64,000 bases of DNA from Leifsonia sp. TF02-11 (GTDB lineage Bacteria > Actinomycetota > Actinomycetes > Actinomycetales > Microbacteriaceae): the NCBI RefSeq assembly GCF_017565305.1, contig NZ_JAGEKP010000017.1, positions 1 through 64,000 on the forward strand, in the 5' to 3' direction. Every line of letters starts with the position of its first letter. Position 1 is the stretch's first letter. The notes under the pieces were generated by a model. The model was not told the origin of the DNA, did no database searches, and saw nothing but the letters and a program-made list of their open reading frames with translations. The translations under genes and the position numbers were made by a program. This document shows positions 1-64,000 of this stretch, piece by piece.

Positions 1-91
1 CTCGGAACCGCTTGGACAGCGCGTTCACCGACAACTCCTCGACGCGCGCCGCCCGACGAATCTCGGCAAATAGATCCACTCTCGACCCCAA
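1..91 (-). CDS. istA: IS21-family transposase IstA, N-terminus only (runs off window)
   Basis: Only about 30 codons are in the window. Read leftwards from a TTG at 91-89, they give an N-terminus containing GSRVDLFAEIRRAARVEELS and then NALSKRFR. This matches the conserved start of IS21-family IstA transposases, in which a Ser-Arg-Val-(E/D)-Leu-Phe stretch precedes the first helix-turn-helix. A GGAGGG Shine-Dalgarno sequence sits just upstream of the TTG. A GTG at 79-77 is an alternative start. IstA is the DDE transposase that works with the IstB ATPase; neither the catalytic domain nor istB can be seen here. Confidence 0.75.
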   Translation of the reverse strand, partial: MGSRVDLFAEIRRAARVEELSVNALSKRFR

Positions 92-227
92 CTGACCCTC
101 CTCGTCCAATACGAACGAGAACACGCTCAGGGGTTGGCCAAATCAAACCGTCACAGCCACACCGACAAGACCCACATTGGGCCAAATCGAGGTGACGAGC
201 CTGGGCCACTTCAACCTGTCAGAAACA
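1..227. mobile_element. End of an IS21-family insertion sequence with terminal repeats
   Basis: Beside the istA start, three copies of a TGGGCCA-AATC-like motif face the same way (135-144, 177-188, 202-212). IS21-family ends typically carry such multiple transposase-binding repeats inside the terminal inverted repeat. The likely outer tip, read on the minus strand, begins TGTTTCTGACAG, placing the IS boundary near 227. The body of the IS lies left of the window, so the boundary and any target duplication cannot be confirmed here. Confidence 0.6.
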
Positions 228-291
228 CTCGCGCGAGCCCTTTGTCGCGGCGCCCACATTCAGCGGCAGCCGTGTTCGTGAGCTCACATAC

Positions 292-783
292 ATGGTGCGA
301 GAGACATTAATCCTGGACGAGTCTGCCGCTGACGGCTGGGATGAGGCACCTCCGCTTCTCACCATGCCGATCACGACCGCCGTGAAGACTACCGACGGAG
401 CTCTCCGACGAATCTCGGTGTTGGACGAAATCGGTTCTATTCGCGGGTTCGACTCCCCACTGGTTGAAGCGCTTCGAGCGCAGGCTGTAATTGACTTCGA
501 CCATCAGCTAGACGAGCTCCGTTCTATTGGCCAGACATCGACGCAAGTACTCGCTCGAATGCTGACAGAGCGACGAGCGGTTGTTGACGATGAACGCGAA
601 CAGCGCGTTCGTGGCGAGGTCGTATCTCAGTCGTTCGCGAGTCTGTGCCTTGCTGGCATGCTCGACAATGACTTGACTTCCGACATCGCTTCGAACGCCG
701 TCCAGATGAACCTGCTAGCCCTCGAAACGGATATTGACCCCGACGCCGCGAACGAAACCTCGGGAATGGTGGGCGGAAACTAG
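292..783 (+). CDS. Hypothetical protein of the integrative element
   Basis: A 163-residue acidic soluble protein with no signal peptide, membrane segment or motif I recognise. The first 45 residues are rich in Asp, Glu and Pro. Residues of about 55-105 look helical and charged (an EALRAQAVIDFDHQLDELRS stretch). It lies between the IS end and a region without genes. The ATG at 292 has no strong Shine-Dalgarno sequence. Coding status rests on length and on the absence of a better frame, so it is moderately uncertain. Confidence 0.5.
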   Translation: MVRETLILDESAADGWDEAPPLLTMPITTAVKTTDGALRRISVLDEIGSIRGFDSPLVEALRAQAVIDFDHQLDELRSIGQTSTQVLARMLTERRAVVDDEREQRVRGEVVSQSFASLCLAGMLDNDLTSDIASNAVQMNLLALETDIDPDAANETSGMVGGN

Positions 784-1170
784 CTGTCTCCTTGGTTCCT
801 CGGCTCAAGCATCGGGTAGCAGCCGCGCTATCCGCAGCGCGCGTGTCGCGTCTAGAACTGGCGACCGAAGCGTTCGGCAGGGGAAGGCGATAGGAGGGCC
901 CGACTGCCAAAGTGCCTGCGTGCATCCGCTCTTAGCTTCTATCTCTTTTCGCCCAGGTCTCTCCTATCTCCGTCCTTGGTTCCTATCTCTCTTCCTTCGG
1001 TTTGGTCTCGTCTTGGGTTGTATCTGTTCATCAGTTCTATCCGTCGCTTCAGCTCCTTTTGGGCCGCCGCTTGAACCTGGTTGCAGAACGCCCGCGCAGT
1101 CGTACTCGTTCCAGAAACTCCGGAGACGCCGCAACCACGCCCGAGACGGCTCACACGGCAGAATCGCAAT
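784..1170. other. Intergenic stretch without a recognisable gene
   Basis: About 390 bases separate two unknown genes. Competing short frames exist on both strands, but none has a convincing start or codon pattern. The part from 930 to 1010 is pyrimidine-rich and repeats a CTATCTC heptamer three times. No tRNA, terminator or attachment-site duplicate was seen. Confidence 0.4.
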
Positions 1171-1986
1171 ATGAATGGCGAACTCGCGGCGCTGATCGCG
1201 CTTTGTCTGCATGGCAATGATTGGCTCGCGTCAGGGACCGAGCGCCCACCCGCCCTCGATAGAGACAACTCAGCGTTCCGTTACGTCGAGAACGTGCACG
1301 TAACGTGTGCGCAGCGACGGCTGCTTGGTACCCGCAAGTGGGAGGCTGACGGTGTCGCCGAGTGGCTGCGATTCGTGAAGGACTCGGGCGGTCGCCGCCT
1401 GTCGCTGGTTGTTGGAGGCGCGCAGCCGGCTGATCTCCCGGCTCCGGTTGCGGCGTCGTTCGCGAATGGTGGCCGGTGGGCTCTAGTCGATGACGCCCTC
1501 ACTCCGCACCTCTGGCAGTCGCATTGGGCTGTTCACGATCGGAACCGCACGGACCAGCGGATTTGGGCCGTGCAGCTCACGGGCGTCCCACTCGACCGGT
1601 CCGGGGTCGTGCAACCTCCATCGTCCTCGGCCCGAGATGATCTCCGGGCCGCGCTCGATGCGATCAAAGGGTTTGCGGAACGCGACGTCGACATCGCTGA
1701 GTGGGCCAGCTGGTTCACGGAGGCTCTGGGTCTGCTGGACGCACCCGAGCCTGCGATCCCGTACAACCCTGACCTCGCCCCGGAGGGCCTTCCGCTGGAG
1801 TCGCGCCAGCTCCTAGCCGCGGCGGTCAAATCATGGGTGTTCGGCGGGATGGGATCTTGGAACGACCTCGCCTACTCCGACGCGGCCCGCGGAGCGGAAT
1901 ACGACCAGCGAACCGACGAGCTCTATCGCAGCGTCCTCGCAGCGCTCATCGCCGTCACCGGTGGACCGCTGTCCGTCAGGGTATGA
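1171..1986 (+). CDS. Hypothetical protein of the integrative element
   Basis: A 271-residue protein from the ATG at 1171 (MNGELAALIALCLHGNDWLA). The frame is open further upstream, but that part is Arg/Pro-rich and non-conserved in character, so the internal start is preferred. The protein looks soluble and globular, with alternating hydrophobic and charged stretches; the tail around residues 210-255 is helical. I recognise no family and see no catalytic motif. Its place upstream of membrane and relaxase genes suggests element cargo or an accessory transfer function, which is inference only. Confidence 0.6.
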   Translation: MNGELAALIALCLHGNDWLASGTERPPALDRDNSAFRYVENVHVTCAQRRLLGTRKWEADGVAEWLRFVKDSGGRRLSLVVGGAQPADLPAPVAASFANGGRWALVDDALTPHLWQSHWAVHDRNRTDQRIWAVQLTGVPLDRSGVVQPPSSSARDDLRAALDAIKGFAERDVDIAEWASWFTEALGLLDAPEPAIPYNPDLAPEGLPLESRQLLAAAVKSWVFGGMGSWNDLAYSDAARGAEYDQRTDELYRSVLAALIAVTGGPLSVRV

Positions 1987-2121
1987 GCGCACTCAAGACG
2001 GCGTCGATGACCTTGCCGACGACGTGACCAAAGCCGGCGAGGAACCCACGCCTTGCGTCTCCCGGTCTGCGCTCGCGCGCGTGACGTCCCCCGCGACTTA
2101 TCTCTTCGTTCTCGCTAGGCG

Positions 2122-2784
2122 TCATGTCTGCGGCGACTCACCTTCGATCAAACACGCGCGGGCGTTGAGAGCGGTGAGGCCGTTGAGCGCGGCGAGGGCT
2201 GCGCGAGAACCTCGGTAGGTCTGCGGGAATAGTCCACCGAATGCGTTGGAGCCCAGTGTCAACTGCAGCGGTTGCTCTTCGCCGTGCCAGTGCGCGGTGG
2301 AACGCAGCACGAACTGCGGAAGCACTCCCTCTGTCGCAGCCTGCTCGAGTGGAGTCAACACGCGCCAAGGAATCGAAGCGAGTTGTCGGGGCTGTTCTCC
2401 CGGATCGCCTCCCGCCCAGGCCGAGAGTGAGCCTCGATCTGCAACAACCGTGAGGAAGTACGGGATTCTCCTATACGGGATGTCGAGCGCGTCCACGTCA
2501 ATGAATGGGCGGAAATCATCGCGTCGCGCGACGAGCACGACTGCATCGGGAAAGCGACGACGTAGCTCGGCGCGGCATCGAACGTTCGGCAGAACCCACA
2601 GCGGAAAACCAATGAGCGCCGCAACGAGCACTCCGCCGAGCACCACCATCCCAATGGTCAGCTCCGTCGAAGAACCTAGCGATGACGTCCGAATCCGCTC
2701 GATCATCATGAACACCAGGAAGATCAGCCAGAGGAGGGCAAACGCGTAGTACGCGACCCACCGGGTGAGGACTCGGGCTCGCAA
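2122..2784 (-). CDS. Hypothetical membrane protein with two transmembrane segments
   Basis: A 220-residue protein read from a TTG at 2784. Two hydrophobic segments (about residues 8-28 and 43-66) are followed by a soluble domain of about 150 residues. The topology resembles small membrane-anchored sensors or effectors, but no domain was recognised. The gene behind it on the same strand (2818-3069) also encodes a two-helix membrane protein, and the pair is probably co-transcribed. The TTG start is weakly supported. Confidence 0.55.
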   Translation of the reverse strand: MRARVLTRWVAYYAFALLWLIFLVFMMIERIRTSSLGSSTELTIGMVVLGGVLVAALIGFPLWVLPNVRCRAELRRRFPDAVVLVARRDDFRPFIDVDALDIPYRRIPYFLTVVADRGSLSAWAGGDPGEQPRQLASIPWRVLTPLEQAATEGVLPQFVLRSTAHWHGEEQPLQLTLGSNAFGGLFPQTYRGSRAALAALNGLTALNARACLIEGESPQT

Positions 2785-2817
2785 AGCTCCCCTATTCGCG
2801 CTTAGTTGACGGTCGGC

Positions 2818-3069
2818 TCAGAGAAGCCGGATGGTGGCGAACAGACCGGAGATGAACATGATTGCGCCGATCACGACGGCCCCGCCGGCTCCCCATTTCA
2901 GGTTCCACGCCGTGTAGACAGTCTCGGCAGTCTTGTCGCCGAAAAACATAGAACCCGTTTTACGAAAAGACTCAGCCGCGCCCTCGGCATGACGCCAAAG
3001 CAGAACCCCAATGATCGCGAACACACCGCCGCTGAACATCGGGACGATTGCTCGCAACAGGTTGGGCAC
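2818..3069 (-). CDS. Small hypothetical membrane protein
   Basis: An 83-residue protein starting at GTG 3069, chosen because a GAGGAG Shine-Dalgarno sequence lies seven bases upstream; the longer frame adds an Arg/Cys-rich stretch without a ribosome site. Two hydrophobic helices (about residues 6-24 and 58-80) flank a polar loop. It lies 33 bases upstream of the two-helix protein at 2122-2784 on the same strand, suggesting an operon. No family recognised. Confidence 0.6.
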   Translation of the reverse strand: MPNLLRAIVPMFSGGVFAIIGVLLWRHAEGAAESFRKTGSMFFGDKTAETVYTAWNLKWGAGGAVVIGAIMFISGLFATIRLL

Positions 3070-3156
3070 GCAATTTCTCCTCGCTCGGGTAGTCGAATTG
3101 TGGCACAAGGCAGCGGCGCGTCCCGTGGGCTCCACGCTGCTGAATCCGACAAATTT

Positions 3157-3177
3157 CGGATTTGCGCGTCAAATCCG
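3157..3177. repeat. Hairpin overlapping copy 1 of a 17-bp direct repeat (candidate oriT or operator)
   Basis: An inverted repeat with arms CGGATTTG and CAAATCCG and a five-base CGCGT loop. Its right two thirds (3161-3177) recur exactly at 3417-3433. Both copies lie in the roughly 460-bp gene-poor region directly upstream of the relaxase. Origins of transfer commonly sit beside the relaxase gene and carry inverted repeats, so a nick region or a relaxase-gene operator is plausible. It is not demonstrated. Confidence 0.45.
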
Positions 3178-3416
3178 GTTGGGAAACACAACGTGTAGGT
3201 ATGAAGGCATTGGATTCGGACAGACCACCGCGAGAAAGCTCGCCCGCCGCGCCGAGGAGGGGGTCCATGAGCCCTCGCGCCGGCAGCCTGAGATGCAGTC
3301 TGCTCGCGTCAGCGTCGGTGGTCAGTCGCACGATGGCCGTGCGGTCCTCGGCCCGGTTAGGTCGGGAAACGGCCCAATTTCCATGAATTACTAGCGGGTT
3401 TCGGACATTTGGGCTG

Positions 3417-3433
3417 TTTGCGCGTCAAATCCG
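3417..3433. repeat. Second copy of the 17-bp repeat upstream of the relaxase
   Basis: TTTGCGCGTCAAATCCG is identical to 3161-3177, 256 bases away in the same orientation. Similarity continues loosely for a few bases (a TTGGAA-like tail in each). This copy lacks the full hairpin and sits about 100 bases upstream of the relaxase start, where a regulatory or oriT-proximal site would be expected. Confidence 0.45.
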
Positions 3434-3533
3434 ACTTGGAACCGGAAGTTCTAAGTAGAAGGACATTTTTTTGAAAGGGCAAGACTGTCCAGTTTCGGGA
3501 AGCCCGAGATGAGGCAAGCGGAGGTGAGTGCAG

Positions 3534-6266
3534 GTGCGAGGCGGTGTAGCCAGATGGAAGCGGGGACAGCAGTCCCACGGCGTCAAGCAAGCGGTCGACT
3601 ACGCCTTCGGTGGCGTCTGTGACGCGACTCTCACCGCCAAAACCGCCGACGGTGTGATCGCCGCCGCAGGCTACGCCGACGCGGTCATGACCCGGTACAT
3701 CGTCGAGAACGGGGCAATCCGCGACGACCTTCTCACCCGCGACCAACTGAAGGCTTGGGTCGACGGACTCGACCCACTCACGGGCGAGCATCGCGGCCGC
3801 GACCTGGAGTCGCCCGTCGCGGATCTGATTCTGGATGCGACGATCAACGCGCCGAAGTCGTTCTCCATCGCAGCCATGCTCGACCCCGATCTCGCCGCCG
3901 CGTATGAGGACCTCCAAGACCGAGTCCGCGACCGAATCGTGAAGCTGTGGCAGTCCGAGCTCAACGCGCGACGCGGCAAAGGCGGCGCCATCCGAGAAGA
4001 CCTGGCTCGAATCGAAGTCGTCGAGCTCCGGCACGAACGCTCCCGCTCGTTGGATCCGCACAAGCACCGCCACCTCTGGCTCAACGTCAAAGTCCAAGGC
4101 CGAGACGGCAAATGGTCCAACATCGACACCCGGGTCGCGTTGCGGTTCCAGAACGTGATCAACGCCGAAGGCGACCTCGCCTCCCGCACCGACCCCGCCT
4201 GGATCAACGCACTCGCCGCTAAAGGCTTCTCCCTCAACGAGGCCGGGGAGATCGCCCAGCTGCAGTACCTGGTACGCCCACTGTCGAAGCGGTCCGCGCA
4301 GATCGAAGCCAATAAGGCCACGCGGATCGCGTGGTGGAAGCAGCAGCACCCCGGGCAGGAACCGTCACACGACGTGATGAACCAGATCGACCGATGGGCA
4401 TGGGCAGCCGGTCGACCAAACAAGCCCGGCAATTTCGACGAAGACGACTGGGCCACGCTGGTCCGCGAGGAATTGATCGCGACCGACCCGCAGCTCGCAC
4501 GCGAACGGCCCGGTGCGGAGCTCCATGCAGTAGCCGTTGCCGATCTCGACCTCGAGTTGCTCGCAGCCAAGGCGGTCGTCGATGCAGACACTCGATCAAC
4601 GGGCACCGGCGGCCGATTCAGCGAGTGGGACATTCGTGCGGGCGCGATTCGTGCCATCGCGTCAACCGGCGCCAATGCCCCTCGGGATCGACTCGCAGAG
4701 GCCCTCGATTCCGTGGTCGACCTTGCTGGCTCCCACACCGTCGCTTTGCTCACCGAGCCTGGCATCCCGGCACACGTCAAGCGACTCATGGCTACCAACA
4801 CCGCGCTTCTCAAGACAAAGCTCGCCAACCGAATCGAAAAGCTCTCCGTTGACGGGGTCGATGAGCGACAGGATGTTGTCGAAGCCATCGCTCATGCGGT
4901 CGAACCGGGTCGCCGCCTCGACGTTGAGCAGCTTGCGGGCGCCGCCGCGATCGCGGGAACCGCACGCAATGTCACCGTTTCCGGTGCCGCTGGTACCGGA
5001 AAGACCGCCATGCTCAGGATCGCCGCCGCGGCTCTCCGCCGTCACGGCCGGAACATGATCATCGTTGCACCGACGAAGAAGGCATCAATCGTCGCTGGAC
5101 GCGAAACTCTGAGCGAGTCGTCGTCGCTGCATCAGCTCTTGTTTGACTACGGATGGCGCTGGAGGACCAACGAGGCCGGAGCCACCGAGTGGAGTCGGCT
5201 TGAGCAGGGGGCACACGATCCCTCGACAGGCCGGATCTACAGCGGCCCACGTATGCGGATCCGCCCGGCTGACCGCATCGTGGTTGATGAAGCCGGCATG
5301 CTCGACCTCGAGGCTGCCCGGGGCCTGGTCGATGTTGTTGAGCGCACCGGTGCAGATGTGGCGCTCATCGGCGACGAGCGCCAGGCCCTCCCGGTTGGGC
5401 ACTCCGGAGCTATGGCACTCTTCTGGCGCCGCACCGAGTCGCGCGTGGAGATGACCACAAGCCATCGCTTCAAGGATCCCCACTGGGCAGAACTCACTCT
5501 TCGGGTGCGCGAACTCCGAGGTCAAGACACCGCGACCGAAGTCGCAGCCGAACTGATCCAAACTGGTCACGTCATCCGTACCGACAATGATGTCGAAGCC
5601 AGGCGAGCTATGGTCAGCGGCTGGTTCGAGGCGCAACAACGACGACAGTCGATAGCGCTCGTGACCGCCACACACGCAGAAGCGATGGCCGTCAATGAGT
5701 CTATCCAGGCTCAACGGATCTCAGCCGGTGCCCTCGGAACCGAGAGGGTCGCCACTGGTCAGGAGGGTCAGGCGATCTTCGTAGGCGACCTGGTGCAGAC
5801 CCGGCGCAACGATGGCGGTGCCGGCGTCCAGAACAGGCAGACGTGGGTGGTCAGATCGATCATCAACGGAGACGTACTGCTGGCAGCGCCCAACGACACG
5901 TCAGATCTGCGAAGGATTCCCGCCAGCTATGCCGAATCGCACCTGCACCTCGCATATGCGACCACCGTCTACGGCGTCCAAGGTGAGACCACAGACGTTT
6001 CCATCGTCGGCCCTGGCGTCGACGCTGCCGGGCTGTACGTGGGCCTCACTCGCGGCAAGGAAGACAACAAGGCTATCGTCGTCGCTGCGACCGAATCGTC
6101 GGCAAAGGCCGAGCTCGCGGAATCGATGAACCGCCAAACCATCGAACCCACGGTCGAAGATTCGCGCGCATCTGCCCTCGCCGAACTCCGCCGAACCGCC
6201 CGCAGCCACCTCGGACCCTCGACTCCTACCACGCCAGCCCAATCCGCATCGATCGGCCTCAGGTAA
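3534..6266 (+). CDS. MobF/TrwC-type conjugative relaxase with helicase domain
   Basis: A protein of about 910 residues with the two-part MobF layout. The N-terminal relaxase domain ends in a three-histidine metal motif (DPHKHRHLW, about residues 174-182), expected to hold the metal used when tyrosines nick oriT. A C-terminal superfamily-1 helicase follows, with Walker A GAAGTGKT (about 484), a DEAG Walker B (about 584) and a late YGVQGETTD/LTRGK region (about 812). The start is uncertain between GTG 3528 and GTG 3534. The second has GGAGG at good spacing and is used here. The nearby upstream repeats may be its substrate. No coupling protein is visible. Confidence 0.85.
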   Translation: MRGGVARWKRGQQSHGVKQAVDYAFGGVCDATLTAKTADGVIAAAGYADAVMTRYIVENGAIRDDLLTRDQLKAWVDGLDPLTGEHRGRDLESPVADLILDATINAPKSFSIAAMLDPDLAAAYEDLQDRVRDRIVKLWQSELNARRGKGGAIREDLARIEVVELRHERSRSLDPHKHRHLWLNVKVQGRDGKWSNIDTRVALRFQNVINAEGDLASRTDPAWINALAAKGFSLNEAGEIAQLQYLVRPLSKRSAQIEANKATRIAWWKQQHPGQEPSHDVMNQIDRWAWAAGRPNKPGNFDEDDWATLVREELIATDPQLARERPGAELHAVAVADLDLELLAAKAVVDADTRSTGTGGRFSEWDIRAGAIRAIASTGANAPRDRLAEALDSVVDLAGSHTVALLTEPGIPAHVKRLMATNTALLKTKLANRIEKLSVDGVDERQDVVEAIAHAVEPGRRLDVEQLAGAAAIAGTARNVTVSGAAGTGKTAMLRIAAAALRRHGRNMIIVAPTKKASIVAGRETLSESSSLHQLLFDYGWRWRTNEAGATEWSRLEQGAHDPSTGRIYSGPRMRIRPADRIVVDEAGMLDLEAARGLVDVVERTGADVALIGDERQALPVGHSGAMALFWRRTESRVEMTTSHRFKDPHWAELTLRVRELRGQDTATEVAAELIQTGHVIRTDNDVEARRAMVSGWFEAQQRRQSIALVTATHAEAMAVNESIQAQRISAGALGTERVATGQEGQAIFVGDLVQTRRNDGGAGVQNRQTWVVRSIINGDVLLAAPNDTSDLRRIPASYAESHLHLAYATTVYGVQGETTDVSIVGPGVDAAGLYVGLTRGKEDNKAIVVAATESSAKAELAESMNRQTIEPTVEDSRASALAELRRTARSHLGPSTPTTPAQSASIGLR

Positions 6267-6278
6267 GGGGCCCGGATG

Positions 6279-6758
6279 CTATTGCTTCGCCAAACCACCA
6301 TCTCGGAAACGACGTCCAAGCGAGTTCACACCGTCCAATGTCGCGTTCTCGGAGTGGAACCCGAGCACTGCCAAGCCCAGGTCATCCGCCCGCCGTTTAG
6401 CCTGCGGAAGCACGCCCCCTGGCACGAAGATCAGCGCTTGCCGGCCATCAGGGTGCGCAACGGTCGCCACCCGTTCCACGAACTCGACATCGAGATTCCC
6501 CCGTCGATTGTCAACCCAACCCAGATAGCGAGAGCTGTAGAGGTCACATGCTCGACGAGCCTCACCGGCAGCGATCACGGTGTCGCTCGCTCCGAGGTAG
6601 ATCATCCATCGAAAACACAGCTCTACGGCTTCGACATCGTTCGCGCCCCAGCGCATCGGCTCGGGATGCAGCATGTCCATGTCCACGGCTCCAGACTGCA
6701 CCCGACCGCCGAGATCGCCGCAATGCATGTCGGTACTGAGAGCTAGGTTCGCTGCCAT
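6279..6758 (-). CDS. Hypothetical protein, possible Mrr-like restriction endonuclease fold
   Basis: A 159-residue protein converging on the relaxase gene. Its C-terminal half (YLGWVDNRRGNLDVEFVERV, later QALIFVPGGVLPQAK and LGLAVLGF) resembles the end of Mrr/PD-(D/E)XK domains, where a beta strand, a helix and an 'A.(E/D)L...L' pattern follow the active site. The catalytic residues cannot be assigned with confidence. The ATG at 6758 overlaps the integrase ATG on the other strand inside one CCATGG; ATG 6728 or a later Met would leave promoter room. Function is tentative. Confidence 0.5.
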   Translation of the reverse strand: MAANLALSTDMHCGDLGGRVQSGAVDMDMLHPEPMRWGANDVEAVELCFRWMIYLGASDTVIAAGEARRACDLYSSRYLGWVDNRRGNLDVEFVERVATVAHPDGRQALIFVPGGVLPQAKRRADDLGLAVLGFHSENATLDGVNSLGRRFRDGGLAKQ

Positions 6759-7926
6759 GGGGAGCATCACTCCATACGAGACATCGGCCGGTCGGCGGTA
6801 TCGAGTCAGGTACCGCAAGCCCGATAATGCCCAGACCGACAAGCGTGGCTTCCGGACCAAACGCGACGCCGAGTTGTTCCTTGCCTCCATCGAGGTCCGG
6901 AAAGCAACCGGAGCGTACATCGACCCCTCGTTGAGCCGAGTGACGGTGGCGTCACTCTCTCGCGCGTTCCTCGCGAAGAAGGAGCGAGCACTGAAGCCCT
7001 CTTCGTTCGCACCCTTGGCCGCCGCCTGGAGAGTGCATGTCGAACCGCGCTGGGGCGAGGTGGAGATCCGAGCCATTCGTCCGTCCGACGTCGAGGAGTG
7101 GGTCCGCCAGCTCAGCCTCGGGATCGCCGAGAACGCCGGCCGGCGGAAGATCGCCGACGCGACGCCGCGCTCGGCGACGGTGGTCATTCGCGCAGTCGGC
7201 GTGCTCGCGGGGATCCTCGACACCGCGGTCAAGGACGGTCGGATCCCGAAGAACCCTGCGCGCGGCATCGACAATCTGCCGCGAAAGAGCTCTGAGAAGC
7301 CGCGTGTGTACCTCACACACACGCAAGTCGCTTCCCTGGTGCGAAGCATCGAAGATGACAACCTGGCGCTTCTGGTGTTGCTTCTGTCGTACACCGGCCT
7401 GCGCTGGGGTGAGGCGATCGCTCTTCGCCCGCGAGACGTCGACTTCGATCGTCATCGGATCTCGATCGTGCGCTCCGCGACGCAGGTCGACGGCTACGTG
7501 ATCCTCGGAACGCCGAAGAGCTGGGAGCGTCGATCAGTCCCACTACCGACGATCGTCGGCGAACCAATCCGCAACGCCATCGCCGGCAAATCGAAAGACA
7601 GCTTGATCTTCGAGCGGCGCCACGGCGGGTTCCTGGGACGCCCGCACCATCGCGAGAACAACCCGTCATGGTTCGCGATCGCATTGGCCAACGCCGGCCT
7701 CGAGTACATGACCCCGCACGACCTGCGTCACACGGCTGCGAGCTTGGCGGTCAGCGCGGGCGCGAACATCAAAGTGTTGCAGAAGATGCTCGGCCACAAG
7801 AGCGCCGCAATGACCCTCGACGTCTACGCGGACCTATTCGACGAGGACCTCGACATGGTCGCGGTCCGACTCGACGAGGCGGCCGCGAAGTTGGCCACAA
7901 ATCCCTGGAACAGGCAACTGGAATAG
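6757..7926 (+). CDS. int: Tyrosine recombinase / phage-type integrase
   Basis: A 389-residue integrase. The N-terminal part looks like an AP2-like arm-binding region (RYRVRYRKPDN, then RGFRTKRDAELFLASIEV). A SAM-like core-binding domain follows (about residues 60-150). The catalytic domain has Arg216 (TGLRWGE), His321-x-x-Arg324 (HDLRHT), His347 (LGHK) and the nucleophile Tyr357 (LDVYADLF). All expected catalytic residues are present, so it should be active. ATG 6757 is chosen because the aligned start of such integrases falls here. It probably recombines the element with the tRNA-Lys 3' end about 2.7 kb downstream. Confidence 0.9.
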   Translation: MGSITPYETSAGRRYRVRYRKPDNAQTDKRGFRTKRDAELFLASIEVRKATGAYIDPSLSRVTVASLSRAFLAKKERALKPSSFAPLAAAWRVHVEPRWGEVEIRAIRPSDVEEWVRQLSLGIAENAGRRKIADATPRSATVVIRAVGVLAGILDTAVKDGRIPKNPARGIDNLPRKSSEKPRVYLTHTQVASLVRSIEDDNLALLVLLLSYTGLRWGEAIALRPRDVDFDRHRISIVRSATQVDGYVILGTPKSWERRSVPLPTIVGEPIRNAIAGKSKDSLIFERRHGGFLGRPHHRENNPSWFAIALANAGLEYMTPHDLRHTAASLAVSAGANIKVLQKMLGHKSAAMTLDVYADLFDEDLDMVAVRLDEAAAKLATNPWNRQLE

Positions 7927-8177
7927 AGACGCGCGCGCTCGACGGTTGCCTCCCGCAAACTACGTTGCAACTCAGCAAGAAGCAGCACTGCTTGTCCATC
8001 TGTCCGTCCTGCCGTCCGGAACATATCGCCCACCACACAGCCGAGTGTGAGAGATGACACGATCATCCTCAACGCAATCGAGCGGTAAGGACCCGGCATT
8101 CGTTCAGAGGCCCAATGGTCATGCGTGTGTCGGCCGTGCTTGCAAGACTGATGCGAATCAGAACAAGTGGGGGACAT

Positions 8178-10256
8178 ATGAGCTGCAATGAACATCCTCG
8201 GCAGAAGCCGCCGGTCGACGCACCAATCACGACGTCGGCCGAGGACGACCTCGGACGGGCACCGGTTGCGCACGACTTCGCGGACTCGATCCGGGAACTC
8301 GACGCTAGCCAAGGGCTTGTAGTCGGTATCTTGGGGCCGTGGGGGCACGGTAAGAGCTCGTTCATCAACCTGATGCGTGAACAGTTTGAGACCGAGCCGG
8401 CTCTTACTGTCGTTGACTTCAACCCTTGGATGTTCTCTGGTTCTAACCAGCTCGTGAACTTCTTCTTCACCGAGATCGGGGCGGAGCTCAATGTTCGCAG
8501 CAAGAGCCGCTTTGGGAAGACTGCGGACTGGCTCGCTCAGTACGCCGGCATCCTCAAGCCAGTGTCACAGTTCATACCGCTTCCAGGCGCGGCGTTCGCA
8601 GGGGAAGCAGCGGCAGCTGCGCTAAGCGGACTGGCCGACACGACGAACGCTGATCGCAGCGCGAAGAAGGTGCGGGAAGAAATCACGAAGGAGCTCATCG
8701 CGCTCGCACAACCTATCGTGGTGGTCATCGACGACATCGACCGGCTCACCACAATCGAGATTCGCGAGATCTTCAAGCTCGTCCGTCTGACGGCGAGCTT
8801 TCCGAACATCATTTACGTGTTGGCCTTCGACAGAGATCGCGTGGAGCAGGCGCTCACGGAAGACGGCGTTCCCGGCCGAGCGTATCTTGAGAAGATTGTC
8901 CAGCTGAGCTTCGATGTGCCGCAGGCGCCGGAGAAACTGCTTCGGTCGCAGGTCTTCGAAGAACTGGATCGCATCATCGCCCCCGTCGCGAACGTCACAC
9001 TCGACGAGAGCCGATGGAGCGACGTGTACTGGGAAGTGATCGACCCGCTGTTCTCGAACATGCGTGATGTGACGCGTTACGCGATCTCAGCCAGGTCAAC
9101 CATCAAGAGCCTCGGCCAAGAAATCGATCTGATCGACCTTCTCGCAATGGAGGCACTTCGCGTCTTCCGTCCTGAACTCATCCAGCAGCTATCGAAGCTT
9201 CGAGCCCAACTCACAAACACGCGCGAGATCATGGGGCGCAAGGACGAAAAAGCTCAGAAGGCCATCTCTGTTCTGCTCGAAGAGTTCCCTGACGATGGCG
9301 AACTGATCCGGGCACTCTTCAGCCGTGTGTTCCCTGCGGCGGTGCAGTACATCGAAAACAGTCACTACGGATCTAGCTGGCTCGGCACGTGGCGAACCGC
9401 GCATCGGATGGCTCACATCGACTTCATCAGTCTCTACTTCGACCGTGTCGCACCGGACGAACTAGTTGCGTTCCGAAGCTCCGAGCGGGCCTTTGAACTC
9501 CTGAGCAATGGAGCAGCGCTCAAGGAGTATCTGACCGGGTTGGACCGTGAGCAGCTCGAGACCGTCCTCGAAGGCCTCACGTCGTATGAAGCAAAGTTCA
9601 CGACCGACATGATCGTCCCGGCATCAATTACACTGCTGAACCTCATCGACACCATTCCCGAGAAGAAGCAGCGAGGCTTCTTCGACATAGGACGCCCTGA
9701 CATCACTGTTGGCCGCGTTGTCCTGCGACTTCTGCGCCGAGTCGAAGATGAGGCAGAGCGAGAAGCCCTGGTCGCGCAAATCCTCGAGGGCATCGAGACG
9801 TACTCGTCGCAACTCAACTTCATCCACAGCATGGGCTATCGCGAAGGGACAGGACACAAACTCGTAAGTGAAGGGTTCGCGGCGCTGATGTACACGGAGT
9901 TTGTCGCACGCCTCCGGAGGACCCCACCAGCCGAGCCCTCGCGTGAATGGGACGCTTGGCGCCTCTACGACACTTTGAAGACAGAGACTGGCGAAACGCC
10001 GCTCACCCCGAGTGACGATCCCGTTCTGCTGCGAGCGGTGCTGCACTCGCTCAAGTCGACTGCACGGTCGCAGTCGATGGACTCCCGACAGGTGAGGTCC
10101 GAAGATCGGCTTGCTTGGGAGCTCCTCATCCGGGTGTTCGGATCCGAAGCCGCATTAGAGGAGGCCGTAGGCAAGGTTCGGAAGGCGCTCGGAGACGACG
10201 AAACGCTCCAGCTCGCGGACAAGTACCTGGCGGGTTGGAGACCCGAGACGTTTTGA
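8178..10256 (+). CDS. KAP-family P-loop NTPase
   Basis: A 692-residue protein with the KAP NTPase signature: Walker A GPWGHGKSS (about residues 53-61) and Walker B VVVIDDIDRL (about 180-189), with an Ala/Gly/Pro-rich hydrophobic insert between them (about 128-155) that may touch the membrane, as in many KAP proteins. The C-terminal 400 residues are helical with no recognised motif. GGGGGA just upstream supports ATG 8178. KAP proteins include the F-plasmid phage-exclusion protein PifA. The position between integrase and attachment site is where cargo usually sits, so a defence role is reasonable inference. Confidence 0.8.
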   Translation: MSCNEHPRQKPPVDAPITTSAEDDLGRAPVAHDFADSIRELDASQGLVVGILGPWGHGKSSFINLMREQFETEPALTVVDFNPWMFSGSNQLVNFFFTEIGAELNVRSKSRFGKTADWLAQYAGILKPVSQFIPLPGAAFAGEAAAAALSGLADTTNADRSAKKVREEITKELIALAQPIVVVIDDIDRLTTIEIREIFKLVRLTASFPNIIYVLAFDRDRVEQALTEDGVPGRAYLEKIVQLSFDVPQAPEKLLRSQVFEELDRIIAPVANVTLDESRWSDVYWEVIDPLFSNMRDVTRYAISARSTIKSLGQEIDLIDLLAMEALRVFRPELIQQLSKLRAQLTNTREIMGRKDEKAQKAISVLLEEFPDDGELIRALFSRVFPAAVQYIENSHYGSSWLGTWRTAHRMAHIDFISLYFDRVAPDELVAFRSSERAFELLSNGAALKEYLTGLDREQLETVLEGLTSYEAKFTTDMIVPASITLLNLIDTIPEKKQRGFFDIGRPDITVGRVVLRLLRRVEDEAEREALVAQILEGIETYSSQLNFIHSMGYREGTGHKLVSEGFAALMYTEFVARLRRTPPAEPSREWDAWRLYDTLKTETGETPLTPSDDPVLLRAVLHSLKSTARSQSMDSRQVRSEDRLAWELLIRVFGSEAALEEAVGKVRKALGDDETLQLADKYLAGWRPETF

Positions 10257-10552
10257 ACAGGTACAAGGCATGGCCTCGGAGTCCTCGCAAGAGCCGCGTC
10301 AGGCGTTCGATGCGCGAGTGCTCGTCCCATTCGCTTAATCCGTAACGTTGCGGGGACCTCTCATTGTTGAACCGGAGCTTGGTCAGATCGACGCTCCGTG
10401 TGCTTCTGGACCGTGAACTTAGTACAGTCGGGGGCTGGCTCGCTGTCGGCGCAATTCTTGTCGTCCGCGGACTTCATCGTCCGCGGTGCTCACTCGCATC
10501 TACGAGGACCCGGCATGCCACCGTCGGCCCGACGGAGCAGCCGCGGAATCAG

Positions 10553-10575
10553 GTGTGGGCAAAATGTGGGCAAAC
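10553..10575. repeat. Tandem GTGTGGGCA repeat at the tRNA-Lys junction (candidate integrase arm site)
   Basis: Two direct copies of an 11-base (A/G)TGTGGGCAAA motif lie 11 bases apart, about 100 bases inside the tRNA-Lys 3' end. Nearly the same tandem occurs at 30975-30995 and 33930-33950, just inside the two ends of the tmRNA-borne island. Recurrence only next to attachment sites suggests arm-type integrase binding sites. This is inference from position and repetition. Confidence 0.5.
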
Positions 10576-10607
10576 GGCCTTATCGCGCACCGACACACGA
10601 AACCGAA

Positions 10608-10648
10608 GAAGCCCCCGATCCCAGTGTTTCCAGGGGATCGGGGGCTTC
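10608..10648 (-). terminator. Strong hairpin terminator downstream of tRNA-Lys
   Basis: A perfect 15-bp stem (10608-10622 with 10634-10648) and an 11-base loop. Read in the direction of the tRNA, the stem is followed by TTCGGTTTC. It lies 20 bases beyond the tRNA 3' end, so it probably ends tRNA-Lys transcription, and it may also shield the element from it. Confidence 0.7.
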
Positions 10649-10668
10649 TCGCCACCTGCGGTGTTGGG

Positions 10669-10741
10669 TGCGCCCCCAGGGACTTGAACCCTGAACCCAT
10701 TGATTAAGAGTCAATTGCTCTGCCGATTGAGCTAGAGGCGC
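10669..10741 (-). tRNA. tRNA-Lys (anticodon CTT)
   Basis: A 73-base cloverleaf: acceptor GCGCCTC pairs with GGGGCGC, the D arm has TAGCTC, the T arm has GGTTCAAGTCC, and the anticodon CTT (complement of 10706-10708) sits in a CTCTTAA loop. The discriminator base is A and CCA is not encoded. The 3' end faces the integrated element and is its probable attachment site. Confidence 0.95.
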
Positions 10742-10863
10742 ATTCGGTTCAGTTTCCCGGACCGAGGCTCAACATTAGCATCCGGGTCGGGCGGTTCGCC
10801 AATCGAGGGGCGTCGACGCGGAAGCCCGGGCGTGTCCGGGTGTCGGGCCGCTAGGCTCCTGGC

Positions 10864-11667
10864 GTGACCGATGCACGCGACTTCGACCGGCCCCTCTCCT
10901 CCGACCTGGCGCTCGCGCTCCGGCTCGCCGATCTCGCCGATGGGATCTCGTCCGCGCATTTCCGCGAGCGAGGCCTCCACATCGACACCAAGCCCGACCG
11001 TACGTTCGTCACCGAAGCGGATCTCGCCGTCGAGCGGGCGATCCGGGAGGCGCTGGCGGCCGACCGGCCCGACGACGGCATCCTCGGCGAGGAGTACGGC
11101 ACGGAGGGCGACGCGAGCCGGCAGTGGATCATCGACCCGATCGACGGCACGTCCAACTACCTGCGCGGCGTGCCCGTGTGGGGCACGCTCATCGCGCTCG
11201 CGATCGACGGGAAACCGGTGATCGGCGTGGTCAGCTCCCCCGCTCTCGGCAAGCGCTGGTGGGCGGAGGTCGGCGACGGCGCGTGGACGACCGACGCCCC
11301 GGGTGCCCAGCCCCGCCCGATCCGGGTCTCCGCGGTCGCCGACCTCGAGCACGCCTCGATCAGCTTCCAGAGCATCGCCCAGTGGGATGAGGCCGGCTAC
11401 CTCGACCGGCTCGTCGCCCTGACCCGGCGGGTGTGGCGCGACCGCGCGTACGGCGACATGTGGTCGTACATGCTGCTGGCCGAGGGCCTCCTCGACGCTG
11501 TCGGCGAGTTCGACGTGAAGACCTACGACCTGGCCGCGCTCATCCCGATCGTCGAGGAGGCCGGCGGTGCCTTCACCTCGGCGACCGGGGAGCCGGGCCC
11601 GGCCAACGGGTCGTCGCTGGCCTCCAACGGACTGCTGCACCCGGCCCTGCTCGAGGCGCTCGCGTAA
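10864..11667 (+). CDS. hisN: Inositol monophosphatase-family phosphatase, probable histidinol-phosphatase
   Basis: A 267-residue member of the Mg-dependent inositol monophosphatase fold. It has the metal-binding GEEYG (75-79) and DPIDGT (91-96) motifs and a later YDLAALIPIVEEAGG motif supplying another metal ligand. In actinobacteria, proteins of this length and pattern usually act as histidinol-phosphatase (HisN), dephosphorylating histidinol phosphate in histidine synthesis. Other substrates such as inositol-1-phosphate cannot be excluded by sequence. The start is GTG, and the gene stands alone just past tRNA-Lys. Confidence 0.82.
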   Translation: MTDARDFDRPLSSDLALALRLADLADGISSAHFRERGLHIDTKPDRTFVTEADLAVERAIREALAADRPDDGILGEEYGTEGDASRQWIIDPIDGTSNYLRGVPVWGTLIALAIDGKPVIGVVSSPALGKRWWAEVGDGAWTTDAPGAQPRPIRVSAVADLEHASISFQSIAQWDEAGYLDRLVALTRRVWRDRAYGDMWSYMLLAEGLLDAVGEFDVKTYDLAALIPIVEEAGGAFTSATGEPGPANGSSLASNGLLHPALLEALA

Positions 11668-11685
11668 GCGGCGCGCCGCACCGAC

Positions 11686-12165
11686 TCAGACGCTCGCGAG
11701 CACCTCGTCCAGCTGCTCATACCCCTCGATGACCCCTTTCGCCTGACCCGACGCGACCATGCCGTCGCGGGCCTCCAAGGTCGGGTAGACGGCGTGGACG
11801 TGCAGCCTGCTGCGTCCGCCCTCGAGCGGCTCGAAGCGGATCGATTCGACGCTCACGACGTCCGGGTACCCTTCGAACTCGAACGTCTGGATGGCGAACT
11901 CGTTGTCGCGCACGACGTGGAAGACCCCGTTGAACGCGTACGACTCGTCTCCCACGGTGTGGACGTACCGATAGCGGCCGCCCGTCGTGAAGTCGAACTG
12001 CTCCAGGTCCATCTCGTAGCCACGCGGCCCAAGCCAGCGCTTGAACAGGTCCGGTTCCTTGTGCGCGCGGAAGACCAGCTCGACGGGATAGTCGAACTCG
12101 CGCTCGATGTCGATGAAGGGCAGGCCCTCCGGGGCGGTGATGGTGACGTCGTTCACTGTTCTCAT
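11686..12165 (-). CDS. SRPBCC / AHSA1-type START-fold protein
   Basis: A 159-residue protein with the pattern of activator-of-Hsp90-ATPase-like SRPBCC proteins: an early 'IEREFDYPVELVFRAHKEPDLFKRWLGP' type stretch (residues about 19-47), a YRYVHTVGDE strand and a C-terminal long helix (about 140-155). The fold binds hydrophobic ligands. The start overlaps the ArsR stop by four bases (ATGA), so the two are translationally coupled, a very common ArsR-SRPBCC arrangement. It may sense or handle a ligand for that regulator. Confidence 0.85.
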   Translation of the reverse strand: MRTVNDVTITAPEGLPFIDIEREFDYPVELVFRAHKEPDLFKRWLGPRGYEMDLEQFDFTTGGRYRYVHTVGDESYAFNGVFHVVRDNEFAIQTFEFEGYPDVVSVESIRFEPLEGGRSRLHVHAVYPTLEARDGMVASGQAKGVIEGYEQLDEVLASV

Positions 12166-12545
12166 TCCTTCTTCGTTTTCCGGCCGGTGGACGTGTCGGC
12201 GTCCGCGAGGGCGCCGAGCACGGTGTCGAGGGTGCGGAACCGCTGTTCGTGGATCAACCGGTAGCGGTCGATCCAGGAGGTGAGCTCTTCGAGCGCGCCT
12301 GGACGCAGGTGCACCGGTCGGCGCTGCGCGTCCCGGCTGCGCGTGACGAGCCCGGCCTCCTCCAGCACGCGGATGTGGCGGGACACCGCCTGGGTGGTGA
12401 TCGCGAACGGTTCGGCGAGCTCGTTCACGGTCGCCGGACCCGAGCTGAGCCGGGTGATGATCGCCCGACGCACAGAGTCGGAGAGCGCCTGGAACGCCCG
12501 ATCGAGCCGCTCGCTCACCGCGGGGACCGTGTCATCCGTCTGCAT
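12162..12545 (-). CDS. ArsR-family winged-helix transcriptional regulator
   Basis: A 127-residue regulator. The winged helix spans about residues 14-90: 'FQALSDSVRRAIITRLSSG' opens the domain, the recognition helix is around ITTQAVSRHIRVLEEAG, and the wing is around RDAQRRPVHL. No metal-binding Cys pairs are present, so this is the ArsR subgroup usually coupled to SRPBCC proteins rather than a metal sensor. It is divergent from the ABC exporter at 12639 and shares the 93-bp region holding a palindromic operator, so it may control both directions. Confidence 0.88.
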   Translation of the reverse strand: MQTDDTVPAVSERLDRAFQALSDSVRRAIITRLSSGPATVNELAEPFAITTQAVSRHIRVLEEAGLVTRSRDAQRRPVHLRPGALEELTSWIDRYRLIHEQRFRTLDTVLGALADADTSTGRKTKKE

Positions 12546-12564
12546 ATTCGACTGTTTCCTTTAT

Positions 12565-12578
12565 CAACACTTGTGTTG
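12565..12578. promoter_or_regulatory. Palindromic operator between ArsR and the ABC exporter
   Basis: CAACAC-TT-GTGTTG is a perfect inverted repeat of six-base arms, 20 bases upstream of the ArsR start in an AT-richer patch. Its size and position fit an ArsR dimer binding site that autoregulates and may also affect the divergent ABC genes. Confidence 0.55.
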
Positions 12579-12638
12579 GGAATGCTACGCCGTGCGTCGC
12601 CGGGATGCAAGCGCCGCCACTCCCCTAGGCTCGACTGC

Positions 12639-13589
12639 GTGAGCACTCCACCAGACACGCCCGCCACGACCGCACCCGGCTCCGAACCACTCGTCCACAT
12701 CGCCGGCTTCCGGATGGACTTCGGCCGCACGACCGTGATCCGCGACCTCTCCTTCGACATCGTGCGCGGTGAGACGTTCGGCTTCCTCGGCAGCAACGGC
12801 TCCGGCAAGACCACGACCATCCGCGCACTTCTCGGCATCTACCAGCCGACCGCAGGCGTCCTCCACATCGACGGCAAGGACTTCTCGCCGGAGACCGGCG
12901 AGCGCCTCGGGTACCTCCCGGAGGAGCGGGGGCTCTACAAGAAGGAGCCCGTCATCGACGTCATGGTCTACTTCGGCCGACTCAAGGGGCTCGGAGCCGA
13001 ACAGGCCCGCCGGTGGTCGCGGGACTATCTGGAACGCGTCGGCATCGGGGACAAGGAGAAGACCCGGCTGGACAAGCTCTCCGGCGGCCAGCAGCAGAAG
13101 GTGCAGCTCGGCGTCACGATCATGAACCAGCCGGAACTGCTGATCCTCGACGAGCCGACCAAAGGCTTCGACCCCGTGAACCGCCGGCTGCTGATGGACA
13201 TCATCGACGACCAGAAGCGCGCGGGCTCCACCGTAATGATGGTGACGCACCAGATGGAGGAGGTCGAGCGGCTCTGCGACCGCGTCATCCTCCTGAAAGA
13301 CGGCGTCTCGCGCGCCTACGGCACCGTCTCGGAGGTGCAGGAGCAGTTCGGCGGAACCGTCGTGCACGTCGACCACGACGGTACGATCCCGGCCTCCCCC
13401 GCCTACCGCATCGCGAAGGACGAGGGCGGACACGCCGAGCTGGAGGTCGCGAACGACGCCGACACCGCCGCGATCCTGCGCTCGTTCGTGGAGACGGGCC
13501 TCCACGTCACGCGCTTCTCCCCCACCCGCAAATCGCTCGACGACATCTTCGTCGAGGTCTACGGCGCCTCCAGCCGCGAGGAGGACTGA
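12639..13589 (+). CDS. ABC transporter ATP-binding protein (NatA type)
   Basis: A 316-residue ATPase with Walker A GSNGSGKT (51-58), signature LSGGQQQKVQLG, Walker B LLILDEPTKGFDP and switch His in MMVTHQ. The length includes the C-terminal DUF4162-like extension (after about residue 230) common in NatA-type exporters. GTG 12639 is chosen because the longer frame overlaps the ArsR gene antisense and lacks domain content. It is followed two bases later by its membrane partner. The substrate is unknown; relatives export sodium ions, drugs or antimicrobial peptides. Confidence 0.87.
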   Translation: MSTPPDTPATTAPGSEPLVHIAGFRMDFGRTTVIRDLSFDIVRGETFGFLGSNGSGKTTTIRALLGIYQPTAGVLHIDGKDFSPETGERLGYLPEERGLYKKEPVIDVMVYFGRLKGLGAEQARRWSRDYLERVGIGDKEKTRLDKLSGGQQQKVQLGVTIMNQPELLILDEPTKGFDPVNRRLLMDIIDDQKRAGSTVMMVTHQMEEVERLCDRVILLKDGVSRAYGTVSEVQEQFGGTVVHVDHDGTIPASPAYRIAKDEGGHAELEVANDADTAAILRSFVETGLHVTRFSPTRKSLDDIFVEVYGASSREED

Positions 13590-13591
13590 CC

Positions 13592-14836
13592 ATGGCCCGC
13601 CACAACCTCTCCACCGTCATCGCTTTCGAGTTCACCCGAACGATCAAGAAGCGCAGCTTCTGGGCGGTGACGCTCATTCTCCCCATCCTGGTGTTCGGGC
13701 TGGGCGCGCTCCTCATCTCGGCCAATGTCAGCAGCGCGAACACCGCAGACCAGCAGAAGAACGCGCGCTTCGACTTCCTGTACGTCGACGCGTCGGGCCT
13801 GGTCGACCCGGCGATCGCGCACAGTTACGGCGGCAAGCAGATCGCGAGCAGCTCGGAGGGCGTCGAGGAGGTGCAGATCGGCGGCACCCCCGCGTTCTTC
13901 GACTATCCCGCCGACCCCTCGAAACAGGCGATCAAGGTCTACGGAGCCGACGCAGGCGTCTTCCAGAACAGCAAGTATTCGGCCGTCGCGCAGTCCCTGC
14001 TGTCGACCAGCGTCGAAGAGAAACTGTCCAGCCCGGTCGACGTCAACATCCTGCGCGGCGAGACCAACACGACGACCACCACGTTCAAGGACGGGGCCGT
14101 CGCACCGGGATTCGAAGCCATCCTGCCCGCGCTCATCTTCTTGGCCGCGTTCTTCGTTGTCATCGTCTTCCTCGGCAATCAGATGCTGAACTCCACCCTG
14201 GAGGAGAAGGAGAACCGCGTCACGGAGATGATCCTGACGACGATCAACCCGACCAACCTCCTGGTCGGCAAGGTGGTGTCGCTGTTCGCGGTTGGTCTCA
14301 TCCAGATCGCGGTGTTCGCGCTGCCGGTGGTCGTCGGCTATCTGTTCTTCCGCGACCAGCTCGCCATCCCGAACCTCGATCTGAGCAGCCTCGTCTTCGA
14401 CCCGCAGAAGATGATCGTCGGTGCGCTGATCACGATCGGCGGCTTCGCACTCTTCACCGGAACGCTGGTGGCGGTGGGCGCGGTCATGCCGACCGCTAAG
14501 GACGCCGCACCGTTCTTCTCCGTCGTGATCTTCGCGGTGGTCATCCCGCTCTACGCGTCGAGCTACGCCGTCAGCACGCCGGAAGCGCCGATCGTGCAGA
14601 TCCTGGCGTACTTCCCGTACACCGCTCCGATCACGGCGCTCATCCTCAACGCCTTCGGCTCGCTGCCGCTCTGGCAGGCGATCGTGATCATCGTCGAGCT
14701 GTTCGCGCTGTCGTACGTGGTGCTGCGACTGGCGGTGCGGTTGTTCCGCTACGGCTCGATCGAGTACTCGAGCAAGGTCAGGATCCGGGACGTGCTCGGC
14801 CGCCGCTCCGGCCCGGAACGTACGGCGGTCCGCTGA
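13592..14836 (+). CDS. ABC-2 type permease (NatB type)
   Basis: A 414-residue permease. One N-terminal transmembrane helix (about residues 25-48) precedes a large extracytoplasmic domain (about 50-175), then five or six helices from about residue 180, beginning with 'ALIFLAAFFVVIVFLGNQ' and the cytoplasmic NSTLEEKENRVTEMILTT motif typical of NatB/ABC-2 exporters. A GAGGAGG site inside the end of the ATPase gene drives ATG 13592. It forms a two-component exporter with the preceding ATPase. Confidence 0.87.
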   Translation: MARHNLSTVIAFEFTRTIKKRSFWAVTLILPILVFGLGALLISANVSSANTADQQKNARFDFLYVDASGLVDPAIAHSYGGKQIASSSEGVEEVQIGGTPAFFDYPADPSKQAIKVYGADAGVFQNSKYSAVAQSLLSTSVEEKLSSPVDVNILRGETNTTTTTFKDGAVAPGFEAILPALIFLAAFFVVIVFLGNQMLNSTLEEKENRVTEMILTTINPTNLLVGKVVSLFAVGLIQIAVFALPVVVGYLFFRDQLAIPNLDLSSLVFDPQKMIVGALITIGGFALFTGTLVAVGAVMPTAKDAAPFFSVVIFAVVIPLYASSYAVSTPEAPIVQILAYFPYTAPITALILNAFGSLPLWQAIVIIVELFALSYVVLRLAVRLFRYGSIEYSSKVRIRDVLGRRSGPERTAVR

Positions 14837-15822
14837 TGCGCGCGATCGTCGTCCCGCAGCCCGGCGAGGCGGACGTCCTGACCCTGGCCGAGGTCGCCGA
14901 GCCGCTTCCGGCACCGGGCGAGGTGCGCATCCGGGTGATCGCCGCCGGGCTCAACGGCGCCGACCTGAGCCAGCGCCGCGGCTACTATCCGTCGCCGCCC
15001 GGCGCGCCCGAGTGGCCGGGTCTCGAGGTCTCCGGCGTCATCGACGCGATCGGCGACGCTGTCGAGCCGGGGCGCTGGCGCGAGGGCGATCTCGTCTGCG
15101 CCCTGCTGCCGGGAGGAGGCTACGCGGAGCTCGTCACGGTCGACGCCGGCCTGGTGCTGCCGGTCCCGGAGGGCGTCGACCCGGTGGAGGCCGCCGGCCT
15201 TCCCGAAGTCGCAGCCACGGTCTGGTCGAACGTGTTCGACCTCGGGGGCCTGGCTGCCGGCGAGACTCTGCTCGTCCACGGCGGGTCGAGCGGGATCGGT
15301 TCGATGGCGATCCAGCTGGCACGCGCACTCGGGTCGCACGCGATCGCGACGGCGGGCAGCCCGGAGAAAGCGGCGTTCTGCCGCTCGCTCGGCGCCGAGG
15401 CGGCCGTAGACTACCGCACCGACGACTTCGTCGCCGCGGTCCTCGCGTTCACGGACGGCCGCGGCGCCGACGTCGTGCTCGACATCGTCGGAGGCGACTA
15501 CATCGCTCGCGATCTGGCGGCGCTCGCCACCGGAGGCCGGATCATGTCGATCGCGGTCCGCGACCGCACCCCGGCCGCCGTCGACATGGGGCTGCTGATG
15601 CACAAGCGCGCCCGCATCCAGGGCACGACGCTGCGCGCCCGCCCGCTGGCCGAGCGCGTCGCCGTCATCGCGGCCGTGCGCGAGCACGTCTGGCCGCTGC
15701 TGGCGGCCGGCGAGGTGCGCCCGGTCATCGACTCGGTGTTCCCCTTCACAGACGCGGTTCAGGCGCATCGGCGGATGGAGTCGTCCGCGCACCTCGGGAA
15801 GATCCTGCTGCGCGTCTCCTGA
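14836..15822 (+). CDS. Zinc-independent NAD(P)H:quinone oxidoreductase (MDR family)
   Basis: A 328-residue medium-chain dehydrogenase/reductase. The N-terminal GroES-like domain (about 1-120) has no catalytic or structural zinc cysteines, and the Rossmann domain carries the motif VHGGSSGIGSMAIQLA (about 143-158). The 'GLNGADLSQRRGYYPSPPGAPEWPG' type region places it near PIG3/Qor proteins. Its ATG overlaps the permease TGA, so it is the third gene of the exporter operon. It may reduce quinones or enones; a link to the exporter substrate is speculative. Confidence 0.87.
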   Translation: MRAIVVPQPGEADVLTLAEVAEPLPAPGEVRIRVIAAGLNGADLSQRRGYYPSPPGAPEWPGLEVSGVIDAIGDAVEPGRWREGDLVCALLPGGGYAELVTVDAGLVLPVPEGVDPVEAAGLPEVAATVWSNVFDLGGLAAGETLLVHGGSSGIGSMAIQLARALGSHAIATAGSPEKAAFCRSLGAEAAVDYRTDDFVAAVLAFTDGRGADVVLDIVGGDYIARDLAALATGGRIMSIAVRDRTPAAVDMGLLMHKRARIQGTTLRARPLAERVAVIAAVREHVWPLLAAGEVRPVIDSVFPFTDAVQAHRRMESSAHLGKILLRVS

Positions 15823-16189
15823 CGAGGACGTCGGCGAGCGTCGCGACCGCCGCACCGACGGCGTACGCGAGCAGATCGGTCGCCTGGAACGTCGACCCCA
15901 GCACCAGCTCGGCGCCGGGGACGGTGGCCGACAACCGCGCGGGCACGCCGGTGAGCTGGAACAGCTCCACCGCGACACACACCGCCAGGCCGATGGCCCC
16001 CACCGCGACGCTCGGCGCGCGCGGCGCCACGATGGCGACCAGCACGACCATCAGCACGGCATAGAGCGCGTCCGCCACGAACCCGCCGGCCCAGCCGCCG
16101 GCCAGGCCGTGGACGGCCAGGCCGGTCGCGATGGTTGCGACGGCGGCGACGAGCAGAATGGCGCGTCGGCGACGGGTGAAGGTGCTCAT
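15746..16189 (-). CDS. DUF2809 family membrane protein
   Basis: A 147-residue hydrophobic protein with four predicted helices (about residues 10-28, 33-53, 60-76, 98-118) and the pattern 'VAVELFQLTGVPARLSATVPGAELVLGSTFQATDLLAYAVGA', diagnostic of DUF2809 (the wider family includes YjgA-like small membrane proteins). Function unknown. Its last 25 codons overlap the end of the quinone reductase gene in convergent orientation, so the exact C-terminus is compact but plausible. Confidence 0.78.
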   Translation of the reverse strand: MSTFTRRRRAILLVAAVATIATGLAVHGLAGGWAGGFVADALYAVLMVVLVAIVAPRAPSVAVGAIGLAVCVAVELFQLTGVPARLSATVPGAELVLGSTFQATDLLAYAVGAAVATLADVLVRRRAAGSSRGARTTPSADAPEPRL

Positions 16190-16271
16190 CCTCCGACGCT
16201 AGCGGCGCGGCGCGGGTCACCTCGTCGTCCGGATGTCGGATCCCGCCTCCTTCGGTGGGAGGATCGAGGAC

Positions 16272-17285
16272 ATGACCTCGCTCCCGTCCGACGAAGCCCT
16301 GCTCGCCCTGCCGAAAGCCGAGCTCCACCTCCACATCGAAGGCACGCTGGAGCCGGAGCTCGCGTTCGAGCTCGCCGGCCGCAACGGGGTGGATCTGCCG
16401 TACGCGTCGGTCGAGGAGCTCGCCGCCCGGTACGAGTTCTCCGACCTGCAGTCGTTCCTCGACCTGTACTACGCGACGATGGCGGTGCTGCGCACCGAGG
16501 ACGACTTCGCCGAGCTCACCCGGCGGTACCTCCGCACGGCCGCCGCCCAGGGCCTCGGCCATGTCGAGCTGTTCTTCGACCCGCAGGCGCACGTGAGCCG
16601 CGGTATCGCGCTGGAAGCGGTCGTCGACGGCATCAGCGGCGCCCTGGCCGAGGCGGAGCGCGACCTCGACATCTCCAGCGGACTCATCCTGTGCTTCCTG
16701 CGGGACCAGCCGGTGGAGTCGGCCGATGCGGTGCTCAGCGCCGCGCTCACCCGGCCGGAGCGGTTGCTCGGCGTCGGGCTGGACTCCGCGGAGGTCGGCT
16801 ACCCGCCCGAGCTGTTCGCGGGGGTCTTCGCCCGAGCGAAGGAGGCCGGACTGCACACGGTCGCCCACGCGGGCGAAGAGGGCCCGCCCGCCTACATCCG
16901 CCAGGCGCTCGACGTGCTCGGGGTCGAACGGATCGACCACGGCATCCGGGCGGCGGAGGATCCGGAACTGCTGGCGCGCCTCGCCGCGGAGGGCGTCCCC
17001 CTCACGGTGTGCCCGCTGTCGAACGTGCGCCTACGCACCGTGCCCGATCTCGCCGACCATCCGCTGCTGGCTCTCGACGCCGCCGGAGTGCGGGTGACCA
17101 TCAACTCCGACGACCCCGCCTACTTCGGCGGCTACGTCGGCCGCAACTACCTCGCCGTCCGCGACGCGCTCGGCGTCGACGCTGCGACGGCCGAGCGGTT
17201 CGCCCGCACCTCGATCGACGTGTCGTTCGCGTCCGCCGCGCGCAAGGCGGCGCTGCAGCGCGAGGTGGACGCGTGGCGGGGATGA
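16272..17285 (+). CDS. Adenine deaminase (adenosine-deaminase-like, Aah1 type)
   Basis: A 337-residue TIM-barrel deaminase of the adenosine/AMP deaminase superfamily. The metal ligands HLHIEG (His-x-His) lie near the N-terminus, with later VAHAGEEG (catalytic His and Glu), IDHGIR and NSDDPAYFGGY supplying the Asp pair. The HVELFFDPQAHVSRG stretch and the NSDDPAYFGGY ending fit the adenine-deaminase subgroup, which converts adenine to hypoxanthine, better than true adenosine deaminases. The downstream hydrolase start overlaps its stop codon. Confidence 0.8.
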   Translation: MTSLPSDEALLALPKAELHLHIEGTLEPELAFELAGRNGVDLPYASVEELAARYEFSDLQSFLDLYYATMAVLRTEDDFAELTRRYLRTAAAQGLGHVELFFDPQAHVSRGIALEAVVDGISGALAEAERDLDISSGLILCFLRDQPVESADAVLSAALTRPERLLGVGLDSAEVGYPPELFAGVFARAKEAGLHTVAHAGEEGPPAYIRQALDVLGVERIDHGIRAAEDPELLARLAAEGVPLTVCPLSNVRLRTVPDLADHPLLALDAAGVRVTINSDDPAYFGGYVGRNYLAVRDALGVDAATAERFARTSIDVSFASAARKAALQREVDAWRG

Positions 17286-18127
17286 GCGACGCGCCGCCAC
17301 CCTCTGGCGCTGTCACCCGCCCGGACGGCCGACAGGTCCGATACTTCGACACCGGAGGCGCCGAGGATGCTCCCGTGCTGGTCTGGCATCACGGGACGCC
17401 GCAGACCGGCGCCGTCATCGAGCCGGTGGCCTCTGAGGCCGCGGCCAGGGGGCTCCGAGTGGTCTCCTGCGCTCGTCCCGGCTACCCCGGGTCCGACCCG
17501 CTCCCCGGCCGCAGTGTCGCCGACGCGGCCGCGGATGTGATCGCGGTGCTCGACACGCTGGGCATCGAACGCTTCGCGACGATGGGCGCCTCGGGTGGCG
17601 GCCCGCACGCGCTCGCCTGCGCTGCACTCGCGCCGAAGCGGGCCGCGGCCGTCGTCACCTTCGCCGGAATCGCCCCGTACTGGGGCGATGTCGACTGGTT
17701 CGCCGGAATGGCCGATCCGGGTGGGCTCCGCTCGGCGCTCGCGGGCCGGCCGGCGCGACTCGCCCACGCCGAGACGGCGGAATTCGAGCCGGAATCGTTC
17801 ACGTCCCGCGACTACGAGGTGCTCGGGGCGACCTGGTCGGCACTCGGCGCCGACGCCGGCGCAGGTGCAGCCTCCGGCCCGGACGGCGAGGTGGACGACG
17901 ATGTCGCGTTCGTTTCGTCGTGGGGAGTCGAGCTGGCCGCGGTGTCAGCACCGGCGCTCCTCGTCCAGGGCGGCAGGGACCGCGTCATCCCGGCGACCCA
18001 CGCCGGCTGGATGCTCGAGCGGATCCGCCGCGGCGAACTGTGGCTGCGGCCACGGGAGGGGCACGTGTCGGTGCTGACCGCGCTGGGTGTGGCGCTGGAC
18101 TGGGTGGTGGCGGCCTCCGCGGGCTGA
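17282..18127 (+). CDS. Alpha/beta-hydrolase
   Basis: A 281-residue hydrolase. The oxyanion motif WHHGTPQTG is at about residues 34-42, the nucleophile elbow GASGGG (Ser about 103) is present, the acid is likely in VQGGRDRVIP, and the catalytic His is in REGHVSVL near the C-terminus. Insertions around residues 130-210 form the lid. The ATG overlaps the deaminase stop (ATGA), so the two are co-transcribed. The substrate is unknown. Confidence 0.87.
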   Translation: MSDAPPPSGAVTRPDGRQVRYFDTGGAEDAPVLVWHHGTPQTGAVIEPVASEAAARGLRVVSCARPGYPGSDPLPGRSVADAAADVIAVLDTLGIERFATMGASGGGPHALACAALAPKRAAAVVTFAGIAPYWGDVDWFAGMADPGGLRSALAGRPARLAHAETAEFEPESFTSRDYEVLGATWSALGADAGAGAASGPDGEVDDDVAFVSSWGVELAAVSAPALLVQGGRDRVIPATHAGWMLERIRRGELWLRPREGHVSVLTALGVALDWVVAASAG

Positions 18128-18187
18128 CGCGCGTTCCCGATGGAGAGCTCGCGACGACGACGACCACCGCTCCGTTCGAGCCAACCG

Positions 18188-19264
18188 TCAACAACTCATG
18201 CAATCCTCTCTACGCGCGACCTCTCGAATTCGCCACTCCAAGCTCATGAGGTCCATCTCCCTCACCCGATTGGTGAGGCCGAGTGGGAGGCCGAGCAGGA
18301 CGCGTAGCGCCTCCCACGCCGTCATGTTTCCCACCATTCCGGCCACCGGCGCAATGCTCCCGCCAGCGCTTGTCCGACCCTTGACGGTGGTCATGGAGAC
18401 TCTGTCGTGATCATCGCGTGTCGCCTCTCTGATGCATCGCCAGCATCGCGATCGGCCGGGCATGACCGTCACACCGGGACATCCGATGTTCCCTCCGTAC
18501 GCTCCACCGACGATATGCGGGACGCCTGCGGCCTGCGCGCTCTCGGCCACAACGTCGGACAAGGTGAATGGATCGGGATCGTCTCCGCAGCTGATGACGA
18601 GGTCGGCATCGTCGAGGATGTCAGCGAGGTCTGCCACCTCCTGGATTGATCGTCGGTGACCGGTCACCACCGCGCCGTCGTTCACGTCGGCGATCCTCTC
18701 CGCAGCGGCGACTACTTTGGCCTGACCTACGTCAGCCGTCGAATACAGGGCCTGCCGGTTCAAGTTCGACAGTTCGACGACATCAGGATCCACGATGTGG
18801 AGCCGCCCGACTCCGGCCGACGCCAACGAGTGCAGCGCCCAGGATCCGACACCGCCGATGCCGACGACGACGACTTTTGCCGTGCCGAGCCGGTCCTGCA
18901 GCTGTCGCGGCGAGGCAGGGAGGTGGTCAAAGGTCGCGATGAACTCTTCGAACAGAAGGCCCTGACGGGCGTACCGCGTATCGCCGGCCCAGCTCTCCCC
19001 CCGGCAGAGGAGGCGCTCTCTTCGAAGGAGTTCGAGGCAGTCGTCGACGGTGCTCGGGTCGTCGTCGGACGATGCGGCGAATGCAGCCCGGAGTTCGGCG
19101 ACCGAACGCGTGCCATCGACAAGCGGAATCAGTTCGATGACGGGGTCGGTCGCACGGAACTCTTTGACGCGAAGATCGCTCAGGGAGACGAACTGAAGGA
19201 GGTCGTCGTGCCGAAAGACGAGAACGCTGTTTCGGAGGCGAGGGGGACTCTGAATTGTTTCCAT
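18188..19264 (-). CDS. ThiF/E1-like adenylating enzyme with N-terminal PqqD/RRE-like domain
   Basis: A 358-residue protein and last gene of the putative RiPP operon. Residues of about 10-88 look like the winged-helix PqqD/RRE fold that grips leader peptides (VIELIPLVDGTRSVAEL, then a helix ending RRERLL). Residues of about 125-345 are an E1/MoeB/ThiF domain: GIGGVGS (135-141), the DPD acidic end of strand 2 (159-161), NLNRQ (168-171), Lys183 and SCGDDPDP (226-232). Two CxxC pairs, 274/277 and 355/358, should bind zinc; the second pair forms the very C-terminus. MccB and PaaA pair leader-binding with ThiF chemistry in the same way. It probably adenylates the precursor's C-terminal or a side-chain carboxylate. 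Confidence 0.82.
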   Translation of the reverse strand: METIQSPPRLRNSVLVFRHDDLLQFVSLSDLRVKEFRATDPVIELIPLVDGTRSVAELRAAFAASSDDDPSTVDDCLELLRRERLLCRGESWAGDTRYARQGLLFEEFIATFDHLPASPRQLQDRLGTAKVVVVGIGGVGSWALHSLASAGVGRLHIVDPDVVELSNLNRQALYSTADVGQAKVVAAAERIADVNDGAVVTGHRRSIQEVADLADILDDADLVISCGDDPDPFTLSDVVAESAQAAGVPHIVGGAYGGNIGCPGVTVMPGRSRCWRCIREATRDDHDRVSMTTVKGRTSAGGSIAPVAGMVGNMTAWEALRVLLGLPLGLTNRVREMDLMSLEWRIREVARREDCMSC

Positions 19265-19290
19265 GAGATTTGCCGCTTCAGCTCGATGTC

Positions 19291-21747
19291 TCAGATTGCT
19301 GCCAGAGCCACGAGCGGGTCGACTCTGCTGGCTCTCCGGGCCGGGCCGATCGACGCGATCGTGAGAAACGCGAAAGTGACCGCCGCGAGCAACAGGAATG
19401 CACCGGGTTCTGACGAAACCTGAAGGCTCACGCCCAATGACCCGGCGATGACCTCGGTGAGCAGCGCTCCCGCGACTTGGCCCAGGGAGAGCCCGACGAT
19501 GAGGGCGGCGGTCGACACATAGATCGCATCCCACAACACGAGGCCCGCCACACCTCGGCGACGAGCGCCGATCGCGCGGAGTGCACCGAACTCGGCCCGA
19601 CGCCGGTGCACGGAGAAGGCCATGACGCCTGAAATGCCGATGGATCCGAGCCCAAACGCGATGAGTACGACGGAGAACGCGGACGCGGCGTATGCCGCCA
19701 GCTCGGTGGTTGCCCGGTCCCGCATCCCGGCTCCCGTAATGACGGTGACTCCAGGGATGTCGCCCAATTGATCGGCGACAGCGTCGCGGACTTCCTGCGG
19801 TGAGCTCCCGGGGGATACGGAAATGTTCCATCCCGTCTCGCCGCTCAGGCCCAGCCTGTGAGCGACGGAGATCGGGATCAGCACCTGCGTCCCGGTCACC
19901 AACGAGTCGAACGTCCCTACGACCGTCACCTGTTCAGAGGCTGCGCCACGCGTGATCGCCACCCGCGCGCCCACGCCCGTCCCTGTGGACTTTGCGAGTG
20001 CCACGGGCAAGACGACCCCCGCGGACTGGCGCAGTCGTTCGGGCGTGGTCCGATCGTCTCCCTCATTCCACGGGAGCTGCGCCGCCGTGAAGTAGGTGTC
20101 GGGGTCCACCCCGAGAACGCTCACGTCGATCGGCTCGGCGGAGGACCCGACGAAGGTCGCGCGGTCTACGACCGTACCCGAAACGACTTCTACGCCAGCG
20201 ACTCCCGAAATCCTGCGCGCGATGCCGTCGTCCAATGGAACTGCTGACGTGACTTGGACATCCGCGCCGAACTGGCGTGAAATCTGTTGCGTCATCGCCG
20301 AGCTGACGGCGGACACCCCGATCACCAGGGCGAGACCCAGAGAGACGATCGCGGCGGTCATCGACGTGATCGTCCCCAGCGGATTGGATCGCTGGAGGCG
20401 CCGCGCGGATGCCCTCATCGGCCAACTCAGCGGGGTCGGGATGCGAGCCAGGAGGCTCAGAACTGTCGGTGCAAGTAACATCGACGCCGCAATCAGCCCG
20501 AGCAGCCCGATGACCTTGATTGCCGCGCTGCCAATGAACAGAGTGCCCATGGCCGGTAGCATGAGCCCGATCCCAACGCCGATTCGCACCCGACCATTCA
20601 GCTTGTTGGGATCATCGCCGGTGATCGTAGCGATCGGTGGATGGTTCAAGACCGCCACAATCGATCGCGCGGCCCCCGCAAGCCCCGCTATGAGTCCGGT
20701 GATCAGCGCCAGCGCGACCTCCCAGAGCCCGAATTCCATCGGCGGGAACGGCAGGCCGTTGTTTGCGGTCAGCAGCAGGCTGAGAAGGGCACTGACCCCG
20801 AAGCCTGCAGCAATGCCCACCGTCGAGCACACCAGGCTGAGGACTGCTGCTTCGGCGAGCACCCTGCTCGCAAGCCACTTCCCGGAGGCCCCGACGGCAC
20901 GCATGACGGCATAGGTGGAGCTCCTCGCGCGAATGGCGCCCCCCAACGCGACGGCGATGAGAACGGCAGACACGGCCACGGTGACGATGGAGGCCAGAAC
21001 GAGAACCAACGTGATGGTCGTCAAGAGCGGGCCGAGTGCGGATGTCACCGCAGACGTGTCTTGCAGTGCCGTTCCGGCCGGGAGGTGCGCGGCATTGCTC
21101 GCTTTCCATGCGTCAGCCGAACCGGAGAAGGTGAGGTCAACCCGTGTCACCTCATCCGGAGCGTGGAACAACTCTTGTGCAGTCGTCAGGCTGACGAAGA
21201 TGTTGTCGTAGGCGAGAACTCCGAGGTCGCGTGGATCGGCAATCCCGACGACGTCGAGCTCCGTTCGCCCTCCGACTGCTGCGACCGCGATCGTGTCCCC
21301 CACGCTCACGCCGAGCCGTTGTGCGATGTCCGCAGGGAGCAGAGCTTCACTTTTGCCCTCGCTCGGCAGCCTGCCCTGTGAAGCCAGCCTGCTCACCCGT
21401 GCGTTGAGCTCCGTCGAGTAGCCGGTGATCGTCAGATCGGATTGAGCGCCCGTCGCGCCACGCACGGTTGTGCCTCGGCTGAACGTCTTTATCGCCAGGG
21501 CGACGCCCGGCATGTCGGCCACAGCGGCAGCGTCGTTCTCGGAGAAGGGCGCACCGGCAGTCGTCGACACGACACCCGCCTGACCGATCCCGCCGAGTGC
21601 GTCGACCCCCGCTCGGAGCGTCGCGCCCACCGAAGCAGAGGTCACGAGAGTTCCGAACAGCAGAGCGACACCCGCCGTCAGAGCTGACGCGGCGACCGCG
21701 TACCGACGGCCCTCAGCGAAGAGCTGACGCAAGCCACGAGCGGACAT
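19291..21747 (-). CDS. FtsX/MacB-like ABC transporter permease
   Basis: An 818-residue permease with an N-terminal helix (about 15-38), an extracytoplasmic domain (about 40-235), a three-helix FtsX block (about 240-345), a central membrane pair (about 385-420), a second extracytoplasmic domain (about 460-680) and a second FtsX block to the end. This double-FtsX layout is typical of Gram-positive lipoprotein or peptide exporters and antimicrobial-peptide transporters. ATG 21747 has AAGGGGTGA upstream; the gene starts 35 bases inside the ATPase gene. With its ATPase it is the likely exporter or immunity pump of the peptide product. Confidence 0.85.
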   Translation of the reverse strand: MSARGLRQLFAEGRRYAVAASALTAGVALLFGTLVTSASVGATLRAGVDALGGIGQAGVVSTTAGAPFSENDAAAVADMPGVALAIKTFSRGTTVRGATGAQSDLTITGYSTELNARVSRLASQGRLPSEGKSEALLPADIAQRLGVSVGDTIAVAAVGGRTELDVVGIADPRDLGVLAYDNIFVSLTTAQELFHAPDEVTRVDLTFSGSADAWKASNAAHLPAGTALQDTSAVTSALGPLLTTITLVLVLASIVTVAVSAVLIAVALGGAIRARSSTYAVMRAVGASGKWLASRVLAEAAVLSLVCSTVGIAAGFGVSALLSLLLTANNGLPFPPMEFGLWEVALALITGLIAGLAGAARSIVAVLNHPPIATITGDDPNKLNGRVRIGVGIGLMLPAMGTLFIGSAAIKVIGLLGLIAASMLLAPTVLSLLARIPTPLSWPMRASARRLQRSNPLGTITSMTAAIVSLGLALVIGVSAVSSAMTQQISRQFGADVQVTSAVPLDDGIARRISGVAGVEVVSGTVVDRATFVGSSAEPIDVSVLGVDPDTYFTAAQLPWNEGDDRTTPERLRQSAGVVLPVALAKSTGTGVGARVAITRGAASEQVTVVGTFDSLVTGTQVLIPISVAHRLGLSGETGWNISVSPGSSPQEVRDAVADQLGDIPGVTVITGAGMRDRATTELAAYAASAFSVVLIAFGLGSIGISGVMAFSVHRRRAEFGALRAIGARRRGVAGLVLWDAIYVSTAALIVGLSLGQVAGALLTEVIAGSLGVSLQVSSEPGAFLLLAAVTFAFLTIASIGPARRASRVDPLVALAAI

Positions 21748-22489
21748 GCTCACCCCTTTCCCCGTCGAATCGTGCCTCCGAGTTCGATTCACGGGTCAGT
21801 TCGTCGACCACAGCGCCATCGCGCAGAGCGATGACACGGTCCGCGAATCCCGCCACCCGGAAGTCGTGGGTGACCACCACGCCGCAGCGTCCGCCAGACG
21901 CGTCGATTCCCCGACGAATGAGGCTGAGGACGATATCGCTGTTCTTCGTGTCGAGGTTTCCGGTCGGCTCGTCGGCGAGAAGAGCATCCGGACGGCCGAA
22001 GACCGCACGCCCCAGCGCCACCCGCTGGCGCTGGCCGCCTGAAAGCAGGTGCGGCATGCGGTCAGCGTGATCGATGAGATCCAGTTCGACCAGGACGTCG
22101 AGAGCGTGGGAGAGCCACTCCGACCGTCGCTTGTTCGCGACGATGGCCGTCAAGGCGACGTTCTCGATGACGGACATGGTGGGGACGAGGTGAAACGACT
22201 GGAAGACGAACCCGATGTGGTCACGCCGAAAGTCTGTGCGCTGCTTCTCGTTCAGCGAGGAAACGTCATGGCCGGCGAATGAGATGGTTCCTGTGGTGGC
22301 GTGGTCAAGCCCACCGATGAGCTGCAGGAGAGTGGACTTGCCTGACCCGGACGGCCCCACGATCGCGACGAGCTCACCCTCGCGCACGGTGAGGTCGACG
22401 CCTCGGAGAGCACGGATCTCGTTTCCCGCAGAGTCCGAATACGTCCGGGTGAGCCCCTTCACGACGATGATCTCGTCGGTTCCGGTCAT
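21713..22489 (-). CDS. ABC transporter ATP-binding protein (MacB/LolD type)
   Basis: A 258-residue ATPase with Walker A GPSGSGKST (45-53), signature LSGGQRQRVALGRA, Walker [13 protein letters not shown] and switch VVTHD. The TGNLDxKNS sequence after Walker B is characteristic of the MacB/LolD/FtsE group that energises FtsX-type permeases. ATG 22489 overlaps the stop of the upstream acyltransferase-like gene (ATGA), so translation is coupled. It pairs with the permease that begins inside its 3' end. Confidence 0.9.
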   Translation of the reverse strand: MTGTDEIIVVKGLTRTYSDSAGNEIRALRGVDLTVREGELVAIVGPSGSGKSTLLQLIGGLDHATTGTISFAGHDVSSLNEKQRTDFRRDHIGFVFQSFHLVPTMSVIENVALTAIVANKRRSEWLSHALDVLVELDLIDHADRMPHLLSGGQRQRVALGRAVFGRPDALLADEPTGNLDTKNSDIVLSLIRRGIDASGGRCGVVVTHDFRVAGFADRVIALRDGAVVDELTRESNSEARFDGERGEHVRSWLASALR

Positions 22490-23424
22490 GACGCCGCCCC
22501 GACGTGCTCGGGCTGCATCCTGTCGAATTCGTACCACATCTCCCACTCCCCGAACTCACCGGCGAGCAGTGTGCTCTCGATGACCAACCACAGTTCCTCG
22601 AGCACGAACGCGTCGTCGGCACTGCTTTGCGGCGCACTGATCGGCTCGTGGTACTCGAGCTCGAATCGCCCGTTGCCTGACGATCTCAGAGACACGGGCA
22701 CCATCGGCGCCCGTGCGGCGCGGCTGACGAGGACGGGGCCGAGCGGCGCCTGGACGGTCGTTCCCAGAAATGGCACCCGTCGATGATGAGCATCTATCCC
22801 GCGCGGATCCAGTTCCGGAAAGATCGAGAACGCGCGACCTCCACGAAGCGTGTTCAACGCACGCCGGAACGTCGATTCGGAACCCAGCTGATGCGCCTCG
22901 ATATCCAACGAGGGGAATGCGATCGCTTGGATCGCGGCGAAGTTCATCCGGTTGAAGACAAGGCTCACAGGGATGTGGTGAGCCATGATCGGACCAATGG
23001 GATAGGAGGGGCCGACATGCAGCGGTAGCGCAAGAACGCCATTGCCCTGACGCTGAGCACGGCGCAGATGATCCGACCCTGTGACCGAGACAACCTGGTC
23101 GAAGAGGAGTCCTGGGTCGTTCAGCCACAGGCTGAGATACGTCGAGTCGAATTGGAGCTGAGGGCCGTATGTCGCGAAGCGGCGCGCCTGCTGATCGCGG
23201 TCCAGGCCGGTCAATGCCGGTGCCTGGTTCATGAAGGCAATCGTCCGCTCGAAAATGGCATCCGGATGCTCCTCAGGCGGAACGTTCTCGAGATACGACG
23301 GCTCGTCGTATCGTGCAAGCTCAGCCATCAGGCTCCAGGCGCGTGCTGGTCCCGCCGCCTGGAGCGATCCGAAGAGGGCGGGATGATCCGGGAGTTCGAA
23401 GAGGTTGAAGAGCGGCATGCCCAT
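22486..23424 (-). CDS. LpxL/HtrB-like acyltransferase-fold protein
   Basis: A 312-residue protein. The middle and C-terminal parts follow the LpxL/lysophospholipid-acyltransferase pattern: LALPLHVGPSYP around His136, SESTFRRALNTLRGG (182-196), FPELDPRG (202-209) and VPFLGTTVQAPLGPVLVSRAARAPMVPVS (217-245). The expected acidic residue four after the catalytic His is missing (His136 is followed by V, G, P, S, Y), so chemistry may differ from fatty-acyl transfer. Residues 1-130 match nothing I know. GGAAGGA lies nine bases before ATG 23424. It sits directly after the precursor gene and could lipidate or otherwise acylate the peptide. Confidence 0.72.
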   Translation of the reverse strand: MGMPLFNLFELPDHPALFGSLQAAGPARAWSLMAELARYDEPSYLENVPPEEHPDAIFERTIAFMNQAPALTGLDRDQQARRFATYGPQLQFDSTYLSLWLNDPGLLFDQVVSVTGSDHLRRAQRQGNGVLALPLHVGPSYPIGPIMAHHIPVSLVFNRMNFAAIQAIAFPSLDIEAHQLGSESTFRRALNTLRGGRAFSIFPELDPRGIDAHHRRVPFLGTTVQAPLGPVLVSRAARAPMVPVSLRSSGNGRFELEYHEPISAPQSSADDAFVLEELWLVIESTLLAGEFGEWEMWYEFDRMQPEHVGAAS

Positions 23425-23464
23425 TGAGACAGGTTCCTTCCGATGCGCCGCAACCGATAGGCGA

Positions 23465-23494
23465 GAGTGCGGCGGCGGCGCCTCCGCCGCACTC
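23465..23494 (-). terminator. Hairpin between the precursor gene and its operon (attenuator or processing site)
   Basis: A perfect 11-bp stem (23465-23475 with 23484-23494) and an eight-base loop, about 10 bases after the precursor stop codon. No U-run follows. Hairpins here are common in peptide-antibiotic operons, where they let precursor mRNA outnumber the enzyme mRNA. Confidence 0.55.
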
Positions 23495-23502
23495 ACACGG
23501 GG

Positions 23503-23577
23503 TCAGCTACACATGCACTGGCTGCCACAGGCGAGCGTTGCGCCGGCCTTCAGGTCGATGTCCTTGATCTTCTCCAC
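23503..23577 (-). CDS. Putative RiPP precursor peptide, 24 residues, Cys-rich C-terminus
   Basis: GTG 23577 is preceded by AAAGGAGGTGA with seven-base spacing, the strongest ribosome site seen in the window. The peptide begins with a charged amphipathic stretch (MEKIKDIDLKAG, the likely leader), passes through ATLA, and ends CGSQCMCS, with three Cys at 17, 21 and 23 and a terminal Ser. It is followed by a hairpin and then by acyltransferase-like, exporter and ThiF-like genes on the same strand. The tiny frame, excellent initiation signals and context argue for a modified-peptide precursor. It is not homologous to any precursor I can name. Product and modification are unknown. Confidence 0.8.
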   Translation of the reverse strand: MEKIKDIDLKAGATLACGSQCMCS

Positions 23578-23624
23578 AGATTCACCTCCTTTGAACAATG
23601 CTTCACTCTGAAACATTAGTTTCT

Positions 23625-23653
23625 AGTTTTGCGTTCTACACATTTGTTGTCAA
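23625..23653 (-). promoter_or_regulatory. Probable promoter of the RiPP-like operon
   Basis: On the minus strand, TTGACA (complement of 23648-23653) is followed after 17 bases by AAAACT (complement of 23625-23630), inside an AT-rich island unlike its surroundings. The spacing is ideal and the -35 is a consensus match, while the -10 is only fair. The start point would fall near 23617, giving a leader of about 40 bases before the GTG. Confidence 0.5.
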
Positions 23654-23854
23654 ACTCGAACCATCGGGTGCGTCCAGATGGCGAGACTCGCTCGGAACGC
23701 GAGGATTACGCTTCGACCAGGTCGCAAGCCAGACGCGCCGCCGCGCCCGACACACTCGACTGATCGCCCCCCGTTTTGGGGCCACGACCGCTGGGCCACG
23801 CGCACATCGGCCCGCCAGAATGGGTTCGGTCCCCCTTCGAATCCTGGAGTCGAG

Positions 23855-24739
23855 ATGAGTCGTGCGCGCGCTCTCGCCGTCATCGTCGCCGGCGTGATCG
23901 CCGGCGCAGCCCTGAGTTCCGCCATCGGCGCGGGCCCCGCGTCGGCCTGCACGGGGTGGGGTTCCGACTGGACGCCGGCCGCGGGATCGACAGTGCCGGG
24001 AACGGTGGGCACCTCGCTCGTGCCGACGGTGATCACCTACGACAGCGGTCTCAGCTCACTGCTCACCCTCGACTCGGTCGCGCCCGACCCCGCGACGCTC
24101 GGCCTCACCGTCAGCAGCCTGGAGCGGTTCGTCGGGGCGACCTCGTTCCTCGACATCTATGTCACGGGCACTCCGACGCACGCCGGGACGCAGCAGCTGA
24201 CCTTCACTGTCGCCGGGATCGGTGTCGGCTGCGGCGCGGGGACGGAAGCGGCCGCGTTCGACTTCACCTTCGGCCAGGGGTCCCAGAGCATCGCCGTGCC
24301 CGCGCCCACCCCCGGTGTGCGGGCCGGGCAGAGCCTCGCGCTCTCCGCGACCGCGACGTCCGGCCTCCCCGTGACCTACTCGGTCGCACCGGCCGCCTCG
24401 ACGGTCTGCTCGGTGTCCGGCGCGACGCTCTCCTTCCTCACGGCCGGCACGTGCACGGTGGAGGCCGCACAGGCGGGCAGCGCCGACTGGCTTCCGGCCG
24501 GCGTCGCCACGGTGAGCTACACGGTGCTCGCCGCCGACCCTCTCGCCGCATCCCCTGCGCCGCCGGTGAATCCGGCGCCGCCTGCGGATCCGGGACCGCA
24601 GCTGGCGGCGACCGGGCTTCCGGTCGCGCCGCTCCTGTGGCTGGCGACCGTTCTCGCGCTGCTCGGATGCGCACTGCTGTCCGCGCTCCGCTTCGCGCCG
24701 CGCCTCAGCGCGCTGCGCGACGCGAATCGCCGCCACTGA
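23855..24739 (+). CDS. Secreted, sortase-anchored surface protein (LAATG motif)
   Basis: A 294-residue protein. A signal peptide (about 1-32) ends in PASA-CTG. The body has immunoglobulin-like beta-rich repeats (for example around VTYSVAPAASTVCSVSGATL, residues about 170-190). A Pro/Ala-rich wall-spanning linker leads to LAATG (about 249-253), a hydrophobic helix and a basic tail (LRDANRRH). LAxTG is the sortase signal used by class E sortases in high-GC actinobacteria. ATG 23855 is chosen because it opens the signal peptide. The ligand is unknown. It is divergent from the RiPP-like operon with 277 bases between. Confidence 0.82.
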   Translation: MSRARALAVIVAGVIAGAALSSAIGAGPASACTGWGSDWTPAAGSTVPGTVGTSLVPTVITYDSGLSSLLTLDSVAPDPATLGLTVSSLERFVGATSFLDIYVTGTPTHAGTQQLTFTVAGIGVGCGAGTEAAAFDFTFGQGSQSIAVPAPTPGVRAGQSLALSATATSGLPVTYSVAPAASTVCSVSGATLSFLTAGTCTVEAAQAGSADWLPAGVATVSYTVLAADPLAASPAPPVNPAPPADPGPQLAATGLPVAPLLWLATVLALLGCALLSALRFAPRLSALRDANRRH

Positions 24740-24791
24740 CCCTGTGAGCCTTTTCAGAAAAGGCCCCTCCGACTGCTAATGTCGTCGAACG

Positions 24792-24812
24792 CGTCGGCCT
24801 CCACGGCCGACG
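24792..24812 (+). terminator. Hairpin with T-rich tail between surface protein and permease genes
   Basis: CGTCGGCC-TCCAC-GGCCGACG is an eight-base perfect stem followed by GTTTCTGTT. It lies 53 bases beyond the surface-protein stop codon and 25 bases before the permease start, so it probably terminates the former but could attenuate the latter. A smaller hairpin (24748-24764, GCCTTTT/AAAAGGC) precedes it. Confidence 0.5.
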
Positions 24813-24836
24813 GTTTCTGTTCCCGAAGGAGAGAAC

Positions 24837-26249
24837 ATGACGACGTCGACGGCCGCCGCACCCCCACGATCCGGGACCCTGCGCCGCAATCTCGGGCTCT
24901 GGGCCATCGTCGGCCTCGGCCTCGGCTACATGACGCCCACCGTCGTCTTCGACACCTTCGGGATCGTCTCCGACGAGACGAGCGGCGCGGTCCCCGCCGC
25001 GTACCTGGTGGCGCTCATCGTGATGATGTTCACGGCCGTCAGCTACGGCAAGATGGCGGGCGCGATCCCGAGCGCCGGCTCCGCCTACACCTACGTGCGC
25101 GAGTCCATCCACCCGAACGTCGGGTTCATGGTCGGCTGGACCTCCCTCATCGACTACGTGCTGCTGCCGATGGTGAACTGCCTGATCATCCGGCTCTACC
25201 TGGAGCAGGTGTTCCCCGACGTGCCCGGCTGGATCTGGGTCGTCATCTACTGCATCGCCGTCACCACGCTCATCTACTTCACGATGCGCGGCACGTCCAA
25301 CGTCAACATGATCCTGCTGGTGTTCGCGATCGTCGTGATGGCCGTCTTCGTAGTGATGGTGATCGCGCAGCTGGCCAACGGAGCCGGCGACGGCACCGTC
25401 GCCTCGATGAAGCCGTTCTTCCACGACGGAGTCACCCTCTCCGCCGTGCTCACCGGCGCCACGGTGGTCTGCTTCTCGTTCATCGGGTTCGACGCGGTCA
25501 CCATGTACGCCGAGGAGGCGAAGACCCCGAAGATCATGCCGCGGGCGATCCTGCTGACCGTGATCATCGGCGGCGCGATCTTCCTCATCGCCGGCTTCTT
25601 CACCCAGCTGCGCTTCCCGACGAACGCGCCCTTCGGGGAGTTCACCGACGACCCGCTGCCCCAGATCGGCCTGATCGTCGGCGGCCCGGTGTTCCAGGCG
25701 ATCTTCGTCTCCGCCGGCTTCGCCGCGACGCTCGCCTCCGGTCTCGCGTCGCACGCCTCCGTCTCGCGGATGCTGCTGGTGATGGGCCGCAACAACGTCC
25801 TCCCCCGCCGCTTCTTCGGCTACATCAACCCTAAGACGCACACGCCGACGCTGAACATCATCCTGGTCGGTGCGATCTGCCTGCTGGCGATGTCGTTCTC
25901 GCTGGAGCTGATCTCGGCGTTCATCAACTTCGGCGCCCTGATCGCGTTCACGTTCGTGAACATCTCGGTCATCGCCTGGTTCGCGATCCGCCAGGGCCGC
26001 CGCAAGACACCGGGCGAGATCTTCAGCTTCATCGTCCTCCCGACGATCGGCATGATCCTCACCGGCATCCTCTGGGCGAACCTGCACGCCGACGCCCTGA
26101 TCGGCGGCCTGATCTGGACCGCGATCGGCTTCGCGTACCTGCTGGTGCTGACCCGCGGCTTCCGCCGCAGGGCCGCGGCCTTCGACGAGAACCAGCCGGT
26201 GACGGGCTTCACGAAGGCGGTGCAGCCGGAGCGCGAGGAGACCCGGTAG
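24837..26249 (+). CDS. APC-family amino acid permease
   Basis: A 470-residue integral membrane protein with about 12 hydrophobic helices. The conserved 'GAVPAAYLVALIVMMFTAVSYGKMAGAIPSAGSAYTYVRESI' region after helix 1-2 and 'FIGFDAVTMYAEEAKTPKIMPRAI' in the middle are hallmarks of the amino acid-polyamine-organocation family, a cation or antiport-driven importer. Clear GAAGGAGAG lies ahead of ATG 24837. The substrate cannot be told from sequence; related actinobacterial proteins carry putrescine or branched amino acids. Confidence 0.9.
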   Translation: MTTSTAAAPPRSGTLRRNLGLWAIVGLGLGYMTPTVVFDTFGIVSDETSGAVPAAYLVALIVMMFTAVSYGKMAGAIPSAGSAYTYVRESIHPNVGFMVGWTSLIDYVLLPMVNCLIIRLYLEQVFPDVPGWIWVVIYCIAVTTLIYFTMRGTSNVNMILLVFAIVVMAVFVVMVIAQLANGAGDGTVASMKPFFHDGVTLSAVLTGATVVCFSFIGFDAVTMYAEEAKTPKIMPRAILLTVIIGGAIFLIAGFFTQLRFPTNAPFGEFTDDPLPQIGLIVGGPVFQAIFVSAGFAATLASGLASHASVSRMLLVMGRNNVLPRRFFGYINPKTHTPTLNIILVGAICLLAMSFSLELISAFINFGALIAFTFVNISVIAWFAIRQGRRKTPGEIFSFIVLPTIGMILTGILWANLHADALIGGLIWTAIGFAYLLVLTRGFRRRAAAFDENQPVTGFTKAVQPEREETR

Positions 26250-26883
26250 GGGGCGGGTCGCCCGGCTCGTCTCCGCATACGCGCGGCGACTCGTCCCACC
26301 CGATCGACAGGTCGAGAGAGACATCCTTCTCTCCGCCCGGTGCGGTCGCGTACCAGACGGTGGTGCGGCCGGCGACGATCGTGACGTCGTAGTCGCCGTG
26401 GGCGAACGCGTTGTACGCGTCGATCGGGACGCGGCACGCGGGGAGGCTCCTGTAAGAGAGGCCGTCCCGCTCCAGAAAGCTGATCTGCCGATGCCGCCAC
26501 GTGTGCTCCGCCGCGACGATGTCGCGACCCGGTACATCGAGGCGTGAATAGCTCCAGCTCGACGCGAACCCGAGGACGACCAGGACGACAGCGCCGGTGG
26601 GGAGCAGCGCGACCATCAGGGCCACGGCGAGCAGACGCACCAGGATGGGCACCCAGTTCTTCCCGACCCGGCCCACGACGCTGCACAGCTGGCCGAGCGC
26701 GACGACCGCGAACGGGACCGCGATCAGGAGGAGGAGCAGCCCCAGCTGGCTACCGCTCACCTCCCCCACCAGGAAGGTGCCCCCGTCCCGGCCCGAATCG
26801 AGTGCGCACGCGGCGATGCCGACGATCGTCAGCCCGACCGCGAGAGCGCCGGGCAGCCACTTCAGGAGGGTACCGAGTCGCAT
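26209..26883 (-). CDS. Hypothetical membrane protein
   Basis: A 224-residue protein with three N-terminal hydrophobic segments (about residues 8-28, 45-68, 77-105) and a soluble C-terminal domain containing VPGRDIVAAEHTWRHRQI and DYDVTIVAGRTTVWYATAPGG. The tail is Pro-rich. The 3' end overlaps the permease gene by 41 bases in convergent orientation. ATG 26883 is preferred because the longer frame runs antisense through TelA. No family recognised. Confidence 0.68.
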   Translation of the reverse strand: MRLGTLLKWLPGALAVGLTIVGIAACALDSGRDGGTFLVGEVSGSQLGLLLLLIAVPFAVVALGQLCSVVGRVGKNWVPILVRLLAVALMVALLPTGAVVLVVLGFASSWSYSRLDVPGRDIVAAEHTWRHRQISFLERDGLSYRSLPACRVPIDAYNAFAHGDYDVTIVAGRTTVWYATAPGGEKDVSLDLSIGWDESPRVCGDEPGDPPPTGSPRAPAAPPS

Positions 26884-27048
26884 CCTCCCATCCTGACCCG
26901 GCGAGGCTGCCCGCCCATCCTCCTCGGGAGGCATCCCGCTCCGGCGGACGACGGATATCGATCCCCCTCCGCGCGTCGCTCGGGAGGTTCTAGTGTTGGA
27001 CTCAGGTGCACGGGGGAAGATGGGCCTACGCACCGGGAGGAGTCGCCG

Positions 27049-28257
27049 ATGTCCGAACTCGACCTCAACCAGCCGCTGACCCCGCCGGAGGGGCCGGCGG
27101 AAGGCGTTTCGCTCACGCCTCCCGCCGCCGTTCCGGAGGTCGGGGGTGACCAGGCCGTCGGGATGGTCGCGGTGCCGGCCGACAAGCGCGCGGAGCTGCA
27201 GGCCAAGGCCGACGAGTTCGTCGCCGGGCTCTCGACCGTCGAACCCGGCAGCCCCGAGTTCACGCGCAAGGTCGACGAGATCGCCCGCATGGGTGTGCAG
27301 GAGATCCGCTCGTCGTCCGAGGTGTCCAACCGGATGCTGCAACGGCCGGAGTCGTCGCTCGCCGCCGCCCGCGGTCGCGGCGGCCCGTCGGATCCGCAGA
27401 CGCAGGTGGCGCAGACGCTGCAACAGTTGCGGACGACCATCACGGAGCTCGACCCCGGTCACGCGAACCTGGCCGGCGCGAAGGGGTTCCTCGGCCGCCT
27501 CCCCGGCGGCAAGTCGCTCATGCGGTACTTCGAGCGCTACCAGCCCGCGCAGAAGCAGCTCGACGCGATCATCTCCGCCCTCATCTCGGGCCAGGACGCC
27601 CTCCTCAAGGACAACGCGGCGATCGACCTCGAACGCACCAACCTGTGGGCGACGATGGGCAAGCTCGGCGAGTACGCCGCGCTCGCCAAGGCGCTCGACG
27701 AATCCATCGAGGCACAGGCCGCGACGGTGCGTGCGACCGACCCCCGACGGGCCGACTCGCTCGTGGCGGACGCGCTGTTCCCCATCCGGCAGCGACGGCA
27801 GGATCTCACGACGCAGATCGCCGTTTCGGTGCAGGGCTACCTGGCGCTCGACGCGATCCGCAAGAACAACCTGGAGCTGATCAAGGGCGTCGAGCGTGCC
27901 CGCACCACGACGGTCGCCGCCCTGCGGACCGCGATCATCGTCGCCCAGGCACTCGGCAACCAGGAGCTCGTGCTCGACCAGATCAGCGCGCTGAACGATG
28001 CGACCAACGCCATGATCGACCGCACCGGCGAGCTCCTGCGGCAGCAGACCGCCCGGGTGCACGAGGAGGCCGTCTCGACCGGCGTCAGCCTCGAGACGCT
28101 GCAACACGCCTTCGACAACGTTTTCGCGACGATGGACGCCATCGACGGCTACCGCGTGAAGGCGGTCGAGAGCATGGCCAAGACGGTCGACGCTCTCGAA
28201 CAGCAGGTCGAGCGGTCGCGAAGCTACCTGGACCGGTCGCACAACAGCACGAGCTGA
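27049..28257 (+). CDS. telA: TelA/KlaA-family toxic anion resistance protein
   Basis: A 402-residue soluble helical protein of the TelA family. It has a disordered N-terminus (about 1-45), then long helices with 'QLDAIISALISGQDALLKDNAAIDLERTNLWATMGKL' (about 165-205) and 'YLALDAIRKNNLELIKGVERARTTTVAALRTAIIVAQAL' (about 262-302), the family signature regions. TelA was named for tellurite resistance on plasmids, but in chromosomes its role is probably envelope stress. A GGGAGGAG site precedes ATG 27049. The convergent gene at 28321-29145 may belong functionally. Confidence 0.87.
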   Translation: MSELDLNQPLTPPEGPAEGVSLTPPAAVPEVGGDQAVGMVAVPADKRAELQAKADEFVAGLSTVEPGSPEFTRKVDEIARMGVQEIRSSSEVSNRMLQRPESSLAAARGRGGPSDPQTQVAQTLQQLRTTITELDPGHANLAGAKGFLGRLPGGKSLMRYFERYQPAQKQLDAIISALISGQDALLKDNAAIDLERTNLWATMGKLGEYAALAKALDESIEAQAATVRATDPRRADSLVADALFPIRQRRQDLTTQIAVSVQGYLALDAIRKNNLELIKGVERARTTTVAALRTAIIVAQALGNQELVLDQISALNDATNAMIDRTGELLRQQTARVHEEAVSTGVSLETLQHAFDNVFATMDAIDGYRVKAVESMAKTVDALEQQVERSRSYLDRSHNSTS

Positions 28258-28320
28258 CCCCGGCGCTCCGGCGGACGGCAGCGCTCCGTCAGACGGCGAC
28301 GCGATCGGGACGACCGCGGT

Positions 28321-29145
28321 TCAGGGGAGGTCGAGGCGCGACAGTCCGAACCGCTGCGAGAGAAAACGCCCGTTGACCAGCAGAGCCGAGACGTCGTGCT
28401 CTGCAGCGGCGTCACGCATCCGCCGCGCCGCGCCCTCGAGCTCTTCCAGCTGGGCCAGCAGCGTCTGCGCAGGGGTCGTGCCGTCCGGGAGCACATGGTG
28501 AGCCGCCCAGTCGTGCGGCAGGATCAGGTAGGCGCGCAGCGTGTCGGGCAAGTACACCGTCGCGGTGCGCCGCACCATGACCTCCGCCTCGCCCTGGCCG
28601 GCGACGCGGTCGAGCGCGTCGATCAGCAGCTCGCCGATGCGGCCGACCCGGGCGATCGCGTCGGCGGGCACCCGTCCGCCGAGCCGGGCGGGCAGTGTGC
28701 GCAGGTCGCTGTCGATCTTCGCCGGACGGACATGGAGTTCTGAGCCAGGCGGCTCCAGACCGAGCGACTGCAGGGCCAGCGAGGAGGTGGCGGCTTCGCC
28801 CGCCGCCTCGGCCTCCAGCGCGGAGACACGCTCGACGAAGGCGGTCAACCAGTCGCCGAGACCCAGTGGCCGGCTGGCGACGGTTGCTCCGCGATAGACG
28901 AGCGCCGCCTCGCCCGCCCAGTGCGGCCCCGGCTCGTAGCCGAGCGTCAGGGTCTCCTGCTGCCCGAGGAGGCTGATCCGCGTGATCGCACCCGGCCGAC
29001 CGGAGACGCGATCGCTGAGCGTCCGCCTGCGCTCGACCACCAGCACCCGTGCGACGAGCACCGGAGGCAGCGCGTGCCGCACGCGCTCGACCAGACCCAG
29101 CAGGAAGGCCTGGGGATCCTCTGCCGCCTCCGCCGGTTCCGTCAT
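28321..29145 (-). CDS. Hypothetical protein facing TelA
   Basis: A 274-residue soluble protein with no signal peptide or transmembrane helix. Helical stretches (about residues 8-40, 85-125, 150-180, 230-260) separate beta-rich parts such as TRISLLGQQETLTLGYEPGPHWAGEAALVYRG. I recognise no catalytic motif. The frame could also start at GTG 29154; neither start has a Shine-Dalgarno site, so a leaderless transcript is possible. It ends 63 bases from the TelA stop in convergent orientation. Confidence 0.7.
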   Translation of the reverse strand: MTEPAEAAEDPQAFLLGLVERVRHALPPVLVARVLVVERRRTLSDRVSGRPGAITRISLLGQQETLTLGYEPGPHWAGEAALVYRGATVASRPLGLGDWLTAFVERVSALEAEAAGEAATSSLALQSLGLEPPGSELHVRPAKIDSDLRTLPARLGGRVPADAIARVGRIGELLIDALDRVAGQGEAEVMVRRTATVYLPDTLRAYLILPHDWAAHHVLPDGTTPAQTLLAQLEELEGAARRMRDAAAEHDVSALLVNGRFLSQRFGLSRLDLP

Positions 29146-29221
29146 GATGCCCACATGCTAGACGCTCCGACCGGGCGGCAGCCATGTCCGATCGCGCAGC
29201 ACGGCTCTCCCCCGCCGCAGT

Positions 29222-29252
29222 GATTAGTGCAATAATGGTTTGTGCACTAATC
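29222..29252. promoter_or_regulatory. OhrR/MarR-type operator, perfect inverted repeat
   Basis: Ten-base arms GATTAGTGCA (29222-29231) and TGCACTAATC (29243-29252) are separated by 11 AT-rich bases. The repeat lies 29 bases upstream of the small zinc-ribbon gene that leads into the OhrR-like regulator. Size and symmetry fit a MarR-family dimer and suggest autoregulation. Confidence 0.7.
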
Positions 29253-29280
29253 AATCCGTGATCCACTCGAGAGGAACCCC

Positions 29281-29490
29281 ATGGCTGGCCGGTTCTGGCG
29301 CTTCTACGAACGCGCCAACGACGTCGTCCGCACCTTCACCGGCCCCGCGCAGCTCGGCGCCGGCCACCCGGAGGGGCCGGACATCCGCCGCGCCGACGCC
29401 GCGTGCCCGATGTGCGGCAAGCCGCTCGATCAGCACGTCATCGAACGCTTCGCCGACTCCCGCACGTCGACCCGCATCCACTGCCCGTGA
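29281..29490 (+). CDS. Small zinc-ribbon-like protein
   Basis: A 69-residue protein with an aromatic/basic start (AGRFWRFYERANDVVR) and a C-terminal CPMCGKPLDQH...HCP array (Cys43, Cys46, His52 and the terminal His67/Cys68) able to bind one zinc ion. Its stop codon overlaps the GTG of the MarR/OhrR gene, so the two are co-translated. Function is unknown; similar short proteins occur next to stress regulators in Microbacteriaceae, which is a recollection rather than a search result. Confidence 0.7.
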   Translation: MAGRFWRFYERANDVVRTFTGPAQLGAGHPEGPDIRRADAACPMCGKPLDQHVIERFADSRTSTRIHCP

Positions 29491-29927
29491 CCGACACCGC
29501 AAACCCGCTGGCTCTGGAGAGCCAGGTCTGCTTCGCCCTGTCCGTGGCGGCGCGTTCGGTCATCGCGGCCTACCGGCCGGTGCTCGAACCGGTCGGGCTC
29601 ACCCACCCGCAGTATCTGGTGATGCTGGCCCTCTGGGAGAACGAGCCGCTCTCCGTGCGGCGGCTCGCCGACCTCCTCGCCCTGGAACCGGCCACCGTCT
29701 CCCCCCTCGTCAAGCGACTGGAGGCGCTCGGCTACGTCGCGCGCCGCCGCTCCGGCACCGACGAGCGCGTGGTCGAGATCACCCTGACCGACGCCGGCCG
29801 TGAACTGCGCACGTACGCCGAGACGATCCCCGGCACGATGATGCAGCGTCTCGGGATGACGCCCGACGACCTGCGCGACCTGCATCGGGCGATGAGCTCG
29901 CTCATCCGCGCGACGCGGGATCTGTAG
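29487..29927 (+). CDS. MarR-family regulator, OhrR-like organic peroxide sensor
   Basis: A 146-residue winged-helix protein. Cys15 in ESQVCFALSVAAR and Tyr29 in VIAAYRP match the reactive Cys and hydrogen-bonding Tyr of OhrR proteins, which lose DNA binding when the Cys is oxidised by organic hydroperoxides. The recognition helix is about LEPATVSPLVKRLEALG and the wing is RRSGTDERVVEI. GTG 29487 overlaps the upstream stop. No ohr reductase gene is adjacent, so its regulon lies elsewhere or is its own small operon under the 29222-29252 operator. Confidence 0.85.
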   Translation: MTDTANPLALESQVCFALSVAARSVIAAYRPVLEPVGLTHPQYLVMLALWENEPLSVRRLADLLALEPATVSPLVKRLEALGYVARRRSGTDERVVEITLTDAGRELRTYAETIPGTMMQRLGMTPDDLRDLHRAMSSLIRATRDL

Positions 29928-30096
29928 GGGCGGTGGGGCGGCAGGCGTCGTCGCCGCGTCGCTGCGGAAGAGGGCGCGGATCGCCAGCGCTCCGACCACG
30001 ACACCGACCACGGCGACGATGACGATGAGCCGCACAACGGCCGTCCCGGCATGCACGACGATCAGGATCGAATGTGCTGCGCGAGAACGAGCCGCC

Positions 30097-30369
30097 TCAC
30101 GCCCGGCCGGATCGACGGCCGAGCAGCCAGCCGACCACGCCGGCGGCGATCACAAGCCCCACGACGACGACGCCGGCACCTGCCGCCCTCCCCGGCGTCA
30201 GCGGGTACATCCCGTCGAACGAGAACGACGTGGACGACAGCGGGGAGTACGCGTACCAGCCCGTGTACCCGAAGGAAGCGGGCGCGAGGAGGAACACGCC
30301 TGTACCGACCACCACCAGGACGATCGCAGCTCCGAGCAAGACCTTCCAGACCACGCCACGTGCCCCCAT
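30097..30369 (-). CDS. Small hypothetical membrane protein
   Basis: A 90-residue protein with two hydrophobic helices (about residues 6-26 and 66-84) joined by an extracytoplasmic loop rich in Tyr and Ser. GGAGG lies just ahead of ATG 30369. It is divergent from another small membrane protein (30453), and the 83-bp gap carries a perfect 16-bp palindrome. No family recognised. Confidence 0.68.
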   Translation of the reverse strand: MGARGVVWKVLLGAAIVLVVVGTGVFLLAPASFGYTGWYAYSPLSSTSFSFDGMYPLTPGRAAGAGVVVVGLVIAAGVVGWLLGRRSGRA

Positions 30370-30413
30370 GACCTCCAGCGTATCGGTGGACCCCGACACG
30401 TGAAATGGGGCTG

Positions 30414-30429
30414 TCGGCCGATCGGCCGA
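30414..30429. promoter_or_regulatory. Perfect 16-bp palindrome in a divergent promoter region
   Basis: TCGGCCGATCGGCCGA reads the same on both strands and lies between two divergent small membrane-protein genes (starts at 30369 and 30453). This is where a shared dimeric regulator would bind. Chance occurrence in GC-rich DNA is possible. Confidence 0.4.
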
Positions 30430-30452
30430 TCCCCCGATACTGTTCCACACTC

Positions 30453-30794
30453 ATGGACACACCAGACGTCACCCGCTGGGCTGGACTGCGGCGCCCCGGT
30501 CTGCACCTGCTGTGGGCCGTCCCCGGAGCCGTGCTGCTCTCCCTGCCGCTGATGGCGTTGGCCGGACTGGCCTGGGGCGCGATCGGCGGATGCGGCGACG
30601 GGCCGCTCAACACCCACCCGGACACCATCGGGCTCGGGATAGCGTGCTGCGTCGGCGCCGCAGCGCTCCTGATGCTGCCGTTAGCGATCATCCCGTGGAT
30701 GCGGAACGTCGCCGCCCGTCTCCTGCTCGCCGCTCTCACGGGGTTGGCCTACGGTGCGGCGGTTGCGGCTCTCACCCACAGTCCATGTCTCTGA
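30453..30794 (+). CDS. Small hypothetical membrane protein
   Basis: A 113-residue protein with three hydrophobic segments (about residues 17-43, 56-78, 84-106) and two Cys pairs around residues 47-67. ATG 30453 is preferred over the longer frame, which covers the palindrome. It ends 46 bases before the left attachment repeat of the tmRNA-borne island, so it is the last chromosomal gene on that side. No family recognised. Confidence 0.66.
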   Translation: MDTPDVTRWAGLRRPGLHLLWAVPGAVLLSLPLMALAGLAWGAIGGCGDGPLNTHPDTIGLGIACCVGAAALLMLPLAIIPWMRNVAARLLLAALTGLAYGAAVAALTHSPCL

Positions 30795-30839
30795 GCACCA
30801 GCTCCCGGAGAAGGCCCCTAGCCCCGCGGATCCCAACAA

Positions 30840-30885
30840 CGCGCGATGACGACCATCGGTGGAGATGGGGGGAATCGAACCCCCG
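30840..30885. repeat. Left attachment site (copy of ssrA 3' end)
   Basis: This is identical over 46 bases to 34024-34069, which includes the T-arm and acceptor end of tmRNA. Sequence diverges immediately right of 30885 (no tmRNA body follows), so it is a detached duplicate. Looser similarity also extends some 20 bases to the left of both copies. Confidence 0.85.
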
Positions 30886-30974
30886 CCGAGGCCCTCTGAT
30901 GGCCCGAGAAGCCGGGGAAATCCGCGCTTTTCGAGAGCCTTGTGATCACAGCGATCGCATGCGATCTCAGAAAA

Positions 30975-30995
30975 GTGTGGGCACAGTGTGGGCAC
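30975..30995. repeat. Tandem GTGTGGGCA repeat inside the left end of the ssrA island
   Basis: Two GTGTGGGCAC copies spaced 11 bases apart lie 90 bases inside the left attachment repeat. The same tandem occurs at 33930-33950 and at 10553-10575. It is a candidate arm-type recombinase binding site. The rest of 30886-31249 holds no gene I can support. Confidence 0.5.
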
Positions 30996-31249
30996 GGGCT
31001 CCATCCGCCGTGTGCGACACGGACCGACGGCGTCACCATTCACGTGATCACTTGCCGCTGGTCGCCTCTGCAAATCTCGCAACCGGAGGCATGTGCGCCC
31101 AGCGCTAAAGATCTCCAGACTCGTTCTAGTCGGTGGAGCCCCTCGGCTCTTGCCGAGTGCCGCCAGCCAAAACTGAACCTGGAGATGGGCTGAGCAGGAC
31201 GCGACTGGTGCATGATGGAACCTTTCCGGCCGATCGGACACTAGGGGAT

Positions 31250-31840
31250 ATGAGCAACGTTGGGTTGGACGAGGCGGACGCCTGGTCCCGGGCGCGAGAC
31301 GGGGATCCCGACGCGTTCACGTCCCTATTCGACAGGCATCGCGACCGTGTGTTCGGTCACGCGCTGCGACTGGTCCGTCAGCCGCATGACGCTGAGGACG
31401 TCACTGCCATGGTGTTCCTGGAGGCCTGGCGCCGCCGCGACGCCGTGCGCGTTGTCGACGGCTCGATCATCGCCTGGCTGCTGGTCACCGCGAACAACAC
31501 TGTGCACAACCTTGAACGCGGTCGCCGCCGTCACCGCGTGGCGCTCGCGCGCATGTCCGAAACCGGTCACGAGCCTGATCACGCAGACGGCGTCGCCGAC
31601 GACCTCGACAACCGGGAACGGGACCGACGCGTCCGGGATGCGTTCGCCAGCCTGTCCAGCGCCGACCAGAACGTGATCACGCTCTGCGTACTGGAGGAGT
31701 TGCCGCTCGCAGATGCGGCACGCACCCTCGGCATCCCCGTCGGGACGGTCAAGTCCCGGCTCTCCCGCGCCAAGCGCCGCCTCGGCGATCTTGCGCTCGT
31801 CTCAGAACCGACCCCCGCCTTCGAAGGAGGTGCAGAATGA
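31250..31840 (+). CDS. ECF-type RNA polymerase sigma factor
   Basis: A 196-residue sigma-70 family protein with region 2 (about residues 25-90: LFDRHRDRVFGHALRLVRQPHDAEDVTAMVFLEAWRR) and region 4 (about 130-180: LSSADQNVITLCVLEELPLADAARTLGIPVGTVKSRLSRAKRRL). ATG 31250 follows TAGGGGAT. The next gene starts inside its stop codon (ATGA), so the sigma factor and the membrane protein are made together. No classical zinc-type anti-sigma protein is encoded; the partner may take that role. Confidence 0.9.
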   Translation: MSNVGLDEADAWSRARDGDPDAFTSLFDRHRDRVFGHALRLVRQPHDAEDVTAMVFLEAWRRRDAVRVVDGSIIAWLLVTANNTVHNLERGRRRHRVALARMSETGHEPDHADGVADDLDNRERDRRVRDAFASLSSADQNVITLCVLEELPLADAARTLGIPVGTVKSRLSRAKRRLGDLALVSEPTPAFEGGAE

Positions 31841-33447
31841 CCGCCACCGGCCCCGCCTTCGACCCGGCGCGCAGCGCCATCCTCCGCGACATCCTCCACG
31901 AAACCGTCGCGACTGCACCGGCGCGCCCTTCGCGCACACGTTTCGCTCTCGTCGGCGGCCTCGTCGGAGCGGCCGTCCTGCTCGCTGGAGGAACCGCCGC
32001 GCTCGCACTCAGCGGCGCCCTACACTTCGGGCCGCAGGAGCCCGCGCCTGGGCCGGCTCCGACACCGAGTGTCACCTCCACGCCGACCGCGACCCCGGCG
32101 CCTACTTCGACGCCATCCAGTCGCCGCATCGCCGTCCAGACCACGCCGATCCAGCGGCATGACGTCAACGAATTGGGAGCGGCGCCGTGGTCGCTGGACC
32201 TGCCGGGCACAGGACGGTCCTGCGAGCAGCACCATGTCTACGACATCGCCGACGGCCTCGCTCTAGTTCAGCTCGGGGCACATGTCGTCGGCGACGGTAG
32301 CCCGGATTGCAACGATGACCTGCAGCACGTCTCGCTGTCCCTGGTCGACACCCGACAAGGCACGGCCCTCTGGACGCGTGAATGGACCTGGCACGCTGCG
32401 CCACTGTACGACGTCGGCGTCATGGTTCTCGGCACGTCGGGACGGATCCTCGTCGTCGACGAGGCATTGGGAGGCGGACCGCACGACGTCATCGACCTTG
32501 CCACGGGTCGGACTCTGGCGGACTTCGCCGGCGAGAAGGGCGACATCCTGCTCAACGCGCAGGCCGTCCCGGGTGATTCGGGCGACATCGTTATGAGTAC
32601 TCCTAAGTCGATCGTCCGGGTCGACCCCCGCGACGCGCACAGTCCTCGGTGGTCAACGGACATCCCTGGCAAGTCGGCTGCGGTCTTCCCGATGGTGGGC
32701 GACGCCGACTTCCTCCCCGTCAGCATCGTGTTGAACGCGCCCGGTCCCGACGGGGGCCCCTACGAGTCCGCGCGCATCGACCTGCAGACCGGACGGCTAG
32801 ACCCTGGACCGAGCGCCATTGCGCTCATCCAGACCGACTCCCATCCAGCGGCGATCTCCCAGTACACCGCGGGACAGCCCACCGAACTGACCGGTCTCGA
32901 TCGGTCGGGTCAGGCAACCTGGACTCGGCGGCTCCCACCGGGCTCCGATGTCCGGGCCGTCAGCACATCGAGCAGTGTCCCTGGTACCGACGTGAACTAT
33001 CCGGGCGCGTCCGACCTCATAGCCGTCGTATCCACCTCAGAACTGACCATTCTGGACTCTACCTCCGGAACGGAACGCTGGTCCGCCTCCACGGCACGAT
33101 GCGGTTTGACGAATCGTGTCGCCGGGTCCTCCCCTCTCGTCACCGTCTTCGTCGATCCCGGACGCGACACCCTGACGATCGTCCACGACGGCACCGGCAC
33201 CTGTACCTTCACCGCGTCGACGGGAGCACCTCGCCCGCTGCCGGATCTTCCGAACGGGTCGGCGCTCTTCTTTGGCCACGACAACACCTACGTATTCACG
33301 AACGAACCGAGTGGCGACCTCACCGCATTCGACCGGCAGACGGGGACGAAGCTGTGGACCTCGACCGCCACGAACTCGCGCTCATGGTTCTTCGCAGGCG
33401 GGTATCTCGTGCGCTTGAACGGCGACCAATTAGCAGCGGTGGGCTGA
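31837..33447 (+). CDS. Membrane-anchored beta-propeller-like (PQQ-type repeat) protein coupled to ECF sigma factor
   Basis: A 536-residue protein. A cytoplasmic segment of about 35 residues is followed by one transmembrane helix (about 36-60), a Pro/Thr/Ser-rich linker (about 66-95) and a large extracytoplasmic domain. The latter repeats strands of the type 'STGTERW', 'RQTGTKLW' and 'DTRQGTALWTREW', as in PQQ-like beta-propellers. GAAGGAGG and an ATGA overlap link it to the sigma gene. The short N-terminus could bind the sigma factor, making it an envelope sensor; this is inferred from gene order and topology. Confidence 0.72.
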   Translation: MTATGPAFDPARSAILRDILHETVATAPARPSRTRFALVGGLVGAAVLLAGGTAALALSGALHFGPQEPAPGPAPTPSVTSTPTATPAPTSTPSSRRIAVQTTPIQRHDVNELGAAPWSLDLPGTGRSCEQHHVYDIADGLALVQLGAHVVGDGSPDCNDDLQHVSLSLVDTRQGTALWTREWTWHAAPLYDVGVMVLGTSGRILVVDEALGGGPHDVIDLATGRTLADFAGEKGDILLNAQAVPGDSGDIVMSTPKSIVRVDPRDAHSPRWSTDIPGKSAAVFPMVGDADFLPVSIVLNAPGPDGGPYESARIDLQTGRLDPGPSAIALIQTDSHPAAISQYTAGQPTELTGLDRSGQATWTRRLPPGSDVRAVSTSSSVPGTDVNYPGASDLIAVVSTSELTILDSTSGTERWSASTARCGLTNRVAGSSPLVTVFVDPGRDTLTIVHDGTGTCTFTASTGAPRPLPDLPNGSALFFGHDNTYVFTNEPSGDLTAFDRQTGTKLWTSTATNSRSWFFAGGYLVRLNGDQLAAVG

Positions 33448-33929
33448 AACGCTGAGGATCGGGAGCCGACGATTGCAAGCTGCGCCGGGCGTCGGTCGAC
33501 CGTGTCAGAAACGAGCCTGGTTAGAGCTCCGGACTCGCAGCCGACGGCCTTCCTGGGAAATCGCACCGCGGGGAGGGGCACTTTAGGTGAGGCGCTTCTC
33601 AGCGCCCGGAATGACAGGGGTCGCGTGTAAACCAAGGTGCGTGGCAAATCGGGGGAAGTCGAAGCGGGCACAGGGACGTGCCAATTCGTACGCGCGTCAA
33701 CGGATGGAGCACGATGCCGCCGCTGTCAGACCCTCATCCGAAAGACAGCGGATCGCTGAAGATGTGCGAACTGCCAACGCGCCAATGGAGTTGCAAACCG
33801 TGTGGGGCGGACGCGAAGAGGCACTCCAACGGCTACGTGACGTCGCATCGACTGATTCCACGCCCACAACGTTCGTGTAGTCACAATGAGCTTCGTTAGA
33901 ACCAACGAGATCACGCAACGCTCACAATA
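33448..33929. other. Island stretch with no convincing gene
   Basis: About 480 bases between the propeller gene and the right-hand repeats. Two overlapping short frames (33587-33880 and 33678-33899, plus strand) have no ribosome site, no family resemblance and neutral codon use. Remnants of a decayed gene are possible, but no integrase motif is visible. Confidence 0.4.
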
Positions 33930-33950
33930 ATGTGGGCAAAGTGTGGGCAC
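33930..33950. repeat. Tandem GTGTGGGCA repeat inside the right end of the ssrA island
   Basis: ATGTGGGCAAA followed directly by GTGTGGGCAC, the same tandem and 11-base period as at 30975 and 10553. It lies about 75 bases inside the right attachment repeat. It is a candidate recombinase arm site. Confidence 0.5.
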
Positions 33951-33956
33951 GCGACA

Positions 33957-33996
33957 AAGTCGGGGCCTCTCCCGCTAGCGGAAGAGGCCCCGACTT
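33957..33996 (-). terminator. ssrA: Strong hairpin terminator downstream of tmRNA
   Basis: A perfect 14-bp stem (33957-33970 with 33983-33996) and a 12-base loop, 48 bases past the tmRNA 3' end. Read on the minus strand it is followed by TGTCGCG rather than a long U-run. It lies on the island side of the attachment site, so the island supplies the terminator used by ssrA. Confidence 0.7.
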
Positions 33997-34023
33997 CCGC
34001 GTGATTACGCGGATCTCAAGCAG

Positions 34024-34069
34024 CGCGCGATGACGACCATCGGTGGAGATGGGGGGAATCGAACCCCCG
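34024..34069. repeat. Right attachment site within the ssrA 3' end
   Basis: The 46-bp repeat covers the last 26 bases of tmRNA and 20 bases beyond it. Because the repeat restores the tmRNA acceptor and T-arm, ssrA stays intact after insertion. The partner copy is at 30840-30885. Confidence 0.85.
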
Positions 34070-34436
34070 TCCACTGCTGTGGTCATGTGCCTTCTACGGG
34101 CGTAGCCAGTGAAGTCGCTTTCTCAGCCCCGGAACTTGTCGCTGGCACCTGCTCCGACGGGCTCAGTATCAGTTGGAGTCCCTCTGCGCCCTGATGCTCA
34201 ACGCAGAAGCAAGTCTTCTAGCTGACGCCAGGATCCGGGTAGAAGACAGTTCCCGGTCTGACGGTCTCTTCAAATGGCGAAGGGGAACTTACGCCGCGAG
34301 GGCGAAGTCGGCCTTGGCCGAGACAGTGCTCTTGTTATTGGCACTTATTTTTTCGCATGGATCGTTTACGAGATAACCATGCATCCTCGACCCGCTTCTC
34401 ACACTCTCGCAGACAATGTCGAAACCGATCATCCCC
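34044..34436 (-). ncRNA. ssrA: Transfer-messenger RNA (tmRNA)
   Basis: The 5' end GGGGATGATCGGTTTCGAC has the universal tmRNA start and pairs through GGGGATG with CATCTCC at the 3' end. The 3' part holds the T-arm sequence GGGTTCGATTCCCCCC. The tag frame (34342 down to 34289) encodes A-N-N-K-S-T-V-S-A-K-A-D-F-A-L-A-A and stops at TAA; the ALAA ending is the ClpXP degradation signal. CCA is not encoded (the genome has CCG at that position). It rescues stalled ribosomes with SmpB, encoded nearby at 36917-37393. Confidence 0.92.
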
Positions 34437-34563
34437 GTGCGACGGCCGTGAGGCCGGGTCGTCATCGCGCGCTGTTGAGTTGTCCAGATGCAATCGCCGC
34501 ATGCCGCGGCGAGCTTCTTATCCTACAACAACACCGACTCCTGTTCTATGCCAGCATCGAGGA

Positions 34564-35229
34564 ATGGCCGACACGATCATCACCGTCCAGGGCGAGTACG
34601 AGCTCACGCATCCGGCCGAGCGCGGCATCGTCCGCCTCACGGTCGGCTACGAGGGCGAGCAGCGCGACGAGGCGCTCGCGCTCACGACGCAGCGGCACAC
34701 CTCGCTGGTCGCGGAACTGCGCGAGCTGCACAACCCGCAGTCGGGCCCGGTGACGTCGTGGGCCTCGGATCAGTTGCGGGTGTGGGGTGATCGGCCGTGG
34801 AACCAGGACGGACGACGGCTCGCACCGGTCTACCACGCGGAGGTCGGCATCGAAGCGACCTTCAGCGAACCCGCCGCCCTGTCCGACTGGCTGAGCGTGG
34901 TCTCGATGCTCGACGGCGTCGCGATCCAGGGTGTCATCTGGACGCTGACGGAGGCCAAGCGGCAATCCATCACCCAGGAGGCCCGGCGCCGGGCGGTGGA
35001 GAACGCGGTCGCGAAGGCGACGGTCTACGCCACGAGCCTCGGCCTCAGCAGCGTGCGACCGCTCGCGCTGAGCGACCCCGGGATGCTGGGCGACGGGCCG
35101 GCTCCCGGTCAGCCGGTACCGCTGGCCGCCCGCGCGATGAGCGCGGACTTCGGCGGAGCGACTCTTGCGCTCAAGCCGGAGGACATCACCGTCGCGGTCC
35201 AGGTGCACGCGCGGTTCGCGGCGTCCTGA
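34564..35229 (+). CDS. SIMPL-domain protein
   Basis: A 221-residue protein covering one SIMPL domain: it begins TIITVQGEYELTHPAERGIVRLTVGYEG and ends with 'LKPEDITVAVQVHARF', the family's first and last strands, with the helix SITQEARRRAVENAVAKATVYATSLGL in between. There is no signal peptide, so unlike many family members it appears cytoplasmic. Function is unknown. ATG 34564 follows CATCGAGGA. The 3' end runs into a triple-palindrome region. Confidence 0.82.
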   Translation: MADTIITVQGEYELTHPAERGIVRLTVGYEGEQRDEALALTTQRHTSLVAELRELHNPQSGPVTSWASDQLRVWGDRPWNQDGRRLAPVYHAEVGIEATFSEPAALSDWLSVVSMLDGVAIQGVIWTLTEAKRQSITQEARRRAVENAVAKATVYATSLGLSSVRPLALSDPGMLGDGPAPGQPVPLAARAMSADFGGATLALKPEDITVAVQVHARFAAS

Positions 35230-35238
35230 CGCCGGCCG

Positions 35239-35296
35239 GATTCGTCACGAATCGCGACATTCGTGCCACGAATGTCGACATTCGTCACGAATGTCG
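35239..35296. terminator. Three tandem palindromes between convergent genes
   Basis: Three head-to-tail inverted repeats share the core ATTCGT-n-ACGAAT: 35239-35253 (7-base arms), 35255-35277 (11-base arms) and 35276-35296 (10-base arms), each with a single-base centre. They fill the 72-bp gap between convergent genes ending at 35229 and 35302, so a bidirectional terminator is likely. Tandem operator sites are the alternative. Confidence 0.6.
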
Positions 35297-35301
35297 GCGC
35301 G

Positions 35302-36015
35302 TCAGGGTCCGGTCGTCGCGCCCGGAGTCGCGGTCGACCCCGGCAGCGACGGCGGCCGGATGGGGAGGTCGGCGACCTTCAGGATGCGGCTGGCCGTCAC
35401 GGTTGCGCCCGATCGCTCGCCGATGACGATGACCTCGTCGCCGACCGCGAAGTCGGACGCCTTCTGAGTCTGACCGGGCGCGCCGTATGCGGTCGACGCG
35501 GAAGTGTCGACCGTGATGGAGGCGCCGCGCGCGGTCGTGATCGTCCAGGTGGAACCGTCGATCGCCGTGACACTGCCGCGGACGACCCCCTTGGCGATCG
35601 GGCCCTCGTCCTGTCGGCCGCCCTGGCCGCCACCCTTCTGCCCGCCGCCGCTCGAGCCGCCCTGGCCCGGCGCCGGAACCGGCAGCTGTCCGCCGCCTTG
35701 GAGCTCGTGCGAGACGGAGTAACCCCGGTGGAACAGCACCGAGCCGACCGCGAAGGCGCCGGCCCCGGCGATGCCGATGAGCAGGATGACGGCCAGCACC
35801 AGTGTGGAGATCGCGAACGCCAGCCCGTGACGCTTGTAGAACGGCTCCACCGTCGCCGTCGGTGTCGGCCGCTGGGGGCCGGGGCCGTACGACGGCTGCG
35901 GAGGCCCGTACTGCGGCTGCTGAGGGCCCCCGTACTGCGGCTGCTGCGGCGCCCCGTACTGCGGCTGCTGCTGCGGCGGCAGCGGCTCGGTGGGCTGGGT
36001 GTCGTCCATGCTCAC
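35302..36015 (-). CDS. Membrane-anchored protein with DUF5666-like extracytoplasmic domain
   Basis: A 237-residue protein. The first 55 residues are a low-complexity repeat of PQQPQYG units, followed by one transmembrane helix (about 66-95), a Gly/Gln-rich linker (about 105-140) and a beta-rich domain (GSVTAIDGSTWTITTARGASITVDTS, DEVIVIGERSGATVTASRILKV) resembling DUF5666. It starts at GTG 36015 with AGGTG upstream; ATG 36009 is an alternative. The Tyr-rich cytoplasmic tail could recruit divisome or wall proteins, which is speculation. Confidence 0.72.
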   Translation of the reverse strand: MSMDDTQPTEPLPPQQQPQYGAPQQPQYGGPQQPQYGPPQPSYGPGPQRPTPTATVEPFYKRHGLAFAISTLVLAVILLIGIAGAGAFAVGSVLFHRGYSVSHELQGGGQLPVPAPGQGGSSGGGQKGGGQGGRQDEGPIAKGVVRGSVTAIDGSTWTITTARGASITVDTSASTAYGAPGQTQKASDFAVGDEVIVIGERSGATVTASRILKVADLPIRPPSLPGSTATPGATTGP

Positions 36016-36093
36016 TAGAACACCTGATCGAGCCGCAATCCGGCTGGGAGACGGTTATGGCTTGGATGTGAATGCCGCTCCACGTCGGCACGC

Positions 36094-36870
36094 TCAGGCC
36101 GGATCGACCAGCACCGATCGCAGCTTCGCCAGTTCGACCTCGCTCAGTCCCGCGCCGAGGAGGTACTCGCGTACCCCGCCGAACCGGCGGTCGAGCAGGT
36201 CGAGCGTCTCCTCGAGCGCCTCCGGCGGGCTGCCGCCGAGAATGACACGCAGGTCGGGCGTGACCTCCACGCCGTGGCTGGTCACCAGCGCGATCATGCC
36301 CTCCAGCCACTGACCGTCGAGGTTGGCCTGCGTCGCCGCGTAATCGGCGATCACGGTCGCGCGATCCACTCCCACGGCGCTCAGGGCGAGCGCCACGACG
36401 ATACCCGTGCGATCCTTGCCCGCCGTGCAATGCACGACCACAGCCTCGTCACCGGTGTCGGCGATCTCACGCAGCGCTCGCACGACCACGTCGCCGTGCT
36501 GCAGCAGGATCTTCTCGTAGAGCCCCACCAGCGTGACGCCGATCGTCGATGCGGACGCCCCCGAGCCCTCGAACACCGGAAGGTGGAGGCGCTCGAGGTC
36601 GAGCCCGTCGACGTCGTCGGGCATCACCTCGGTCTCGAAGTCGTCGCGCAGATCGATCACGACCCGCACACCGAGCTCGCGCAGCGACTGCCGCCCCTCG
36701 TCGCCGAGTCGCGCCAGGCCGTCGGACCGGAACAGCTTGCCGCGGCGCACGACGCCCTCCGGCACCGGATAGCCGCCGACATCGCGGAAGTTGTAGGTGC
36801 CGTTCACGGGGATGCGCTCGGCCACGGCGTCGGCCACCCGGCCGCCCGCGCCCTCATCGTGCGTGCTCAT
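36094..36870 (-). CDS. Tyrosine-protein phosphatase (PTP/DSP fold)
   Basis: A 258-residue phosphatase with the Cys-x5-Arg active site HCTAGKDRTG (about residues 153-162) and the N-terminal NFRDVGGYPV motif (about 27-36) that defines the bacterial MptpB-like/tyrosine-phosphatase family (DUF2138-type 'protein tyrosine/serine phosphatase'). The general acid is probably in the DLRDDFE region. Relatives dephosphorylate phosphotyrosine, phosphoserine or phosphoinositides. ATG 36870 is used because upstream sequence overlaps smpB. Confidence 0.83.
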   Translation of the reverse strand: MSTHDEGAGGRVADAVAERIPVNGTYNFRDVGGYPVPEGVVRRGKLFRSDGLARLGDEGRQSLRELGVRVVIDLRDDFETEVMPDDVDGLDLERLHLPVFEGSGASASTIGVTLVGLYEKILLQHGDVVVRALREIADTGDEAVVVHCTAGKDRTGIVVALALSAVGVDRATVIADYAATQANLDGQWLEGMIALVTSHGVEVTPDLRVILGGSPPEALEETLDLLDRRFGGVREYLLGAGLSEVELAKLRSVLVDPA

Positions 36871-36916
36871 GAGCTCATCCTGCCACCCGCTCCCGACAAG
36901 ACGCCGCACGCGCGGG

Positions 36917-37393
36917 TCACTCGCCGAGATGACGCCTGCTGGACATCGCCCGTTCCGCTTCGCGGTTGTCCTGGCGCTCGCGCAGGGCCTGGCGCTTGTC
37001 GTACTCGCGCTTGCCCTTGGCGACGGCGATCTCGACCTTGGCCCTGCCATCGCTGAAGTAGATCGAGAGCGGGACGATCGTGTAGCCGCCCTGCTTGACC
37101 TTGTTCTCGATCTTGACGATCTGCGCCTTGTGCAGCAGGAGCTTGCGCTTGCGCCGCGGCGCGTGGTTGTTCCACGTTCCGTCGAGGTACTCCGGGATGT
37201 GCACTGCGTCGAGCCAGGCCTCCCCGCCGTCGACGAACGCGTAGCCGTCGACGAGCGACGCGCGCCCCTCGCGCAGCGACTTCACCTCGGTGCCGGTGAG
37301 GACGAGCCCCGCCTCGTAAGTGTCCTCGATGGTGTAGTCGTGGCGCGCTCGGCGATTGGTGGCCACGACCTTCTGGCCACGTTCCCTGGGCAC
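36917..37393 (-). CDS. smpB: SsrA-binding protein SmpB
   Basis: A 158-residue protein with the SmpB core: [29 protein letters not shown] near the start, [28 protein letters not shown], then '[27 protein letters not shown]', followed by a short basic/acidic tail. It binds tmRNA and brings it to stalled ribosomes; the ssrA gene lies 2.5 kb away. It is downstream of ftsEX on the same strand, the usual order (prfB-ftsE-ftsX-smpB) in actinobacteria. Confidence 0.96.
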
Positions 37394-37460
37394 AGCTGCT
37401 CCTGACGTCGAAGATGGTGCTGCCCGGCACGTCGCCGGGCAGCAGACCAGTCTATACGGG

Positions 37461-38366
37461 TCAGACCCTCAGATACCGCTTGATCGCGAAGTTCGCGCTG
37501 AGCGCGGCGAGGAGGGCACCGATCACGATGACGAGCGGGATGACCGGCCAGGCCTGCTCCATCGAGACGAAGTTGATCGACGGGATGCTCGCCTGCAAGG
37601 GTCCGTGCACGAACACCTCGACGAGCACCCAGATCACGGTCGCCGAGAGCACGGCTCCGATCAGGGCGGCGATCACGCCCTCGATGATGAACGGGGTCTG
37701 GATGAAGCGGTTGGATGCGCCCACCAGCCGCATGATCCCGATCTCGCGCCGTCGGGAGAACGCCGAGAGCCGGATCGTCGTCGCGATGAGGAGAACGGCC
37801 GCGACCAGCATTAGGGCCGCGATGCCGAGAGCGGTGTAACTGCCGGCCGACAGGATGCGGAAGATCTGGTCGAGGTAGCTGCGCTGGTCGACGACGCTCT
37901 GCACGCCGGGCGAGCTGGACAGCGTCTCGGTGAGGACGTCCGAGCGGTTCGGGTCCTTGAGGTTGACCCAGAACGTCTGCGGGATCATCTCCGGCGTGAC
38001 GTAGTCCGCGATCTGGTTGCCCTTGAACTGCTGCTTGAACTGCTCGTAGCCCTGCTTCTGGTCTTGGAAGTAGAACTTCTGGATATAGGGCGAGATCTCC
38101 GGAGACTCGAGCTGCTTCTTGACCGCCTCCACCGACTGCGCAGTGGCGGCGCCGCCCGGGCAGTTGTCGGTCTCCGTGCACATGTAGACGGCGACCTGGG
38201 CGCGGTCGTACCAGTAGGTCTTCATCTGCGCGATCTGCAGCTGGAGCAGCGCGGCGGTGCCGACGAACGTCAGGGAGATGAACGTCACGAGCACGACGGA
38301 GACGACCATCGAGAGGTTGCGGCGCAGGCCGTTGCCGACCTCCGACCAGATGAGCCCGAATCTCAT
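37461..38366 (-). CDS. ftsX: Cell-division protein FtsX
   Basis: A 301-residue protein with four helices: one N-terminal (about 20-45) and three C-terminal (about 170-200, 225-250, 265-295). The extracytoplasmic domain lies between the first and second (about 50-165), with Cys56 and Cys62 as a possible disulphide. FtsX transmits the FtsE ATPase cycle to a periplasmic or wall hydrolase. The start overlaps the ftsE stop by four bases, so the two are translationally coupled. Confidence 0.95.
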
Positions 38367-39445
38367 TTCGTGGGTCCCACATTCTGTTCGCCGTCGCGGT
38401 CGGACGCGTCGCGCAGACCGCTCAGGTCGAGGTTGGCGGTGAAGTTCAGGTGATCGGGGAGGTTCTCCCCGTCGCCGGTCGCCGGCACGGTGGCGGGGAC
38501 CGGGGCGGGCACCGCCTGCACCGGGGCCGAGACGGGCCTGACCGGTTCGATCGGCTGCACCGGCCCGGTCGCACCGCCCACGGTGACCGGTCCCGTCGGG
38601 TTGGTCACCGGCGCGTGCGGTCGGGTCATCGGCTCGGAAGCCGACGGGGCGGCAGGCGCGGCGACGGGGGCAGGCGGCGGCGGAACAGGAACGACGCCCG
38701 TCGATGTCTCGGCGGGAACGGCGAGCCCGTCCGCGGTCGGGCGCGGCAGCGGGATGGAGGTGGTCACGCCGTAGCCGCCGTGGCGCTCGTCGCGCACGAT
38801 CTGACCACCGACCAGCTCGACCACACGCTGTTTCATCTGGTCGACGATCGCCGCCTCGTGCGTCGCCATGAGAACGGTGGTGCCGCCGGCGTTGATCTGC
38901 GCCAGCACCGACATGATCCCGGCGCTGGTCGCGGGGTCGAGGTTGCCGGTCGGCTCATCGGCCAGCAGGATCTGCGGTTTGTTGACGACCGCTCGCGCGA
39001 TCGCGACACGCTGCTGCTCACCACCGGAGAGCTCGTGCGGGAGGCGCTGGGCCTTTCCGTCGAGCCCGACCATCTTCAGCACGTCGGGCACGGCCTCCTG
39101 GATGAAGCCCCGCGACTTGCCGATCACCTGCAGCGTGAACGCCACGTTCTGGAAGACCGTCTTGTTCGGCAGCAGCCGGAAGTCCTGGAAGACGACCCCG
39201 ATGTTGCGGCGGAAGTAAGGCACCTTGCGTGAGGAGATCGACCCCAGATCCTGTCCGAGGACGTGGATGGCGCCCTTGGTCGGCCGCTCCTCCTTGAGGA
39301 TCAGCCGAAGGCAGCTCGACTTGCCCGAGCCGGACGCGCCGACGAGGAAGACGAACTCGCCGCGCAGCACCTCGAGGTTGATGCCGTTGAGCGCCGGGCG
39401 CGTCGTGCCCGAGTACTGCTTGGATACGTGTTCGAACCGGATCAT
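38363..39445 (-). CDS. ftsE: Cell-division ATP-binding protein FtsE with long C-terminal tail
   Basis: A 360-residue protein. Residues 1-228 are a standard FtsE ATPase ([13 protein letters not shown], Walker [10 protein letters not shown], signature [14 protein letters not shown], Walker [14 protein letters not shown]). The remaining 130 residues are a Pro/Ala/Val-rich disordered tail seen in Microbacteriaceae, ending with a short conserved-looking patch ([21 protein letters not shown]). The tail makes it far longer than the usual 220-230 residues. It couples to FtsX and to wall hydrolase activation. Confidence 0.95.
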
Positions 39446-39560
39446 GACTGTTAGAGACTAAGCAACACTTCCACGATCCACAGTAGCGACATGCCCGCGG
39501 GCCGCAAGCCTGACAGTCGCCGCAACGCGGGCTATGAGCGGGTGACGCCCCACACAACGG

Positions 39561-39989
39561 CTATCCCGCGTAGCGGTACACGCCGGTCTCGCGCCGGACG
39601 AACCCGACGGACTCGTACAGGGCGATCGCCGCGCTGCGCGACGGACGGGAGGTCAACTCCAGGGATCGCACTCCGCGGGTCTCGGACTCGGCGATCACAC
39701 GCAGAAGCAGTGCCCTGGCACAGCCGTGCCCGCGGGCTGTGCTGTCCACGACGACATCGTCCACGTGTCCCCGCAACCCGGTCGGCAGCGGGTAGACGAC
39801 GAGCGACGCCATTCCGACGATGCGGCCGTCCAGCCGCGCCGCGAAGACGGATGTCGCCTCGCTCGCCACCACCCGGCGGAGAAACTCGACGTCGACCGTG
39901 GCCGAGCCGGAGAGTTGCGGGATCAGCGCCCCGAGCGCCGTGGCGACCTCGCCGGTCACCGCGTCGATGCGCTCGATCGCGACGGTCAC
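39561..39989 (-). CDS. GNAT-family N-acetyltransferase
   Basis: A 142-residue protein with the GNAT acetyl-CoA motif [19 protein letters not shown] (about residues 80-98) and the downstream [31 protein letters not shown] pattern. GTG 39989 begins exactly after the prfB stop codon, so it is part of the prfB transcript. The acceptor substrate is unknown; RimI-like ribosomal protein acetylation is one option given the neighbours. Confidence 0.85.
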
Positions 39990-41102
39990 CTAATCGTCGT
40001 CCTTCGATCCCGCCCGCCAGCGGATGCCGGCCGCGATGAAGCCGTCGAGGTCGCCGTCGAAGACCAAGGCGGGGTTTCCCGACTCGTATCCCGTGCGGAG
40101 GTCTTTGACCAGCTGCTGGCCGTAGAGGAAGTAGGAGCGCATCTGGTCGCCCCAGCTGGCCGTGATGGTGCCGGCGAGCTCTTTCTTCTTGGCGGCCTCC
40201 TCCTCTTTCTGGAGCAGGAGCAGTCGGGTCTGCAGCACCCGCATGGCGGCTGCGCGGTTCTGGATCTGCGACTTCTCGTTCTGCATCGAGACCACGATGC
40301 CGGTCGGGAGGTGGGTGATGCGCACGGCGGAGTCGGTCGTGTTGACCGACTGGCCGCCGGGGCCCGACGAGCGGAAGACATCGACGCGGATATCGCCTTC
40401 CGGCACCTCGACCGCCGTCGCCTCCTCCATCAGCGGGATGACTTCGACGGCCGCGAACGACGTCTGGCGCTTGTCGGCAGAGCCGAACGGGCTGATGCGG
40501 GCGAGCCGGTGCGTGCCGGCCTCCACCGAGAGCGTGCCGAAGGCATAGGGGGCGTCGACCTCGAAGGTCGCCGACTTGATCCCGGCGCCCTCCGCGTACG
40601 ACGTGTCCATGACCTTGACCGGGTACTTGTGCTGCTCCGCCCAGCGCAGGTACATGCGCATCAGCATCTCGGCGAAGTCCGTGGCGTCGTCGCCGCCCGC
40701 TCCGGAGCGGATCGTGACGATGGCCGCGCGCTCGTCGTACTCGCCGCTCAGCAGCGTCTGCACCTCGAGGTCGCCCAGCGTCTTCTGCAGGGCTTCGAGC
40801 TCGGTGCGCGCCTCGGCGGCGGACTCCTCATCGTCACCCTCGTTGGCGAGCTCGACGAGCACCTCGAGGTCGTCCAGGCGGCGCTCGACCGAGGTGATGC
40901 GGCCGAGCTCCGCCTGCCGGTGGCTCAGCGCGCTGGTCACCTTCTGGGCGTTCGCCGTGTCGTCCCAGAGGTCGGGAGCCCCGGCCTGCTCGCTGAGGTC
41001 CGCGATGTCGGCGCGGAGCTTCTCGACATTCACGACGGCGACGATGTCGGCGAGAGTCGAGCGGAGGTCCGCGATCTGCGGGGAGAGGTCAAGTTCGATC
41101 AT
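39990..41102 (-). CDS. prfB: Peptide chain release factor 2
   Basis: A 370-residue class I release factor. The GGQ peptidyl-hydrolysis motif is in [16 protein letters not shown], and the SPF motif ([15 protein letters not shown]) marks RF2, which reads UGA and UAA. The frame is open throughout, so the programmed +1 frameshift of many bacterial prfB genes is absent, as is usual in actinobacteria. ATG 41102 ([10 protein letters not shown]) fits the family start. It leads the prfB-ftsE-ftsX-smpB region, with a separate orientation-matched GNAT in between. Confidence 0.96.
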
Positions 41103-41162
41103 GGCGTCCTCCAGCCTACCGGCCGAGGCATGCCGACCCGACAGTTGTACTGTGTTAAGCAA

Positions 41163-42443
41163 ATGACTTCCGACGAGCGCCCGTTCTCCTTCCGCGCCGT
41201 CGCTCTCGCGGCCTTCCTTCCGACGCTGCTGTTCTCGATCGGCGAAGGCGCGATCATCCCGATCATCCCGATCGCCGCCGGCAATCTGGGTGCCACGCTC
41301 GCGATGGCCGGCTTCATCGCCTCAATGCTGATGCTGGGCGAGCTGGCCGGCGACATCCCCAGCGGCTGGGTGGTCTCACGCATCGGCGAGCGCTCCGCGA
41401 TGATCGGCGCTGCGGCCGTCGCCGTCGCGGGCGTGGTCGTCTGCCTGCTCTCGCCGAACTACTGGGTGCTGATGGTCGGCATCTTCGTCGTCGGCCTGGC
41501 GACAGCGGTGTTCGCGCTCGCCAGGCACGCCTTCATGACCACATACGTCCCCGTCCGCTACCGGGCGCGGGCGCTGTCGACGCTCGGCGGGATCTTCCGG
41601 GCCGGCTGGTTCATCGGCCCACTCGTCGCCTCCGGCGTGATCGCCATGACCGGTTCGACCCAGTCGGTCTTCTGGATCTTCATCGTCAGCTGCCTCGGCT
41701 CCGTCGCGGTGCTGCTGGTGCTGCCCGACCCGGAGCGCATGTTCGGCCGGCCGCCGACCTCCCCCGGCCACGACGGCGAACCGCTGACGGCCGGCGAGGA
41801 GGACGCGGACGAACGCACTCGTGGATTGTTCTCGACCATCTGGGCGTTCCGGGGCGTCCTGGCGCGGATGGGCTCCGGCATCTCGCTCGTGGCCGCCGTC
41901 CGCTCCGCGCGGACGGTCCTGCTGCCGCTGTGGGCGGTCTCGATCGGACTCAGCGAGTCGAACACCGCCCTGATCATCGGCCTCGCCGGCGCGGTCGACT
42001 TCGCCCTGTTCTACGCGAGCGGGCAGCTGATGGACCGGTTCGGGCGGATGTGGAGCGTCGTCCCGTCCATGCTCGGGTTGGGCATCGGCTTCCTCGTCCT
42101 GGCGTTCAGCCACGACCTGCCCGCCAACGTCGCCTGGTACATCGGCGTCGCGCTCTTCCTCGCGTTCGCGAACGGCATCGGCTCCGGCATCATCATGACC
42201 CTCGGCGCCGATCTGGCCCCGAAGGACGCCCCCGCGGCGTTTCTCGGCGCCTGGCGGTTCACCGGCGACGCGGGGCAGGCGGCGGCGCCGCTCGTCGTCT
42301 CCCTGCTGACCGGCCTGGTGTCCCTCGCCTTCGCGAGCGGGGTGATGGGCCTCCTCGGCCTCGTCGGAGCCGGCCTCCTCGCCCGCTTCATCCCGCGCTA
42401 CATCCCGCGGCGGCCGCGGTCAACGGACGGTCTGCCGGAATAG
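41163..42443 (+). CDS. MFS transporter
   Basis: A 426-residue protein with 12 hydrophobic segments in two six-helix halves and a charged central loop (about residues 190-225). The motif [20 protein letters not shown] between helices 2 and 3 matches MFS motif A. It probably exports a drug or metabolite by proton antiport. It starts 60 bases from the divergent prfB start; the region in between holds a TTGTACTGTGTTAAGC-like AT-rich promoter stretch. Confidence 0.9.
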
Positions 42444-42470
42444 CGCATCGCCCGGTACAGTTCGATTCGT

Positions 42471-42482
42471 ATGCATTTGCAT
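42471..42482. promoter_or_regulatory. Short palindrome ahead of the luciferase-like gene
   Basis: ATGCA-TT-TGCAT lies 18 bases upstream of the ATG at 42500 in an AT-rich patch after the MFS stop codon. It may be an operator for a dimeric regulator, but with five-base arms it could be chance. Confidence 0.3.
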
Positions 42483-42499
42483 TGAGTAGGAGGACGGGC

Positions 42500-43537
42500 A
42501 TGGCCGCACGGCTGGAGATCGGGATCGACACGTTCGGCGACGTGACGCTGGACGAGGACGGCACGCCGCTCCCCCACGCCCAGGTGCTGCGCAACGTCGT
42601 GGCGGAGGGCATCCAGGCCGACCAGGCCGGACTCGACTTCATCGGGATCGGGGAGCACCACCGGCGTGACTTCTCCGTGTCGGCGCCCGATGTGGTGCTC
42701 GCGGCGATCGCCGGGCAGACCGAGCGCATCCACCTCGGTTCGGCCGTGACCGTGCTGAGCTCGGACGACCCCGTGCGGGTCTTCGAGCGGTTCGCCACCC
42801 TCGACGGCGTCTCGAACGGCCGCGCGGAGGTCATCCTCGGCCGCGGCTCGTTCATCGAGTCGTTCCCCCTGTTCGGATTCGACCTCGCGCAGTACGAGGA
42901 GCTCTTCGACGAAAAGCTCGACCTCTTCGCCGCTCTCCGCACACAGGAGCCCGTGACCTGGAGCGGGGCGCTGCGGCCTCCGCTCAGCGACCAGTCAGTG
43001 TTCCCACCGGTCGAGCACGGGCTCCTGAAGACCTGGATCGGCGTCGGCGGGAGCCCGGAGTCGGTGGTCAGGGCCGCGCGCTACGGCCTCCCGCTCATGG
43101 TCGCGATCATCGGAGGGGGCCCGATGCGGTTCCAGCCGCTCACCGAGCTGTACCGGAGGGCGCTGGAGCAGTTCGGAGCCGACGTCACCCTGCCGATCGG
43201 CGTGCACTCCCCCGGCTTCGTCGCCGAGACGGATCAGGAGGCGAAAGACCTGCTCTGGCCGCACTGGGAGGCCATGACCAACCGCATCGGCCGGGAGCGC
43301 GGTTGGCCGCCCGCCACCCGCGCGCGCTTCGAGCACGAGGCGGCGGAGGACGGCGCGCTCGTCGTCGGCTCACCCGAGACCGTGGCGCAGAAGATCGCCT
43401 ACGCTGCTCGCGGGCTGGGACTGAGCCGGTTCGACGTGAAGCTCAGCAACGGAACGCTCGGGCACGAGCACATCATGCGCGCGATCGACCTCCTCGGCCG
43501 CGAGGTGGCTCCCCGCGTGGATGAGCTATTGTCGTAG
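42500..43537 (+). CDS. LLM-class flavin-dependent oxidoreductase (luciferase-like)
   Basis: A 345-residue TIM-barrel protein of the bacterial luciferase superfamily: GLDFIGIGEHHRRDFSVSAPDVVLAAIAGQTERIHLGSAVTVLSSDDPVRVFERFATLDGVSNGRAEVILGRGSF is the classic flavin-site run (residues about 45-118). It uses reduced FMN from a separate reductase to oxidise aldehydes, alkanes or similar compounds. AGGAGGAC lies ahead of ATG 42500. It follows the MFS gene by 56 bases and may be co-transcribed with it. The substrate is unknown. Confidence 0.88.
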   Translation: MAARLEIGIDTFGDVTLDEDGTPLPHAQVLRNVVAEGIQADQAGLDFIGIGEHHRRDFSVSAPDVVLAAIAGQTERIHLGSAVTVLSSDDPVRVFERFATLDGVSNGRAEVILGRGSFIESFPLFGFDLAQYEELFDEKLDLFAALRTQEPVTWSGALRPPLSDQSVFPPVEHGLLKTWIGVGGSPESVVRAARYGLPLMVAIIGGGPMRFQPLTELYRRALEQFGADVTLPIGVHSPGFVAETDQEAKDLLWPHWEAMTNRIGRERGWPPATRARFEHEAAEDGALVVGSPETVAQKIAYAARGLGLSRFDVKLSNGTLGHEHIMRAIDLLGREVAPRVDELLS

Positions 43538-43564
43538 CCGCGCGGCGGTTCACCGCCGCGTTCC

Positions 43565-43649
43565 GCGGGAGTGGTGAAACTGGCAGACACGCAGGATTTA
43601 GGTTCCTGTGCTTCACGGCGTGAGGGTTCGAGTCCCTTCTCCCGCACCA
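43565..43649 (+). tRNA. tRNA-Leu (anticodon TAG)
   Basis: An 85-base type II tRNA. Acceptor GCGGGAG pairs with CTCCCGC. The anticodon arm CAGGA-TTTAGGT-TCCTG presents TAG at 43599-43601. A long variable arm (TGCTTCACGGCGTGA) is typical of Leu/Ser tRNAs, and GGTTCGAGTCC forms the T loop. CCA is encoded (43647-43649), unlike in tRNA-Lys at 10669. Confidence 0.95.
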
Positions 43650-43754
43650 TGTGAACGGGCGGATGAAATACTGCCGTGCGCGCGCTCCTGGAGAGCCGAG
43701 CGATTCGACATGGCGTCTAATGTCTCAGGTGTCAATCTTGGATCCTGGAGAACG

Positions 43755-44852
43755 ATGTCTGCTACGGCTTCTGCGCCCGGTGGTGCCTTTACCACGAAAG
43801 ACAGGTCGATCCAGGCCCTCAGGGGTGTCGCGTGCATCCTGGTCGTGATGCTGCACTCGCGAGGGTTCGGCAGCTACTCACTGCCGATGGAAGAGCACCC
43901 GTCGGTGCACGGGCCGCTGCTGCTGCTCGAGTACCTGCGGATGCCGCTGTTCACGTTCCTGTCCGGCTACGTGTACGCGATACGCCCGATCACGACGGGA
44001 ACCCGCCCCTGGCGGTTCCTGCGCGCCAAGACCAGGCGCCTCATGCTCCCCATGCTGGTGGTCGGCACCGTCTTCATGATCGCCATCGAAACGATACCGG
44101 GATGGTCGCCCGAGAACATCGTCCGGCCCTGGTGGACGTGGCACATCATCCCCGTCGCTCAATTCTGGTTCATCTGGGCGATCTTCTGGTGCTTCCTCGT
44201 CGTCGCCTACCTCGACTACCGCGGCTGGCTCTCCCGTCGGAGTTGGATGCTCACCGCGATCATCCTGGTGCTGATCGCCTCGTCGGCACTCCCGAAGGGC
44301 GCCCGGTCACCCTTCGCCCTCTTGGCGGCCGTATACCTGGCGTTGTTCTTCCTCGCCGGCATCGCCTGCCGACGTTTCGACTGGCGTGGAACATCCCCAC
44401 GCTGGCACGTGCTCACCCTCGGCGCATTCGTGGTCCTGTTGGGCAGCACCATCGTCCTCACCGCCTTCGGCATGCGTCCCCCGGCGGACGAGCTGATCGG
44501 AAATCTCCTCGGCCTCGTGGCGTGCATGCTCCTCCTGCTCCTTCGCCTACGGTGGCGACCCCTGGAATTGATCGGCTCCCATGCGTTTCCGGTGTTCCTC
44601 TTCCACTTCGGCCTCATACAGATCTGGAGGGTGATCCTCGTCAGTCTGCACATCGACAACGTGATATTCGCGACGATCTCGGGCACACTCGTCGGGATCT
44701 TGGCCTCGATAGCACTCGAACGCCTCGTCAGAATGTCGCGGGTGACCAGCACGCTCGTGCTCGGAGAGCGCTGGGCGCCTCGAAAGGCTCGGACAGCGAG
44801 CGATTCGCGCGAGAGCGCTCGACCCCAGAGCGAGCGACCGGAAGGGTCGTGA
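43755..44852 (+). CDS. Acyltransferase-3 family membrane protein (copy 1)
   Basis: A 365-residue protein with about 10 hydrophobic helices. The N-terminal SIQALRGVACILVVMLHSRG motif carries the family's conserved Arg and His (about residues 17-36), and RTTR-like basic patches follow (RAKTRR). Acyltransferase-3 proteins move acetyl or succinyl groups onto surface sugars or antibiotics. ATG 43755 has GGAG at five bases; ATG 43710 is an upstream alternative. The gene is tandem-duplicated with 45017-46135, sharing identical DNA blocks of 159 bp (43931-44089) and 99 bp (44163-44261). Confidence 0.87.
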   Translation: MSATASAPGGAFTTKDRSIQALRGVACILVVMLHSRGFGSYSLPMEEHPSVHGPLLLLEYLRMPLFTFLSGYVYAIRPITTGTRPWRFLRAKTRRLMLPMLVVGTVFMIAIETIPGWSPENIVRPWWTWHIIPVAQFWFIWAIFWCFLVVAYLDYRGWLSRRSWMLTAIILVLIASSALPKGARSPFALLAAVYLALFFLAGIACRRFDWRGTSPRWHVLTLGAFVVLLGSTIVLTAFGMRPPADELIGNLLGLVACMLLLLLRLRWRPLELIGSHAFPVFLFHFGLIQIWRVILVSLHIDNVIFATISGTLVGILASIALERLVRMSRVTSTLVLGERWAPRKARTASDSRESARPQSERPEGS

Positions 44853-45016
44853 TCCATCACGCCGGCTCGGTCCGCGTGGGTGCGAACGCTGGGCACTCTA
44901 TTCCGCCGCACGGAATGAACACGCGGATGAAGAATGCGGCGCGCCGGCCCCTGCGACGATCGAGCGCCTCCAAACCGACTAATGTTTCAAACGTCAATAC
45001 CGGATACTGGAGAGCG

Positions 45017-46135
45017 ATGCCCACTACCGCACCGAAGCCCGCTCCGGCCTCGTCGACGAAGGACACGTCGATCGAGACGCTTCGCGGCCTGGCGTGCATC
45101 CTCGTCGTCATGGCGCACTCACCCGGTCTCGCCGGCCCGACCGCCCTGAACTATGCCGACGACCCGTGGAAGTTCGGACTCGATCTGCTCGCGTACCTGC
45201 GGATGCCGCTGTTCACGTTCCTGTCCGGCTACGTGTACGCGATACGCCCGATCACGACGGGAACCCGCCCCTGGCGGTTCCTGCGCGCCAAGACCAGGCG
45301 CCTCATGCTCCCCATGCTGGTGGTCGGCACCGTCTTCATGATCGCCATCGACCTGATGCCGGGATGGTCGCCGGGAGAGGGAATTCGACCGTGGTGGATG
45401 TGGCACATCGTGCCGGTCGCCCAGTTCTGGTTCATCTGGGCGATCTTCTGGTGCTTCCTCGTCGTCGCCTACCTCGACTACCGCGGCTGGCTCTCCCGTC
45501 GGAGTTGGATGCTCACCGCGATCGTGGTGGTGTACATCGCGTCGTCGATCCTCCCCAAGGGCGTCTCGACCCCGTTCGGCATCCTGCCGGCCCTGTATCT
45601 GGCGCTGTTCTTCCTCGCCGGCATCGCCTGCCGACGTTTCGACTGGCGCGCGGCACCGCGAAAGTGGCACCTGCTCGTCCTGGGCGCGTTCGTGGTCATC
45701 GGCTGCATCACCGTCGCTCTCAACCTCGCCGGCATCTGGCCTCCGGTGCACGGATGGATCGGCAACCTGGTGGGCGTCCTCTCCTGCATGCTGCTGCTGC
45801 GGTTGCGATTCTCGTTTCGCCCGCTTGCGTGGCTCGGACCGCATTCCTACCCGATCTTCCTGTTCCACTTCCTGTTCATCGAGCTGTGGCGGATGGTCCT
45901 GGTGGCGCTCGGCGTCGTGGACGTGACCATCTCGATCCTGTCGACCACAGCCGTCGCGCTCGCCGGGTCGCTCGTTCTCGAGCGGATCCTGCGGTCCTGG
46001 CGGATCTCCCGGCTTCTCGCCCTGGGCGAGCGATGGACGTCGCGCGCGTCGTCGCGCGCGCATTCGCACGTTACATCCAGCCCGCCCCCACTAAACTCGC
46101 CACGTCCGCATACCAAACGAATTGGAGACCCGTGA
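45017..46135 (+). CDS. Acyltransferase-3 family membrane protein (copy 2)
   Basis: A 372-residue paralogue of the preceding gene with the same helices and SIETLRGLACILVVMAHSPG motif. The loop after helix 1 and the last 60 residues differ strongly, while 45193-45351 and 45425-45523 are base-for-base identical to copy 1, each offset by exactly 1262 bp. The upstream 40 bases are also similar between copies (ACTAATGT...TACTGGAGAGCG). This pattern suggests duplication followed by partial gene conversion or by selection for different N- and C-terminal specificities. Confidence 0.87.
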   Translation: MPTTAPKPAPASSTKDTSIETLRGLACILVVMAHSPGLAGPTALNYADDPWKFGLDLLAYLRMPLFTFLSGYVYAIRPITTGTRPWRFLRAKTRRLMLPMLVVGTVFMIAIDLMPGWSPGEGIRPWWMWHIVPVAQFWFIWAIFWCFLVVAYLDYRGWLSRRSWMLTAIVVVYIASSILPKGVSTPFGILPALYLALFFLAGIACRRFDWRAAPRKWHLLVLGAFVVIGCITVALNLAGIWPPVHGWIGNLVGVLSCMLLLRLRFSFRPLAWLGPHSYPIFLFHFLFIELWRMVLVALGVVDVTISILSTTAVALAGSLVLERILRSWRISRLLALGERWTSRASSRAHSHVTSSPPPLNSPRPHTKRIGDP

Positions 46136-46845
46136 TGATGCACGCCGGCCTCATCCCCTGGCTCGACCCGCACACGATCATCTCCGCCGCGGGTCCGTGG
46201 GCTCTGCTGGTGGTGTGCGGCATCGTCTTCGCCGAGACCGGGCTCCTCGTCGGGTTCCTGCTCCCGGGCGACACCCTCCTGGTGATCTCCGGTCTGCTGA
46301 CCCACACGTCCCTCGTCTTCGGCGTCGACGTCTGGTGGGTCTGCCTCGCGATCGCCTTCGCGGCGTTCCTCGGCGGCGAGGTCGGCTACCTGATCGGCCA
46401 CAAGGCGGGTCCACGCATCTTCGAACGCAAAGAGACCGGATTGTTCAGCATGGAGAACGTGCGGCGCACCAATGCGTTCTTCGACCGGTTCGGAGCGCTC
46501 GCGGTGATCCTCGCCCGCTTCGTCCCGATCGTGCGCACGTTCGCCCCCGTCGCCGCCGGCGTCGGCCACATGAACTACAAGAAGTACTCGCTCTACAACG
46601 CCATCGGCGCTCTGATCTGGGGTGCGGGGCTCACTCTCTTCGGCTACCTGATCGGCTACATCCCGCCCGTCGCGAACTTCGTCTCGAGCTACATCGACGT
46701 CATCCTGATCGGCGCTGTCGTCCTCACGCTCATCCCGACGCTGTTCCACTACTTCCAGTCGATGCACAAGGCCAAGAAGAAGCGCCTCGAAGCGGCTACA
46801 GCCGGCGCAGAGGCGGCGGAGCCGCGTCCCACTCCGGACATCTGA
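46135..46845 (+). CDS. DedA-family membrane protein
   Basis: A 236-residue protein with the DedA/SNARE-associated pattern: 'FAETGLLVGFLLPGDTLLVISGLL' (about 30-53), a re-entrant region with GGEVGYLIGHKAGPRIFER, and the 'AVILARFVPIVRTFAPVAAGVGHMNYKKY' motif (about 123-151) containing the functionally essential Arg residues. DedA proteins are undecaprenyl-phosphate or phospholipid flippases. ATG 46135 overlaps the acyltransferase stop; a second ATG follows at once. Co-transcription with acyltransferases fits a cell-surface role. Confidence 0.92.
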   Translation: MMHAGLIPWLDPHTIISAAGPWALLVVCGIVFAETGLLVGFLLPGDTLLVISGLLTHTSLVFGVDVWWVCLAIAFAAFLGGEVGYLIGHKAGPRIFERKETGLFSMENVRRTNAFFDRFGALAVILARFVPIVRTFAPVAAGVGHMNYKKYSLYNAIGALIWGAGLTLFGYLIGYIPPVANFVSSYIDVILIGAVVLTLIPTLFHYFQSMHKAKKKRLEAATAGAEAAEPRPTPDI

Positions 46846-46879
46846 TCGTCCTAACACCCGAGCAGCGGGCGTCACCACG

Positions 46880-47782
46880 TCAGCGGTGCAGTTCGTCCTC
46901 GTGGGCGGCGTGCTCGGCCGGCTCCAGCTGGAATGTGGAGTGCTCGACGTCGAAGTGCGCCGACAGACACCCTGACAGCTCGTCCAGCAGCTTGCCCGTG
47001 CCTCCGGATCGGAACACTCCGGGCTCCACGACGACATGGGCGGTGAAGACGGGCGCTCCCGACGTGATCGCCCAGACGTGCACATCGTGCACCGCGACGA
47101 CGCCGGCCGTCCCCAGGATGTGGTCGCGGATCTCGGCGACGTCCGTGTCGGCCGGCGCCGCCTCGCTGAGCACGCGGACCACATCGCGCAGCAGCAGCAC
47201 AGCGCGCGGCACGATGAAGGCGGCGATGAGAAGCGACGCGATCGCGTCAGCGGCCTGGAAGCCGGTGACCATGATCACGACAGCGGCGACGATGACGGTC
47301 AGCGAACCGATCAGATCGCCGAAGACCTCCAGGTAGGCGCCGCGCATGTTGATGGAGTGACCGGCGGACGGCCGCAGGAGCAGCAGCGCACCGAAGTTGG
47401 CGACGAGACCGATGGCCGCGACGACCAGCATCGGTCCCGACTGCACCTCCGCCTCGCCGGCCACGAGCCGCCCGATGGCGCCGATCGTGACGAAGACGGC
47501 GACGACCACGAGGATGAGTCCGTTGATCAGCGCCCCGAAGACCTCGGCGCGCCGGAACCCGAAGGTCTGGCGGTCGGTGGCGGGTCGGGCGGCCACGATC
47601 GTGGCCATCAACGCCACCACGAGCCCGGTGAGATCGCTCAGCATGTGGCCGGCGTCGGCCAGCAGCGACAGCGACCCGCTGAGCCAGGCGCCGACGGCCT
47701 CCACGACGAGCACCGCGGCGACGATGCCGATGGCGATCAGCAGTCGGTTGCGGTTGGCGGAGTGCCCGTGGTCGTGGCTCAT
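46880..47782 (-). CDS. Cation diffusion facilitator (CzcD-type metal exporter)
   Basis: A 300-residue protein. It has a His-rich N-terminus (MSHDHGHSANRN), six helices with metal-site motifs 'LLADAGHMLSDLTGLVVALM' (helix 2) and 'GAYLEVFGDLIGSLTVIVAAVVI' (helix 5), and a C-terminal ferredoxin-like domain with HDVHVWAITSG. These place it in the Zn/Co/Cd CDF group that exports metal by proton antiport. A symmetrical site 57 bases upstream may be its metal-responsive operator. Confidence 0.92.
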   Translation of the reverse strand: MSHDHGHSANRNRLLIAIGIVAAVLVVEAVGAWLSGSLSLLADAGHMLSDLTGLVVALMATIVAARPATDRQTFGFRRAEVFGALINGLILVVVAVFVTIGAIGRLVAGEAEVQSGPMLVVAAIGLVANFGALLLLRPSAGHSINMRGAYLEVFGDLIGSLTVIVAAVVIMVTGFQAADAIASLLIAAFIVPRAVLLLRDVVRVLSEAAPADTDVAEIRDHILGTAGVVAVHDVHVWAITSGAPVFTAHVVVEPGVFRSGGTGKLLDELSGCLSAHFDVEHSTFQLEPAEHAAHEDELHR

Positions 47783-47838
47783 GGTCCTTCTACGGTATGT
47801 CGAAGTCGGCGCCCGCCGCCAGCGATCCCGCTAGATAG

Positions 47839-47859
47839 GAATGAGTGCCGTTCTCATTC
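47839..47859. promoter_or_regulatory. Inverted repeat upstream of the CDF exporter
   Basis: GAATGAG (47839-47845) and CTCATTC (47853-47859) flank a seven-base spacer, 57 bases upstream of the CDF start and 28 bases from the rdgB stop. The size resembles metal-sensing repressor sites such as Zur/MntR boxes. Identity of the regulator is unknown. Confidence 0.45.
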
Positions 47860-47886
47860 TCACTCGGCTCCTCACGAAGGCCCGGT

Positions 47887-48480
47887 TCAGCCGACCGCCA
47901 CGAGCTCCTTCAGTGCGGGGACGATCGCGGCGAAGGCGCGCGAACGGTGGCTCTCGGCGTTCTTCACCTCGGGGCCGAGTTCGGCCGCGGTGGCGGCATG
48001 CCCCTCCGGGACGAAGATCGGGTCGTACCCGTGCCCGTGCGAGCCCGCCGCCTCTCGCGCGATGCTCCCCGGCCAGATGCCCTCGACCACGGTCGTGGCG
48101 CCGGCCGGTGTCACGAGCGCCAGCGTCGCCGTGAAGTGCGCGCCCCTGGTGCCGTCCGGGAGGTCGGCCAGCTGGTCCAGCAGCAGATTCAGGTTGGCCT
48201 GCGCATCACCGTGCCGTCCCGCCCAGCGCGCCGAGAAGATGCCGGGAGCCCCGCCCATGACGTCCACGCAGATGCCGGAATCGTCCGCAAGCGCGGGCAG
48301 GCCGGTGTGCGCCGCGGCCGCCCGCGCCTTGATCAGGGCGTTCTCGGCGAAGGTGACGCCGTCCTCCACCGGCTCTGGACCGTCGTAGCCGACGATCTCG
48401 AGCCCGGGAACGGCGTCGCCGAGGATCTGCTGGAATTCCAGCGCCTTGTGGCGGTTGTGCGTGGCGAGGACGACGCGCAC
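47887..48480 (-). CDS. rdgB: XTP/dITP pyrophosphatase (RdgB/HAM1)
   Basis: A 197-residue housekeeping nucleotide pyrophosphatase. MRVVLATHNRHKALEFQQIL is the family N-terminus (T/S-x-N-x-x-K binding loop), and FAENALIKARAAAAHTGLPALADDSGICVD and 'GSHGHGYDPIFVP' complete the active site. It removes ITP, dITP and XTP from the nucleotide pool. GTG 48480 starts two bases after the rph stop, so the two form an operon. Confidence 0.95.
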   Translation of the reverse strand: MRVVLATHNRHKALEFQQILGDAVPGLEIVGYDGPEPVEDGVTFAENALIKARAAAAHTGLPALADDSGICVDVMGGAPGIFSARWAGRHGDAQANLNLLLDQLADLPDGTRGAHFTATLALVTPAGATTVVEGIWPGSIAREAAGSHGHGYDPIFVPEGHAATAAELGPEVKNAESHRSRAFAAIVPALKELVAVG

Positions 48481-48482
48481 GA

Positions 48483-49238
48483 TCAGCCCTCGATGCCGAG
48501 TTCGGAGGACGCGAGCGCAGCGCTCTGCACCTCGGCCAGCCGCGACGTGCCGGCGAGCGCGAGGTCGAGCAGCGAGTCGAGCTCCCTGCGGTCGAACGGC
48601 GCGCCCTCCGCCGTTCCCTGCACCTCGACGAAGAGGCCACGGCCCGTCACGACGACGTTCATGTCAGTCTCGGCGCGCACGTCCTCCACATACGCCAGGT
48701 CGAGCATCGGCTCGCCGTCGATGATGCCGACCGAGACGGCCGACACGGAGTCGATCAGGGGGGTGGCCTTCTGGCCGATGAACCGGTGGTCGCGCCCCCA
48801 CTCGAGCGCGTCGGCGAGCGCGACGTACGCACCCGTGATGGCCGCGGTGCGCGTGCCGCCGTCGGCCTGCAGCACGTCGCAGTCGATGACGATCGTGTTC
48901 TCGCCGAGCGCCTTCATGTCGACGACCGCGCGGAGGCTGCGGCCGATCAGCCGGCTGATCTCGTGCGTGCGGCCGCCGATCCTGCCCTTGACGGACTCGC
49001 GGTCCATGCGCTCGTTCGTCGAGCGCGGCAGCATGGCGTACTCGGCGGTCACCCAGCCGCGACCTTTGCCCGCCATCCAGCGCGGCACTCCGTTGGTGAA
49101 CGACGCGGTGCAGAGCACGCGCGTGTTGCCGAAGGAGATCAGCGCTGACCCTTCGGCCTGACGGCTCCAGCCGCGCTCGATGGTCACGGGGCGCAGCCCG
49201 TCGGGCGTGCGGCCGTCGGCACGGGTGGTCTCGGTCAC
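48483..49238 (-). CDS. rph: Ribonuclease PH
   Basis: A 251-residue phosphorolytic 3'-5' exoribonuclease that trims tRNA 3' ends. Characteristic runs include [19 protein letters not shown], '[20 protein letters not shown]', '[23 protein letters not shown]' and '[20 protein letters not shown]'. GTG 49238 has GAGGAG eight bases upstream. It lies 53 bases downstream of murI on the same strand and just before rdgB. Confidence 0.96.
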
Positions 49239-49291
49239 GGTTGTCTCCTCGGAGGGTCGGTGATGGTCGTGATCGGGCCGGCTGGCCGCGA

Positions 49292-50110
49292 TCACTGCGG
49301 GAGGTCGATCACGCCGGTCTGCACCAGGTCGACCCGGTAGATCTCCGGGCCGATGAACCGGTGCGCGAGGCGCAGGAAGTAGTCGGCGTCGAGGCCGGTC
49401 GCCTCGTAGCGGATGGTCGGCGGCGTGGGCTCGCGGCGCTCGAGGCCGCCGCTCACCAGCGTGCGATAGACGTCTTTCGCCGTCTCCGTGTCGCTCGAGA
49501 CGAGCGAGACGCCCTCCCCCATGACGTAGGAGATCGCGCCCTTGAGGAACGGGTAGTGGGTGCAGCCGAGCACGAGGGTGTCGACATCGGCGTCGCGGAG
49601 CGGCCGGAGGTACTCGGCGGTGACCTGCAGCACCTCGTCTCCGCTGGTGATCCCGGCCTCGACGAACTCGACGAAGCGCGGGCAGGCCTGGGTGAAGAGC
49701 TGCAGCGACGGCGCGGCGGCGAAAGCATCCTCGTAGGCGCGCGACGAGATCGTGCCCGCAGTGCCGATCACGCCGACGCGACCGGTGCGGGTGGCGGCGA
49801 CCGCGCGTCGGACGGCGGGCTGGATGACCTCGATCACCGGGACCGAGTAGCGCTCCCTCGCGTCGCGGAGCATGGCGGATGACGCCGTGTTGCACGCGAT
49901 GACCAGAAGCTTCACGCCCTGGTCGACCAGGAAGTCGAGAACCTCCAGCGAATACCGGCGCACGTCCGCGATGGACTTGGGGCCGTACGGCGAATGTGCC
50001 GTGTCGCCGACGTAGAGCAGGGACTCGTTCGGGAGCTGATCGCGGATGGCCCGGGCGACGGTGAGCCCGCCGACCCCCGAGTCGAAGATCCCAATCGGCG
50101 CATCCGTCAC
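49292..50110 (-). CDS. murI: Glutamate racemase
   Basis: A 272-residue enzyme making D-glutamate for peptidoglycan. The first catalytic Cys lies in [11 protein letters not shown] and the second in [30 protein letters not shown] is the conserved start. GTG 50110 is preferred over TTG 50119 because the family N-terminus starts two residues before the first beta strand. It heads the murI-rph-rdgB operon and is divergent from the nicotinate phosphoribosyltransferase gene. Confidence 0.95.
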
Positions 50111-50154
50111 AGCAACCAAGCCTACCCGTCCGCACCCGAAGCTAAGGTGGAGCC

Positions 50155-51477
50155 GTGACCGAGTCCTCTGCGCTGTCGTCTGCGCTCCTGACCGACCGTT
50201 ACGAGCTCACGATGCTCGACGCCGCCCTGCTTGACGGCACGTACGACCGCGAGTGCGTCTTCGAGGCCTTCACCCGGCACCTCCCCGGGGGGCGGAGGTA
50301 CGGGATCCTGGCGGGGACGGGACGGCTGCTCGAGCTCATCGACCGGTTCCGCTTCGGCGATGACGAGCTGGCCTACCTGCGCGACAACCGGGTCGTGCGG
50401 CAGGAGACGCTGGACTGGCTGGCCGACTACCGGTTCTCCGGAACGATCCGCGGCTATCGCGAGGGCGAGGTGTACTTCCCCGGCTCGCCGTTCCTGATCG
50501 TCGACGCGCCCTTCGCCGAGGGTGTGATCCTGGAGACGCTGATCCTCAGCGTCTTCAACTACGACTCGGCCGTGGCCTCGGCCGCCGCCCGCATGGTGAC
50601 CGCGGCCAACGGGCGGCCCATCGCAGAGATGGGATCGCGCCGTGCAAGCGAGCGCAGCGCCGTCTCCGCGGCCAGGGCGGCGTACGTCGCGGGGTTCAGC
50701 GCGACCTCGAACCTGGAGGCCGGGCGCACGTGGGGAGTGCCCACCATGGGCACGGCCGCGCACGCGTTCACGCTGCTGCACGACACCGAGGAGGACGCCT
50801 TCCGCGCCCAGGTCTCAGCGATGGGGCCGGGAACCACGCTGCTGGTCGACACGTTCGACGTGGAGACGGCGATCGAGACCGCGGTCCGGGTGGCCGGACC
50901 GGAGCTCGGCGCGATCCGGCTCGACTCGGGCGACCTCCCGAAGCTCGTGCGCCAGGTGCGCGATCAGCTCGACCGGCTCGGCGCGACGAGCACACGCATC
51001 ACCGTGACGAACGACCTCGACGAGTTCACGATCGCCGCGCTGTCCTCGTCCCCCGTCGACAGCTACGGTGTCGGCACGTCGGTCGTGACCGGGTCGGGCT
51101 CACCGGCGTCGGGGATGGTCTACAAGCTGGTCGCCCACCGCGACCGCGACGGCGACGGCGAGTGGGTCGCGGTCGCCAAGAAGTCGGACGGCAAGCCGAG
51201 CATCGGCGGCCGCAAGCACCCCGTCCGCCGGTTGGACGCCTCCGGCCGCGCCGTGGCCGAGGTGGTGCACATCGTCGAGGCGGGCGACACCCCGGACGAC
51301 ACCGGGCGTGACCTGCTGGTTCCGTTGATCACGGACGGCGAGCTCCATCGAGAGCACCTCGGGCCAGAAGGCACGAGACGCGCGCGGGAGCACCGCGAGA
51401 CCGCGATGCGCGAACTGCCCGATCAGGCGTTCCGGCTGGGCCGCGGCGACCCGGTGCTGCCGACGATCTTCGCCTGA
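50155..51477 (+). CDS. pncB: Nicotinate phosphoribosyltransferase
   Basis: A 440-residue enzyme of the NAD salvage pathway that joins nicotinate and PRPP. Recognisable runs are [29 protein letters not shown] (N-terminus), '[33 protein letters not shown]' and '[11 protein letters not shown]', with '[16 protein letters not shown]' holding the phosphoribosyl site. It starts with GTG and lies 44 bases from the divergent murI start. A stem-loop follows its stop codon. Confidence 0.95.
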
Positions 51478-51498
51478 GCGGCGCCGGCGTCGCCGCTC
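51476..51498. terminator. Hairpin between convergent pncB and DUF3039 genes
   Basis: GAGCGGCG pairs perfectly with CGCCGCTC around a seven-base loop, beginning at the stop codon of the nicotinate phosphoribosyltransferase gene and ending 10 bases before the DUF3039 stop. With no U-run on either side, it is only a probable bidirectional terminator. Confidence 0.5.
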
Positions 51499-51507
51499 GT
51501 CCGCCGA

Positions 51508-51786
51508 CTACTCGTCGCGCAGCTTCTCGTAGATCTCTTTGCAGGTGGGGCAGACCGGGAACTTCTCCGGGTCGCGACCGGGAGTCCACATCTTGCCGCA
51601 CAGCGCTTTCACCGGCTTGCCCGTCATCGCCGATTCGAGGATCTGCTCCTTCTTGACGTAGTGCGAGAAGCGCTCGTGGTCGCCCGGCTCGGAGACCTGC
51701 GGAGTCTCCAGGAGCTCGCGCTCCAGCGTGCTGAGGCCGCCGCCTCCGGGCTCTCCGCCCGGCTCGAGGATGCTGGCGTCGTTCAT
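51508..51786 (-). CDS. DUF3039 family protein
   Basis: A 92-residue protein typical of actinobacterial DUF3039. A disordered Gly-rich start is followed by ERFSHYVKKEQILESAMTGKPVKALCGKMWTPGRDPEKFPVCPTCKEIYEKL, with Cys at about residues 66, 80 and 83 as a zinc knuckle-like CxxC site. Function is unknown, but conservation next to nicotinate phosphoribosyltransferase in actinobacteria suggests a housekeeping role. Confidence 0.9.
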   Translation of the reverse strand: MNDASILEPGGEPGGGGLSTLERELLETPQVSEPGDHERFSHYVKKEQILESAMTGKPVKALCGKMWTPGRDPEKFPVCPTCKEIYEKLRDE

Positions 51787-51835
51787 CGTCCCAGTCTAAG
51801 CGCGTGCCGTGCTGCCGGGTGCCGGCCGGCGAACC

Positions 51836-53413
51836 TCAGTCGTTGCGGTTGGCGAACGCCATCAGCTCGGGGCCGCGCATGTCGAAGAGCCGCGACCCCG
51901 CCCAGACGCCGCCGCCGAACGCGGCGAAGCCGACGAGCACGGAGACGACCGGCGAGACGCCCAGCCAGAACGGGTTCACGGTCAGGCCCAGAGCCAGGAA
52001 CACGATCGCGGGCGACGCGAGGATCAGGATGGCGAAGAAGCTCACGGCCTGAGCGAATGCCGAGGAGCCTCCGGAGGTCTGCGGCTGCGTGAAGGCGCTG
52101 TCGCCGGGTTTCGTGGCCGGGTAGGGGAACAGCACGGAGAACATGCTCGACAGCCCCAGGCCGATCACCAGGATGGACCCGCACAGGGCGGCGACGGCGG
52201 GCAGCACAGCCCAGTCGCCGAAGACCATGGCGGTGACCACGGACCCGACGGCGATCACCGGGATGCCGACGAGCACCGGCGGGAACATCCGGCCGAGCCG
52301 GTCGGCGAACCCTCGCGTGCCGGAGACCAGGTGGAGCCAGATCGCCGTGCTGTCGAACGCGATGTCGTTGTGGATCGTCCAGCCGAGGAACAGGCACACC
52401 AGTGGAAGCGGCACGAGCGAGGCGAAGTGGAGGGGCAGCCCGCCCAGGGTGAGGGCGACGATCACGAAGACCGGGATCACCGGGATCATCACCAGGGCGA
52501 CCCAATAGCGCGCATCGCGCCCCCAATAGGTCATCGACCGCGCTGCGATCGCCGCGGTCGGGCCTCCCGGGAGGCGACCGAACCAGCCCAGCCCGTGATG
52601 CTCGTGCACACGTGCTTCGCGCTCCGGCGCGACCACGACCAGCGTGACCAGGGCGCGCCAGACCAGCCAGAGCACGACCACCGTCGCGACTGCGATGAGG
52701 AATTGGACGAACGCTGCGCCTCCCGCGCCCTCTGCCGCGGCGCCCGGCATGCTCCAGACGGCGCCGAACGGCGTCCACTGCAACCAGCCCGCGAAGGCGC
52801 TCAGCGTACCGAGGCCGTCGCGGCCCCAGTCGACCGTCAGCAGCAGGAGGAGCACCGGTGCGATGAGCACGAGCACGAGGACCGCGACGACACCGCCGGC
52901 CTCCTTCGACCTCCGCGACGAGACGAACACCGATGCGATGGCCGTCGAGATCCGAGAGGCGAGCACGCACGTCGGCACCACGATGATCGCCGAGAGCACC
53001 GCGAGCACCGCCGCCCCTGGGTCGCGGGACCACGTGACGACGGTCGCGAGCGCGCAGACGAACAGCACGACGGCGGGGATGCCGATCAGCCCGGACAGGG
53101 CGAGAGCGAGAGCGAGTTTGCGGTCGGGGATGCCGAAGAGCGCGAACTTGCGCGGATCGAGGGTGTCGTCGATGCCGAACAACAGCGGCAGGAGCAGGAA
53201 GCCGGCCACGACGATCGAGCCGATCACGACCAGCACGCTGTGCACGTCGGCGACGAGCGGCACCAGGCGGGCCGCCACCAGAGCCCCGACGACGAGGACG
53301 ACCGTCACGACGCCGTAGGCGAGCCCCAGCGTCAGGCCGAAGATCTGCCAGGGGCTGCGCCGGAAGGCGTTGCCCATCAGGCGGAGTTTCAGTCCGAGAA
53401 GCTGTGCAACCAC
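51836..53413 (-). CDS. ABC exporter permease, large multi-helix type
   Basis: A 525-residue protein with about 14 hydrophobic segments spread over its whole length and no large external domain. The start MVAQLLGLKLRLMGNAFRRSPWQ gives a basic amphipathic N-terminus and 'LDPRKFALFGI' is a short cytoplasmic loop. GTG 53413 lies inside the end of the ATPase gene with GGAAGG upstream. With that ATPase it forms an exporter. The substrate is unknown. Confidence 0.83.
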   Translation of the reverse strand: MVAQLLGLKLRLMGNAFRRSPWQIFGLTLGLAYGVVTVVLVVGALVAARLVPLVADVHSVLVVIGSIVVAGFLLLPLLFGIDDTLDPRKFALFGIPDRKLALALALSGLIGIPAVVLFVCALATVVTWSRDPGAAVLAVLSAIIVVPTCVLASRISTAIASVFVSSRRSKEAGGVVAVLVLVLIAPVLLLLLTVDWGRDGLGTLSAFAGWLQWTPFGAVWSMPGAAAEGAGGAAFVQFLIAVATVVVLWLVWRALVTLVVVAPEREARVHEHHGLGWFGRLPGGPTAAIAARSMTYWGRDARYWVALVMIPVIPVFVIVALTLGGLPLHFASLVPLPLVCLFLGWTIHNDIAFDSTAIWLHLVSGTRGFADRLGRMFPPVLVGIPVIAVGSVVTAMVFGDWAVLPAVAALCGSILVIGLGLSSMFSVLFPYPATKPGDSAFTQPQTSGGSSAFAQAVSFFAILILASPAIVFLALGLTVNPFWLGVSPVVSVLVGFAAFGGGVWAGSRLFDMRGPELMAFANRND

Positions 53414-54393
53414 TCCATGCCTTCCGCTGCCTTGCGGCCGCCCGCGAGCTCGACGAACCGCTCTTCGAGGGTCTGCTCGCCGCGGACCTCGTCGATCGTG
53501 CCTGCCGCGAGGACCTTGCCGCGCACGATGATCGCGACGCTGTCGCACACGCGCTGGATCATGTCCATGCCGTGGCTGGACAGCACGACGGTGCCGCCGG
53601 CGGCGGTGTAGCGCTGCAGGATGTCGATGACGTTGGCGGCCGAGACCGGGTCCACAGACTCGAAGGGCTCGTCGAGCACGAGCAGCCGCGGCGAGTGGAT
53701 CATCGCGGCCGCGAGGGCGATCTTCTTCGTCATGCCTGCCGAGTAGTCGGCCACCAGCCGGTCGAGGGCGTCCTCGATGCCGAACGCGACGGCGAGATCG
53801 GCCGTGCGCGTGCGCACCGTCTTCGCCGACAGGCCGCGGAGGGTGCCCGCGTAGTGGAGGAACTGCGCGCCGGTGAGGCGGTCGAACAGCCGCAGCTTGT
53901 CGGGGAGGACGCCGATGACGTGCTTGGCGCGCACCGGTTCGGTCCACACGTCGACACCGTGCACCACGATGCGGCCCTCGTCGGGACGCAACAGTCCGGT
54001 GACCATCGACAGCGTGGTGGTCTTGCCTGCGCCGTTGGGGCCGACGATGCCGTAGAAGGAGCCCTCGCGCACGTCGAGCGAGATGTCGTCGACGGCCACG
54101 GTCTGGCCGTAGTGCTTGCTCAGCCCGTGGACCGTGAGCACGCTCGGCCGCGTGTCGACGACGGGAACCGGGGCGGCGGGAGGCTCGGCCGAAGGGGGCG
54201 TGTCGGAGCCGGAGAGGGCTCCGGCCGCCGCAGCGCCTGTGCGGGGCTTCGTCGACGTCGCGCGTTTGCGCGGAGTCGGGGTACGCGTGCTCGAGGCGGC
54301 GGAAGCCGCCGCCGTGGTGGGCTGCACCCGTTTGCGGACCGGTCGCGGCACAGGCGGCGCCTGCTCCGCTCCGGTCTCCGTGACCTCTGTCAT
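53389..54393 (-). CDS. ABC transporter ATP-binding protein with disordered N-terminal extension
   Basis: A 334-residue protein. The first 90 residues are disordered, Pro/Ala/Thr/Arg-rich (VRKRVQPTTAAASAAS, TPRKRATSTKPRTG). The ATPase then has VGPNGAGKTT (Walker A), a signature variant 'YSAGMTKKIALAAAMIHSP' in place of LSGGQ, and LLVLDEPFESVDP (Walker B). The DEPFESVD and SAGMTKK pattern defines an exporter subgroup common in actinobacteria. ATG 54393 has a GAGGGGGAG site; the frame is open up to GTG 54477/54480. Confidence 0.83.
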   Translation of the reverse strand: MTEVTETGAEQAPPVPRPVRKRVQPTTAAASAASSTRTPTPRKRATSTKPRTGAAAAGALSGSDTPPSAEPPAAPVPVVDTRPSVLTVHGLSKHYGQTVAVDDISLDVREGSFYGIVGPNGAGKTTTLSMVTGLLRPDEGRIVVHGVDVWTEPVRAKHVIGVLPDKLRLFDRLTGAQFLHYAGTLRGLSAKTVRTRTADLAVAFGIEDALDRLVADYSAGMTKKIALAAAMIHSPRLLVLDEPFESVDPVSAANVIDILQRYTAAGGTVVLSSHGMDMIQRVCDSVAIIVRGKVLAAGTIDEVRGEQTLEERFVELAGGRKAAEGMEWLHSFSD

Positions 54394-54645
54394 CGACTCC
54401 CCCTCGTCACTCCCCCGCGGTTCGGGCGCATCGGTCTCCGGTTCGGTACGGCCGGGTTGCGCGCGCTCGGAACTCACCACGCCACCGTACCAAGACAGCA
54501 GAGCTTGCGTACCCCCCGCCCGGTCACCGGGGGACATCTCTCACTCCTAGGAATCACCTGTGAGGAACATAACGACCGCACAACAACAGCCGTCAACCCC
54601 TGCCCCCGCACGAGGGTCGCCGGTATTCTGGCGGAGGCATGAAGG

Positions 54646-54725
54646 CGTGTCGAAACACGTAAAGCGCGAATGAACTCCCGGAGAACGCTCCGGGCGGAGC
54701 GGTCGGGCGCTGGATGCCACCGCTC
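54646..54725 (+). promoter_or_regulatory. Structured leader of the surface-polymer operon (three hairpins)
   Basis: Three stem-loops lie in the 143 bases before the nucleotidyltransferase start: 54646-54659 (five pairs, CGAA loop), 54677-54694 (seven pairs, AACG loop) and 54697-54725 (seven pairs, 15-base loop). A possible -10 TATTCT is at 54633-54638. The arrangement could be a cis-acting RNA element or simple leader structure. I see no match to a known riboswitch. Confidence 0.4.
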
Positions 54726-54788
54726 CCTGCACAGCACGCAGACGGCAGCACAGCCACTCATGTTCAGCGCGGATTCAAGGAGATGATT

Positions 54789-55481
54789 GTGACGACCCAG
54801 GTAGTGATCCTCGCAGCAGGCATGGGCAGCCGTCTCGGACGGAGCCTTCCGAAGCCGCTGACCGAGCTGAGCGACGGCCGCACCATCATGCAGCAGCAGT
54901 TCGACAACATCCACGCGGCCTTCGGCAAGGATGTCACGGTCACGATCGTCGTCGGCTACAAGCTGGAGCACATCATCGAGGCGTTCCCGGACGCCGAGTT
55001 CGTCTACAACGAGCAGTACGACCAGACCAACACCTCCAAGAGCCTCATGCGCGCCCTGCAGGCGTCCGGCCCCGGCGGAGTCCTCTGGATGAACGGCGAC
55101 GTCGTCTTCGACCCCGCCGTGCTCGTGCGCGCCGCGGCCACGGTCGCCCGCGACCAGACCTTCGTGACCGTCAACACCTCGTCGGTCGCCGACGAGGAGG
55201 TCAAGTACACGACCGGCCCCGAGGGCTACATCCACGAGCTCTCCAAGACCGTCAAGGGCGGACTGGGCGAGGCCGTCGGCATCAACTACGTCTCCAGCAC
55301 GGACAAGGCGGCGTTGCTGCGCCAGCTGCAGCGTGTGGCCGATCAGGACTACTTCGAGCGCGGCATCGAGCTGGCCATCGGCCAGGACCGCATGCTGGTC
55401 GAGCCCGTGGACATCTCCGACCTCTACGCCGTCGAGGTGGACTTCCAGGAGGACCTGGAGCGCGCGAACCTCTTCGTGTAG
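54789..55481 (+). CDS. Nucleotidyltransferase (phosphocholine/sugar-phosphate cytidylyltransferase-like)
   Basis: A 230-residue Rossmann-like NTP transferase: VVILAAGMGSRLGRSLPKPLTEL is the nucleotide-binding loop (with the conserved Lys), WMNGDVVFDP holds the metal-binding Asp, and EEVKYTTGPEGYIHELSKTV follows the pattern of LicC-like and MobA-like transferases. GTG 54789 is chosen because AAGGAG lies six bases upstream; ATG 54783 is within the ribosome site. Together with the CDP-alcohol phosphatidyltransferase at 60706 it suggests a CDP-activated polyol or choline made for a wall polymer. Confidence 0.8.
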   Translation: MTTQVVILAAGMGSRLGRSLPKPLTELSDGRTIMQQQFDNIHAAFGKDVTVTIVVGYKLEHIIEAFPDAEFVYNEQYDQTNTSKSLMRALQASGPGGVLWMNGDVVFDPAVLVRAAATVARDQTFVTVNTSSVADEEVKYTTGPEGYIHELSKTVKGGLGEAVGINYVSSTDKAALLRQLQRVADQDYFERGIELAIGQDRMLVEPVDISDLYAVEVDFQEDLERANLFV

Positions 55482-55583
55482 TCGGCCGTCCGCGTCATCG
55501 ACCGTTCGCCGCGCGGCACCTCCGCGGGTTCGGAACGCCACGTGATGCGAACACGCAGCCTGCGATCAATACGATAGGTTCCC

Positions 55584-56468
55584 GTGACCAGTACCTCCGC
55601 CGACCTGCGCCCAGCGCAGCGGACGCGCTTCGCGCGTTATCGCCACTCCCTGTGGCTGCTGACGCTCCGCGACCTCCGCGTCCGCTACTCGACCAGCGCG
55701 CTCGGCTACCTGTGGTCGATCCTCGATCCGCTCGTCATGAGCGCGATCTACTGGTTCGTCTTCTCCGTCATCTTCCACCGCACCGTCGGCGAGAATCCCT
55801 ACATCGTCTTCCTGCTCGCGGCCCTGCTGCCGTGGATGTGGTTCAACGGCGCCGTCTCGGACAGCACGCGCGCGTTCATCCGCGAGGCGAAGCTCATCCG
55901 CTCGACGATGATCCCCCGCACGATCTGGGTGAACAGGATCGTCGCCTCCAAGGGCATCGAGTTCCTGCTGTCGCTTCCGGTCCTGGCGATCTTCGCGATC
56001 GCGACGGGGGCGCCGGTCAACGTCGACATCCTGCTGTTCCCGCTCGCCATCCTCATCCAGGTCGTGCTGACGGTCGGTGTCGGTCTGATCGTCGCCCCTC
56101 TCGTCGTGTTCTTCCGCGACCTGGAGCGGGCGGTCAAGCTCGCTCTGCGGTTCCTCTTCTATGCGTCGCCGATCATCTACAGCGCGCGAGATCTCCCCGG
56201 CGGCTGCGGCGCGGGCGTCGCCGCCAAGCACTGCGCCGCCTATGTGGCGGCGCACCCGGGGGCTCAGACCGAGACGCTGTTCTCGCTGCACTTCTGGTCG
56301 GCGTTCAACCCGCTGACCGGCATCTTCAGCCTCTATCGCGCCACCTTCTTCCCGGAGGAGCTGGACTGGTTCCTGGTCATCATGGCCGCGGTCATGTCGC
56401 TGCTGCTGCTCGGCATCGGCTGGCTGGTGTTCACCCGCTTCGAGCGCGACGTTCTGAAGGAGATCTGA
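55584..56468 (+). CDS. ABC-2 polysaccharide/teichoic acid export permease (Wzm/TagG type)
   Basis: A 294-residue protein with six helices. RHSLWLLTLRDLRVRYSTSALGYLWSILDPLVMSAIYWFVFSVI near the N-terminus is the hallmark of the Wzm/TagG/KpsM exporters, and 'VKLALRFLFYASPIIYSARD' is the conserved C-terminal helix pair. The ATP-binding partner starts one base after its stop. It exports a lipid-linked polymer across the membrane. Confidence 0.92.
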   Translation: MTSTSADLRPAQRTRFARYRHSLWLLTLRDLRVRYSTSALGYLWSILDPLVMSAIYWFVFSVIFHRTVGENPYIVFLLAALLPWMWFNGAVSDSTRAFIREAKLIRSTMIPRTIWVNRIVASKGIEFLLSLPVLAIFAIATGAPVNVDILLFPLAILIQVVLTVGVGLIVAPLVVFFRDLERAVKLALRFLFYASPIIYSARDLPGGCGAGVAAKHCAAYVAAHPGAQTETLFSLHFWSAFNPLTGIFSLYRATFFPEELDWFLVIMAAVMSLLLLGIGWLVFTRFERDVLKEI

Positions 56469-56469
56469 G

Positions 56470-57204
56470 GTGGCAGCCGTCATCGACGTCGCCGGCCTCG
56501 GCGTGCGGTTCAAGCGCAACCGCGGAGCACGGCGGTCGTTCAAGGACCTGTTCAGTTCCCGGCAGCGCCGCTCGCGGCCTGATGACTTCTGGCCGCTGCG
56601 CAACGTCACGTTCCGGGTCGAGGCGGGCGAGGCCATCGGCGTGGTCGGACGCAACGGCCAGGGCAAGTCGACGCTGCTGAAGCTCGTGGCGGGCGTGCTG
56701 CTGCCCGACGAGGGCACGGTGCGGGTCACGGAGGGCGTCGCCCCGCTGATCGAGATCACCGGCGGTTTCGTCGACGATCTCACCGTGCGCGACAACGTGT
56801 TCCTGACGGCAGGCCTGCACGGCATGACCAAGCCGCAGATCGAGGCCCGATTCGACGAGATCATCGAGTTCGCCGAGATCGGCGACTTCGTGGACACCCC
56901 GTACAAGCACCTTTCCAGCGGCATGAAGGTGCGCATCGCCTTCTCGGTGATCGCGCAGCTGGAGGAACCGGTGCTTCTGGTCGACGAAGTCCTCGCGGTG
57001 GGCGACCGATCGTTCCGCGAGAAGTGCTACGCGAAGATCGAAGAGCTGCTCGCCGGCGGGCGAACCATGTTCTTCGTGTCGCACAACGAGAAGGATCTGC
57101 GGCGGTTCTGTGCCAGGGGGCTCTACCTCGACAAGGGCGCACTGGTATTGGACGGCCCGATCGACGACGTTCTCGATCTCTACAACACGGATTACGGCAG
57201 CTAA
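56470..57204 (+). CDS. ABC polysaccharide/teichoic acid export ATPase (Wzt/TagH type)
   Basis: A 244-residue ATPase: FKDLFSSRQRRSRPDDFWPLRNVTFRVEAGEAIGVVGRNGQGKSTLLKLVAGVLLPDEGTVRV has the 'NGxGKSTLLK' Walker A typical of Wzt/TagH, followed by FVDDLTVRDNVFL, LSSGMKVRIAFS (signature) and VLLVDEVLAVGDRSF (Walker B). It lacks the C-terminal carbohydrate-binding domain of O-antigen Wzt, resembling TagH-like or short forms. It forms a complex with the preceding permease and starts with GTG. Confidence 0.92.
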   Translation: MAAVIDVAGLGVRFKRNRGARRSFKDLFSSRQRRSRPDDFWPLRNVTFRVEAGEAIGVVGRNGQGKSTLLKLVAGVLLPDEGTVRVTEGVAPLIEITGGFVDDLTVRDNVFLTAGLHGMTKPQIEARFDEIIEFAEIGDFVDTPYKHLSSGMKVRIAFSVIAQLEEPVLLVDEVLAVGDRSFREKCYAKIEELLAGGRTMFFVSHNEKDLRRFCARGLYLDKGALVLDGPIDDVLDLYNTDYGS

Positions 57205-57342
57205 CAAAACCCCTGGTCAGAAAGTATTTTCAGCCGCGAGGAAAGTCCTCCACAGAAAGAATCTCGGCGAGTTGTCCACGGAAAGGGTCTCTAGGCCCGA
57301 TTTCGGGGTTCGAGCGTCGGAGGGGGTGGCTACCTTTGCCGC

Positions 57343-57660
57343 ATGAAACACGTTCGGAACCTTCGCAGCCCCCTCCCTTCCCTCCGTCCCCGACGCTTCG
57401 CCTACCGCGTGCCGTGGACGGTCGACCGTAGCGGCGCTCCCCATTTCCGGCTCGTCAACACCAGTTCGGAGGAGCTTCGCGGAGTCACCGTCAGCATCGC
57501 CGGAAGCGCCTCGCTGCGGGTGAGCTCGCCCGCGTCCATCCGGCCGGGCGAAGCGGTGCGTGCCAGCCTGCACGGCGGCGACGCCGCCCGCGACACGCTC
57601 CTCGTCGTGCGCTGGTTCCCACCCGATGGGCGCGAGTACCTCTGGCAGGTGAGCTTCTGA
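57343..57660 (+). CDS. Hypothetical beta-rich protein of the polymer locus
   Basis: A 105-residue protein with a basic start (MKHVRNLRSPLPSLRPRRFAYRV) and a beta-sandwich-like body (FRLVNTSSEELRGVTVSIAGSASLRVSS, PGEAVRASLHGG, LVVRWFPPDGREYLWQVSF). No signal peptide or known motif. It follows the exporter by 139 bases and ends in a good terminator, so it may be a separate small transcript. No family recognised. Confidence 0.6.
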   Translation: MKHVRNLRSPLPSLRPRRFAYRVPWTVDRSGAPHFRLVNTSSEELRGVTVSIAGSASLRVSSPASIRPGEAVRASLHGGDAARDTLLVVRWFPPDGREYLWQVSF

Positions 57661-57663
57661 GCC

Positions 57664-57704
57664 GCTGGCGGCGGCCGTGTCGGAGCGGCCGCTGCCAGCA
57701 TTTT
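57664..57704 (+). terminator. Terminator after the small beta-rich protein gene
   Basis: A 14-bp stem with one mismatch (57664-57677 with 57686-57699), an eight-base loop, then ATTTTG. It starts four bases after the stop codon. Confidence 0.7.
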
Positions 57705-57784
57705 GCACCCTCACCGCCTCAGGCACTCGCGCCGACGTACCGATCGCTCTGGCCTGGGAATGCGCAACCGGATAGTCATGAACC

Positions 57785-58084
57785 ATGAAGCACTCGAAGT
57801 CTCCCGCTGCGACGCAGCTCGGTGAGAAGGTACGCAGGGCGCGGGTCGAACTCGGTCTCAGCCAGGAGAACATCGCCGAACTCGCCCAGATGCACGTGAC
57901 CAACTACGGCAAGATCGAGCGCGGTATCGCCAACCCCAGCCTGGTGACCATCCTCCGGATCGCCAGCGTCCTCGGCACCGATGTCGCGACCCTCACCGCG
58001 GGGCTCTCGCGCGACGACCTGCCCACGGGGTTCGACGTGCTCCCGGCCGCGGATTTCCTGCGCGAACGCGATCGTCGGGGCTGA
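57785..58084 (+). CDS. XRE-family helix-turn-helix regulator
   Basis: A 99-residue DNA-binding protein. Residues of about 8-66 form the HTH_3 domain: LGEKVRRARVELGLSQENIAELAQMHVTNYGKIERGIANPSLVTILRIASVLGTDVATL. No C-terminal cupin or ligand domain. ATG 57785 has no ribosome site, so a leaderless message is possible. Targets are unknown; the divergent or adjacent polymer genes are candidates. Confidence 0.87.
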   Translation: MKHSKSPAATQLGEKVRRARVELGLSQENIAELAQMHVTNYGKIERGIANPSLVTILRIASVLGTDVATLTAGLSRDDLPTGFDVLPAADFLRERDRRG

Positions 58085-58145
58085 GGGCGTCGAACACAGG
58101 ATGATGAGCGCGACGGCCCTGTTGTGAGAGCAAAGCTGACAGGCT

Positions 58146-58805
58146 ATGCGGATGACCAGTTCAGCACTCACGAGCGCGTACCCGCCCTTCGGACTCACCA
58201 TCAGAGCCGGATCGTTGACCCTTCGGCCGGTCACCGACGATGTTCTGCCCCAGCTGGTCCGTCTGGCGGCCGACGGTATCCACGACCGCGCCACGATGCC
58301 GTTCTACTATCCGTGGACGGACGCCCCGCCGGACAGGCTCCCCGCCGAGTTCGTCCAGTACCACTGGGGAATTCGCGCTCGGTGGTCGCGAGCTGCGTGG
58401 TCGCTCGAGTTCGCCGTCGAGCATGACGGAGAAATCGTCGGAGTACAGGGGGTCTCCACTCAGGACTATCTGGTCACGCGCACGGGTGAGACGGGGTCGT
58501 GGTTGGGGCAGCGCTATCAGGGTCACGGCATCGGCACGAAGATGCGGCAGACCATCTGCGCGTTCCTGTTCGACGATGTCGATGCGGCGGAGATCAGGTC
58601 GGGTGCGTTCACCGACAACCCCGCATCCCTCGCGGTGAGTCGCAAGCTGGGCTTCCGGCCTGATGGAACACAACGGATGGCTCGTCGAGGCGCCCTCGCG
58701 GAAGTCCAGCGCCTCGTCCTCTCACCAGACGCCTTCGTGCGGGGTGAACCGATCGAAGTGGTGGGGATCGACGCGTTCCGGGCCTTTGTCGGTCTGGACG
58801 GTTGA
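58146..58805 (+). CDS. GNAT-family N-acetyltransferase
   Basis: A 219-residue acetyltransferase resembling the RimJ/RimL group: LTLRPVTDDVLPQLVRLAADGIHD starts the fold and GSWLGQRYQGHGIGTKMRQTICAFLFDDVDAAEIRSGAFTDNPASLAVSRKLGFRPDGTQR covers the acetyl-CoA pocket and the conserved Asn/Ser/Leu helix. It may acetylate a protein N-terminus, a drug or a sugar. ATG 58152 is an alternative start. Confidence 0.87.
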   Translation: MRMTSSALTSAYPPFGLTIRAGSLTLRPVTDDVLPQLVRLAADGIHDRATMPFYYPWTDAPPDRLPAEFVQYHWGIRARWSRAAWSLEFAVEHDGEIVGVQGVSTQDYLVTRTGETGSWLGQRYQGHGIGTKMRQTICAFLFDDVDAAEIRSGAFTDNPASLAVSRKLGFRPDGTQRMARRGALAEVQRLVLSPDAFVRGEPIEVVGIDAFRAFVGLDG

Positions 58806-58920
58806 TGCCTGCGTGCACCCCGTGCCGCAATCGACTGACAGCCCGCGCCAGGCGCTGAAGATCAGGATGCGGCGTCGCCCCACCCCGGTCCCTTCGCGAG
58901 GAGGCCTACACTCGGTAAGG

Positions 58921-59835
58921 ATGGCCAAGCGACCCCAGCCCCTCGTGTCCCCGACCGGCGGACCGCCCCGTGGCGGAGACACGCCGCGCGCCGTCGATGC
59001 GACCCTCGACCGTTTCCTCGGCATCCAGCGCCCCGTTGTGCTCGCCCATTTGCGCAGCCTCCGACGGCGGCACCCGCAGGCCTCGGCCGCCGAACTGGCC
59101 GCGATCCTCGAGCGACGCTACCTCGCCGCCGTGACGACTGGTGGCGCGGCCGTCGGAGCGACGGCGGTCATCCCCGCGATCGGCACCGGCATCACCCTCG
59201 CACTGTCGGGCCTGGAGACGGCCGGTTTCCTGGAGGCGACGGCCCTCTACGCCCAGTCGCTCAGCGAACTGCACGGCATCGCCGTCGACGACCCCGCGCG
59301 CGCCCGCGCCCTCGTGCTCACCATGATGCTCGGCCGCGAAGGCTCCGATCTGGTGCGCCAGCTGGCCGGCCAGGTCACCGGCGCGGGCGTGACCCGCACG
59401 GCGTACTGGGGCGAGCTGGTCACGACAACCCTCCCGTCGATGGTCGTCGGCCCCCTGGTGGACCGCCTGCGCACGACGTTCGTCCGACAGTTCGCCGTCC
59501 GCGGCGGCGCCTCCATCGTCGCCCGGGCGATCCCCTTCGGCATCGGCGCCGTCGTCGGCGGGACGGGCAACAACATCCTGGGCCGACGCGTCGTCGCCAA
59601 CTCCCGGCTGGCGTTCGGCTCCGCCCCGCTGGTGATCCCCGCAGCACTCACGCCGGCAGACGGGCCCGGCGCCCTCCAGCGGCTCGGCAGCAGCACCGGC
59701 CGTCGGGTCGTCCGCGCGGGCACCGTGCTCGGCGCGCTGCCCGGCAGGATCGTCCGTCGCAACGGGTCGCGCCGCCCCGGCGACGGCCCGGCCGCCATCG
59801 AGGAACCCGCAGCTCCCGCGCAGCCCGAGGGCTAG
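58921..59835 (+). CDS. Hypothetical protein with Gly/Ala-rich hydrophobic core
   Basis: A 304-residue protein. A charged N-terminal region (about 1-75) precedes Gly/Ala-rich hydrophobic stretches (TTGGAAVGATAVIPAIGTGITLALSGLETAG, about 77-105, and IVARAIPFGIGAVVGGTGNNILG, about 198-222), a pattern like EcsC-type or DUF697-like membrane-associated proteins. The last 70 residues are disordered. The longer frame overlaps the GNAT gene, so ATG 58921 is preferred. The 3' end overlaps the convergent glycosyltransferase gene by four bases. Confidence 0.68.
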   Translation: MAKRPQPLVSPTGGPPRGGDTPRAVDATLDRFLGIQRPVVLAHLRSLRRRHPQASAAELAAILERRYLAAVTTGGAAVGATAVIPAIGTGITLALSGLETAGFLEATALYAQSLSELHGIAVDDPARARALVLTMMLGREGSDLVRQLAGQVTGAGVTRTAYWGELVTTTLPSMVVGPLVDRLRTTFVRQFAVRGGASIVARAIPFGIGAVVGGTGNNILGRRVVANSRLAFGSAPLVIPAALTPADGPGALQRLGSSTGRRVVRAGTVLGALPGRIVRRNGSRRPGDGPAAIEEPAAPAQPEG

Positions 59836-60713
59836 ACGATCGGCGGACGTCCGGCCAGGGTCATGCGCGCAACCGTCTGCCAGCGGATGGGCCGACGCTC
59901 GCCCGGGTCGGATCGCCACCCTTCGCGCCAGCCGCCGAACCAGGCGCTCAGAACGGCCGGCTTGCGGAACCACCGCAGCAACTGGATACCCGTCCACGAC
60001 CCGACATACAGCGGGACGAGCACCGCGGGTAGGTTGCGGCGGGCGAGCCACACGCGGTTGCGGGCGTTCAGACGGTAGTAGTACGAGTGCCGGGTCGGTG
60101 AGACGGCCGGGTGCTCCGCGACGAGATCGCCGGCGTACCAGACCCGTCTGCCCTGGTCCCAGACCCGCCAGGCGAGCTCGATGCCCTCGTGCGCATAGAA
60201 GAACGGATCCGCCCAGCCTCCCGCTCGCTCGAACACCGCGCGCGGCAGGACGATCACGGCCTCCAGAACAGAGAACACCGCAGAGGACCGCTCGGGCTCA
60301 CCCTTGCGGATGCGCGGGATCCACCGGCGAGGAGACGGCTTGCCGTCGCGGGCGCGCAAGCGCGGCTGGATCATCCCGATGCTTGGATCGGCGCCCAGCA
60401 GGTCGACCGCGTCGCGCAGGAACGTCGGCGACGGGATGTCGGCGTCGTCGTCGAGGAACAGCAGGTACTCCCCCTCCACCTGCGGGACGCCCTGATTGCG
60501 CCCGGCCGGGATGCCGAGGTTCTCGGGCAGCGCGAGTGTTCCGACGCCGGCGGGCAGCGCGGGCTCGGCCGTGGCGGGATCCCAGCCGTTGCCGACGACC
60601 ACGATGTCGGTGCGCACGCGCTCCTGGCGGAGGACGGACTCCACGCCGCGCAGGAGGTCGTGTGGCCGGGTGCCCTGGGTGAGCACCACGACGCCGACCG
60701 TCGGGTCAGCCAC
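59832..60713 (-). CDS. Family-2 glycosyltransferase
   Basis: A 293-residue GT-A fold enzyme. VGVVVLTQGTRPHDLLRGVESVLRQERVRTDIVVVGNGW starts the domain, YLLFLDDDADIPSP gives the DxD-type metal motif, and HEGIELAWRVWDQGRRVWYAGDLVAEHP holds the catalytic Asp/Glu region. A short hydrophobic patch near the C-terminus (LPAVLVPLYVGSWTGIQLL) suggests membrane contact. It overlaps the CDP-alcohol transferase gene by eight bases and probably builds the same surface glycan. Confidence 0.88.
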   Translation of the reverse strand: MADPTVGVVVLTQGTRPHDLLRGVESVLRQERVRTDIVVVGNGWDPATAEPALPAGVGTLALPENLGIPAGRNQGVPQVEGEYLLFLDDDADIPSPTFLRDAVDLLGADPSIGMIQPRLRARDGKPSPRRWIPRIRKGEPERSSAVFSVLEAVIVLPRAVFERAGGWADPFFYAHEGIELAWRVWDQGRRVWYAGDLVAEHPAVSPTRHSYYYRLNARNRVWLARRNLPAVLVPLYVGSWTGIQLLRWFRKPAVLSAWFGGWREGWRSDPGERRPIRWQTVARMTLAGRPPIV

Positions 60714-61524
60714 GGACCCGCTTGGAGGTCATGATCGCGACGAAGTGGCCCATCGCCGCCAGAATCGACAGCGGCACAAGCACCGAGAGCAGGATGCGGT
60801 CGGCGAGGGTCGCCCCGATGAAGAGCCCGACGATCGAGAAGACGAAGATCATGATGGTGAGCTCGACCGAGTGGTAGAGGCGGTGGAACGGGACGAACCG
60901 GGCGGCCTTGCGCAGTCGGGCGATGAGGCCGTGGGTGGGTGCGTACGCCGCCTGCGTGTCGGCGAGCTTGGGCAGGCCGGCGTTGGCACGCGCCACGCGG
61001 ACCATGTCGTTGAGCGCCTTGTTGAGCACGATGACGAGCGCGAGCAGCGTGCCGAGGTTGGTCCACAGGAAGTCCTGCGGCGCCTCGAACGGATACCCGG
61101 CGGCCCGCACACCGAGAGCGATGGCGATGAGCGTCTCTGTCGTGTAGTGGCCGACGTTGTCGAGGAAGATCCCGGCGGGAGACGACGTCTTGCGCCAGCG
61201 AGCGACCTCCCCGTCGCAGCAGTCGATGAGCATCTGGAGCTGTCCGAGCACCAGGGCGAGCGCGGCGCCCCCGATTCCGGGGATCAGCAGGCTGGCGGCC
61301 GTGGCCCACCCGGTGAGGATCATGAGGCCCGTAACGCCGTTGGCTGAGATGGACGTCTTCAGCAGGAACCAGGTGAGGTACGGCGACAGGTTGCGCAGAT
61401 AGAGCGACGCCGTCCAGTGCTCCGCGTTGCGGCGTCCGCGTACCTCGGGCGGCTGCGCGACCGCTTTCAGTTCCGCGATCGACGTCGGCCGCGCTCCGTG
61501 CGCTGCGGGTCCGGCTGCTGACAT
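60706..61524 (-). CDS. CDP-alcohol phosphatidyltransferase-family membrane enzyme
   Basis: A 272-residue protein with about six helices and the family motif D-G-x2-A-R-x8-G-x3-D-x3-D in the form DCCDGEVARWRKTSSPAGIFLDNVGHY (about residues 90-116). Such enzymes transfer a phospho-alcohol from a CDP donor to a hydroxyl acceptor. The pairing with a nucleotidyltransferase at 54789 suggests decoration of a wall polymer or formation of its lipid anchor. ATG 61524 has GGAAGG at good spacing. Confidence 0.87.
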   Translation of the reverse strand: MSAAGPAAHGARPTSIAELKAVAQPPEVRGRRNAEHWTASLYLRNLSPYLTWFLLKTSISANGVTGLMILTGWATAASLLIPGIGGAALALVLGQLQMLIDCCDGEVARWRKTSSPAGIFLDNVGHYTTETLIAIALGVRAAGYPFEAPQDFLWTNLGTLLALVIVLNKALNDMVRVARANAGLPKLADTQAAYAPTHGLIARLRKAARFVPFHRLYHSVELTIMIFVFSIVGLFIGATLADRILLSVLVPLSILAAMGHFVAIMTSKRVRG

Positions 61525-61526
61525 GC

Positions 61527-62579
61527 CTACCTTCCGGTGTGTGCGGTGATGTTCCTGGTGAGGGAGAGATATCCGAGGATGAACCCGATCCCCCAGCTGA
61601 AATGGATGCACGGCAAGACTACGAGAAACCAGAGGAACGACGAAAAGCCGTCGCGGCGGCCCCACACCAGCGCCGACGCGATGACGATCAGAAGGTAGGC
61701 GACCGGGATCGCGAACGCCCACAGCAGCCACGGGCTCGCTCCGAGGAGCGCCTGCAGCACACCACCGAGCCCGAGCAGCACGCCCAACGCGACGCCGAGC
61801 ACCATCACCGGCGGCGCGAAGTAGCGCAGGCCGTTGGAGGCGGGGAACCGTCTGGCCAGCTCGCCCCGCCAGATCCCCGTCGAGAAGAACTGACGCGCCA
61901 GCCGGTAGAGGTTGGGGCGTGGCCGGTAGACCACGCGCAGCCGCGGAGTGAACCACACCGTGCCGCCGGCCTGGCGGATGCGCCGGTTCAGTTCCCAGTC
62001 CTGACCGCGCTTGATCTCCTCGTCGAAGAGACCGACCGCCAGGAGCCGATCGCGGTCGAAGACTCCGAGGTACACCGTCTCGGCCGGGCCGGCGGACCCG
62101 CCGACGTGCAGCTTCGTGCCGCCCAGACCGACGCGACTGCCGTAAGCGCGCGCGACGGCGCGCTCGAACGGGGTCGTGCCCTGCGCGTCCATGAGACCGC
62201 CGACGTTGTCCGCACCGGTCTCGAGGATGGTCTCGACGGCGATGCGCGCGTAGTCGGGCGGGAGCACGCTGTGGGCGTCGACGCGGATCACCACCGGATA
62301 CCGGGACTCGCGGATGGCGAGGTTCAGTCCGGCGGGCGTCGAGCCGACCACGTTGTCGACGACGCGGATGCGGGAGTCGACCGAGGCCAGCTCGGCGACG
62401 AGCTCCGTGGTGCCGTCGATGCTGGGGCCGAGCGCGATGGTGACCTCGAACGGCCCGGTGTAGTCCTGCGCGAGGAGGCTGTCCACTGCGGCCCGGACAT
62501 GGGTCGCCTCGTTGAGGACCGGCATCACGTAGGACACACCGGGGAGGGTGTTCACGCTATCTTCCGGCATCTGATCCAT
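61527..62579 (-). CDS. Family-2 glycosyltransferase with C-terminal membrane region
   Basis: A 350-residue enzyme. The GT-A domain shows VSYVMPVLNEATHVRAAVDSLLAQDYTGPFEVTIALGPSIDGT (N-terminus), VIRVDAHSVLP (DxD-like) and KRGQDWELNRRIRQAGGTVWFTP (catalytic). Three or four hydrophobic helices follow from about residue 240. ATG 62579 is chosen; the longer frame to 62774 is Arg-rich and overlaps the HtrA terminator. It ends three bases before the CDP-alcohol transferase start, so the three genes form one operon. Confidence 0.88.
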   Translation of the reverse strand: MDQMPEDSVNTLPGVSYVMPVLNEATHVRAAVDSLLAQDYTGPFEVTIALGPSIDGTTELVAELASVDSRIRVVDNVVGSTPAGLNLAIRESRYPVVIRVDAHSVLPPDYARIAVETILETGADNVGGLMDAQGTTPFERAVARAYGSRVGLGGTKLHVGGSAGPAETVYLGVFDRDRLLAVGLFDEEIKRGQDWELNRRIRQAGGTVWFTPRLRVVYRPRPNLYRLARQFFSTGIWRGELARRFPASNGLRYFAPPVMVLGVALGVLLGLGGVLQALLGASPWLLWAFAIPVAYLLIVIASALVWGRRDGFSSFLWFLVVLPCIHFSWGIGFILGYLSLTRNITAHTGR

Positions 62580-62655
62580 TCGTCGTTCGGCCTCGCCGAG
62601 CTTATCAGCCGGCGATGGGCAGGACTCCGGGCCGTGACGGCGCCGCCCCGCACGG

Positions 62656-62690
62656 CGGAGGGCCGCCCCGCGTTGCGGGACGGCCCTCCG
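62656..62690 (-). terminator. Hairpin terminator of the HtrA-type protease gene
   Basis: Outer arms CGGAGGGCCG (62656-62665) and CGGCCCTCCG (62681-62690) pair perfectly, and an inner CCCGC/GCGGG pair extends the stem. It lies 14 bases past the protease stop codon. No U-run follows. Confidence 0.6.
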
Positions 62691-62703
62691 AGTGTCGTGC
62701 GAC

Positions 62704-64000
62704 TCAGCTCGCGGGAAGCGAGCCGAGCGTGACCGTCGTGGTCTTGGTCTGGCCGTCGCGGATGTACGTGACATCGGCCTTGGAGCCGGCGGCCAGGGCG
62801 CGGACCTGCGCGGTCAGGTCGGTGGCGTCGGTGATCGGGAGGCCGTTGAAGTTGACGACGACGTCGCCCGCCTGCAGGCCGGCGCCGGCCGCCGCGCCGC
62901 CCGAGACCACCGACTTGATCGATGCTCCGACCGTGGTCGCCTTGCTGTCGTTGCCGGCGTCTCCGACGTTCGCTCCGAGCAGGCCGTGGGTGGCCGAGCC
63001 GTTCTTGATCAGCTCGTCGGAGATGCGCTTGGCGACGTTCGACGGGATCGAGAAGCCGACGCCGATGCTGCCCGACTGGCTGCCGCTGGAGCTGCTGCCG
63101 CCCGCGCTCGCGATGGCGACGTTGATTCCGATCAGCTGGCCCTTGCTGTCGAGCAGCGCGCCGCCCGAGTTGCCCGGGTTGATCGACGCGTCCGTCTGGA
63201 TGACGGGGAGCGAGATCGTGCCCTGGCTCTGGCCCTGCTGCGACGATCCTCCGCCCTGGTTCGGGAAGTCGAAGTTGAACGGATTCTGCGAGCCTCCCCC
63301 GCCGTTGCCGTCGCCCGACTTGGGCGCTGCCGAGGACGCGATGCTGATCGAGCGGTTGAGCGCGCTGACGATGCCGTCGGTCACCGTGCCGGAGAGGCCG
63401 AGCGGGGCGCCGATCGCGACCGTCGTGTCGCCCACGTTGAGCTTGCTGGAGTCACCCCAGGTGATCGGCGTCATCCCGCTCGCACCGTCGAGCTTGATCA
63501 CCGCGAGGTCGGTGGTCGGGTCGGTGCCGACGATCTTGGCGGTGTAGATCTTGCCGTCGTTGTCGGTGACGCTGATGCTGACGTTGGAGGCGGCGCCGTC
63601 GAGGGTGACGACGTGCGTGTTCGTGAGGATGTAGCCGTCCGAGCTGAGGACGACGCCGGATCCGGTGCCGCCCTCGCTGGAGGCCGTGACCGAGATGGTG
63701 ACGACGCTCGGCGACGCCTTCGCGGCGACCGCGGTCACGGTTGTGGCGTTGTTGGCGTCGTTGACCGTGATGTTCTGCGGGCCGGAGACCGTCTTGATGG
63801 TGGCGTTGCTGCCGGTGGCGGCGTAGAGGCCGATTCCGGCGCCCGCGCCGGCGACGCCGCCGATGAGCGCACCGATGGCCAGCGTCGCGATGATCAGGCC
63901 GGTGTTGCGCTTGCGCGGCGCCTTCTCTGCGGTGGCCGTTCCCGGCGCGGCGAGGTAGGGCGGCTGCTGGCCGGCGTGCTGCTGGGCGTAGGGAGCCTGA
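62704..64000 (-). CDS. HtrA/DegP-type serine protease with PDZ domain (N-terminus beyond window)
   Basis: At least 430 residues are visible and the 5' end runs off the right edge. Read inwards, a Gln/Pro/Tyr-rich cytoplasmic part is followed by a basic stretch and one transmembrane helix (LIIATLAIGALIGGVAGAGAG). The trypsin-like domain has the triad His in TNTHVV, Asp in TTDLAVIKLD and Ser in NPGNSGGALLD. The C-terminal PDZ domain includes AGAGLQAGDVVVNFNGLPI. It is a membrane-anchored quality-control protease of the DegP/HtrA group. A Gly/Gln/Ser-rich insertion lies between Asp and Ser. Confidence 0.9.
   Translation of the reverse strand, partial: QAPYAQQHAGQQPPYLAAPGTATAEKAPRKRNTGLIIATLAIGALIGGVAGAGAGIGLYAATGSNATIKTVSGPQNITVNDANNATTVTAVAAKASPSVVTISVTASSEGGTGSGVVLSSDGYILTNTHVVTLDGAASNVSISVTDNDGKIYTAKIVGTDPTTDLAVIKLDGASGMTPITWGDSSKLNVGDTTVAIGAPLGLSGTVTDGIVSALNRSISIASSAAPKSGDGNGGGGSQNPFNFDFPNQGGGSSQQGQSQGTISLPVIQTDASINPGNSGGALLDSKGQLIGINVAIASAGGSSSSGSQSGSIGVGFSIPSNVAKRISDELIKNGSATHGLLGANVGDAGNDSKATTVGASIKSVVSGGAAAGAGLQAGDVVVNFNGLPITDATDLTAQVRALAAGSKADVTYIRDGQTKTTTVTLGSLPAS

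Follow-up and report, generated by a model that had tools for sequence, protein, structure and literature searches.

A candidate ThiF-dependent RiPP cassette with a remodelled LpxL-like protein in Leifsonia sp. TF02-11

What might be made by a gene cassette in which a tiny cysteine-rich peptide is encoded beside a ThiF-type adenylating enzyme and a distant relative of lipid acyltransferases? This question is raised by a 64-kb stretch of Leifsonia sp. TF02-11 (contig NZ_JAGEKP010000017.1, positions 1 to 64,000), hereafter referred to as the window. Five minus-strand genes of the window encode, in order, a precursor peptide, an LpxL-like protein, an ABC ATPase, a double-FtsX permease, and a MccB-type ThiF protein (Table 1). 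The pairing of an E1 enzyme with a member of the lipid acyltransferase superfamily that lacks the catalytic motif is unusual.

Composition and boundaries of the cassette

The spacings from the precursor to the ThiF gene are a 78-base gap, a 4-base overlap, a 35-base overlap, and a 26-base gap, in agreement with the original prediction of five same-strand genes with gaps or overlaps of no more than about 80 bases. Enzymes of the YcaO, lanthipeptide, lasso, and radical-SAM classes were not found by Pfam analysis of the four larger proteins, and the predicted absence of the common RiPP class enzymes from the operon likewise holds. The boundaries were obtained by blastn comparison with two congeneric genomes. 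The matches of one relative (L074, genome G026) end at window position 18112 and restart at 23809, with 93 bases between them in L074, and those of the other (L075, genome G023) end at 18129 and restart at 24820, a longer stretch being absent there. The 5.7-kb segment is absent at the corresponding site in both genomes, and the missing segment is filled by the five cassette genes. Its GC content is 64.3%, as against 70.7% and 69.7% in the flanking 5 kb; the AT-rich island claimed earlier thus applies to the 83 bases upstream of the precursor (36% GC) and not to the segment. The cassette has probably moved between genomes. It seems self-contained and complete, with genes for making, altering, and exporting a peptide, and at 5.7 kb the whole pathway is directly testable.

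Table 1. Positions of the cassette and its elements in the window
Feature	Position	Strand	Remarks
Cassette	18113..23808	.	5.7 kb; ends are alignment ends, approximate
E1/ThiF adenylating enzyme	18188..19264	-	358 aa; RRE-like N-terminal domain predicted at about 14-85; MccB/PaaA architecture
Permease	19291..21747	-	818 aa; MacB_PCD and FtsX stretches, two of each
ABC transporter ATPase, LolD/MacB/FtsE kind	21713..22489	-	profile matches
LpxL/PatA-like protein (LPLAT superfamily)	22486..23424	-	312 aa; PF03279 26.4 bits, cut-off 22.3
Stem-loop behind precursor stop	23465..23494	-	11-bp main stem
Precursor gene	23503..23577	-	GTG start; 24 aa, leader 1-16, core CGSQCMCS
GGAGG Shine-Dalgarno of precursor	23585..23589	-	7 bases before start
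TTGACA hexamer, -35-like	23648..23653	-	no good -10 recognised

Of the TTGACA-type promoter proposed previously, the hexamer itself is present, 76 bases before the precursor start in the window and 78 bases before it in genome G004. A sigma-70 scan of positions 17900-24000 yielded no acceptable two-hexamer site (shuffles, 0.7 ± 0.8), TTGACA is absent within 300 bases upstream in both Frigoribacterium loci inspected, and Candidatus Lumbricidophila eiseniae has only TTGAC, 281 bases upstream. A terminator scan found none (shuffles, 2.6 ± 1.5). Stems of different sequence occupy the place of the window's stem-loop in the three other operons folded (four of four including the window); relative to mononucleotide shuffles, the window's is slightly better (z -1.1) and the others score -2.4, -2.1, and -4.6. 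In Lumbricidophila, neither of the two spacers that separate the tandem frames folds better than shuffles (z 0.5 and 1.1).

Precursor peptides and their distribution

The predicted 24-residue peptide ending in CGSQCMCS (MEKIKDIDLKAGATLACGSQCMCS) is upheld by the GGAGG before its gene, by resampling, and by the pattern that it shares with the peptides of its relatives. The 64-kb window contains a single frame of the form M-x15-C-x3-6-C-[LM]-C-[ST]-stop, and none of its 100 order-3 Markov resamples contains one; together with the conserved frames led by Shine-Dalgarno (SD) sites in relatives, this led us to reject an accidental short frame. The six distinct precursors, 24-27 aa long including the leader, share M-x-K-x5-L-x2-G, Cys17, a spacer of 3-6 residues, and the terminal C-[LM]-C-[ST]. 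Leader residues M1, K3, L9, and G12 are invariant at a constant distance to Cys17, and all six peptides contain Cys-x3-6-Cys-x-Cys and end in Ser or Thr. Glu is found in none of the six cores, and five contain neither Asp nor Glu. Lumbricidophila encodes three precursors in tandem, each with its own SD site. Between the window and G004, precursor codons differ by three synonymous changes and two replacements, both in the leader; between Frigoribacterium sp. Leaf8 and G1145, there are three synonymous changes and no replacement.

Six loci with the LpxL-like gene were found, namely the window, G004, three Frigoribacterium genomes, and Lumbricidophila. The conserved Cys-rich frame, whose absence had been set in advance as a refuting observation, lies upstream of the LpxL-like gene in 6/6 loci, there as one or more short SD-led frames. 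The whole five-gene order was read in four loci spanning three genera with differing neighbours: the window, a second Leifsonia species, Frigoribacterium sp. Leaf8, and Lumbricidophila. At most five candidates were scored per genome in the larger genome samples, so that six loci is a lower bound and a few members could be missed. A class-level sample contained 73 further genomes with partial weak LpxL-like matches; the motif check covered 19 fetched loci, all of which carry the PatA-type H-x4-D motif. Tblastn with the window's LpxL-like protein gave no match in plasmids and phages, and with that of Leaf8 four weak plasmid records, three of lipid A acyltransferases and one annotated as a glycosyltransferase. 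A single-sequence LpxL scan of genome contigs gave no useful result, and neither did a search of viral contigs. The RRE-ThiF homologue of Nonomuraea (L041) has no adjoining LpxL-like frame by eye and no match to the precursor pattern.

Modifying enzymes and exporter

The LpxL-like protein aligns with 19 PatA-like proteins by hhalign (98.7%), with homology over residues 103-298, and the genome contains no second PF03279 match. The LPLAT homology proposed for it is accordingly sound; the catalytic H-x4-D motif of an LpxL-like enzyme is gone from all five distinct cassette copies, whereas H-x-x-[NS]-W-D is found in 19/19 PatA-like controls. The Glu of 17/19 controls is also replaced in 5/5 copies, while other residues there are invariant. 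The structure model (pLDDT 45) is too poor for use. Judged by its sequence, the protein is a distant PatA/LpxL relative with a remodelled active site, and because the motif is lost yet other residues stay fixed, a new reaction is indicated. Acylation of PIM or lipid A was rejected for this sole PF03279 match with its lost motif.

The ThiF model was compared with solved structures by Foldseek: the first 15 ranks are all taken by MccB chains (349-362 columns, TM 0.52-0.57; best E 5.9e-16 over 359 columns), and PaaA follows at rank 16 (E 8.1e-15). In hhalign, the protein reaches 100% over 325 columns against a MccB-like plasmid protein. By sequence, the E1 core is closest to MoeB and ThiF among solved structures, and VIA-align places MoeB slightly above MccB in a comparison that barely covers the N-terminus; the curated ThiF and MoeB models remain below cut-off (132.9 of 275.25 and 130.5 of 266). 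Residues G135/G137/G138/G140, D159, N167, R170, Q171, K183, D228, C274, and C277 are invariant in the five aligned proteins, and we take their roles to be those known from MoeB. This alignment, in which the L067 row includes upstream bases and lacks the C-terminus, also served for the solved-structure sequence matching and hhalign; the structure model had corrected ends.

The N-terminus carries about 95 residues beyond housekeeping MoeB/ThiF, predicted as b-b-b-a-a-a in a low-pLDDT model. Among five N-terminal pieces, PaaA-like_N matches one (E 0.14), RiPP_bind_ApyI three (E 0.0014-0.008), and the PKMT winged helix three (E 0.0014-0.21), all below cut-offs; the window's own N-terminus matches none of these profiles. 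The ThiF protein has a MccB/PaaA-like architecture, and the PqqD/RRE-like N-terminus of the original prediction, drawn from the low-pLDDT model and weak profile matches, is likely. Profile matches also bear out the predicted ABC ATPase and 818-residue double-FtsX permease as an exporter of the MacB/LolCDE kind; the nearest curated ATPase models, LolD and MacB, are all below their cut-offs.

Proposed pathway, alternatives, and relation to known systems

A gene-encoded precursor with a conserved leader and a variable core lies beside modifying enzymes in the six loci (six distinct peptides); with the MccB/PaaA-like ThiF and the exporter, the operon is of RiPP type, as predicted. We give an even chance to a ThiF-dependent RiPP formed by adenylation of the C-terminal Ser/Thr and capture by Cys, with help from the LpxL-like protein and ABC export. 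The 16-residue leader would be bound by the RRE-like domain, and the ThiF domain would adenylate a core carboxylate with ATP; the C-terminus of the conserved Ser/Thr is the most likely site because five of six cores lack Asp and Glu. Capture of the activated acyl group by Cys17 or the first Cys of C-x-C would give a macrothiolactone or a derivative; the LpxL-like protein may help or follow this step by non-standard catalysis, and the ATPase/FtsX pair would export the product and may also give self-protection. More tentatively, the cassette could define a new RiPP class, in which an RRE-E1 activates the C-terminal Ser/Thr of C-x3-6-C-x-C-[ST] and a rebuilt LPLAT fold closes the ring; such peptide acyl transfer would give that fold a new role. 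All this makes the cassette a good candidate for yielding a natural product of a new kind.

Lipoproteins and lipopeptides are among the substrates of FtsX-type pumps, and this, together with the LPLAT homology and the LolD/MacB-like ATPase, makes a lipidated RiPP conceivable: the LpxL-like protein would acylate Cys, Ser/Thr, or the N-terminus, ThiF would make another change, and a LolCDE/MacB-type pump would export the lipopeptide. We hold this to be rather doubtful, given the replaced H-x4-D and Glu residues. ThiF and MoeB make C-terminal thiocarboxylates on their carriers, and the ThiF/MoeB homology and the conserved Cys set would also suit a secreted, metallophore-like peptide that chelates metal through its Cys residues and bears a thiocarboxylate or other non-cyclic C-terminus. 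This is unlikely; no sulfur-transfer, receptor, or metal-uptake gene was recognised in the 5.7-kb segment.

A cysteine-sensing attenuator leader of an exporter/enzyme operon, with no product precursor, would account for a Cys-rich frame with a stem-loop behind it, as seen in all four operons folded. Cys codons alone would suffice for it, whereas the leader residues and the distance to Cys17 are fixed, Lumbricidophila has three SD-led copies, and the operon's ThiF enzyme is of a leader-binding type; the attenuator is quite improbable. Least credible is an accidental neighbourhood around a ThiF protein of sulfur-carrier, molybdopterin, or thiamin metabolism or of E1-type anti-phage defence, despite the MoeB and ThiF sequence matches and PADLOC E1-E2 models that match the E1 core (best E 4.1e-20). 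The five-gene order is identical across the four loci with different neighbours, and neither a ubiquitin-like carrier nor E2 and JAB genes were recognised in the segment. The other refuting outcome set in advance joined lack of an RRE fold with a role in molybdopterin or thiamin synthesis; no sign of cofactor synthesis was found, and the RRE fold is no more than likely. A housekeeping E1 and E1-type defence were both rejected on the extra domain, the different partners, and another E1/ThiF-type match in the genome (G000:C13).

The ThiF-dependent RiPP reading can be placed among known systems. To our knowledge, the targets of ThiF-type RiPP enzymes are Asn (MccB) and Glu (PaaA), and a Cys-rich core mostly without side-chain carboxylates would broaden this chemistry to a different residue, activated at the C-terminus. 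As in microcin C, a short precursor adjoins a single enzyme with an N-terminal peptide clamp and a ThiF domain, matched structurally over its full length. MccA is a nucleotidylated heptapeptide ending in Asn, whereas the cassette peptides have a leader, a Cys-rich core, and a Ser/Thr end; their partner is LPLAT-like, and the MFS exporter is replaced by an ABC FtsX pump. The likely RRE-ThiF architecture and the weak PaaA-like_N match in one relative recall pantocin A; PaaA acts on a Glu-Glu-Asn core, unlike the Glu-free, mostly Asp-free cassette cores with three conserved Cys. PatA/LpxL acyltransferases share the homologous region and the PF03279 match and differ in the catalytic residues, and housekeeping MoeB/ThiF lack the extra N-terminus and work with a ubiquitin-like sulfur carrier, a gene for which was not recognised in the segment. 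AgrD autoinducing peptides are thiolactones that involve an AgrB-type protease and a receptor, neither of which was recognised here; if our reading is right, the cassette product would share their Cys-to-C-terminus thiolactone, with its ring formed via ATP-dependent adenylation.

Gene content and precursor peptides

The five genes that the original prediction had assigned to a RiPP operon were found where it had placed them, and the cassette is very probably of the RiPP type. In Pfam, the ThiF protein matches ThiF (E 5e-51), the permease matches MacB_PCD and FtsX in two stretches of each, the ATPase matches ABC_tran, and the LpxL-like protein matches Lip_A_acyltrans weakly, yet above the cut-off (26.4 bits vs 22.3). 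The expectation that short Cys-rich frames would precede homologous LpxL-like genes held at six of six loci. All five genes were read, in the same order, in the window, a second species of the genus (G004), Frigoribacterium sp. Leaf8, and Candidatus Lumbricidophila eiseniae; two further Frigoribacterium genomes (G1143 and G1145) were read for the precursor and LpxL-like part only.

Besides the window precursor listed in the table, and with GTG and TTG starts given as M, the G004 precursor reads MEKVKDIDLQAGATLACGSQCMCS, the three Frigoribacterium genomes have the common sequence MKKIESTTLKPGSAARCNGGCLCT, and Lumbricidophila encodes three tandem precursors, MQKISDVALRSGATLRCDRGAGCLCT, MWKISDSVLRSGAMVACSGSGGGCLCT, and MRKIMDCPLRSGAALACSGSGTGCLCT, a natural core-variant series serving one enzyme set. 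Residues M1, K3, L9, G12, and Cys17 are invariant, a variable spacer of 3 to 6 residues stands behind Cys17, and every peptide ends in C-[LM]-C-[ST]. Elsewhere in the window and across the other five loci searched, the precursor pattern had no further match, nor did it occur in third-order resamples of the window (n=100). A degenerate pattern of the window core matches 2 of the 28 genus genomes, both of them carriers of the cassette, and gives 0 matches in the control. The window and G004 precursor codons differ by three synonymous and two replacement changes, both replacements lying in the leader, and those of Leaf8 and G1145 differ by three changes, synonymous only. A stem-loop stands behind the last precursor in all four operons folded, the folding energy of that in the window being not unusual; it could set the precursor-to-enzyme ratio.

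Coordinates of features in the window and at other loci
Feature	Sequence	Positions	Strand	Remarks
Precursor gene	window	23503-23577	minus	GTG start, GGAGG ahead; reads MEKIKDIDLKAGATLACGSQCMCS
tmRNA gene	window	34042-34436	minus	tag ANNKSTVSAKADFALAA
tRNA-Lys	window	10665-10742		
tRNA-Leu	window	43565-43649		
Lowest GC among 2-kb windows	window	8001-10000		58.5%; outside cassette
ThiF C-terminus	G004 (L009)	15780-15990		extended; presumed zinc-binding CxxC lacks its last Cys
Three tandem precursor frames	Lumbricidophila (L066)	3077-3521		Cys17-to-next-Cys spacers 5, 6, 6 residues
Full-length ThiF homologue	Nonomuraea gerenzanensis NZ_LT559118.1 (L041)	10001-11083		38-39%, N-terminal domain included
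MccB-like ThiF	Lactiplantibacillus plantarum plasmid NZ_CP028335.1 (L042)	4734-7192		adjoins MFS transporter; microcin-C-like arrangement

Distribution and surroundings of the cassette

Within the genus, 2 of 28 genomes have a full-length relative of the LpxL-like protein. The Microbacteriaceae sample has 2 in 398 genomes (own and Leaf8), the samples of the order (396 genomes) and class (394 genomes) have the own genome only, with 73 partial weak matches besides in the class, and the genus of Leaf8 has 3 in 16. With the single protein as query, 99 relatives yielded the own genome, G004, and six weak partial matches; a second family draw (398 genomes, mostly overlapping the first) yielded Leaf8 only. 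In a public genome collection, a three-sequence profile confirmed two loci, Leaf8 and Lumbricidophila, among 65 pattern stretches.

The cassette behaves as a single unit. The flanking genes in the window, named by eye without family search as adenosine-deaminase-like and amino-acid-permease-like, lie 7.55 kb apart; of 27 congeneric genomes, 10 have the best matches to the two at a distance of 0.1-2.2 kb, and in the remaining 17 these are non-adjacent or one is not found. In blastn against the cassette-free congener G026, the alignment ends at 18112 and restarts at 23809, and the five genes fill the 5.7 kb segment between (GC 64.3% vs ~70% in the adjoining 5 kb). Against G023, also cassette-free, it ends at 18129 and restarts at 24820; therefore, the next, secreted-protein-like gene is also absent there. 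By eye, the surroundings elsewhere differ: in G004, a ddl-like gene lies on the upstream side and a lipoprotein gene with a thiL-like gene on the downstream side; Frigoribacterium has arabinose-type genes and a luciferase-like monooxygenase, and Lumbricidophila has membrane proteins and met-type genes. Because of this presence and absence and the differing neighbours, we infer that the cassette moved between genomes, with no mobility gene recognised within the 5.7 kb segment.

The LpxL-like protein and the proposed chemistry

Judged by its sequence, the LpxL-like protein, the only PF03279 match in the genome, is a genuine though distant LPLAT, its residues 103-298 aligning with 19 PatA-like proteins at 98.7% in hhalign. 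All 19 controls carry H-x-x-[NS]-W-D, which is replaced by LPLHxG[PA]SY in the five distinct copies from the cassettes; the Glu of 17 of the 19 controls is Asn in these copies (VFNRMN), and the catalytic Asp position falls on Ser140 or Tyr141, set by a one-residue gap. H136, Y141, N158, R159, E204, D206, R208, H213, and H214 are invariant in a four-row alignment. Thus, the site has lost its usual catalytic residues without having decayed.

Since five of six cores lack Asp and Glu, the C-terminus is the likely substrate carboxylate, provided that the core is modified by the E1 enzyme in the manner of its relatives; adenylation of the C-terminal carboxylate of the core is slightly favoured. Given the three conserved Cys, capture of the activated carboxylate by a Cys thiol would be its simplest fate, and a macrothiolactone is a tentative, rather doubtful product. 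The LpxL-like protein would take part in the pathway, and the product would be exported.

The ThiF protein and related systems

In profile comparison with solved structures, MoeB and ThiF scored best on the E1 core; the alignments cover profile positions 76-361 for MccB and 42-206 for PaaA. The predicted RRE fold of the N-terminus is plausible: an RRE has three strands, then three helices, and in an AlphaFold model from three sequences (mean pLDDT 68) the E1 domain is preceded by elements of this number and order, at low confidence. Foldseek placed MccB chains first (up to 362 columns) and PaaA next, with TM ~0.53 and rmsd near 13, so the domains fit better than their relative placement; VIA-align placed MoeB slightly above MccB and hardly tested the N-terminus. 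Among five N-terminal pieces, weak matches were found to PaaA-like_N in one, the RiPP protein ApyI in three, and a winged-helix domain in three, the window's own piece matching none of them.

No LpxL-like or FtsX gene was seen by eye beside the ThiF homologue of N. gerenzanensis, possibly another RiPP-type locus; its replicon is 11.85 Mb, chromosome-sized though filed as a plasmid. The ThiF match of the L. plantarum plasmid recurs in two more plasmids of that species among the matches listed. This plasmid MccB-like protein aligns with the ThiF protein over 325 columns at 29% identity, and the ThiF protein is probably an MccB/PaaA-type E1 that binds the leader.
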